Shown here piece after piece: positions 1 to 33,398 of a stretch of DNA of 33,398 nt (within the stretch, counting starts at the first letter, position 1; each line of letters begins with the position of its first letter). The translations under genes and the position numbers were made by a program. Under the pieces are notes generated by a model that was not told the DNA's origin, made no database searches, and saw nothing but the letters and a program-made list of their open reading frames with translations. Location of the stretch: assembly GCA_025354985.1 (NCBI GenBank), contig JANXLU010000051.1, positions 1 through 33,398 on the forward strand. The letters run 5' to 3'. Source of the DNA: Chloroflexota bacterium. Lineage in GTDB: Bacteria > Chloroflexota > Anaerolineae > J036 > Brachytrichaceae.

Positions 1-2
1 CC

Positions 3-668
3 ACGGTGACCGACACACCGACCGAGACACCGACTCAGACGCCCACGGTGACCGACACGCCGACCGCGACGCCGACGGAGACACCCACGGTGACCGACAC
101 GCCGACCGCGACGCCGACTCAGACACCCACGGTCACGAACACAGCAACCGCGACACCGACTCAGACACCCACGGTGACCGATACGCCGACTGCGACGCCG
201 ACGGAAACACCAACTGTCACCCAGACGCCTACCGAAACACCGACCGCAACTCACACGCCGACGGCGACGGTCACCGTGACCCCGACGACCGAGGTGAAAC
301 CACCCGCTGCGGTGACGTTGTCACGGTTTGTCGCCATGCGCCAGACGGATGGTTCGGTCGTCGTGCGTTGGACGACGCTGAGCGAGCGGAATACAGTTGG
401 GTTTGCCATCTATCGATCAACCGGTGCGACTCCGTCCAAGCTGATACCTGCGGATGCGAGCGCGGTCACCGAACAACTGATCCCTGCTCGCGGTCTCAGC
501 GGAGCGGGATACGAGGTAATTGATTCCAATGCCGCAGCTTCAACCATCTACAGCTACTGGCTGGTTGAGCATGAGTCCGATGGTGCGGTAAACACCTACG
601 GGCCGGCCCTCTTGCAATCCACGTTTACCGTTGCGCTGCCGCTTGTGGTCAGCGACGGCGGTAGGTAG
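3..668 (+). CDS. 3' end of a surface protein with a Thr/Pro stalk and C-terminal beta-sandwich domain (5' truncated by window edge)
   Basis: The reading frame is open through the left edge, so only the C-terminal part is visible and the GTG at 6 is not a real start. Residues 1 to about 95 of the visible part are a Thr/Pro repeat with a 16-residue period built from [18 protein letters not shown] units, the kind of extended stalk that lifts exported domains off a cell surface. The rest, about 120 residues, is a compact domain with the motif [17 protein letters not shown], a later [13 protein letters not shown] segment and a hydrophobic end ([11 protein letters not shown]). A clearly homologous domain ends the large protein at the right edge of the window (WATLTEQNTVGFFVYRS). 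Domains of this kind are frequent at the C-termini of secreted Chloroflexota proteins. Function and ligand are not visible. A hairpin follows 15 nt after the stop. Confidence 0.8.
6..290 (+). repeat. 48-bp coding tandem repeat (Thr/Pro stalk)
   Basis: About six imperfect units of 48 bp encode TPT/TAT/TET/TQT-type Thr-Pro repeats. The units differ mostly at silent or E/Q/A/N positions, consistent with expansion by slippage or recombination followed by drift. Confidence 0.8.
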
Positions 669-683
669 ACCGGGGCAGCATGA

Positions 684-711
684 CCGGCAAGGTGCTCACG
701 CACTTTGCCGG
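684..711. terminator. Stem-loop 3' of the left-edge surface protein gene
   Basis: A 12-bp stem (684-695 paired with 700-711, one G-U type mismatch) with a 4-nt loop begins 15 nt after the stop codon and is followed by a short T-containing tract. It is placed as a terminator for the plus-strand gene. The T-run is weak, so the assignment is tentative. Confidence 0.55.
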
Positions 712-728
712 CACTTTGATTAGGGGTT

Positions 729-930
729 GCCGAATGGCGGGCTAGTAGCCCGGTGTAATCACCGGCACCGCGCTCCATATGTCGGCGGTCGCCGAATGAG
801 CGGGCTGGATGCCCGGTGTAATCACCGGCACCGCGCTCCATAGGTCGGCTGGCGCCGAATGGCCGGCTGGAAGCCCGGTGTAATCACCGGCACCGCGCTC
901 CATACGTCGGCCGGCGCCGAATGGCCGGCA
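729..930. repeat. 62-63 bp tandem repeat, 3.2 copies, each with a perfect 6-bp palindrome
   Basis: Units begin with GCCGAATG at 729, 791, 854 and 916, giving periods of 62, 63 and 62 bp. Each complete unit contains GCCCGGTGTAATCACCGG (748, 811, 873), a perfect CCGGTG/CACCGG palindrome with a TAAT loop, followed by CACCGCGCTCCATA. The array fills the space between two convergent genes, so it could act as tandem hairpins at both 3' ends. Short open frames across it look like products of the repeat and are not called as genes. Confidence 0.85.
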
Positions 931-937
931 TGGCGCG

Positions 938-2434
938 CTAATGAATCGTGAGCGCGAGCACGGATCGGGCGGGGAGCGTAAAGGTGAGCCGGTCGCCGAC
1001 CAGCTCGGCGCCCGCGAAGGGCTGCGGAGCGACGGCATCAGGATCGTCGAAGGTGTTGTGCGCCTGCATGGTCAGGGCGGTTAACACACGGCCGGACACC
1101 GTCTGCCCGTGCGCTCCCCGCACCGCGCACACCACCGCCGCCGACTGTGCCGGGTCGACGTTGCAAAGGGTTAGGTTGACCGCACCCGCATGATCACGTG
1201 AGGCCGACGCGGTGATGCCGGGCATCACCGCATGACCCGCGCCCACTGCGTCGACCTGCAGATCAAGCGCGAGCGCCTCGGCGTCGTGATGCACGCGATA
1301 CAGCTCAAACACATGATAGGTTGGGGTGCGCACAATCCGGTCGCTGTGTTCATCGGTCAGGATCAGGGCCTGCAACACGTTGACCGTCTGGGCGATGTTG
1401 GCCATGGTCACGCGGCGGCAGTGCTTGTTAAATATGTTTAGCGTGAGCGCGGCCACCAAGGCATCACGCAGGCTGTTTTGCTGATATAGAAAGCCGGGGT
1501 TTGTCCCGGGCTCCACGGCATACCAGGCGCCCCACTCGTCCACGATCAACTCAACTTTTCGCTCGGGATCGATCTGATCCATGATCGCGCTGTGGCGGGT
1601 GATGAGCTCATCCATGTGGGCGGCGGTCTTGAGGATAAAGCGCCAGTCGTGCTCTTCAAACTTGGTGGCGGACTGCAGCTGGCGGAACGGTCCATCAGGG
1701 GTGTAGTAGTGCAGGCTGAGGCCGTTCATTAGGAAGCCGCCGCGCATGTTGCGGCTTTGCTGCATCAGCACCTCGGTCCAGTGGTAATCATGATTGCGCG
1801 GGCCGCAGGCGATTTTGTAGATGCGGTTGTCACCAAAATTGCGCACATAGGTCTGGAAGCGGCGGTATTCCTGGGCATAGTGCTCGGCGGTCATGTTGCC
1901 TCCGCAACCCCAGTTTTCGTTGCCCACACCCCAGAAGCGGAGCGGCCAGGGCTCGGCGCGACCGTTGGCCGCGCGCAGGGCGGTCATCGGGCTTTGGTTG
2001 GCGCTGGTGAGGTATTCCACCCATTGTTGCATTTCCTGCACTGTGCCGCTGCCCACGTTGCCGCAAATGTAGGGCTCGCAGCCGAGCTGGTCGCACAGAT
2101 CCATAAACTCGTGGGTGCCAAAAGCATTGTCTTCGGTGACGCCGCCCCAGTGGGTGTTTACCATCGATGGGCGGCCGGCACGCGGACCGATGCCATCCTG
2201 CCAGTGATACTCGTCGGCAAAGCATCCGCCCGGCCAGCGCAAATTTGGGATACCCACACCGCGGAGCGCCTGGACCACGTCATTGCGGATGCCGCGCGTG
2301 TTTGGGATCGGCGAATCCTCGCCCACCCAAAACCCGCCATAGATGCAGCGACCCAGGTGCTCGGCGAAGTGGCCGTAGATGTGCCGGCTGATCTTGCCGG
2401 CGGTCACGTCGGTGTTCAGGATGAGGTTGTTCAT
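938..2434 (-). CDS. abfA: Intracellular alpha-L-arabinofuranosidase, GH51
   Basis: This 498-residue protein matches GH51 arabinofuranosidases over its whole length. These retaining enzymes release terminal L-arabinofuranose from arabinan, arabinoxylan or pectic side chains. The acid/base glutamate is E173 in [11 protein letters not shown] and the nucleophile is E300 in VDEWGAWY, at nearly the same positions as in characterised bacterial GH51 enzymes. Other family marks are the [14 protein letters not shown] and HYYTPDGP segments and a C-terminal beta-sandwich ending [16 protein letters not shown]. The ATG at 2434 is chosen because family proteins start near MNNLILN; an upstream GTG would add 16 residues with no family match. 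There is no signal peptide, so it should act in the cytoplasm on imported oligosaccharides. It lies 38 bp downstream of the apnL-like gene on the same strand and is probably co-transcribed with it. Confidence 0.93.
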
Positions 2435-2472
2435 GGGGTGGTTTATACCGCAACCCAGGGCGCTGTCCCGCG

Positions 2473-4317
2473 CTACCGCCATTCCACCCGCGTGATGGAT
2501 TGGGGGGCGAGGGTCAACTGCAAACGAGTGCCCGCCGGCCTCAACCGGAGTTCCGCCGCGTCGCCGGCAAGCGCCGATACCCGGGCGGGACCGTCGACGC
2601 CGCGCACGACAACTGGTTGGCTGCGAATGCCAAAGTTTGCAATCAACGCACAGGTCAGCCGCCCGGACCGGAGCACCAGCGATTCAACCTGCAGGGGTTG
2701 ATCGCTGCGGCTGCGTACTACGGACCCGCCGGCGTGGTCGGCCAGAGCCGCAAATACGTCTGCCAAGGGAAACATGCCGTGTGCGTCGCCCAGCCCGCGC
2801 TCGCCAAACAATTCAAAGTAGGTGGCACTGTGTACGCCCTGCTCGGCAAGGTATTTGATGCTGCCCAGCGTCCATGCCGCACCAAACCAGGTGCGCTGGC
2901 GCGGGTCGGCCGGAGGTTCTGAGACCGCGGCCGGCACGGCGGCATACGGGTTGTGGCGTGGCAGCAGCGTGACGGGTGAGATAACCACCGGCGCGCGCGC
3001 GAGCGCCCTGGCGTTGGCGACCAGTGTGCCTTGGGCCCCGAGTGTCTCGATTAGTGAGGTGTCATCGAACGCATGAACCTGGGGATTGATGGAAACCGCG
3101 AGCGCATCCAACCGCCGTGCTGCCGCAGGATAGCGGTTGATGAACATAAAGTCCGTGTCCACCCCGGCAGCAAATTCGGCGTCCGGCGCGACGCCCGCCA
3201 GATGCGCGCGCGCGGATGCAAGCAGTGTGCGCAGCGGCGGCTCCGCCATGATCTCGCGATCACGATACAAAATCCAGCGCGCCACATTGGGTTTTAACTC
3301 ACGCACCACGGCGCCAAACCTGCGTAAGGATGCGTCTATGCTGTCGGTCGGCACAAAGAGCGCCAGTTCAAGCGGCGCACCCAGTCGGGTCGCGGTGTTC
3401 AGTGCGCGTCGCAAGCCCGGCACAAGTCCGGCGTCGTCAATGCGCACATCCGCCCGCACATGAGCCGGCTTTAGCGCGCGCAAGCGCTGCCAGGCCTGGC
3501 TGCGGTTGCCAATGGTTGCGTTTCCAAGCCCGACACCAATGCGCGGCAGAGGAAGGCTGCGCGCACCTATGGAGATTTTGATTGCAGCGGCATCCTGCGC
3601 GTCGGCGCGCAGGCGCGGCGCGCGCGCGGCAGCGTTGCCCTCCTGCCGGAGGCGCAACTCAACCGTTTGCGCAACCCGTTGCCCCTCGTGCATCGTTACC
3701 GGGACGGGCAATGCCAGGGGTGTTCCAAATGTCTTATAAGAGGCATCGGTCCAGTTGCGCTGATCTTCCAGCTCAAACACGTCACCCTTAAACACCATGT
3801 CGAGCCAGCAGGTTGGGCCCAACTGTTGGGATAACCCGCGCATGTTTTGAAAGGGGGGCACCGGTTGGGTGGCACTGATGCGCCGTGGCAGGGCGGCGAT
3901 GGAGATGGTCCCGTCGGTATGGTGCACCGTGCAGTGCGCACCCGCACACGCGGCCGGGTGCAACACGCAAAAGCCAATGCGATTCTTCAAAAATGTCTTG
4001 CGCGCAACGCCATCCATCGACAGCGTGATGACGCCGGCGGCGGCGCCGGTAATCACGCACTGCCAGGCAAAGTCAACATCGTTCAACAGGTTTTCGCAAG
4101 AATAGCGAATTTCAAAACTCTCAGCATCATGGCGCACTTCGACTTTTGAAAGCAGGTTTGGCGCGGTGCCCCAGTTGCGATCCCGAACGGCGGGATATAT
4201 CCGGCGCACACATTCGCGCCCATTCCAGAGCATGCCGCGCAGGTCGCCACCTTGAAAGCGCACCTCAAGCGGGCCGGCGCGCAGATGGTAGACCCGGGGG
4301 GCGGTTTCGTTTGGCAT
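2473..4317 (-). CDS. apnL: D-apionate lactonase-like protein (ApnL family)
   Basis: This 614-residue protein resembles the ApnL family, which hydrolyses D-apionolactone to D-apionate in D-apiose catabolism. Features I recognise are the N-terminal [16 protein letters not shown] segment (12-27), VRDRNWGT near residues 44-51, GFCVLHP (115-121) with the nearby HHTDG, and the strongly conserved block [16 protein letters not shown] (181-196), followed by a less conserved barrel-like C-terminal half. The length is typical of the family. No signal peptide is seen. It is the first gene of a minus-strand pair with GH51 and starts 16 bp from a GntR-type operator shared with the divergent regulator. An apiosidase and an ApsD-like dehydrogenase in the same window support the role. 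The assignment is by recognition of sequence pattern; no search was run. Confidence 0.82.
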
Positions 4318-4333
4318 GCGAGGTGGGCCTAAT

Positions 4334-4348
4334 ATACTATAATCGTAT
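4334..4348. promoter_or_regulatory. Operator A: 15-bp palindrome between apnL and gntR
   Basis: ATACTATAATCGTAT fits RTAYNATNATNRTAY and is palindromic at the fixed positions. It contains a perfect plus-strand TATAAT (4338-4343) that can serve as the -10 of the regulator gene, and overlaps TATATT/TATAGT hexamers usable for apnL on the minus strand. The position between divergent genes suggests autoregulation of the GntR protein and control of apnL. Confidence 0.7.
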
Positions 4349-4422
4349 GATTAAAATTCAGAGCAAAAGGCGTTGGCTCTGCGGGGTCGCACAGCCGGGC
4401 GCCACAGTATGATATTGACACC

Positions 4423-5193
4423 TTGAAAGCGAGCACCGCGCCTGCATCCAAACCCATCAGCACCTTTGACCTGCCCGTGCGCTCAGAACGTTTGAGCGAC
4501 AAGGTGGCCGCGCAACTGCAGCAGATGATACGCAGTGGCGAGCTAAAAACCGGTGACAAGCTGCCACCGGAGCGCGAGCTGGTTGAACGCATGGGGGTTA
4601 GCCGCACTGTGGTGCGCGAGGCCGTGCGATCTCTGGCGGCAAAGGGTCTTTTGGACGCGCGTTCGGGTGGCGGCACGGTTGTGTTGGCACCAAGCTCGGC
4701 GGTGGTATCCGAAATGATGACCATGATGCTGCACGACCACGCGCGCAGCAACGGCAAGGCGCACCAGGAGGATGTCTCGTTTGGACATTTGCAGGAGGTG
4801 CGGCGACACCTTGAGGTTGAGATTGCCGGTTTGGCCGCGGCGCGTCGCACAACGGCGGATCTTGAAAAGCTAAAGGGGCTGCTTGCCTCGCTGGTTGAAA
4901 GTGAACCCGATGCGGGATTGTGGGCGCGCGCCGATGTGAACTTTCACGCGGCCATCGCACAGGCCACCCACAACCCGCTCTACCCGGTGTTGCTGGGCTC
5001 AATCGCCGACATGCTGATGGCGGTGCGGCTGGTTGCAACCCGCCTTCCAAGCACCCGCAAAAATGCCTTCAACCATCACACCCGTATTTTGGAGCAACTG
5101 GTTGCGGGCAGTATTGTGGGCGCGCGCGCAGCGATGCAGGCCCACCTTGCCGAGGCTGAAGACACGTATCAACGGGCGCGCAAGGCCAAGTAA
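4423..5193 (+). CDS. GntR-family transcriptional regulator, FadR subfamily (FCD domain)
   Basis: The 256-residue protein has an N-terminal winged helix (about 20-90; LPPERELVERMGVSRTVVREAVRSL) and an all-helical FCD ligand-binding domain (about 120-250). The FCD metal-site pattern is complete: D171, H175, H218 or H219, and H241. FCD regulators usually bind small carboxylates or sugar acids, so an aldonate such as D-apionate is a reasonable effector; this is inference. The start is uncertain: TTG at 4423 gives the full domain, and no in-frame ATG lies upstream before the operator. The gene is divergent from apnL, and four similar palindromes in the window are its likely targets. A strong hairpin follows its stop codon. 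Confidence 0.93.
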   Translation: MKASTAPASKPISTFDLPVRSERLSDKVAAQLQQMIRSGELKTGDKLPPERELVERMGVSRTVVREAVRSLAAKGLLDARSGGGTVVLAPSSAVVSEMMTMMLHDHARSNGKAHQEDVSFGHLQEVRRHLEVEIAGLAAARRTTADLEKLKGLLASLVESEPDAGLWARADVNFHAAIAQATHNPLYPVLLGSIADMLMAVRLVATRLPSTRKNAFNHHTRILEQLVAGSIVGARAAMQAHLAEAEDTYQRARKAK

Positions 5194-5197
5194 CCCC

Positions 5198-5231
5198 GTG
5201 GGTAGCCGGGGGCAACACCCCGGCAACCCAC
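5198..5231. terminator. Bidirectional hairpin between convergent gntR and GH140 genes
   Basis: GTGGGT (5198-5203) pairs with ACCCAC (5226-5231) and GCCGGGG (5205-5211) pairs with CCCCGGC (5218-5224), leaving a 6-nt loop. It lies 5 nt after the gntR stop and 12 nt from the stop of the convergent GH140 gene, so it can end transcription from both sides. Confidence 0.7.
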
Positions 5232-5242
5232 CTTGCACGCTG

Positions 5243-6532
5243 CTATGTGCCGGGTGCGGCAAATCCCCGGGATGCATCATCCAGCACCAGCACCCAATCC
5301 GGCCAGGCCGCTGGCGGAGTAAATTCGCGCAGGCCGGCACGGTCGAATTCTCCGATGAGGGTGGCTGTGCCGGTGCGCGGGTTGAACCAGTGGCCAACGA
5401 TCCGGCTGCCGGACAGTTTTTCCAAATTGACCGAAACGGGTCTTTGCGTTGGCAGGTATATGAACGCGTATGAGCCGCTTTGATCGCGCGTGGCGCGCAC
5501 ATGATGGGCTGTCTTGCCCGGATCAGAAACAATGAGCGATTGATCCGGAATACGGGTCAAAAATGGCCTGCTCTCGCATAACGCACGCGCGTGCTGCATC
5601 TGGGCGGCGCCCGCAAGATGGAGCGCCTCGTGCCAGTTGCGGCGGCAAAACGTGATTGGTGCGAATTTCGGCGTCCAAAACTGCCAGATATCGTGGCAAC
5701 CGTAGGTGTGTCCAAACGCACCGGCAAACAGCGCCCAGTAGGCGCCCCGGCGCACATCGTACTCATCAAGGTACCCATTTTCAATGTTAAACCCGGCAGG
5801 ATGATCTTCATAGCCGTTTTCGGCATCCAAGCAGGGTTTGGTGGGTGTGCGCGCATAGTCCGAGGCAATGCAGGCGTAATTGTCCCGGTTGCGATTGTGA
5901 CCGGATTGCCACATGTTGAAATCCAACCAATCGGCGTCGTGAAAATCCTGCGCCGAGGATTGCGAACCTGTCGGGTGAAACGTGATGAGATGGTTGCCGC
6001 CGTCGCCCTCGCGTAGACCGGCCGCCAGCTCATCCATAATCGCGCGGTGCTCCGCGCTTTCAATCGCGCGATCACCACCGAGCACCCAGATAAGAGGCGC
6101 TTCCCTGTAACGCCGGGCGAGCCAGCGCGCATAGGCGCGGCTGTTGGCAGCGGTAAAAATTTGCGGGCCGATGCCCCAGCGGACGTTCCATTTGTCGCCC
6201 CACATCGGCAGCATGGCAATGTGCAGGCCCAATTCCGCGGCCATCCCCACCACTGCATCCACATGCGCGAAGTAGGCCTCATTGGGTTGGGCCGGATCGT
6301 CGTGGAAAAACGGGCAATGGCCATTGGCGGCGGGTTGATGAAGACCGTCGAATTCCGCCAGGACCACGGCCTGAATGACGGTGAACTTTTTTGCAGCCCG
6401 GTCGCGCAAATACTCTCCAGCCTCTTCCAGGGTAAGGCGGTGGAACAGTTCCCAAGCGGTGTCGGCCAGCCAGAAAAATGGGCGCCCATCGTCATAAATG
6501 AGAAATCGTTTGTTGTCACTGATTTTTAGCAT
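5243..6532 (-). CDS. GH140-type apiosidase (DUF4038 / apiosidase-like), cytoplasmic
   Basis: The 429-residue protein matches the DUF4038/apiosidase-like family along its length. The founding member releases D-apiose from rhamnogalacturonan-II side chains. Recognisable blocks are FFWLADTAWELFHRLTLEEA, WGDKWN, IWVLGGDR, ITFHPTGS, LDFNMWQSGH, CLDAENGYEDH and AFGHTYGCHDIWQFW, followed by a short beta-rich C-terminal domain of the type usually attached to this family (GSYAFIYLPTQRPV...HWFNPRTG). ATG 6532 (MLKISDN) is preferred; GTG 6541 would add three residues. Unlike the outer-membrane-associated Bacteroidetes enzymes there is no signal peptide, so the substrate must be imported. The gene is divergent from an ABC permease with operator B between them. 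Some DUF4038 proteins may have other specificities, so the apiose call leans on the apsD and apnL neighbours. Confidence 0.85.
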   Translation of the reverse strand: MLKISDNKRFLIYDDGRPFFWLADTAWELFHRLTLEEAGEYLRDRAAKKFTVIQAVVLAEFDGLHQPAANGHCPFFHDDPAQPNEAYFAHVDAVVGMAAELGLHIAMLPMWGDKWNVRWGIGPQIFTAANSRAYARWLARRYREAPLIWVLGGDRAIESAEHRAIMDELAAGLREGDGGNHLITFHPTGSQSSAQDFHDADWLDFNMWQSGHNRNRDNYACIASDYARTPTKPCLDAENGYEDHPAGFNIENGYLDEYDVRRGAYWALFAGAFGHTYGCHDIWQFWTPKFAPITFCRRNWHEALHLAGAAQMQHARALCESRPFLTRIPDQSLIVSDPGKTAHHVRATRDQSGSYAFIYLPTQRPVSVNLEKLSGSRIVGHWFNPRTGTATLIGEFDRAGLREFTPPAAWPDWVLVLDDASRGFAAPGT

Positions 6533-6548
6533 GATGTTCACATTTTGA

Positions 6549-6577
6549 TTGACAAATCAAATGTATGATGATAGTAT
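6549..6577 (+). promoter_or_regulatory. Candidate promoter of the LplB/YtcP/LplA-type transporter operon
   Basis: TTGACA at 6549-6554 and TAGTAT at 6572-6577 are separated by 17 bp. Transcription would begin about 6584, at or next to the ATG at 6585, which would make the first mRNA leaderless unless translation starts further in, for example at the GTG of IVNSRTS. Confidence 0.5.
6563..6577. promoter_or_regulatory. Operator B: 15-bp site between GH140 and ABC permease
   Basis: GTATGATGATAGTAT is identical over 15 bp to operator C upstream of apsD and matches RTAYNATNATNRTAY. It overlaps the spacer and -10 of the promoter-like pair TTGACA (6549-6554), 17 bp, TAGTAT (6572-6577), so a bound repressor would block polymerase. 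Confidence 0.75.
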
Positions 6578-6584
6578 CTATTTA

Positions 6585-7568
6585 ATGAACGCTGTCAAGG
6601 CCCGGATTGTGAACAGCCGGACATCCGCCAATAAGCGCGCAGCGCAGCCCCGCCGCCAGCGACTTGCTGCCTGGATCAATCGCAATGGCGCGCTGGTGCT
6701 GATGGCATTACCAGGCATGCTCGTATTGTTTACGTTCTCGTATGTTCCGATGCCGGGTATTGTGCTGGCCTTCAAGGATTTCAAGGCCGCGCTGGGAATC
6801 TGGGGCAGCGAATGGACCGGGTTTTCGAATTTTGAATATCTGTTCAGCACCGGTATTGCGCTGCGGATCATTCGCAATACGCTGTTCCTAAACGGGTTGT
6901 TCATTGTGGCCAATACGATTTGTTCGCTGGGCACCGCCGTGTTGCTGCACGAGGTTCACGAACGCTTCGTCTCGCGCATCTATCAGAGCGTGCTGTTCTT
7001 TCCATATTTCGTGTCGTGGGTCATCGTTGGGTATTTCATTTTTATTCTGTTTGGAACGGAGGGCGGTTTTATAAATGGGATTCTTGGCTCGTTTGGATTG
7101 GAACCCGTCAACTGGTATTCCAACCCGGCGTATTGGCCGGTCATATTGGTCCTGGCCAACCTTTGGCACAGCCTGGGTTATTTCACCGTCATTTATCTCG
7201 CGGGCATGCTTGCCATTAATCCAGAGTACTTTGAAGCAGCGCGCATCGATGGAGCCAACCGTCTGCAGGAGGTGTGGTTCATCATGCTTCCGCTGGTGCG
7301 CCCGCTGGTCATCATCAACTTGCTGCTGGCGATTGGGCGGATTTTCTTCTCCAACCTTGATTTGTATCTGAATGTGATTCGCAACCAGGGCGCCCTGCTG
7401 CCCACCACGGACGTTATTGACACGTATGTCTTCCGTTCGATCACGGTTCTGGGAAATTTCAACATGGCCGCAGCGGCCGGATTCTTTCAGGCATTTGTGG
7501 GGTTCGCGCTGGTGGTGCTGTGCAACTGGCTGGTCCGGCGATTCGAACCGGATCAGGCGCTGTTCTGA
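6585..7568 (+). CDS. Carbohydrate ABC importer permease, LplB type
   Basis: The 327-residue protein has a basic N-terminal tail, about six hydrophobic membrane segments, and the permease EAA loop EAARIDGANRLQEVWFIMLPL, which docks the ATPase. LPGMLVLFTFSYVPMPGIVLAFKDF near the start is characteristic of the LplB-like (oligosaccharide/aldouronate-type) inner-membrane permeases. ATG 6585 is chosen; the stretch upstream lies in the operator. It is followed after 4 bp by a second permease and then by a solute-binding lipoprotein. No ATPase gene accompanies the system, so a shared MsmK/UgpC-like ATPase encoded elsewhere is expected. Likely substrate: apiose-containing or other pectic oligosaccharide (inferred from the neighbourhood). 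Confidence 0.9.
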   Translation: MNAVKARIVNSRTSANKRAAQPRRQRLAAWINRNGALVLMALPGMLVLFTFSYVPMPGIVLAFKDFKAALGIWGSEWTGFSNFEYLFSTGIALRIIRNTLFLNGLFIVANTICSLGTAVLLHEVHERFVSRIYQSVLFFPYFVSWVIVGYFIFILFGTEGGFINGILGSFGLEPVNWYSNPAYWPVILVLANLWHSLGYFTVIYLAGMLAINPEYFEAARIDGANRLQEVWFIMLPLVRPLVIINLLLAIGRIFFSNLDLYLNVIRNQGALLPTTDVIDTYVFRSITVLGNFNMAAAAGFFQAFVGFALVVLCNWLVRRFEPDQALF

Positions 7569-7572
7569 GACC

Positions 7573-8457
7573 ATGAGTGGAGCCGCATTCAAACGCCGTC
7601 GCAGTATGACGCATGCCATGATTCATGGTGCCCTCGTCGCGACCTGCCTGGTCTGCATCGTTCCCTTATGGCTCATTATTTCGGCTTCATTTACCGATGA
7701 GCAGGCGTTGGTGGAACGCGGGTTTCGGTTGATCCCGGCGAAATTCAGCACAGAAGCATACCGGTTTTTGCTGGCGGATCCCGCGCAGATCTTGCGTGCC
7801 TACAGCGTGTCCGTGCTGGTCACGTTTAGTGGCGCCATGGTGAGCCTGTTTCTCATGTCCATGCTGGCGTACGCGCTCTCGCGACGCGATTTCTCGCTGC
7901 GCAAGGTGCTTGCCTTGTTTGTCTTCTTTCCCATCCTGTTCAACGCCGGCACCCTGCCGTTCTACATACTAATGGTGCGTCAGCTCGGTCTCAAAGACAA
8001 CCTGCTGGCGCTGGTGCTCCCGCCGCTGGTGCTGCCATTCTTCGTGTTGCTGTTGCGCACGTTCTTTTCAAATATTCCACGCGAATTGATTGAAGCGGCA
8101 AAGTTGGATGGCGCCTCGGAATGGCTTATTTACTTTCGCGTGGTGGTGCCCCTTTCGACGCCCGCCCTAGCCACGGTGGGTTTGTTCTCACTGCTGTTCT
8201 ATTGGAACGATCTTTATCTGTCGTTGCTCTTCATCAACGACAAGTCGCTTTATAACCTGCAATACCTGCTGTATCAAATCATTGCCAACATCCAACTGCT
8301 TGAAGAGGGATTTGCCGGCCAGGGTCTTAAACCACCCCTCCAGTCCGTGCGCATGGCCATGGCGGTTCTGGCCATGGGACCGGTCTTGTTCGCCTTCATG
8401 TTTGTGCAACGTTATTTCATCAAGGGAATCACATTGGGCGGGTTAAAGGGCGATTGA
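7573..8457 (+). CDS. Carbohydrate ABC importer permease, YtcP/MalG type
   Basis: The 294-residue protein is the second membrane subunit of the importer. It has about six membrane segments and the EAA loop ELIEAAKLDGASEWLIYFRVVVPL. SASFTDEQALVERGFRLIPAKFSTEAYRFLL after the first segment is typical of the YtcP-like partner of LplB permeases, as is the end QRYFIKGITLGGLKG. ATG 7573 is 4 bp after the stop of the first permease; the longer frame reading back to 7417 overlaps that gene and has no family support. Confidence 0.9.
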   Translation: MSGAAFKRRRSMTHAMIHGALVATCLVCIVPLWLIISASFTDEQALVERGFRLIPAKFSTEAYRFLLADPAQILRAYSVSVLVTFSGAMVSLFLMSMLAYALSRRDFSLRKVLALFVFFPILFNAGTLPFYILMVRQLGLKDNLLALVLPPLVLPFFVLLLRTFFSNIPRELIEAAKLDGASEWLIYFRVVVPLSTPALATVGLFSLLFYWNDLYLSLLFINDKSLYNLQYLLYQIIANIQLLEEGFAGQGLKPPLQSVRMAMAVLAMGPVLFAFMFVQRYFIKGITLGGLKGD

Positions 8458-8593
8458 AGCCAACGGACCGCAGGCATTCCAGGAGGTTTATTCACGCAAC
8501 AAGCACCACCATCCACACCCCACCGTTCCAAACCTGGTGGTTGGCCAGTCACGGCTATCCACAAAAGCAGATTCACAAGAGGAGCAAGAATAC

Positions 8594-10198
8594 ATGTTAA
8601 ACCAAACCAAACTAATGTCAGCAGTCATATGCATCGGCACGACCATGATGGTGTCGGCCTGCGCGGGTGCGCCCGTCGCACCCACTGCGCCGCCAGCGGC
8701 AACGGTTGCGCCCGCGCCCAAGGCCGCGGATCCAACCAAGGCGCCTGACGTGGCCAAGCCGGCCCCCGCCGCCGATGTGCCCGAGCTGACCTATCATTTT
8801 GTTGCGTTTAAGGACAAGGATGTCGCCATCATTGAAGAGGCGGTGAACAAGATCCTGATTCCAAAAATCGGGGCCAAACTCAAGCTTAAAACGTACGGCT
8901 TTAGCGACGCCGCGCAAAAAATCGCGCTGATGCTGCAGAGCGGCGAAACCTGCGATCTGATCTCGGTGGGTGGGTTTATTCCCTATCTGCCGTCCGTTGC
9001 AACCGGCGGGCTCGCGGCGCTCGATGACCTTTTGCCAAAGAACGCGCCCAATTTGTGGGCCCGTTACAAGCCGGAATGGTGGAACGCCGCACGTGTAAAT
9101 GGCAAAATTTACAACGCGTTGAACTACACCGGTTGGACCAGCTATGCCGGCTTCTGGGCCCGGTCTGATCTTATTGAAAAGTACAAGTTTGACTGGAAAA
9201 ACACCAAGAAGTGGGAGGACTGGGAGCCGCTGTTTGATAACATACTGAAGAATGAAAATGGTGTCACGCCCCTGCTCTCATCCGATGTTTGGGGGCAGTT
9301 CTGGTTCCCGACCTACTATGGTTACGACCCGGTGGATGACTCGATTGGCAGCGGACGCGGCGGCGCCCTCGTCGGCGTGAAAGTGGGTGACCCAAACCGC
9401 ACGGTGAAGCTGGTGCTCGATACGCCGGAATACCGCCAGGCGATTGATCTGGCGCGCACGTGGTACAGCAAGGGCTATGTGGCCAAGGATGTGGTGCCTG
9501 ACAACGACATGATTGCGAAGCGCGGCGCGCTCAAGTATGGCGGGTTCATGTTCCCCGGCACCGGAGACTTCTCGACGAAGAGCATGGCGGACGCCGAGTG
9601 GAAGGCCGTGCCCATTTTCACCCAGCACCTGCAGCAAAAGAACATGCTGACGACCGGGATCGGACGCACCGGTTTTACCGTGTGCGCAACTTCAAAGAAC
9701 CAGGACAAAGCGGTCAAGTTTATTGAAGAGATCAACCAGAATCCGGAGCTGTATAACCTGTTCAATTTCGGGATTGAAGGCAAGCATTGGGTCTGGAAGG
9801 ACAAGGCCACGAAAATAATCGACCTGCCGGCTGGCGTGACCGCGGACAGCGCGGCCTGGCTGCCAAACACCTACTGGCAATTCGGTGACCGGCGCCAGCT
9901 GTATCTCACTGATCCAACCGACGTGGGTGTGTGGGATCGCATCGACAAGGGCATCGCCGACGGGGACGTTTCGCCAGTGATGGGCTTCACGTTTAACCGC
10001 AAGCCGGTTGAAAAAGAGATTGCCCAGGTGAACACCGTGGCCAAGGAATTCGAGGGTTTGAACCGCGGGAGTGCGGATAATGTGGACGCCAAGCTGACAG
10101 AATACAAATCCAAATTGAAGGAAGCCGGTGTGGATAAGATCATCGCGGAAATGCAAAAGCAGGTCAACGACTGGTCCGCCACACTGCCCAAGAAATAG
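8594..10198 (+). CDS. Extracellular solute-binding lipoprotein of the LplA-like type
   Basis: The 534-residue protein begins with a lipoprotein signal ending in lipobox VSAC (Cys23), then a low-complexity Ala/Pro/Thr linker (about 25-65), then a large periplasmic-binding-protein fold with aromatic-rich ligand segments (ARYKPEWWNAARVNGKIY, NYTGWTSYAGFWAR, DVWGQFWFPTYYGYD). Its size exceeds most family 1 binding proteins and matches the LplA-type proteins that go with LplB/YtcP permeases. ATG 8594 is preferred over GTG 8537 because it places the signal peptide correctly and has AGAGGAG about 10 nt upstream. The 136-bp gap after the permease holds a small CCACC/GGTGG stem-loop, perhaps for differential expression of the binding protein. 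Confidence 0.9.
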   Translation: MLNQTKLMSAVICIGTTMMVSACAGAPVAPTAPPAATVAPAPKAADPTKAPDVAKPAPAADVPELTYHFVAFKDKDVAIIEEAVNKILIPKIGAKLKLKTYGFSDAAQKIALMLQSGETCDLISVGGFIPYLPSVATGGLAALDDLLPKNAPNLWARYKPEWWNAARVNGKIYNALNYTGWTSYAGFWARSDLIEKYKFDWKNTKKWEDWEPLFDNILKNENGVTPLLSSDVWGQFWFPTYYGYDPVDDSIGSGRGGALVGVKVGDPNRTVKLVLDTPEYRQAIDLARTWYSKGYVAKDVVPDNDMIAKRGALKYGGFMFPGTGDFSTKSMADAEWKAVPIFTQHLQQKNMLTTGIGRTGFTVCATSKNQDKAVKFIEEINQNPELYNLFNFGIEGKHWVWKDKATKIIDLPAGVTADSAAWLPNTYWQFGDRRQLYLTDPTDVGVWDRIDKGIADGDVSPVMGFTFNRKPVEKEIAQVNTVAKEFEGLNRGSADNVDAKLTEYKSKLKEAGVDKIIAEMQKQVNDWSATLPKK

Positions 10199-10211
10199 TT
10201 GGGGCACAAAC

Positions 10212-11279
10212 ATGAAAATCCTGATCCTCGGCGGCACCGGTCTCATCAGCACCCAAATCACGCAACAACTGCTGGCGCGTGGCGATGAGGTGTGGCATTA
10301 CAACCGGGGCCGCCGGGGCATCGGATTCGGAGGCGTGGCATTTGAGGGCGCGGTTCGCACGTTGCAGGGTGATCGCGGGCAATTCGCAACGTTCGAAACC
10401 CAGATGCATGATGCGCCGGTTTTTGATTGCGTGATGGACATGATCGGCTTTTTGCCCGCGGAGGCCGAGAGCGCAGTGCGCGCGTTTACCGGTAGGACCG
10501 CGCACTACATCTTCTGCAGCACCGTCGATGTGTATGCACATCCCCACCCGGCGGCGCTGCTTCCATATCGCGAAGACGCCCCACAGTACGGGCGCAATTC
10601 GTACGCCGCCAACAAGGTCCTTTGCGAGTCCGTGCTGGTTGCGGCGCATGCTGCAGGCGCGCTCACGGTGACCGTAATTCGACCGGCGGCAACCTATGCC
10701 GAGGGGGCCGGCATTCTGGATTCGCTGCGCGGCCGCGCCACCCATGTGGATCGATTGCGCAAAGGCAAGCCCATCATCGTGCATGGCGACGGGCAGTCCC
10801 TTTGGTGCTCCTGTCATGCCACGGACGTGGCCCGGGCATTCGTAAACGCCGCTGGAAACGCCGCCACCTTCGGCAGGGCGTATCATGCCACCGGTGAAGA
10901 ATTCGTCACCTGGGAACAGCACCACGAAATTGTCGCGGGCGCAATCGGCGCGCCGCAGCCCACGTTTGTGCACATACCCACCAGCGTGCTTGCCCGGGTG
11001 TTGCCGGGCGCAAGCGTTGCAGACGCCGCGCATTGGACCCTCACGAACTTTCAGTTCAATAATATCTTTGACAACAGCGCCGCACGGGCCGACCTTGGCT
11101 TTCGATACACCGTGCCCTGGCGGGTGGGTGCGCGCAGACTTGTGGATTGGCTGGATGCACACGGTCGCATCGCCAACAGTGACGAAAATGATTTCGACGA
11201 TCGGTTGATTGACGCGTGGCGGGCCGCCACCCTGGAGCTTCAGTCCAAGACAGAGCGTCTGCGTGCATCATTGGTATGA
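10212..11279 (+). CDS. NAD(P)-dependent epimerase/dehydratase (extended SDR), paralog 1
   Basis: The 355-residue extended SDR has the Rossmann motif GGTGLIS (7-13), a serine in FCSTVDVY (S103) and the catalytic YxxxK as Y131-x3-K135. It is closely similar over its length to the minus-strand gene at 21743-22747 (shared HVDRLRKG/FLDRIRKG, VHGDGxSxWCxCH, FQFNNIFD/YQFNNIFD, FDDRLIDAW/FDDRIIAAW), so they are paralogs. Members of this group act on nucleotide sugars or free sugar derivatives; the substrate cannot be read from sequence. The gene is 13 bp after the binding-protein gene and is last in the transporter operon. Its stop codon lies inside operator C. Confidence 0.8.
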   Translation: MKILILGGTGLISTQITQQLLARGDEVWHYNRGRRGIGFGGVAFEGAVRTLQGDRGQFATFETQMHDAPVFDCVMDMIGFLPAEAESAVRAFTGRTAHYIFCSTVDVYAHPHPAALLPYREDAPQYGRNSYAANKVLCESVLVAAHAAGALTVTVIRPAATYAEGAGILDSLRGRATHVDRLRKGKPIIVHGDGQSLWCSCHATDVARAFVNAAGNAATFGRAYHATGEEFVTWEQHHEIVAGAIGAPQPTFVHIPTSVLARVLPGASVADAAHWTLTNFQFNNIFDNSAARADLGFRYTVPWRVGARRLVDWLDAHGRIANSDENDFDDRLIDAWRAATLELQSKTERLRASLV

Positions 11280-11288
11280 TGATAGTAT
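11274..11288. promoter_or_regulatory. Operator C upstream of apsD
   Basis: GTATGATGATAGTAT, identical to operator B, spans the stop codon of the preceding gene and ends 16 bp before the apsD ATG. It abuts a perfect TATAAT (11286-11291), so apsD and the genes after it very likely have their own regulated promoter although the intergenic gap is only 25 bp. No good -35 hexamer is evident. Confidence 0.75.
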
Positions 11289-11304
11289 AATCAATCCAGC
11301 CATC

Positions 11305-12336
11305 ATGACGGTAAAGCGATTTGCGATTCTCGGAACGGGATTTTGGGCCCGATACCAGCTGAGCGCGTGGCGCGAGCTGGACGGCGCGGTCTGCGTGGCG
11401 GTTTACAACCGCACACGCCACAAGGCTGAAGCGCTGGCGCGGGAGTTTGCCATTCCTTCGGTCTACGACGATGCCCGGATGCTGTTGGCACGCGAAAAGC
11501 TGGATTTTGTTGACATTATCACCGACGTGACCACGCATGCGGATTTGGTGCACGCTGTGGCCGGACAGGGCATTCCCGTCATTTGCCAAAAGCCGATGGC
11601 TCAAACACTGGCGCAGGCCGAGGCGATGGTGGGGGCCTGTCACGATGCGCACGTGCCACTGTTTATCCACGAAAACTGGCGCTGGCAGAAACCCATCCGG
11701 GCGTTAAAAGAACTGCTTGAAGCAGGACAAATCGGTCGTGTGCATCGGGCCACCATCACCATGGTGTCAGGCTTTCCAGTTTTCAAAAACCAGCCCTTTC
11801 TCGCCGATCTTGAGCAGTTTGTGATTACCGACATTGGCAGTCATATTCTCGATACGGCGCGTTTCCTGTTTGGCGAAGCCGATTCATTGTTCTGTCAGAC
11901 CCAACGCACGCTGGATTGGGTGAAGGGCGAAAATGTGGCGACCATCCTGCTGCGCATGCGGACCGGGCAGGCGGTGATTTGCAATCTGGGTTATGCGCAG
12001 AACCCGCTTGAACACGAGTGCTTTCCCGAAACACTCATTCATATTGAAGGCAGCCTTGGCTCGCTTGATCTGTGCCCGGATTTCAAAATACATCTGACAA
12101 CTCAAACGGGAACGCACATTACCCGGCACCCGCCGCCCCACTACGATTGGGCCCACCCAGCCTATGACCTGGTCCATGCAAGCGCCGTGCCTTGTAATGA
12201 GAACATTCTGCACGCGATTCGCGGGGGTGCCTCCGCTGAAACAACGGGTGAAGACAACCTTCATACGGTTCGGTTGGTGTTTGGCGCCTACGAATCAGCC
12301 GCTCTTAACCAGGTGGTTACGTTGCAGCGTCCATGA
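11305..12336 (+). CDS. apsD: Gfo/Idh/MocA oxidoreductase, probable D-apiose dehydrogenase
   Basis: The 343-residue protein has the N-terminal NAD motif GTGFWA (10-15), the nucleotide-domain lysine K96 in CQKPMAQT, and a C-terminal domain with the catalytic pair D176 and H180 in ITDIGSHILD. The segments GTGFWARYQLSAW, CQKPM, IHENWRWQKPIRALK and FPVFKNQPFL match the pattern I associate with ApsD, which oxidises D-apiose to D-apionolactone with NAD. ATG 11305 is chosen because family proteins begin just before KRFAILG. It heads an eight-gene operon and overlaps the following SDR gene by 4 bp. Gfo/Idh/MocA enzymes vary in substrate; the apiose call is supported by the apnL and GH140 genes and a shared operator. 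Confidence 0.77.
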   Translation: MTVKRFAILGTGFWARYQLSAWRELDGAVCVAVYNRTRHKAEALAREFAIPSVYDDARMLLAREKLDFVDIITDVTTHADLVHAVAGQGIPVICQKPMAQTLAQAEAMVGACHDAHVPLFIHENWRWQKPIRALKELLEAGQIGRVHRATITMVSGFPVFKNQPFLADLEQFVITDIGSHILDTARFLFGEADSLFCQTQRTLDWVKGENVATILLRMRTGQAVICNLGYAQNPLEHECFPETLIHIEGSLGSLDLCPDFKIHLTTQTGTHITRHPPPHYDWAHPAYDLVHASAVPCNENILHAIRGGASAETTGEDNLHTVRLVFGAYESAALNQVVTLQRP

Positions 12337-13133
12337 AAAACACAACCGATCTGATCCATGAATTGTTTTCGCTTGATGGAAAATGCGCCGTCATTACCGG
12401 CTCTGGCGGTGGCATTGGACGGGCCCTGGCGGTGGCTTTTTCGCAGGCCGGCGCCGTCATCGGCGCGCACAATCGAAGCGCCGCGCCGCTGGCCGAAACG
12501 CTGCGTCAAATTGATCTTTTGGGCGGGCGTGCGGTGGGGCTGAATGGCGATTTGACGGATCCGGGTGTGTGCCGGCCACTCATTCAACAAGCGCACGCCG
12601 CGCTTGGGCGGATCGATATTCTGGTAAATTGCGCGGGCATGAACCGCCGCAAACCATTGGACGAGGTGACGCAGGATGACTTCGACACAATCACGGCGGT
12701 CAACGTGCGCGCGGCGTTCTTTCTTTCCCAGGCGGTGCACCCCATCATGCGCGCGCAGGGCGGCGGCAAGATCGTCAACATCGGCTCGCTCACCAGCAGC
12801 ATTGGATTGGGCGGCATCAGCGTATATGGGCTTGGCAAGGCCGGGCTTGGCCAGCTCACCAAGACGATGGCGCTGGAGTGGGCGGGAGACAACATCCAGG
12901 CGAACTGCCTGGCGCCGGGATTCATAGACACGCCGCTCAACCACAAAGCGCTGTGGGGCGATGCAAAAAAGAGCGCGTGGATCCTTGAGCGCACCGCCGC
13001 ACGCCGCCCCGGCACCACGGCTGATCTGCTTGGTGCGGCGCTACTTCTTGCCTCGCCCGGTTCAGATTTCATCACCGGGCAAACCATCACGGTGGACGGT
13101 GGCTTTCTGGCGGGTGGATGGTGGGACGCGTGA
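12333..13133 (+). CDS. Classical SDR oxidoreductase, KduD / gluconate 5-dehydrogenase-like
   Basis: The 266-residue protein has all classical SDR motifs: TGSGGGIG (22-29), a variant NCAG (99-102, normally NNAG), S152, and YGLGK with Y165 and K169. Overall it resembles sugar-acid dehydrogenases such as gluconate 5-dehydrogenase and KduD, which interconvert an alcohol and a ketone on aldonic or deoxyketo acids. The start ATG overlaps the apsD stop (ATGA). Together with the next gene (FAH family) it recalls non-phosphorylative sugar-acid routes in which an SDR makes a diketo acid that an FAH enzyme cleaves. Its place in apiose metabolism is not known to me. Confidence 0.9.
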   Translation: MKNTTDLIHELFSLDGKCAVITGSGGGIGRALAVAFSQAGAVIGAHNRSAAPLAETLRQIDLLGGRAVGLNGDLTDPGVCRPLIQQAHAALGRIDILVNCAGMNRRKPLDEVTQDDFDTITAVNVRAAFFLSQAVHPIMRAQGGGKIVNIGSLTSSIGLGGISVYGLGKAGLGQLTKTMALEWAGDNIQANCLAPGFIDTPLNHKALWGDAKKSAWILERTAARRPGTTADLLGAALLLASPGSDFITGQTITVDGGFLAGGWWDA

Positions 13134-13146
13134 GCACCAACAATCC

Positions 13147-14010
13147 GTGAGGCTGGTCACATATGCGCACCGCAAACGACAACGCGTTGGCGTGCTACGC
13201 GATGACGCCGTGGTGGCCCTGCCATTTGGCTCGATGATCGAATTCATCGCCGCCGGGCGCGGCGCCATGGCGCTGGCGCGCGCTGCCAGCACCGATGCGC
13301 GGTCCGTGCGCCACCCAGTTGGCAAGCTTCAACTGCTTGCGCCCATTCCTAAACCCGGCAAAATGCTGTTTAGTGGGCTGAATTACAAGAGCCACATCAA
13401 CGAGAACGCGAATGCACGGTTTCTGGACAACCCGCGTTTTTTTGCAAAGCTCAACAATTGCGTGATTGGGCCGGGCGCGCCCATCCTGCACCCGGGCGCG
13501 CGCTTCCAGGTCGATTACGAGGTGGAGCTTGGTGTGGTCATCGGCACGCGGTGTCATCGGATTGCGGAAAAAGATGCGATGGGTTGCGTGTTTGGCTACA
13601 CCATTCTGCATGATGTGTCGGCGCGGTTAACCCAGTTCAACGACAACAACGAGACGATGGGCAAAAACTACGACACGTTTGCCCCCATGGGCCCGTGTAT
13701 CGTAACCGCGGACGAAATTCCCGATCCATCGGTGTTGGGATTGCGCACCTGGCTAAACGACATTCTGATGCAGGATGGCAGCAATCGCGATTGGTGCTTT
13801 CCACTGCCGCGCATACTTGCGTGGCTCAGCAGCGCGATGACGCTGGAGCCGGGCGACATCGTGACCACTGGAACGCCGGCAGGTACCGGCTATTTTCGCA
13901 AGCCACAGGTGTTCCTTTCGCCGGGTGACGTGGTGCGGCTGGAGATCGACGCGATCGGCTCACTCACAAACCCTGTGCGGACGATTGAGGACGAACGGGA
14001 AACCCCATGA
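13147..14010 (+). CDS. Fumarylacetoacetate hydrolase (FAH)-family protein
   Basis: The 287-residue protein has the FAH-fold metal site: E125 and E127 in DYEVELG and D156 in LHDVSAR, followed by GKNYDTFAPMGPCIV and GDIVTTGTPAGTGYF. The family hydrolyses or isomerises C-C bonds in acylpyruvates and diketo-deoxy sugar acids, or decarboxylates oxaloacetate-like acids. GTG 13147 (MRLVTYAH) is chosen: it places the start where the family starts and lies 13 bp after the SDR stop; the longer frame overlaps the SDR. The end overlaps the next gene by 4 bp. Possible substrate: a diketo acid made by the neighbouring SDR, otherwise unknown. Confidence 0.9.
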   Translation: MRLVTYAHRKRQRVGVLRDDAVVALPFGSMIEFIAAGRGAMALARAASTDARSVRHPVGKLQLLAPIPKPGKMLFSGLNYKSHINENANARFLDNPRFFAKLNNCVIGPGAPILHPGARFQVDYEVELGVVIGTRCHRIAEKDAMGCVFGYTILHDVSARLTQFNDNNETMGKNYDTFAPMGPCIVTADEIPDPSVLGLRTWLNDILMQDGSNRDWCFPLPRILAWLSSAMTLEPGDIVTTGTPAGTGYFRKPQVFLSPGDVVRLEIDAIGSLTNPVRTIEDERETP

Positions 14011-14822
14011 AAATCGGCATAGGCTCGTATGCATATCCACAATCCATGGGCGGCCATGGCGGCCAGCGCATGACCGCCATGGAAGTTCTCGCGGAAGCGC
14101 GCGCGCTGGCCGTTGGTGTGTGCCAACTGGCGGACAACGCGGGGTTGGAAGCGATGACCAATGGAGAGCTGGACGAACTTGCACGCTGCGCCCGGCTATG
14201 GAACATGGACATTCAACTGGGCGCCCGGGTGGGCGCGGCGGACGAAGTGCGGTCGTATCTTGCACTGTGCCGGCGCTTGAATGCCACGCTGCTGCGCGTG
14301 GTGCTGCGCCAACCGGTTGGAGCGCCCGCGCATTCCCTGGATGATTGGATTGAGATTGCAATGGACTGCGGTCAGCAGGCCGCCCACGCAGGAGTCACCC
14401 TGGCCATTGAAAACCACGACAGCATGCGCGCCAAAGACTTGCATCGCATCGTGCAATCCGCACATAGCGCGCACGTTGGTATTTGCTTCGACACCGCGAA
14501 TTCTCTGGGCTGCTTTGAGACTGCCGAAGCCGTGTTCGCCGAATTACGGGGGCAGGTTGTGTGCGCGCATATCAAGGACGTGACCATCCGCCGCGTGGGT
14601 CACAGCGAGGGTTTCGCAATTGAAGGCAGTCCCGCGGGCCGCGGAATGCTGAACCTGTCGACGCTGGTGCAACAACTGTGTGTGCTGCCAACCGAGCCGG
14701 CCTTGATTGTGGAGCACTGGTGCGCGCCGGAAAACACTTTTGCGGCCACGCTGGCGAAAGAAAAACAATGGACGCAGGCAAGCGTTGCGTATTTGCGCGC
14801 GCTGGAGGGCACACAACCATGA
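14007..14822 (+). CDS. oiaC: Xylose-isomerase-like TIM barrel, probable 3-oxo-isoapionate decarboxylase
   Basis: The 271-residue protein has the metal site of the sugar-isomerase/AP-endonuclease-2 TIM barrels: E135 (LAIENHD), D162 (FDTANS), H188 (AHIKD) and E236 (IVEHW). The block AHIKDVTIRRVGHSEGF followed by EGSPAGRG resembles what I recall of OiaC, which decarboxylates 3-oxo-isoapionate to L-erythrulose in one D-apionate pathway. The presence of apsD- and apnL-like genes supports this. It overlaps both neighbours by 4 bp (ATGA), suggesting translational coupling with the FAH gene and the ketopantoate-reductase-like gene. A generic sugar-phosphate isomerase/epimerase role is the alternative. 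Confidence 0.68.
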   Translation: MKIGIGSYAYPQSMGGHGGQRMTAMEVLAEARALAVGVCQLADNAGLEAMTNGELDELARCARLWNMDIQLGARVGAADEVRSYLALCRRLNATLLRVVLRQPVGAPAHSLDDWIEIAMDCGQQAAHAGVTLAIENHDSMRAKDLHRIVQSAHSAHVGICFDTANSLGCFETAEAVFAELRGQVVCAHIKDVTIRRVGHSEGFAIEGSPAGRGMLNLSTLVQQLCVLPTEPALIVEHWCAPENTFAATLAKEKQWTQASVAYLRALEGTQP

Positions 14823-15760
14823 AGATTGCGATTCTGGGTGGCGCAGGCGCCATGGGTAGCGTGATGGGCGCGGCGCTTGCAGACGGTGGTCAGGACGTGA
14901 CACTCGTCGATGTATCGGGCGGCGCGGTCGATCAGATTAACGCGCACGGGCTGCGCGTCGATCACAAACCCAGCGGCTCATCGCGGGTGGTGACCAATCT
15001 CAGAGCCACCACGGCGCCGGACACGGCCGGCATTCAGGATGTGATCCTTGTGTTTGTCAAGTGCTATCACACCGAGAACGCCGTGCGTCAAGCCCTGCCG
15101 ATGATGAACGCCAACACAACCGTGATGACGATTCAGAACGGCTGGGGCAACGGCGCGCGGATTGCAGACATCGTCGGCGCCAACCAGGTTGCCATTGGCC
15201 TTACCTATCACAGCGCAACCTTGATCGCGCCGGGCCACGCGTTGCATACGGGCGCGGGCATCACACACATCGGTGCAATGAGCGGCATGGTCACACCGCG
15301 CCTGAAAACCATCGCGGAGGTGTTCAACCAGGCCGGTCTGCCCACCGAAACGACCGATCAGGTGCTGGCGCAAATCTATATGAAGCTGGCGCTCAATTGC
15401 TGCACACTGCCCACCAGCGCGCTCTTGCGCTTTGAGGCACACAGGCTGGTTGAGCACACCGGTAGCATGGAAACCATGCGCGGCATCCTGCGCGAGGTGG
15501 TGGCCGTTGCCAACGCACAGGGTATTGCGCTCGATTATGTGGAACGCTGGAGCGCCATCACCAGCCTGCTCAAACGCGCTGTTGGCGGCAGGAGCAGCAT
15601 GCTGCAGGATGTTGACCACAATCGGCGCACCGAAATCGACGTGATAAATGGGGCAATAACCGAAGCCGGGCGCGGTCTGGGCATAGCCACCCCCCTGAAT
15701 GACGCAATGGTTTGGATGGTCCGGGCGCTTGAGGAATCATACGCCGGGGTGCGCGCATGA
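14819..15760 (+). CDS. Ketopantoate reductase (PanE/ApbA)-family oxidoreductase, candidate D-apionate-oxidising enzyme
   Basis: The 313-residue protein has the two-domain ketopantoate reductase layout: GGAGAMG (7-13), VKCYHT with K81, catalytic K189 in QIYMKLALNCC with N193, and the C-terminal SSMLQDVDHNRRTEID block with E272. Family enzymes reduce 2-ketopantoate to D-pantoate. Here it sits between OiaC-like and kinase genes, overlapping both by 4 bp, not with pan genes. D-apionate and D-pantoate are both 4-hydroxybutanoates with a C2 hydroxyl next to a quaternary C3, so oxidation of D-apionate at C2 is a plausible reaction. This is inference; a true panE is the alternative. Confidence 0.85.
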   Translation: MKIAILGGAGAMGSVMGAALADGGQDVTLVDVSGGAVDQINAHGLRVDHKPSGSSRVVTNLRATTAPDTAGIQDVILVFVKCYHTENAVRQALPMMNANTTVMTIQNGWGNGARIADIVGANQVAIGLTYHSATLIAPGHALHTGAGITHIGAMSGMVTPRLKTIAEVFNQAGLPTETTDQVLAQIYMKLALNCCTLPTSALLRFEAHRLVEHTGSMETMRGILREVVAVANAQGIALDYVERWSAITSLLKRAVGGRSSMLQDVDHNRRTEIDVINGAITEAGRGLGIATPLNDAMVWMVRALEESYAGVRA

Positions 15761-16782
15761 AATTCGCCGCCTCGGCCCCCGCCAAGGCCATCCTGTTTGG
15801 CGAACACAGCGTAAACCGCGGGCAAAGCGCGCTGGCCGTAAGTGTGGGTCTTCGGGCGCGCTGCACAATCGAAGAAAGCGGGGCGGATGGACTGACGCTT
15901 GAGGGCGGCAACGAGCACCAGTCCACCACGCGCGCGGCGCTTGCGGAACTTGCGGCCCGGGTGGATGCGTGGCGCACCACACAGAACTACGAAGAGCTTC
16001 GCACCCTGGCGCGCGCCGATTACTTCGCACCCGCAAAATACATTCTGGCGCATGCCCTTCCGGACGCGCCGGCCGGTGGATTGCAAATTGAATGGCACAG
16101 CGACATCCCATCCGCCGGAGGTCTGGGCTCGGGTGCCGCGAGTTTTGTGGCGCTTGCGTGCGCCCTGGCCGCCATGCGCGGCGCACGTGATGGCGGGATC
16201 AGCGCCGATCGGGACGCCATCGGCAAGCTGGCTTATCTCGGTGACGTGATCGCGCATGGTGGCGTTGCCTCGGCGCTGGATACGCAAACATCATTGCGAG
16301 GTGGCGCAATTGAATACACGCAGGAACACTGGGGGCGGCCGGTGCCTGCAAATGGCGGTCTTTGCATCGTCATCGGCAATACAAGAAAAAGGGGCCTTAC
16401 CAGCGAGGTGAACGCCGGTGTGCGCGCGTGGCTTGCACGTGACGAAACACGCATGGCATATTTTCAAATGATCGGCACATTGAGCACTGCAGCGCGCGCG
16501 CCGCTTGCAGCAGGTGACTGGCGCACACTTGGCTCACTTATGAACCTGAACCAACTGGTGCTTGAACGCATTGGCGTCAGCACGCCGCAGTTGGAAGACC
16601 TAAACCGCGCGGCGTTATCAGCCGGTGCGTTTGGCGCGAAGCTATCCGGCTCCGGCGGCGGCGGCATCATGCTGGCGCTGGCTTCGTCCGAAACCAGCGA
16701 TGCCGTGGCGCACGCCATCACGCGCGCAGGCGGCGAGGCGTTTAGCCCGCCCGTGTGCGTGGCCGGAGCAATGACTCTTTAA
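15757..16782 (+). CDS. GHMP-family kinase, mevalonate-kinase-like
   Basis: The 341-residue protein carries the three GHMP motifs: PAKAILFGEHSVNRG (8-22), the ATP loop IPSAGGLGSGAAS (117-129, with G in place of the usual second S), and AKLSGSGGGG (294-303). The candidate catalytic Asp is D175 in ALDTQTS. The pattern is closest to mevalonate kinase. However, no other isoprenoid gene is nearby; it is embedded in a sugar-acid operon with 4-bp overlap to the gene before. L-Erythrulose or another product of the OiaC-like reaction is a possible substrate. It may equally be a displaced mevalonate kinase. Confidence 0.85.
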   Translation: MKFAASAPAKAILFGEHSVNRGQSALAVSVGLRARCTIEESGADGLTLEGGNEHQSTTRAALAELAARVDAWRTTQNYEELRTLARADYFAPAKYILAHALPDAPAGGLQIEWHSDIPSAGGLGSGAASFVALACALAAMRGARDGGISADRDAIGKLAYLGDVIAHGGVASALDTQTSLRGGAIEYTQEHWGRPVPANGGLCIVIGNTRKRGLTSEVNAGVRAWLARDETRMAYFQMIGTLSTAARAPLAAGDWRTLGSLMNLNQLVLERIGVSTPQLEDLNRAALSAGAFGAKLSGSGGGGIMLALASSETSDAVAHAITRAGGEAFSPPVCVAGAMTL

Positions 16783-16788
16783 CAAATC

Positions 16789-17445
16789 ATGACTTATACA
16801 ATCATTGACCTTACCCATACCCTGCTACCTGGACAGGAGCAATATTCGGTAGACATTAAACAGCGCGGCGCGTTGCGCACGACGCCTACGGGCGACATCA
16901 TGCATGACGTGAACATGTGGTCACACAGCGGCACCCACGTTGAAGTGTCGTCGCATTTTTATGCAGGTGGCAAGGACACCAGTGACTTTGCGCCGGATCA
17001 GTTTGTGGGCGCGGCCATCCGGCTGGATTTTCGACACAAGGCCGTGAACGAGGCGATCACGCTTGCGGATGTGCGCGCGGCGGGTGAGGTGCGGCCGGGT
17101 GACATTGTGATCCTGTGGGAGGGCTGCGAAGACAAATATCGCACATCCGCATCGCACCAGCGACCCTATCTGGCCGAAGATGCCGCAACGTGGCTGGCCC
17201 TGGAGATGAAGATCAAACTACTTGGCACCGATAGCAGCGGCTTCGAGGTGCGCGGACGCAATGATCATCCAAACCATCACCTGTTTTTTCGCGCCGGGGT
17301 GGATATTCCAGTGGTCGAATGCCTGCGCAACCTGGGCGCAATTTCAACGCAGCGGTTTATGTTTATCGGTTTGCCGATACCGGTCCGGGGGCTGGATGCC
17401 TCGCCAATTCGCGCGATTGCGCTTGAGGGCCTGGCTCTCCCGTGA
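16789..17445 (+). CDS. Cyclase-family (kynurenine-formamidase-like) metal hydrolase
   Basis: The 218-residue protein contains the family metal motif HxGTHxDxxxH as HSGTHVEVSSHF (46-57), with E52 where Asp is usual, and the later TDSSGFEVRGRNDHPNHHLFF segment that supplies further active-site histidines. PF04199 enzymes hydrolyse amides, lactams or lactones of small acids (for example N-formylkynurenine). No tryptophan-degradation genes are nearby. In this operon it could open a lactone or hydrolyse an acyl intermediate; the substrate is unknown. The gene starts 6 bp after the kinase stop. Confidence 0.85.
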   Translation: MTYTIIDLTHTLLPGQEQYSVDIKQRGALRTTPTGDIMHDVNMWSHSGTHVEVSSHFYAGGKDTSDFAPDQFVGAAIRLDFRHKAVNEAITLADVRAAGEVRPGDIVILWEGCEDKYRTSASHQRPYLAEDAATWLALEMKIKLLGTDSSGFEVRGRNDHPNHHLFFRAGVDIPVVECLRNLGAISTQRFMFIGLPIPVRGLDASPIRAIALEGLALP

Positions 17446-17462
17446 ATGTTTCATAGAAAACC

Positions 17463-18473
17463 ATGAAAGCAGTATTCATTGATGCGCCGCACACCATGCG
17501 CGTGGGCGAGGCCAGCTTGCCGGTTGCAGGCGCGGGCGAAGTGGTCGTACGCAACCAGGCCGTTGGCATTTGTGCGGGAGACCTGTACATCTATCAGGGC
17601 AAAAATCCATACGCGCGCCTGCCCGCCGTTGGCGGGCACGAAATTGCCGGGCGCGTCAGCGAGATTGGCGCGGGTGTCACCGGCATCTCGGTCGGCGACT
17701 TTGTGGTGGTTGAGCCTTTCATTGGGTGCGGGGCATGCTATGCCTGCCGCGTCGGTAAACCAAACTGTTGTAAATCGCTCCGGATCATCGGCGCGCACCT
17801 GCCCGGCGGTTTTGCGGAATATGTGGCGGCACCCGCGCGGAACATTCACCATGTGCCGCACGGGCTCTCGCCCGTGTGGGCGTCGTTCGCCGAGCCGGTT
17901 GCGATTGGAGTGCAGGCCTGCCGGCGCGGTCAGGTTGCGGCTGATGACTTTGTGCTGGTGCTCGGCGCGGGTCCCATCGGTCTGGCCCTGATCGAGGTCG
18001 CGCGCGCGCGGGGTGCGCGCGTGCTATGCACGGATATTTCGCCCGATCGGCTGGCCATTGCGGCTACGCTTGGCGCGGAGACGCTGCCATCAGACGAGCA
18101 CCTGCCGCCCGCCATCCTGGCGATGACCGATGGGGATGGCATGCCGGTGGTCATCGAGGCCACCGGTAACCCGCGGGCAATGGAAAGCACGGTCGATCTG
18201 GTCGCCTCGGGCGGGCGGATTGTGATTGTGGGGTTGGTGAAGAACGGCACCATGATTCAGTTTCCCGGTCTCGACTTCACGCGCAAGGAAATGACGATCG
18301 TTGGTTCGCGGGCATCAACCGGCTGTTTTCCGGAGGCATTGAGCCTGCTTGCAAGCGGGCACATCCGCTACCCGCGGGTCGCGGTTGAGCACAGTCTGTG
18401 GGACGCGCCGGCCATGTTCGCGGAAATGGATGCGCAGCCCGGCAAGTATCACAAGGTGGTGCTAACCCCGTAA
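17463..18473 (+). CDS. Zinc-dependent medium-chain dehydrogenase, L-galactonate/idonate 5-dehydrogenase-like
   Basis: The 336-residue protein is a zinc MDR dehydrogenase: catalytic zinc ligands C37 (GICAGD), H59 and E60 (GGHE), structural zinc cysteines C89, C92, C95 and C103, and the Rossmann motif GAGPIG near residue 167. The pattern is like RspB and sugar-acid or polyol dehydrogenases. It is the last gene of the apsD operon, 17 bp after the cyclase gene. A C4 ketose/polyol such as erythrulose/threitol, or an aldonate, are candidate substrates by context. The 45-bp space to the convergent M24 gene shows no strong terminator hairpin. Confidence 0.9.
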   Translation: MKAVFIDAPHTMRVGEASLPVAGAGEVVVRNQAVGICAGDLYIYQGKNPYARLPAVGGHEIAGRVSEIGAGVTGISVGDFVVVEPFIGCGACYACRVGKPNCCKSLRIIGAHLPGGFAEYVAAPARNIHHVPHGLSPVWASFAEPVAIGVQACRRGQVAADDFVLVLGAGPIGLALIEVARARGARVLCTDISPDRLAIAATLGAETLPSDEHLPPAILAMTDGDGMPVVIEATGNPRAMESTVDLVASGGRIVIVGLVKNGTMIQFPGLDFTRKEMTIVGSRASTGCFPEALSLLASGHIRYPRVAVEHSLWDAPAMFAEMDAQPGKYHKVVLTP

Positions 18474-18518
18474 CGCCGGTCGCGCACGCGATGCCCCGGC
18501 CGCGCGTTTCAAAATCCA

Positions 18519-19706
18519 CTATCGCTGAACCGAAACCCCAAGCCGATACGGTTCATGCTGTGCCGGTGTTGTAACCATCGCACCCGATTCGGCGAGCAGC
18601 ACGTTGACCTCGCTTCGAATACCAATGTGCCCCAGGTAAATACCCGGCTCCACGGTTACGCCCAACCCCGGCAACAGCCGCCGCGTGTCGTGCGTTTCCC
18701 AATCGTCAAGATGGACGCCCTGACCATGCGCAGCGTTGCGCCCGAGGCTGTGCCCAAGCCGGTGCCGGAATGCCACGCCATATCCGCGAGATGTGATCAA
18801 GTCACGCGCGGCGCGGTCAACTTCCCACCCCTGCCGCACCGACCCGGCCGTGAGCAGTTTTATCGCAAGATCGCGCGCATCCCGAACCGCCTCCCAAACT
18901 TGCAAGTATTCGGCGGTTGGCTCGCCCGCAAACCCAACCCAGGTGATATCCGCCATTGGCCGATCCCGGATTCCGGCCCACAAATCAATCAGCACGCACT
19001 GCCCCATTTCCAGCGCGCGATTGGTTTGCGGGTTGGGGGCGTAGTGCCCGTCGCTGGCATGGCTGCCAAACGCGACAATGGCCGCATGATCGTAGGTCAA
19101 CCCGCGCGCCCCAAGCTCGGTCTCGATCAGTTGCTGCACGTCCAGCTCGGTCACGCTTTGATGCTCAACCAGGCGGCGGTGAATCAACTCAAAGGCGCAA
19201 TCTTTTGCATGGATGACACCGCTCACCGCTTCTTCATGGGCTGCCCGGTCCTGCGCGCTCCATGCCAGAAAACCCTGCAACAGATCCGCGCTCGACACCA
19301 CCTCCACACCGCATGACCGCACGTGCTCGAGCGTGCCCGCATCCACATAGCTCACATACGGAAGCCCGCCATTCGGGCTGTATTCCATGGCAACGCTGCG
19401 CGCACCGCGCAACGTGTCGCGCAGCAGGTCATCCAGCTCTTGATGTGAGGCAAATGCGCGAAAATCAACGGCTTCATCCGCCAGAACTTGCCGCCATGTG
19501 GTGGCTTCGATGCGGTGGTGAATGAGCGTGGCTTTCCCTGTTGCAGGGACCAACAGGAACCAGCGCCGTGTCAGAATACCCTGCCCCAGATTAATAAGCC
19601 CGGCGGGAAATGGATTCAGACCGCGAAAGTCATACAGCAGCCAGCCGTCCAACCCAGCGGCCCGCACCGCGGTTTGGATGGCGGAAATATTGGATGTATT
19701 TGTCAT
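18519..19706 (-). CDS. M24 metallopeptidase-family protein (Xaa-Pro aminopeptidase/creatinase-like)
   Basis: The 395-residue protein has an N-terminal creatinase-like domain (1 to about 150) and a C-terminal pita-bread domain with the five metal ligands of M24: D in LIDLWAG, D in ADITWVG, H in GHSLGRNAAHG, E in TVEPGIY and E in IRSEVNV. Such proteins cleave Xaa-Pro bonds, or hydrolyse amidino or amide compounds when not peptidases. It is the last gene of the eight-gene minus-strand operon and overlaps the class IV aminotransferase by 4 bp. Its link to sugar catabolism is not obvious; the pairing suggests an amino-acid-like intermediate. Confidence 0.88.
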   Translation of the reverse strand: MTNTSNISAIQTAVRAAGLDGWLLYDFRGLNPFPAGLINLGQGILTRRWFLLVPATGKATLIHHRIEATTWRQVLADEAVDFRAFASHQELDDLLRDTLRGARSVAMEYSPNGGLPYVSYVDAGTLEHVRSCGVEVVSSADLLQGFLAWSAQDRAAHEEAVSGVIHAKDCAFELIHRRLVEHQSVTELDVQQLIETELGARGLTYDHAAIVAFGSHASDGHYAPNPQTNRALEMGQCVLIDLWAGIRDRPMADITWVGFAGEPTAEYLQVWEAVRDARDLAIKLLTAGSVRQGWEVDRAARDLITSRGYGVAFRHRLGHSLGRNAAHGQGVHLDDWETHDTRRLLPGLGVTVEPGIYLGHIGIRSEVNVLLAESGAMVTTPAQHEPYRLGVSVQR

Positions 19707-20635
19707 TGCAACAAAGCGTAGCGCTCAACCCCGGCGTAATACAGTTCACGCAAGTGACCGGTCACGCGACCCGGCTGGCCATCGCCGATCAGCTGACCAT
19801 CCACCTGGATCACCGGCGTCAGGCCTCCAAAGGTACCCGTGACAAAGGCCTCATCAGCCGAGTAAACATCCACCAGTGAAAAATCCCGCTCGAAAACCGG
19901 CCAGTGATCCTCCCGGGCAAACTCGATCACCCGGCGGCGCGTTATCCCATTCATGCAATGCTGACCGGTGGATGTCCAGATCTGTCCCTTTACAACGATG
20001 AAAAAATTGGTGGAGTTGCATGTGCTCACTGCGCCATGCACATCCAGCATCAGCGCTTCATCCGCTCCGGCTTGTATGGCCTGATTCAGCGCCATTACCT
20101 CGTGCAGCTTGCTGTGGCAGTTCAGCCTTGGATCAAGTGTGCCAGGCGGCGGGCGCCGGATGGCCGAGGTAAACAATCGAATGCCTGCGGATGATGCGGC
20201 CGGGTTGGCGCGTTTGTGCTCGGCGATGATCACGATTGTTGCGCCGCCCATGATAAGCCGGGGATCCTGCGAAGGTGTCTTCTTGATGCCGCGGGTGATC
20301 ATGAGACGCACATGAACACCATCGCGCATATCATTTGCGCGCACAGTCTTGCGCATGGCAGCCGTGATCTCGGCGCGTGACATGCCGATATTGAGCGCGA
20401 TCGCCTTCGCACCTTGAAATAGCCGGTCCAGATGGTCTTCCAGGAATATGAACGCGTCGTGATGCAGGCGCAAGCCCTCCCACACGCCATCGCCCACCAG
20501 ATAGCCGCTGTCGAAGACCGATATTTTGGCGTGCTCACGCGGCGTCAACTCACCGTTGATGTAGATCAATACGCCATCATTGCGCTCGTCATGCAACGCA
20601 TCATGCGTGCCTCGGTACATGGGGGTTTCATTCAT
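19703..20635 (-). CDS. Class IV aminotransferase (D-amino acid / branched-chain transaminase fold)
   Basis: The 310-residue protein has the fold-IV PLP enzyme pattern: FDSGYLVGDGVWEGLR (41-56), the PLP lysine K176 in LNCHSKLHEV, and VTGTFGGLTPV near the C-terminus. The segment where family members usually have a Glu that touches the PLP ring nitrogen (E-x4-N-[IVF]-F) reads VSTCNSTNFF, placing T205 at that position, so this belongs to a divergent subfamily. It could transaminate a 2-oxo or hydroxy-2-oxo acid. The gene overlaps the M24 gene by 4 bp and is 144 bp downstream of the D-2-hydroxyacid dehydrogenase gene. Confidence 0.88.
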   Translation of the reverse strand: MNETPMYRGTHDALHDERNDGVLIYINGELTPREHAKISVFDSGYLVGDGVWEGLRLHHDAFIFLEDHLDRLFQGAKAIALNIGMSRAEITAAMRKTVRANDMRDGVHVRLMITRGIKKTPSQDPRLIMGGATIVIIAEHKRANPAASSAGIRLFTSAIRRPPPGTLDPRLNCHSKLHEVMALNQAIQAGADEALMLDVHGAVSTCNSTNFFIVVKGQIWTSTGQHCMNGITRRRVIEFAREDHWPVFERDFSLVDVYSADEAFVTGTFGGLTPVIQVDGQLIGDGQPGRVTGHLRELYYAGVERYALLQ

Positions 20636-20779
20636 TTCTGGTTCAGTACTGCCATCAACCGCTTATAACTTCGCCCCGCAACGGCGGGCTGACACCCGGC
20701 TGTTCGAGGGTCAATTCCCGCCACGGAAGGACAACCGTCTGATTGTATGGCGGCGGGTGATGAACGGGCGGCAAACCGC

Positions 20780-21733
20780 TTATGCCACGCGGTGCATCGG
20801 CGGCTCGCCGCGCAGCACGCGCAACACGTTCTCGACCGTGATCGCGGCCATTCGATGCTGACCCTCCACGGTCATGCCCGATGAATGCGGGGTGGCGATA
20901 AAGTTTTCAAGCGTGAGCAATTCGCTGCCAACCGGCGGCTCCTTGACAAACACATCGCAGGCCGCGCCCGCGATGGTCTGTGCCCGCAGCGCGCCCAGCA
21001 GGGCGGTCTCATCCACCAACTCGCCGCGCCCGGTGTTGATGAGATACGCCGTGCGCTTCATCAAGGAAAGGGTGCGTGCGTTTATCATCCCGCGGGTTTG
21101 ATCGGTGACGAGGGCGTGAAGCGTGACCACGTCCGCCCGCGCAAGCAATTCCTCCAGCGTCACAAACGCCACCCCATTGGCTTGTGCAAACCCGTGGTCG
21201 GGATACAGGTCGTAGGCGATGACGTGCATGCCGAAGCCACTGGCGCGCCGACACACGGCCTTGCCGATCGCACCCAGCCCGACGATGCCAAGCGTCTTGC
21301 CCGGCAGCTCAAACCCGATGATGCGTGGCCACGCGCCCGCACGCACCGCGGCATTTGTTTGCGGGATGTGCCGCGCCAGCGCCAGGATCAGCCCAAGCGT
21401 CATGTCCGCCACCGACTCGCTGATGGCGCCCACGGCCGCACCCACCGGTATGCCGCGCGCTTTGGCCGCAGCGAGATCGACGTTGTCATAACCCACGCCG
21501 TGCCGCACGATGGCGCGCAGCCTGGGCGCGGCCGCGATCACGCGGGCGGTGACCGGTTCCGTGCCCGCCAGCAGCACCTCCGTGTCGCCGATGATTGCCA
21601 GCAGTTGTTCTTCGCTGAGCGTCTTGTCGGTCACCCCGGACACAACATTCGCGCCCGCATCGCGCAGACGCTGGACGACTTCGGGTGCACCCAAACCAAA
21701 CGTGCGGGAGGTGATGAGAAGGCGGGTTGTCAT
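20780..21733 (-). CDS. D-2-hydroxyacid dehydrogenase (PGDH-like)
   Basis: The 317-residue protein has the NAD motif GLGAIG (152-157) and the catalytic triad R236 (NTGRGE), E265 (DVFVKEP) and H283 (ATPHSSG) of NAD-dependent D-2-hydroxyacid dehydrogenases such as phosphoglycerate, hydroxypyruvate or glyoxylate reductases. It lacks the regulatory ACT domain of full-length SerA. It follows the second extended SDR after 9 bp in the minus-strand operon. Reduction or oxidation of a 2-oxo/2-hydroxy acid from the sugar-acid pathway is likely; the exact acid is unknown. Confidence 0.92.
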   Translation of the reverse strand: MTTRLLITSRTFGLGAPEVVQRLRDAGANVVSGVTDKTLSEEQLLAIIGDTEVLLAGTEPVTARVIAAAPRLRAIVRHGVGYDNVDLAAAKARGIPVGAAVGAISESVADMTLGLILALARHIPQTNAAVRAGAWPRIIGFELPGKTLGIVGLGAIGKAVCRRASGFGMHVIAYDLYPDHGFAQANGVAFVTLEELLARADVVTLHALVTDQTRGMINARTLSLMKRTAYLINTGRGELVDETALLGALRAQTIAGAACDVFVKEPPVGSELLTLENFIATPHSSGMTVEGQHRMAAITVENVLRVLRGEPPMHRVA

Positions 21734-21742
21734 GGGTCTACT

Positions 21743-22747
21743 TTAAATGTCCTTGAGCAGGCCGGTGGCGTTTTGCCATGCGGCAATGATCCGATCGTCG
21801 AATGGGTCATCATCGCAGTTCTCGATCCTGCCATTCTCAACCAGCCATGCATAGTTTCGGCGCACGCCTTCAAGCACGGGTACTGTATGGCGAAAATCCA
21901 AATCGTCGCGCGCGGCGGACGTGTCGAAGATATTGTTGAACTGATAGTTCTCACGCGTTACCTGTGCCCGCCCGGGCGCCATTCGCGCGAGCACGTCCGT
22001 GGGAATGCGCACGATGACGGGCACAGGTGCGTCCAACGCCTGCGCGACCAGCCCATAGTAATGCGCCCAGGTCATGCGTTCCGCACCGGCAAGATGATAA
22101 GCCCGTCCGAACGTGCGCGGGTTGCCGGCTGCGGCTGCAAACGCACGGCCGGCATCATCGCAGTGGCACCAGCACCAGACCGAGCTGCCGTCTCCATGAA
22201 CGACGACGGGTCTGCCTTTACGAATGCGGTCGAGAAACGTGGTTTTGCGCCCGAACGTATGTGAAGGCGCGCTGCCCTCGCCATAGACGGTGGCCGGGCG
22301 AATGATAGTGACGTTCAGGTCACCCCGCGCATGCGCCGCGGTGAGTATGCGCTCGCATTGCGCCTTGTCCCGGCCATAGGCGCTAACGGGCTCAAGCGGG
22401 CGATCCTCGTTCACCGGGTAACCCACATGAGACTTTGCGTAGGCATCCACCGAGCTGCACAGGACATAGTGTGCGGTCCTCCCGGCAAACGCCCGCACGA
22501 CGGAGTCTGCATCTGCAGGCACGAAGCACACCATGTCGAGCACGCAGTCAAACGCGCCCAGCCCGCGCATGTGCATTTCAAACGCCGGGTGGTCCGTGCG
22601 GTCACCGTTGATCCGCTCAACGTCACCGGCAAAGCGCGTGGCGGTCTTGCTGCGGTTAAACAGCGTGACCGAGTGCCCGCGCGCCAGCAATTCGCGGCTG
22701 GCGACCGTGCTGATGAGACCGGTACCGCCGACGATGAGCACTCTCAT
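21743..22747 (-). CDS. NAD(P)-dependent epimerase/dehydratase (extended SDR), paralog 2
   Basis: The 334-residue extended SDR has GGTGLIS (7-13), the serine region LCSSVDAY (S98/S99) and Y124-x3-K128 (YGRDK). It is a paralog of the plus-strand gene at 10212-11279, with the same length and the same C-terminal FDDRxIxAW block. Each copy travels with one of the two ABC importers. It overlaps the upstream glycosidase gene by 4 bp. Function is unknown beyond NAD(P)-dependent chemistry on a sugar-like substrate. Confidence 0.82.
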   Translation of the reverse strand: MRVLIVGGTGLISTVASRELLARGHSVTLFNRSKTATRFAGDVERINGDRTDHPAFEMHMRGLGAFDCVLDMVCFVPADADSVVRAFAGRTAHYVLCSSVDAYAKSHVGYPVNEDRPLEPVSAYGRDKAQCERILTAAHARGDLNVTIIRPATVYGEGSAPSHTFGRKTTFLDRIRKGRPVVVHGDGSSVWCWCHCDDAGRAFAAAAGNPRTFGRAYHLAGAERMTWAHYYGLVAQALDAPVPVIVRIPTDVLARMAPGRAQVTRENYQFNNIFDTSAARDDLDFRHTVPVLEGVRRNYAWLVENGRIENCDDDPFDDRIIAAWQNATGLLKDI

Positions 22748-23670
22748 GGCGTTGCCGGGAAATCACGCAGAAAATCAAACACCTGTCGATGATATGGGCT
22801 GAAATCCGGATCCGGAATACCGCTGGGCGGAGTGGCCGGAAAGCCATACGGTTTCTGGAACATATCGTGGTGATACAGATAGTAGCCACCCACCGCGCGC
22901 ACCCGTCTGGCCTGCGCGATGTGCTGCCAGGGCTGCGCACCTGGCACTCCGCCAAACTGGGCGATGCCATTCCGGGCGGGCTCGTCATCGATGACCGGCT
23001 TTTGATACCGCCGCAACAACAATTCAATTTGCCCCGGCGCAACCACCCAAAAGCCGTCCGGGCTTTGGCGGTTGGTGTGCGGTGTCAGCACATCCATCAG
23101 GGTGTTTTGCGCCTCGTCACCCAGTTCATCCGAGAAGCCCGGTGAATTGGTGATGATGCGTTGCGCATCCTCCATCTTGGCGATTTCACCGAGCCTGATC
23201 ACATCGGTCGAATCCTCGTTCCATATCTGGAGTATGAGGTTTCGGTGCGGCTTGAGCAGGCGCGTCATCTGACGGGTGGCGTTCTCAAGCGCGGGCAAGC
23301 CAAGGTTGGGTTCCTTTTCATGCGAGAACAGCGTCAGTTCAATCGTCATGCCCTGTACGTCGATGAGGTCAATCAGGTTGGATAGTGTGGCGAACCGATC
23401 CTCGCGAACATCGCCATCGGGGGTGTAGAGGGTGGCATCGGCAGCCGTGTCTACAAATGCACGCGGCTCCACATAGTCCCATTGACACCAAACGCGCAAC
23501 GCATTGATGCCGTTGGCCTTGAACTTGCGCAGCCACCGCAGGCGCTCGTCATTGTCAACGTTAAACGCCGGGTTGTAGAGCGCATTGAAAAAGCTCAGGC
23601 CTTGTAATGGAAATGGTGCGCCGTCCAGCAGCAATCTTGTTCCGGAAACTGAAAGTGTATGGTTGGACAT
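22744..23670 (-). CDS. Clan GH-A glycoside hydrolase, cellulase/GH5-like, cytoplasmic
   Basis: The 308-residue protein looks like a single (beta/alpha)8 glycosidase. Candidate catalytic residues are the acid/base E152 in LQIWNED at the end of strand 4 and the nucleophile E230 in KPVIDDEP at strand 7, the usual clan-A arrangement. There is no signal peptide or binding module. It lies 21 bp downstream of the MalG-type permease and overlaps the SDR gene by 4 bp, so it should act on the sugar imported by that transporter. I cannot assign a specific GH family or linkage. Confidence 0.75.
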   Translation of the reverse strand: MSNHTLSVSGTRLLLDGAPFPLQGLSFFNALYNPAFNVDNDERLRWLRKFKANGINALRVWCQWDYVEPRAFVDTAADATLYTPDGDVREDRFATLSNLIDLIDVQGMTIELTLFSHEKEPNLGLPALENATRQMTRLLKPHRNLILQIWNEDSTDVIRLGEIAKMEDAQRIITNSPGFSDELGDEAQNTLMDVLTPHTNRQSPDGFWVVAPGQIELLLRRYQKPVIDDEPARNGIAQFGGVPGAQPWQHIAQARRVRAVGGYYLYHHDMFQKPYGFPATPPSGIPDPDFSPYHRQVFDFLRDFPATP

Positions 23671-23691
23671 GGTTGGGTGCGATTTCTACCG

Positions 23692-24600
23692 TTATCCGCG
23701 CAAACCGGTCATGGCAATTCCCTGTACGAACTGCCGTTGCGCAACAAGAAACAATCCAATGATGGGTGCGGCGGCGGCGGTTGCGGCCGCCATCAAATAA
23801 TTCCATTGAACGTATTCGCCCGACGACTCTTTGCCCGCGGCGATTACCGCAAGTCCGATGGGGATGGTGAGGTTGTCCTGCGAGCTGAGCACGAGCAGGG
23901 GCCAGATAAAGGAATTCCAGCTGGTCATAAAACTAAACAGGGCGATGACCGCGATCACCGGCTTGCTTAACGGAAGGATGATGCGCAGGTAAATCACCCA
24001 TGGGTTCGCGCCGTCGATACGTGCGGCATCGTCCAGGTCCACCGGCAGGCTCAGCATAAACTGGCGTGCCAGAAAAGTGTTGTACGCGCTCACAAACATC
24101 GGAAAGATGAGGGCAGCCAGGTTGTCAATCCAACCAAAGGCACGCACAATAATGTACAGCGGGATCATGGTGACCGTAAACGGCACCATGAGGACGGCGA
24201 TATACATGACGAACAATTTGTCGCGCCCCGGAAACTGCAGCCGTGCAAACGCAAAGCCCGCCAAAGTACTCGTAACCACCCGCGCAACCATCACCACAAT
24301 GGCCACAAATGCGCTGTTAAACATCATCCGCCAATACGGGATGAAACTAAATGCCGCCGCGTAGTTGTCCCATATCGGTTTGGCGGGAAACAGCGTGGGG
24401 GGGATGAGATACAGCTCGGCCTCGGTCTTGAGCGACGTGATGAACATCCAAAACATGGGGGTCACCATCGTGAGCGCCACGCTGGCGAGAACGACGAATA
24501 CGCCGACCCGCCCCAGCCGACGCCTGGTCCCGCCACCGCCGACAAGTCTCCACCAGGATGGCGGTGCGGCGCGTGGCAGTTGGGGTTCAAGGGTTGACAT
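23692..24600 (-). CDS. Carbohydrate ABC importer permease, MalG type
   Basis: The 302-residue protein has about six membrane segments and the EAA loop DDAARIDGANPWVIYLRIILPL. It ends QRQFVQGIAMTGLRG, as MalG-like permeases do. The N-terminal 30 residues are an extended Pro/Arg-rich cytoplasmic tail. It is 17 bp downstream of the MalF-type gene and forms the transporter with it and the Tat-exported binding protein. No ATPase gene is nearby. Confidence 0.92.
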   Translation of the reverse strand: MSTLEPQLPRAAPPSWWRLVGGGGTRRRLGRVGVFVVLASVALTMVTPMFWMFITSLKTEAELYLIPPTLFPAKPIWDNYAAAFSFIPYWRMMFNSAFVAIVVMVARVVTSTLAGFAFARLQFPGRDKLFVMYIAVLMVPFTVTMIPLYIIVRAFGWIDNLAALIFPMFVSAYNTFLARQFMLSLPVDLDDAARIDGANPWVIYLRIILPLSKPVIAVIALFSFMTSWNSFIWPLLVLSSQDNLTIPIGLAVIAAGKESSGEYVQWNYLMAAATAAAAPIIGLFLVAQRQFVQGIAMTGLRG

Positions 24601-24617
24601 GGTATTTTCGCGTGGCG

Positions 24618-25541
24618 TTACATTTCAACCGTGTGCTCACGGCGGCGGGCCAGCATCCACTGGGTGATGGTGACAAGGAAGATCAACAAAAACATCACCC
24701 ACGAAATCAGCGAGGCATAACCCATGCGAAAGCTGCCAAACGCCTGGCTGTAGGTATACATCATTAATGTGCGGGTGGCATTTGCCGGTCCCCCACCGGT
24801 GAGCAGATAAGGCAGCTCGAATACCTGCCAGCTCGAAATCAAACTGGTGACGACAACAAAGAAGGTGGTCTGGGCAATCAGCGGCACGGTGATGCGCAAC
24901 ATGCGTTGCAACGATGATGCGCCGTCGATCTCGGCGGCCTCGTAGTACTCGCGCGGGATGCCCTGCAACCCGGCCAGGTAGATGATGGCGTAATAACCCA
25001 CGTTCTGCCACACTGAAATCATGATCAGGGTGGGCATTGCAAGCTTGCGATCCGCCAGCCACTGGGGTTGCGCCACCCCAATCTGTTGCAGCAGGTAGTT
25101 CAATACGCCGCCCTGCGGGTTTAGCAGCCATTGCCAGATCATGGCCACCGATACGATGAGCGTAACAGATGGCAAAAAGAACACTGTGCGAAAAATGGTC
25201 CGCCCGCGAATGGGTTGGTTGAGCAATACAGCGACCAGAAAAGCGAAGACCGTAACGAGCGCCACGCTCCCGGCTACGAAGAAGGCCGTGTTACCCAGCG
25301 TGAGGAAGAACTGGTCGTCATCCAGAAGCCGCGCGATGTTGGCGAGCCCAGCGAATTCGGGCGGCTTGAGGATGCTCCAATTCATAAACGCCATGGTCAG
25401 TGACGTCAGAATCGGCCCGAGACTAAACGTGAGAAAACCGGCCAAATTCAAGGCAATAAATAGATAGGCCCATTTCCATTCCGACCGGCGCAATCCACCC
25501 GTGCGCTTCGCGTGACCGGCAACCCGCAGCCGTGTGGCCAT
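24618..25541 (-). CDS. Carbohydrate ABC importer permease, MalF/UgpA type
   Basis: The 307-residue protein has about six membrane segments and the EAA loop EYYEAAEIDGASSLQRMLRITVPL, with the typical PYLLTGGGPANATRTLMMYTY segment of MalF/UgpA-like permeases. It begins 6 bp after the stop of the solute-binding protein gene on the minus strand. Confidence 0.92.
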   Translation of the reverse strand: MATRLRVAGHAKRTGGLRRSEWKWAYLFIALNLAGFLTFSLGPILTSLTMAFMNWSILKPPEFAGLANIARLLDDDQFFLTLGNTAFFVAGSVALVTVFAFLVAVLLNQPIRGRTIFRTVFFLPSVTLIVSVAMIWQWLLNPQGGVLNYLLQQIGVAQPQWLADRKLAMPTLIMISVWQNVGYYAIIYLAGLQGIPREYYEAAEIDGASSLQRMLRITVPLIAQTTFFVVVTSLISSWQVFELPYLLTGGGPANATRTLMMYTYSQAFGSFRMGYASLISWVMFLLIFLVTITQWMLARRREHTVEM

Positions 25542-25547
25542 GCGCGG

Positions 25548-26945
25548 CTACTTCAAATCCTTCAATAGCTTGTCGGTTTGCGCTGCAATTTCATCAGCAG
25601 ATTTTTGCGCCGAGGTGGAGCATTCGGCGGCCTTGTCCAGAGCCGCGCTGAAAACATTGGGATACTCACCGATGGCCGCATATTGCACGACCGTGCCATA
25701 TTTCTGGAACCCGTCGGTTACGATCTTTTTCCATTTGTCGGAGAGCGCGTTTTGCGGCGCGTTGTATTTCAGCACGTAGTCGAGCTGAATCAACGGGTTG
25801 CCATCCTTGTATTGCGCGGCTTCGCGGTTTGCGTCTTCATCACCCACCAAGTAGCGGATCAACTCCCACGCCACCTGGGCGTTCTTGGTGCGCGACGGAA
25901 TGGCGTAGCTGGTGCCGCCCGCCCGCACAAATCGTCCATTCGGACCGGCCGGATACAACTCCAACCCGGTTTCGAATTTGTCGCCGATCACCTTTAGTGA
26001 GCTGTTCACATTCTGCGAGAGAATAAAATCCATGCCCGCTTTTCCTCCTTCGAATAGCTGCACGGTGCCCGATTGCAACTGCTTCCGTGCGGCGGGCGTG
26101 GGCGCGCTTCGCGTCTTGCCGCACCACGTGGACTGCATGAAGTCCAGGGCCGCCACACCGCCCGCCTGGGCGATTTCGCTCTTGCCGCGTGCCGCATCGA
26201 AGTGCTGCCCGCCAAAGCTCTTGATGAGCGGCCATGAGCTGGGCATCCAGTCGGTTTGCCAGCCGTTCCAACCCCACTGATCGGGTTGCCCCGCTTTGAT
26301 TGTGTCCTTGGTCAATGCCGCCGCCGAATCACGCAAATCGTTCCAAGTCCACTGATCGGTCGGTGGCTTTACACCTTCCTTGTCGAACATAGTCTTGTTG
26401 TAGCGCAACATCAGGACTGCAAACCCAACGGGCAGCGCAAATAGTTCGCCTTTCCAGGCGCTGTCGCGGCGGAACAGGTCAATCGGATATTTTGCCGCAT
26501 CGCCCATCAGCGGCGTGGCTTTTAGAAATGGCTCAACCGACAACAGCGCGCCCTGCCGGGCAAAATTCGTCACCTGCGACTCGTGCATGTAAATGAGATC
26601 GGGAGAGTCCCCGGCTGCAATTTGCGCCATCACCTTGTCAAAGAACCCCGAGGGTGTGACCTCAATCTTTAACGTTGTATTTGGATAGTTTTTCTTGAAC
26701 CAGGCCTCCACGACGGGGCGCCTCGATTCGGTTTCATTGGAGCTGTGAAACCAGAATGTGTTGCCGCCAGACACCACGGCCGGGGCTGCAGGTTTGACAG
26801 TGGGCTGTGCCTGAGCGGGTGCTGATGGTCCCGCTGTGGGGGCGGCGGGCGCCGTGCTGCATGCGGCAAGCACAGCGCCGGTGCCGGCGGCAGTAAGCGA
26901 TACCTGTAGAAACCTTCGGCGGGAATACTTGGAATTGGTCTTCAT
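25548..26945 (-). CDS. Extracellular solute-binding protein family 1, Tat-exported lipoprotein
   Basis: The 465-residue protein begins MKTNSKYSRRRFLQ, a twin-arginine signal, and continues to lipobox LAAC (Cys29), so it should be exported folded and anchored as a lipoprotein. A Pro/Ala/Thr linker follows, then a family 1 binding-protein fold with WNDLRDSAAALTKD and WGWNGWQTDW among its conserved features. ATG 26945 is chosen over a longer upstream frame because it starts the signal peptide directly and has ACGGAGA 9 nt upstream. It is the first gene of the eight-gene minus-strand operon and is driven from the promoter overlapping operator D. Confidence 0.92.
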   Translation of the reverse strand: MKTNSKYSRRRFLQVSLTAAGTGAVLAACSTAPAAPTAGPSAPAQAQPTVKPAAPAVVSGGNTFWFHSSNETESRRPVVEAWFKKNYPNTTLKIEVTPSGFFDKVMAQIAAGDSPDLIYMHESQVTNFARQGALLSVEPFLKATPLMGDAAKYPIDLFRRDSAWKGELFALPVGFAVLMLRYNKTMFDKEGVKPPTDQWTWNDLRDSAAALTKDTIKAGQPDQWGWNGWQTDWMPSSWPLIKSFGGQHFDAARGKSEIAQAGGVAALDFMQSTWCGKTRSAPTPAARKQLQSGTVQLFEGGKAGMDFILSQNVNSSLKVIGDKFETGLELYPAGPNGRFVRAGGTSYAIPSRTKNAQVAWELIRYLVGDEDANREAAQYKDGNPLIQLDYVLKYNAPQNALSDKWKKIVTDGFQKYGTVVQYAAIGEYPNVFSAALDKAAECSTSAQKSADEIAAQTDKLLKDLK

Positions 26946-26992
26946 GGATTTTTCTCCGTATTTGGTCTGTTGAGCGCCCGGTTGATTCCGGC

Positions 26993-27020
26993 TTGACATT
27001 CTGCCCCGGAATGGTATGAT
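26993..27020 (+). promoter_or_regulatory. Promoter for the racemase-like/MBL gene pair
   Basis: TTGACA (26993-26998) and TATGAT (27015-27020) are separated by 16 bp, a near-consensus sigma-70 promoter. The -10 lies inside operator D. Confidence 0.7.
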
Positions 27021-27028
27021 GATTATAC
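27014..27028. promoter_or_regulatory. Operator D: perfect 15-bp palindrome between divergent operons
   Basis: GTATGATGATTATAC is palindromic at every fixed position of GTATNATNATNATAC. It covers the -10 elements of both divergent promoters, so one bound dimer could silence both the eight-gene minus-strand operon and the plus-strand pair. An adjacent ACAGA-N5-TCTGT inverted repeat (27027-27041) may be a second protein-binding site. Confidence 0.78.
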
Positions 27029-27049
27029 AGACACGTTCTGTAAAGTCAA
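27022..27049 (-). promoter_or_regulatory. Promoter for the 26945-18519 minus-strand operon
   Basis: On the minus strand, TTGACT (27049-27044) and a perfect TATAAT (27027-27022) are separated by 16 bp. The -10 overlaps operator D and lies back to back with the plus-strand promoter. Confidence 0.7.
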
Positions 27050-27061
27050 GCCAAATCTGGA

Positions 27062-27907
27062 ATGAATCATCAAGCATCCCCCCGGACGGATGACCCGTTG
27101 CGCCTGTTCGCCGACTATTTGCGGGTTACGGGCGTAGCCCACACGCAGGCCGAACCCGCCGGGCTGCCCGAATTACGGGGCAGGCGTCTGGGGCTCCTGA
27201 ACGGCTCGTCCTGGGTTACGTTGTGGTCAACCTACTTCGGCCGCCGTTTTCTGCCTGGCGCGCATCTCGTGAATATCGGCAACGAGGCGGTTCAGATTGC
27301 GTTTATGGAGGCGCACGAACAGGGATTGCCCTGCCCGCCACAGTCCAACGTGGATGCGTTTGTACGCTACGCGCACGACCTGGTGAACCTTGCCCATGTG
27401 GATGCTGTTTTAATCACGTGTTCAACCATGAACCGTGCCTATCGCGCGGTCGAGGCGTCGCTCGCCGGCCAGGGCGTGCCGGTGATCCAAATTGACCAGC
27501 CCATGATGCAACGGGCCGTGGAAATTGGCGGTCACGCCCTGGTCATCGCCACGCATGGCCCAACCGTGGGCAGCACACAAGCCCTGCTCCGCGAAACAGC
27601 CGAATCCGCGGGTAAAGCCCTGTCGTTTGGCGGTCTCACGCTTGAGGCGGCATGGCACCAGCTAGCCGCAGGGGATGTCGACGGGCACAACGACACACTG
27701 GCGCGCGCCATCCGCGCACATCTGGCGCGCGAACGCACCGACAGCGTGGTGCTGGCGCAGCTGTCCATGTCAGCGCTGTTGCTCTCATACCCCGATCCCC
27801 TGGCTGAATTTGGCATACCCGTTCTCACCAGCGCACAGTGCGGCTTTGAGCGCGTGCGAGAAATCCTCACAACCCTGAACCGTCACAAACCACAACCAAA
27901 ATCATGA
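27062..27907 (+). CDS. Asp/Glu/hydantoin racemase-superfamily protein with one canonical cysteine
   Basis: The 281-residue protein resembles the Asp/Glu racemase superfamily. The first active-site cysteine is C120 in LITCSTMN. Where the second is expected, the sequence reads VVLAQLSM (Q233); another cysteine, C260 in TSAQCGFE, lies well after it. Superfamily members with a single catalytic cysteine include decarboxylases and isomerases (arylmalonate decarboxylase, maleate isomerase), so racemisation is not assured. It is controlled by the operator D promoter and overlaps the MBL gene by 4 bp. Confidence 0.72.
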   Translation: MNHQASPRTDDPLRLFADYLRVTGVAHTQAEPAGLPELRGRRLGLLNGSSWVTLWSTYFGRRFLPGAHLVNIGNEAVQIAFMEAHEQGLPCPPQSNVDAFVRYAHDLVNLAHVDAVLITCSTMNRAYRAVEASLAGQGVPVIQIDQPMMQRAVEIGGHALVIATHGPTVGSTQALLRETAESAGKALSFGGLTLEAAWHQLAAGDVDGHNDTLARAIRAHLARERTDSVVLAQLSMSALLLSYPDPLAEFGIPVLTSAQCGFERVREILTTLNRHKPQPKS

Positions 27908-28668
27908 CCACCAAAATTCGATTCTTCGGTGTCGCCGGCTACGAAATTGTTACCAGCGCCGGGCAACACATCCTGCTGGATCCATTCATCGATGAGAACC
28001 CGGGCAGCCCGGTCAAATCCGCACAGCTTGAACGGGTGGACTTGATATGCGTGTCGCACGCCGCGTTTGATCATTTGGGTGACACGGAGGCCATCGCCCG
28101 GCGCACGGGCGCGCCCGTGATTTGCGGCGGCGAGGTGAAGGCCTATCTCACCGCAAAAGGCATTCCAGCGGAACAGATTCGCGCCACGGTATGGGGCATT
28201 TGCGTCGAGGTCGCAGGCATTCGTGTGCAGCCGGTCGAATGTCATCATTGGTCGCAGTTGATGCTTCCAAACGGCACGTATGCCTCTGGCGTGCCCATGG
28301 GCTTCGTCGTATATGCGGACCCCGGCGTGCGGTTTTACCATTATGGAGATACCGCGCTCTTTAGCGATCTCAAACTCATTGCCGAGCTTTACAAACCAAC
28401 CATCGGTTGCGTGGGCATTGCCAACCCGGTCGAGATTACCCATCGTGTGTCTGGTCCCGGGCACCTGGTGACGGCGGAAATGAGCCCGCGTGAAGGCGCG
28501 CTGGCTGCGCAGTGGCTGGGTCTCACGACCGTGTTGCCATGTCACTACATTAACGCGGATTGCGACGATGTGCGTGCCTTTGAGGGTTGCATCGCAGACA
28601 TGCGCGCGCGCGGTGAGCCTGTGCCACGCTCCATTGTGATGCGGCCGGGAGATGTGATTGCGGTGTAA
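27904..28668 (+). CDS. Metallo-beta-lactamase-fold hydrolase, UlaG-like
   Basis: The 254-residue protein resembles UlaG (L-ascorbate-6-phosphate lactonase) type MBL proteins: LLDPFID (24-30), the metal motif region VSHAAFDHLGD (50-60), later H and D residues in FYHYGDTALFSD, and PCHYINAD near the end. The usual HxHxDH motif reads H52-A-A54-F-D56-H57, so one histidine ligand is replaced by alanine. A sugar-acid lactonase role suits the neighbourhood but the altered site leaves metal content uncertain. It overlaps the racemase-like gene by 4 bp and ends the regulated locus on the plus strand. Confidence 0.82.
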   Translation: MTTKIRFFGVAGYEIVTSAGQHILLDPFIDENPGSPVKSAQLERVDLICVSHAAFDHLGDTEAIARRTGAPVICGGEVKAYLTAKGIPAEQIRATVWGICVEVAGIRVQPVECHHWSQLMLPNGTYASGVPMGFVVYADPGVRFYHYGDTALFSDLKLIAELYKPTIGCVGIANPVEITHRVSGPGHLVTAEMSPREGALAAQWLGLTTVLPCHYINADCDDVRAFEGCIADMRARGEPVPRSIVMRPGDVIAV

Positions 28669-28806
28669 CCGGCGCCTGTGGTCCGATGTGCAACACTGGG
28701 GCGGCGCCGCGTTTGATTGGGCCGATCGGCGCACGCAGTCACTGCAGGTGTTTGCAAAGGGGACCTGACGCCATGCCGGTCTGCCGTGCACGGAGTTTGT
28801 GATGGT

Positions 28807-29088
28807 ATGTTTGGTGGTATAGCAACTGCGCAATTCCGAACCACGTTCTCACTTGATGCAGAAACCGCCCGGCGCCTGAGGTCGTTGGCGCTGATGTGGC
28901 GCGTATCTCAGGCAGAAGTCGTGCGGCGAGCATTGGCCCAGGCCGAAGCCACGGCAAAAGCCGGCAAGCCCGATCCGATTGCGCTGCTTCATGATCTGCA
29001 CGCGCAAGGCGCGGGTCTTGATTACAAGACGGCAGAAGCCTACCTGGCGATGGTACGCGAGGATCGCAATCTTTGGAGGGGCGAGTAA
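28807..29088 (+). CDS. Ribbon-helix-helix (CopG-type) antitoxin
   Basis: The 93-residue protein has an N-terminal RHH domain: FRTTFSLDAETARRLRSLALMWRVSQAEVVRRAL (strand then two helices), and a C-terminal tail rich in charged and Tyr residues that would bind a toxin. ATG 28807 is preferred because the RHH strand begins shortly after. Its stop is immediately followed by a PIN-domain toxin remnant, so this is the antitoxin of a VapBC-like pair whose toxin has decayed. Confidence 0.78.
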   Translation: MFGGIATAQFRTTFSLDAETARRLRSLALMWRVSQAEVVRRALAQAEATAKAGKPDPIALLHDLHAQGAGLDYKTAEAYLAMVREDRNLWRGE

Positions 29089-29458
29089 TCTGCCTCGATA
29101 CAAATTACCTGATCCTTGGGCTTATTCCTGGAAGTGCGGAATCCATGGAATTGGTCTCGTGGGCGCAGCGCGGTGAGCGGCTGGTTACACCTGCAGTGGC
29201 TTGGTACGAATTTCTGTGTGGCCCGGCAACGGCGCCCAAATTATGACGATGCGCGCTTTTTTGGGCGAAATAGTCTCCTTTGATGAGACACAAGCAATGG
29301 AAGCAGCGCGTCTGTTTAATGCGGCGGGGCGTAACAGGCGTCAGCGCGTGGATGCGATGGTGGCCGGCACCGCAATCTCCTTGAATGCGCGATTGGCGAC
29401 CAACTATCGGACGGATTTTCAGGCCTTTCTGGCCCACGGTTTAGAGCTCGTGCCGTAG
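29085..29458 (+). pseudogene. Decayed PIN-domain (VapC-like) toxin
   Basis: Frame 29088-29246 reads ICLDTNYLILGLIPGS... to VAWYEFLCGPATAPKL and stops at TGA (29244-29246). The missing half continues in another frame from about 29246 (MRAFLGEIVSFDETQAMEAARLFNAAGR, then VDAMVAGTAISLNARLATNYRTDF) to TAG at 29458. Joined, the halves make a full-length PIN domain with the N-terminal Asp (LDTN), a central Glu (WYE) and the later Asp residues. The shift equals a net one-base loss near 29222-29246. The codon at the expected start is GTA (29085-29087), so the start codon may also have been lost. A sequencing error could explain the frameshift alone. Confidence 0.75.
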
Positions 29459-29476
29459 CCAGCGGATTTTGTAGGC

Positions 29477-29531
29477 AACCCTCACCGGGCTTCGGGTCCT
29501 GTGCGAGTTGGCAGCGGCGTGTGCCGGTTGT
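29477..29531. repeat. Hairpin repeat element, imperfect copy 1
   Basis: A 33-nt segment (29477-29509) matches the perfect hairpin at 29594-29626 at 28 of 33 positions, and similarity continues through the GGCAGCG-containing flank. The stem is degenerate here. Confidence 0.7.
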
Positions 29532-29593
29532 TTGCACCCTGACCCCTCGTACAGTCCCACCGGGCGCATGAGTTAATCGCACAGTATCTACGA

Positions 29594-29648
29594 AACCCTC
29601 ACAGGGCTTCGAGCCCTGTGAGGGTTGGCAGCGACTTGTGTGGGTTGG
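29594..29648. repeat. Hairpin repeat element, copy 2 with a perfect 15-bp stem
   Basis: AACCCTCACAGGGCT (29594-29608) is followed by a TCG loop and its exact reverse complement (29612-29626), then GGCAGCG and a GT-rich tail. A third partial arm (TGTGAGGGTT) lies near 29661-29670. The element sits between convergent genes and could also work as a bidirectional terminator. It looks like a small dispersed palindromic (REP/MITE-like) repeat. Confidence 0.75.
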
Positions 29649-29681
29649 CAGGCGACTCTGTGAGGGTTAGTTTGCCAACAA

Positions 29682-30260
29682 CTAAACCAAGCCGGCCGAC
29701 TTGAGCGCGGCCATCAGGGCCTTGGCCTTGTTGTCGTCAACCACAGCCTTGGCGGTGGCGTTCATGGTCTTGAGCGCGGCGGCCTTGGCGCTGGAATTGG
29801 TGGTCACGTTATACATCGCCATGGCCGGGATCATGGCTGCGGCCTGCGTGTCGTTGATGCCAAGCACCTTGATGGCCTTCTTGATCTTGTCCAGACCGGC
29901 GTGCATCTTCATCTCGAGCAGATAGGCCTTGCCGTCATCGGAGGCCGCCCACTTTGACATGGTGTCGCGATCAACCAGAGCCTTCACCTCGGTCTTGGCC
30001 TCTTTAATGAGCGCCGGCCAGGTGGGGTCGGCCCACTTGGCCGCCGTGGCCAGCGCGTTCATCTTGCCGCGCAAAATCGAATCAATGTTGACCTCGCTCT
30101 TTGATCCGGGCTTGATAAAGGTCTCGTAAACCGACTTGTTGTCGGTGGATTTTGAGACGAGGAACGACCAGTTTTCACCCGTGAGTGACGTTGGTCCCTT
30201 CATCCAGTTGCCCAGGCGGGCAAGCAAGGTCGGGTTGGCGGCTACGGTATCCCAGTTCAT
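29682..30260 (-). CDS. Small RGS-like domain protein
   Basis: The 192-residue protein has no signal peptide or membrane segment. Residues about 8-115 resemble a eukaryotic RGS (regulator of G-protein signalling) domain: E29-N30 in TGENWSFLV aligns with the EN.xFW helix, VYETFI (44-49) with IYNEFI, SEVNIDSILR (55-64) with KEVNLDSCTR, and EAKTEVKALVDRDTMSKW with the last helices of the box. The C-terminal 75 residues are Ala/Lys-rich helices unlike RGS. ATG 30260 has AAAGGAAA about 11 nt upstream. It stands alone between a surface-protein gene and a repeat region. The RGS assignment is from pattern similarity only. Confidence 0.75.
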   Translation of the reverse strand: MNWDTVAANPTLLARLGNWMKGPTSLTGENWSFLVSKSTDNKSVYETFIKPGSKSEVNIDSILRGKMNALATAAKWADPTWPALIKEAKTEVKALVDRDTMSKWAASDDGKAYLLEMKMHAGLDKIKKAIKVLGINDTQAAAMIPAMAMYNVTTNSSAKAAALKTMNATAKAVVDDNKAKALMAALKSAGLV

Positions 30261-30410
30261 GATTTATGTTTTCCTTTACTAGTTGAATCGCGAATTCGGT
30301 TTGATAAGTATCACACCAAATTCGCACAGTGGTTGCCTGGCATTAGTGTAGCCGCGCTGCGTTACCGCAGCGTTACCATGGATTGGCTGGCGGCGAACTC
30401 ATTGAATAAC

Positions 30411-30451
30411 GCGCACAGCACTTTGCACGTCGAATGCAAAATACTGTGCGC
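30411..30451 (-). terminator. Hairpin 3' of the large surface-protein gene
   Basis: GCGCACAG (30411-30418) pairs with CTGTGCGC (30444-30451), with an inner TTTGCA/TGCAAA pairing. It begins 9 nt after the minus-strand stop codon at 30461. A second small stem (GCTGCG-TTAC-CGCAGC, 30356-30371) lies downstream. The T-tract is poor. Confidence 0.6.
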
Positions 30452-30460
30452 GCCATTGGC

Positions 30461-33397
30461 TTATCTGGTAATCACGGGCAGGTAAATGGTGCCTTGGTTA
30501 CTTTGAACCGCAACCGGTCCAAACACATGCTGCGCGCCATCCGCCTCTACCTCAACCAGGTAATAACTGTATCGATCACTTGCCTTGGCGACGTTATCAG
30601 TAACGGAATACGTTCCTCCGCCAATGGCGGTCACCAAATCAGGATTGAGACGCGTGGCACCAGACGGCAATTGCTGACCTGTTGAGCGCCCCGATGAGCG
30701 ATACACAAAGAAGCCAACCGTGTTCTGCTCTGTCAGCGTGGCCCAACTTATGCGAATCTTTGAATCCGCCTGCTTCGTTGCCTTAAAGCCGATGAGCGTA
30801 ACCGCCGATGGTACAGAAGGCACAAACCCAAAGTCAACCTTGCCATTAAGCGTCCCTTCAGTGGCGACATTCAGGACAAAATCGGGCGTCGTAACCGTTT
30901 CACCGGTTCCGGGACCATTGTCATCACCGCGAATTCCATCGGACGGAGTTCCGCCATCCGCCGGAGTGCTGGTGGCGCCGAACGCAGTAACCTGAAGTGC
31001 ATACGTTCCGACCGGGATCCCGGTGATCGTGTATACGCCTCTTACATCCGTGGTTGTCGTATACACGGGTACCGAGTTATTAAGCACAACAACTTGCTTT
31101 CCAATCAACCCCGGCTCACCCAGATCCTGATGACCATTCTTATTGTCATCAGACCAGACTGTTCCGGTGAAGATCAGGCGATACAAACCAAAGTCAATCG
31201 TCGTATTTGAACTGGCAACGCAGGCGCGGCACAGTCCAACCGTAACGGCCGGTGCGATAACCACCTTTGAGGAGACCACACCGAGGTCCGCGACCGCCGC
31301 ACCGGTGTTGTCGTCAACCGTATTGCCATTTGGATTGATGTCGCGCACGTCACTTGGCACGTAGCCATAAGCGGGGCCAATGGTGTTGAAGTTCGTCGGA
31401 GGCAACTGGACCACAAAACTCCCGGGCACTATGCCGTTGAACAAGTAATAGCCCGTGATGGACGTAGTGGTGGTCAACAACGGCGACACCGGGTTTCCGG
31501 ATGCGTCACTTGACCACAACACAACGATGACGTTTGGCAGACCAACCTCACCGCTATCCTGAATGCCATTGTCATTGGCATCCTTGAACACGGTGTCGCC
31601 AATCCAGTAAATTGGTTGCTGATAGGCGTCAACTCCGGCATCGTTCACCACGTTGGGCACCACGAGCACGCTGCTTGGATCCACACCAAGAGTTTGAACC
31701 AGGCCAGGCGGCAACGTTGAATTCACCACATCCACGATCGCGGTGCCGGACGGGACACCTGTTGCCGTGTAGTGTCCGGTTGGATCGGTGGTCACCGTCC
31801 TTGTCATTCCATTCACGTCGGTAATCAGAACCCGAACACCGGGGAGGCCCTCACCCGGATCAAGCACGTTGTTCCCGTTCACATCCTGGAACACCACTCC
31901 CGTGACGGTGCCCAGATACTGATAGCCATCCAAACCGGCGTTTACCGTGCCGCCGGCCACGACGGGCACCGGGCTTGGGTCCGTGCCCACGGTCTGGGTG
32001 ACGCCGGCGGGCAATGTGCTGTCCACGACGTCTACGATTGCCGTTCCGGTCGGAACCGACGTGACAGTGTAGTGGCCGGATGCGTCCGTAACCGCCGTGT
32101 GTGTCACGCCCAGCGAGTCAGTCACAACAACGGTGACGTTTGGCAGGCCCTCTCCGGGATTGGGCGCGCCATTTCCATTCACGTCAAGGAATATCGTGCC
32201 GGTGATCGTTCCCACCAGGAAGAAACCGTTGTTCTCCTCGGTCACCGTCACTCCGCCGATCGCGGTCACCGGCGTCGGGTCCGTCCCCTGCGTCTGCACG
32301 CCAGCCGGCGGGTTGATCAGGTCAACCGTCGCGGTCCCGCTCGGTACGCTGGTAATCGTGAACCAGCCACTCGCATCCGTCACGCCCGTATGGGTCACCC
32401 CATACGCGTCGGTGATCACCACGTTCACGCCGCTCGCCCGCGTGTCATTCGTCGGGCTGAACGTCCCGTTCCCGTCCAAATCAGCGTATACAAACCCGAT
32501 GATCGTCGATGGGTTGAAGAACCCGTTGTTCTGCTCAAACGTTGTCAGCCCCGGAGTTACCGGCACATTCGCCGTCGGATCGTTCCCCTGCGTCTGCACC
32601 CCGGGCGGCGGGTTGATCAGATCAACCGTCGCCGGGTTCGGCGCGAGCCCGGTGCCCGTGTATACCCCGTTCGCATCCGTCTGCGTCGTATGTGTGTAGT
32701 TGTAACCATCTGTGATCACTACTGTCACCCCGGCCGCAGGCGTGTCTATCCCGGGGTTGTATACCCCGTTGTTGTTGTTGTCCGCATACACAAATCCCGT
32801 GATTGTGCCCGGCAGGAAGAACCCGTTGTTTTGCTCAAACACCGTGATCCCCGCTGTTACCGTCACCGGTGTCGGATCCGTGCCCTGCGTCTGGTTGCCC
32901 GCAGGCGGGTTCACAATATCCACCGTCACCGTTCCGCTCGAAACCTGGGTAATCGTGTAGTAGCCCTTAACATCGGTCGTCCCGGTGATCAGCCGGCCAA
33001 ACGCATCCGTGATCACCACCGTGACGTTGCCCGCCACCACGTCAAAGGCATTGAAGATGCCGTTGCCATCGATGTCGGTGTAAACAAAGCCCCACACCGT
33101 GCCACCCAGGAAGTAGCCGTTGTTCTCTTCGGTCACCGTCACTCCACCGATCGCGGTGATCGTCGTCGGATCGGTTCCCTGCGTCTGCACGCCCGGCGGC
33201 GGGTTGATCAGGTCAACCGTCGCGGTCCCGCTCGGCACGTTTGTGATCGTGAACCAGCCACTCGCATCCGTCACGCCCGTGTGGGTCACCCCATACGTGT
33301 CCGTGATCACCACGTTCACCCCGCTCGCACGCGTATCGTTGGTCGGGCTGAATGTGCCGTTCCCATCCACATCCGCGTAGACAAACCCGATGATCGT
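30461..33397 (-). CDS. Large multi-module surface protein, SdrD-B-like repeats and C-terminal beta-sandwich (5' truncated by window edge)
   Basis: The frame runs off the right edge (in-frame residues IIGFVYAD precede the visible GTG), so the N-terminus and signal peptide are missing. About eight Cna-B/SdrD-B-like modules are visible. Four of about 99 residues (the first truncated) share GFVYADxDGNG, GVxVVITD, GxYTIT and QTQGxDPT and end in EENNGFFL or EQNNGFF. Two shorter ones carry GEGLPxVxVxxTD. Two larger SdrD-B-type modules contain DTVFKDANDNGIQDSGE and TVWSDDNKNGHQD. Asp/Asn-rich DxNGNG loops suggest calcium binding. The last 115 residues form the domain with WATLTEQNTVGFFVYRS, ending IYLPVITR, homologous to the left-edge protein. 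Likely a cell-surface stalk or adhesin; the ligand is unknown. Confidence 0.88.
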   Translation of the reverse strand, partial: TIIGFVYADVDGNGTFSPTNDTRASGVNVVITDTYGVTHTGVTDASGWFTITNVPSGTATVDLINPPPGVQTQGTDPTTITAIGGVTVTEENNGYFLGGTVWGFVYTDIDGNGIFNAFDVVAGNVTVVITDAFGRLITGTTDVKGYYTITQVSSGTVTVDIVNPPAGNQTQGTDPTPVTVTAGITVFEQNNGFFLPGTITGFVYADNNNNGVYNPGIDTPAAGVTVVITDGYNYTHTTQTDANGVYTGTGLAPNPATVDLINPPPGVQTQGNDPTANVPVTPGLTTFEQNNGFFNPSTIIGFVYADLDGNGTFSPTNDTRASGVNVVITDAYGVTHTGVTDASGWFTITSVPSGTATVDLINPPAGVQTQGTDPTPVTAIGGVTVTEENNGFFLVGTITGTIFLDVNGNGAPNPGEGLPNVTVVVTDSLGVTHTAVTDASGHYTVTSVPTGTAIVDVVDSTLPAGVTQTVGTDPSPVPVVAGGTVNAGLDGYQYLGTVTGVVFQDVNGNNVLDPGEGLPGVRVLITDVNGMTRTVTTDPTGHYTATGVPSGTAIVDVVNSTLPPGLVQTLGVDPSSVLVVPNVVNDAGVDAYQQPIYWIGDTVFKDANDNGIQDSGEVGLPNVIVVLWSSDASGNPVSPLLTTTTSITGYYLFNGIVPGSFVVQLPPTNFNTIGPAYGYVPSDVRDINPNGNTVDDNTGAAVADLGVVSSKVVIAPAVTVGLCRACVASSNTTIDFGLYRLIFTGTVWSDDNKNGHQDLGEPGLIGKQVVVLNNSVPVYTTTTDVRGVYTITGIPVGTYALQVTAFGATSTPADGGTPSDGIRGDDNGPGTGETVTTPDFVLNVATEGTLNGKVDFGFVPSVPSAVTLIGFKATKQADSKIRISWATLTEQNTVGFFVYRSSGRSTGQQLPSGATRLNPDLVTAIGGGTYSVTDNVAKASDRYSYYLVEVEADGAQHVFGPVAVQSNQGTIYLPVITR

Positions 33398-33398
33398 C
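32210..33398 (-). repeat. 891-bp higher-order repeat within the surface-protein gene
   Basis: The module at about 32210-32510 is nearly identical in DNA to the module at about 33100-33398: the segment GTCACCGTCACTCC begins at 32241 and again at 33132, an offset of 891 bp, or three 297-bp modules. Adjacent modules are less alike, so the expansion unit was three modules. Confidence 0.7.

Follow-up and report, generated by a model that had tools for sequence, protein, structure and literature searches.

A PanE-family protein in an apiose gene cluster of a Chloroflexota bacterium, a putative NAD-dependent sugar-acid dehydrogenase

The window, a stretch of 33,398 nucleotides from a Chloroflexota bacterium, carries a gene of the PanE/ApbA family within a cluster for the oxidative degradation of D-apiose. 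We consider it fairly probable that the encoded protein, which has the ketopantoate-reductase fold, was recruited to the catabolism of sugar acids as an NAD-dependent D-2-hydroxyacid (sugar-acid C2) dehydrogenase. The cluster is best read as a previously undescribed form of oxidative apiose catabolism that includes such a dehydrogenase, with a putative substrate and product. Apiose, a branched sugar, occurs in plant cell walls (in rhamnogalacturonan II) and in flavonoid glycosides. In the proposed route, it would be freed by the apiosidase and then imported; an ApsD-type enzyme would oxidize it to the lactone and an ApnL-type lactonase would yield D-apionate. The PanE-like enzyme would then oxidize one of the route's acids, D-apionate being the likeliest, at its C2 alcohol. 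Downstream, the resulting 2-oxo acid may be rearranged, cleaved or phosphorylated by the OiaC-type, FAH, ADH and MBL proteins, the GHMP kinase and the cyclase. Substrate, direction and product of the PanE-like enzyme as well as all downstream steps are predictions. If true, the cluster would present a second chemical solution for the acid of apiose, on a vitamin-biosynthesis fold and in a route running without ApnO. It would also be a warning that many annotated 'ketopantoate reductases' are catabolic dehydrogenases.

The apiose gene cluster and its missing genes

The assembly to which the window belongs (as contig C39) measures 4.19 Mb and is 95.8% complete. Its features are compiled in Table 1. 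The genes by which an oxidative D-apiose cluster was recognized, those for apiosidase and importer, ApsD and ApnL, all have counterparts in the window, the ApnL-type protein scoring below the equivalog cut-off. This gene content supports the assignment of the genes around the PanE-like gene to a genuine apiose/apionate cluster. The following steps are expected from either ApnO and OiaC or ApnO, OiaK and OiaX; here an OiaC-type gene was present, ApnO and OiaK were not found in the genome and OiaX was absent from the window. The GH51-type gene beside the ApnL-type gene suggests arabinose- and apiose-bearing plant glycans as substrate. In the operon on the opposite strand, the epimerase matched a gene of another apiose locus (L155) at 55%, and the protein without a Pfam match reads like a glycoside hydrolase.

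Table 1. Features of the window, with coordinates, strand and basis of the assignment
Coordinates	Strand	Feature	Basis
938..2482	-	GH51-type arabinofuranosidase, adjoins the ApnL-type gene	ArfA-like, 231 bits (cut-off 625)
2473..4317	-	ApnL-family D-apionate lactonase, divergent	NF049900, 276 bits, E 5e-82, below 750-bit equivalog cut-off; alignment
5243..6541	-	Apiosidase-family hydrolase; 51% to that of L077, which adjoins ApnO-OiaK-OiaX	Pfam PF13204, E 9e-119
6549..10198	+	ABC sugar importer: two permeases and a DUF3502 protein, presumed solute-binding protein	Pfam
11305..12336	+	Gfo/Idh dehydrogenase, ApsD-type (D-apiose dehydrogenase)	Tree: 96/91 grouping with Gfo/Idh of an ApnO-OiaK-OiaX cluster
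12333..13133	+	SDR dehydrogenase, KduD/gluconate 5-dehydrogenase-like; 40% homologue in G158 apiose operon	Pfam/NCBIfam
13147..14010	+	FAH-family protein, GTG start; 53% identity to FAH of L019 PanE module	Domain match
14007..14822	+	OiaC-type TIM barrel (3-oxo-isoapionate decarboxylase family), metal-ligand motifs retained	Family match, alignment
14819..15760	+	PanE/ApbA-family dehydrogenase, intact, ATG start, 313 aa; proposed NAD-dependent D-2-hydroxyacid (sugar-acid C2) dehydrogenase	Open reading frame check, Pfam/NCBIfam, residues, Asp31, fold, clade
15757..16782	+	GHMP kinase, mevalonate-kinase-like paralogue, recurrent in apiose loci of the phylum	Above mevalonate kinase cut-off (176 vs 163 bits)
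16789..17445	+	Cyclase family PF04199; 52-57% homologues next to the kinase in other apiose loci	Pfam
17463..18473	+	Zn-dependent ADH; 57-66% identity to module ADH	Pfam, comparison
18519..25541	-	Operon: M24 peptidase, class IV aminotransferase, 2-hydroxyacid dehydrogenase, epimerase, unmatched protein, ABC permeases	
20780..21733	-	D-2-hydroxyacid dehydrogenase, PGDH-like; 53% homologue inside G158 apiose operon; rival for apionate C2 oxidation	Comparison
27904..28668	+	UlaG-like MBL-fold hydrolase; 62-76% identity to module MBL	Comparison
30461..33370	-	969-aa protein, likely surface protein	Seven SdrD_B-like matches

A cluster on a Rhizobium plasmid (L085) served as reference: OiaX is annotated, a hypothetical protein of 623 aa passes the ApnL equivalog with 1033 bits, and the ApnO position is filled by a PF16896-type protein. 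In Pantoea (L141), a PF16896-family gene adjoins an OiaC-type barrel and genes for dihydroxyacetone kinase and triose-phosphate isomerase. From these two neighbourhoods, we take the PF16896 family to be ApnO. The protein encoded upstream of the PanE-like gene is a xylose-isomerase-like TIM barrel. Its Pantoea homologues adjoin the ApnO-family gene and the same two triose-related genes, so the name 'OiaC-like', which an earlier note on this DNA had used, is correct. The same note had placed the PanE-family gene between the OiaC-like and the kinase gene with 4-bp overlaps. Both overlaps were found, at 14819-14822, where the OiaC-type gene ends, and at 15757-15760, where the GHMP kinase gene starts. 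The note had further recognized no ApnO in the window and regarded a genuine apnO of the same regulon elsewhere in the genome as contrary to its proposal. Searches with the ApnO-type protein of locus L023 and with the PF16896 profile yielded no match in the window or in the rest of the 95.8%-complete genome, which rejects an ApnO outside the window, while the same profile as a positive control matched in 12 genomes of a set of 22, made up of the window's genome and 21 others that encode a close relative of the PanE-like protein. An OiaK elsewhere in the genome was likewise rejected, as none was found. Judged from these searches, the ApnO gap in the apionate route of this genome is real.

Properties of the PanE-family protein

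The PanE-like protein matched both domains of the family, ApbA (E 3e-36) and ApbA_C (E 5e-29), and contains the glycine-rich NAD(P) motif and the Asn-Lys-Glu catalytic residues. To TIGR00745 it scored 246.7 bits, the cut-off being 141.35. Its best relative shares 57% identity over about 306 columns, which excludes a chance match. PF16896 (PGDH_C), the domain of the ApnO family, gave no match; the protein is not a member of that family. The alignment showed that Asn98, Lys176, Glu256, Lys72, Ser244 and Asn180 (E. coli numbering) are retained in its clade. In L032 and in each of the 20 loci aligned from the genome scan, three asparagines are replaced, that at 184 by Leu, that at 194 by Ala, Ser or Thr, and that at 241 by Gly, Ala or Thr. 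In the modelled substrate complex, the carboxylate is contacted by Asn184 and the backbone of Ser244, the 4-hydroxyl group by Asn194 and Asn241, and the 2-oxo group by Asn98 and Lys176 (PMC10127515). With the catalytic residues kept and the three asparagines replaced, the redox machinery for 2-hydroxy/2-oxo acids appears intact and the recognition of pantoate gone. The new pocket positions (Leu, Ala, Gly) are less polar, which is no obvious advantage for a polyhydroxy acid like apionate and is a point against the proposed function.

At position 31, the end of the second strand, the clade has Asp (Glu in L019) in place of the Arg of E. coli ketopantoate reductase. An Asp at this position is the usual sign of a preference for NAD over NADP. 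The AlphaFold model had a pLDDT of 91.6, and the closest solved folds were D-mandelate dehydrogenases, among them a ternary complex with a TM score of 0.92. In the phylogenetic comparison with true PanE, a check that the earlier note had proposed, the gene fell into a separate clade (support 100/98) and not on the branch of E. coli PanE; the paralogues from the window's own genome are also outside the clade.

One may ask whether the gene is a bona fide ketopantoate reductase for pantothenate synthesis that is located here by chance. The TIGR00745 score above the cut-off speaks for it. Against it stand the loss of the pantoate-binding Asn184, Asn194 and Asn241, the position outside the E. coli PanE branch, the 4-bp overlaps with catabolic genes and the missing panB, which was not found in the 95.8%-complete genome with controls matching in 11 of 14 cases. 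Without a detected panB, ketopantoate is probably not made, hence pantothenate synthesis is not the likely role of the gene. On the missing panB and the lost contacts we reject a bona fide PanE as highly improbable. The organism itself is probably a pantothenate auxotroph or uses another route.

The PanE gene set in other genomes

Members of the PanE clade were observed in 21 loci of five phyla. Many of these loci have in common a set of PanE, MBL-fold hydrolase, ADH and FAH genes, to which alpha-proteobacteria usually add Gfo/Idh and ApnL-family genes. The window contains all six module genes, with identities to module members of 48-57% for PanE, 57-66% for ADH, 62-76% for MBL and 53% for FAH (L019). 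Of 24 genomes with a clade or near-clade PanE, 19 had ApnL-type genes; in the window's phylum, the corresponding figure was 18 of 400 genomes (Fisher p ~4e-19, only indicative, as genomes of other phyla were mixed with a baseline from this phylum and relatedness was ignored). The set PanE-MBL-ADH-FAH-Gfo/Idh-ApnL is conserved and apparently undescribed, and presents a compact, testable unit. No paper was found that joins apiose with ketopantoate reductase or reports this gene set, a weak negative since subscription journals were mostly outside the search.

The clade members coexist with different partners. ApnO-family genes were detected in 12 of the 22 clade genomes, and in L023 both are located in one cluster with the order Gfo/Idh, ApnO, OiaC-type, AraC, PanE, MBL, ADH, FAH; a search of 388 genomes of its phylum recovered only this already known case. 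In the acidobacterial locus L019, the OiaC-type gene is directly upstream of PanE as in the window, and the genome has no PF16896 match. OiaC is missing from the modules of alpha-proteobacteria, and the downstream chemistry therefore varies within the clade. In Mesorhizobium genomes, a canonical apionate cluster and the PanE module are separate, and the module has a transporter of its own; there, the substrate of the PanE-like enzyme may be a different aldonate.

Another genome of the window's phylum (G158) has an apiose operon of 11 genes (loci L185/L196 on contig C2): Gfo/Idh, apiosidase, SBP, two permeases, GHMP kinase, cyclase, 2-hydroxyacid dehydrogenase, SDR, ApnL and ADH. Within the 36 kb examined around this operon, PanE, ApnO, OiaC-type, FAH and MBL genes were not found, and a PanE clade member was absent genome-wide at E 1e-50. 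The window encodes counterparts of three dehydrogenases of this operon, the 2-hydroxyacid dehydrogenase (53%), the ADH (62%) and the SDR (40%). The pair of GHMP kinase and PF04199 cyclase recurs beside ApnL or apiosidase genes in the window, L155, L185 and L186, and L194 has the kinase without a detected cyclase. A role of the window's kinase as the mevalonate kinase of the cell is unlikely, for a better-scoring copy is present on contig C19; it is probably a new kinase of the apiose pathway.

Candidate roles in apionate oxidation

The earlier note had proposed the PanE-type enzyme as a stand-in for ApnO, and this proposal holds in part. For the window it agrees with the apiose cluster, the genes not found (ApnO, OiaK, panB), the clade apart from PanE and the loss of the asparagines for the 4-hydroxyl group. 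The chemistry agrees as well: a D-configured C2 hydroxyl beside a quaternary carbon fits such an enzyme, and pantoate and apionate share this D-configured C2 next to a quaternary C3. As a general rule, a replacement of ApnO by the PanE clade is not supported, because 12 of 22 clade genomes encode both, in L023 even in one cluster. The operon of G158 without PanE and the three other dehydrogenases in the window further weaken the proposal. In its strict form, the PanE-like enzyme alone would oxidize D-apionate and direct the migration that gives 3-oxo-isoapionate; the OiaC-type enzyme encoded next to it would then decarboxylate this product to L-erythrulose. We regard this form as doubtful. The missing ApnO family, established with a working positive control, the OiaC-type gene immediately upstream with its overlap, and the same gene order in L019 are in its favour, together with the shared C2 configuration; the cluster of L023 with ApnO, OiaC-type and PanE genes, the other clade genomes with ApnO and the apiose operon of G158 are not, and the ketopantoate-reductase fold is not known to have the metal site that is normally needed for a migration of the ketol-acid type. 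For the PanE-like enzyme, the alkyl-migration half of the ApnO reaction is hypothetical.

The ApnO gap may also be filled by the 2-hydroxyacid dehydrogenase, the Zn-ADH or the SDR of the window, with the PanE-like enzyme acting elsewhere in the route. All three have homologues in the operon of G158, a genome in which the search at E 1e-50 gave no member of the PanE clade, and ADH is a frequent partner of ApnL. The absence of ApnO in G158, however, covers only the 36 kb around the operon, and the 2-hydroxyacid dehydrogenase of the window belongs to a separate operon on the opposite strand; we hold this assignment as tentative, too. In an unlikely role, the PanE-MBL-ADH-FAH set, joined by a Gfo/Idh enzyme and an ApnL-like lactonase of its own, would degrade the aldonate of another sugar (to a 2,4-diketo acid cut by FAH, for instance) and would simply lie next to the apiose route in the window. 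The two systems in Mesorhizobium, the separate clade of the module Gfo/Idh genes (99/100) and the resemblance of FAH and ADH to the pair in diketo-hydrolase sugar pathways are consistent with such a role. In the window, however, a single operon holds the module genes interspersed with OiaC-type and ApsD-type genes. The ApsD-type gene, moreover, groups in the tree with those of L023 and of the canonical cluster L081 rather than with the module genes of alpha-proteobacteria.

The NAD-dependent C2 dehydrogenase of sugar acids remains our preferred function. An extension of it is a speculative proposal: a further oxidative D-apiose pathway without ApnO or the RuBisCO-like OiaX, in which an NAD-dependent enzyme of the PanE family would oxidize D-apionate at C2 and the mevalonate-kinase-like GHMP kinase, FAH, ADH and MBL would lead to central metabolism, the module being present in Chloroflexota, Pseudomonadota, Verrucomicrobiota, Acidobacteriota and Poribacteria.

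Compared with known systems, the window shares ApsD-type, ApnL-type and OiaC-type genes with the clusters of Rhizobium and Pantoea (ApsD-ApnL-ApnO with OiaK-OiaX, or ApnO-OiaC), but differs in the undetected ApnO and OiaK, in the lack of OiaX in the window and in the additional genes for PanE, FAH, ADH, MBL, GHMP kinase and cyclase. The PanE-like enzyme would take the step of ApnO (D-apionate oxidoisomerase, PF16896/PGDH_C) between ApnL and OiaC, yet belongs to a different protein family. With E. coli PanE (2ofp, 1ks9) it has in common the fold, the NAD(P) Rossmann domain and Asn98/Lys176/Glu256, whereas the three pantoate-binding asparagines are lost, Asp31 replaces Arg31, and the gene is part of a catabolic operon in a genome in which panB was not found. 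Closest in fold are the PanE-family D-mandelate/D-2-hydroxyacid dehydrogenases (3wfi, 5x20, 8wl1), with about 30% identity and the NAD-type Asp after strand 2; the substrates of these enzymes are aryl or branched aliphatic 2-hydroxy acids, whereas the protein of the window is encoded among genes for sugar acids.
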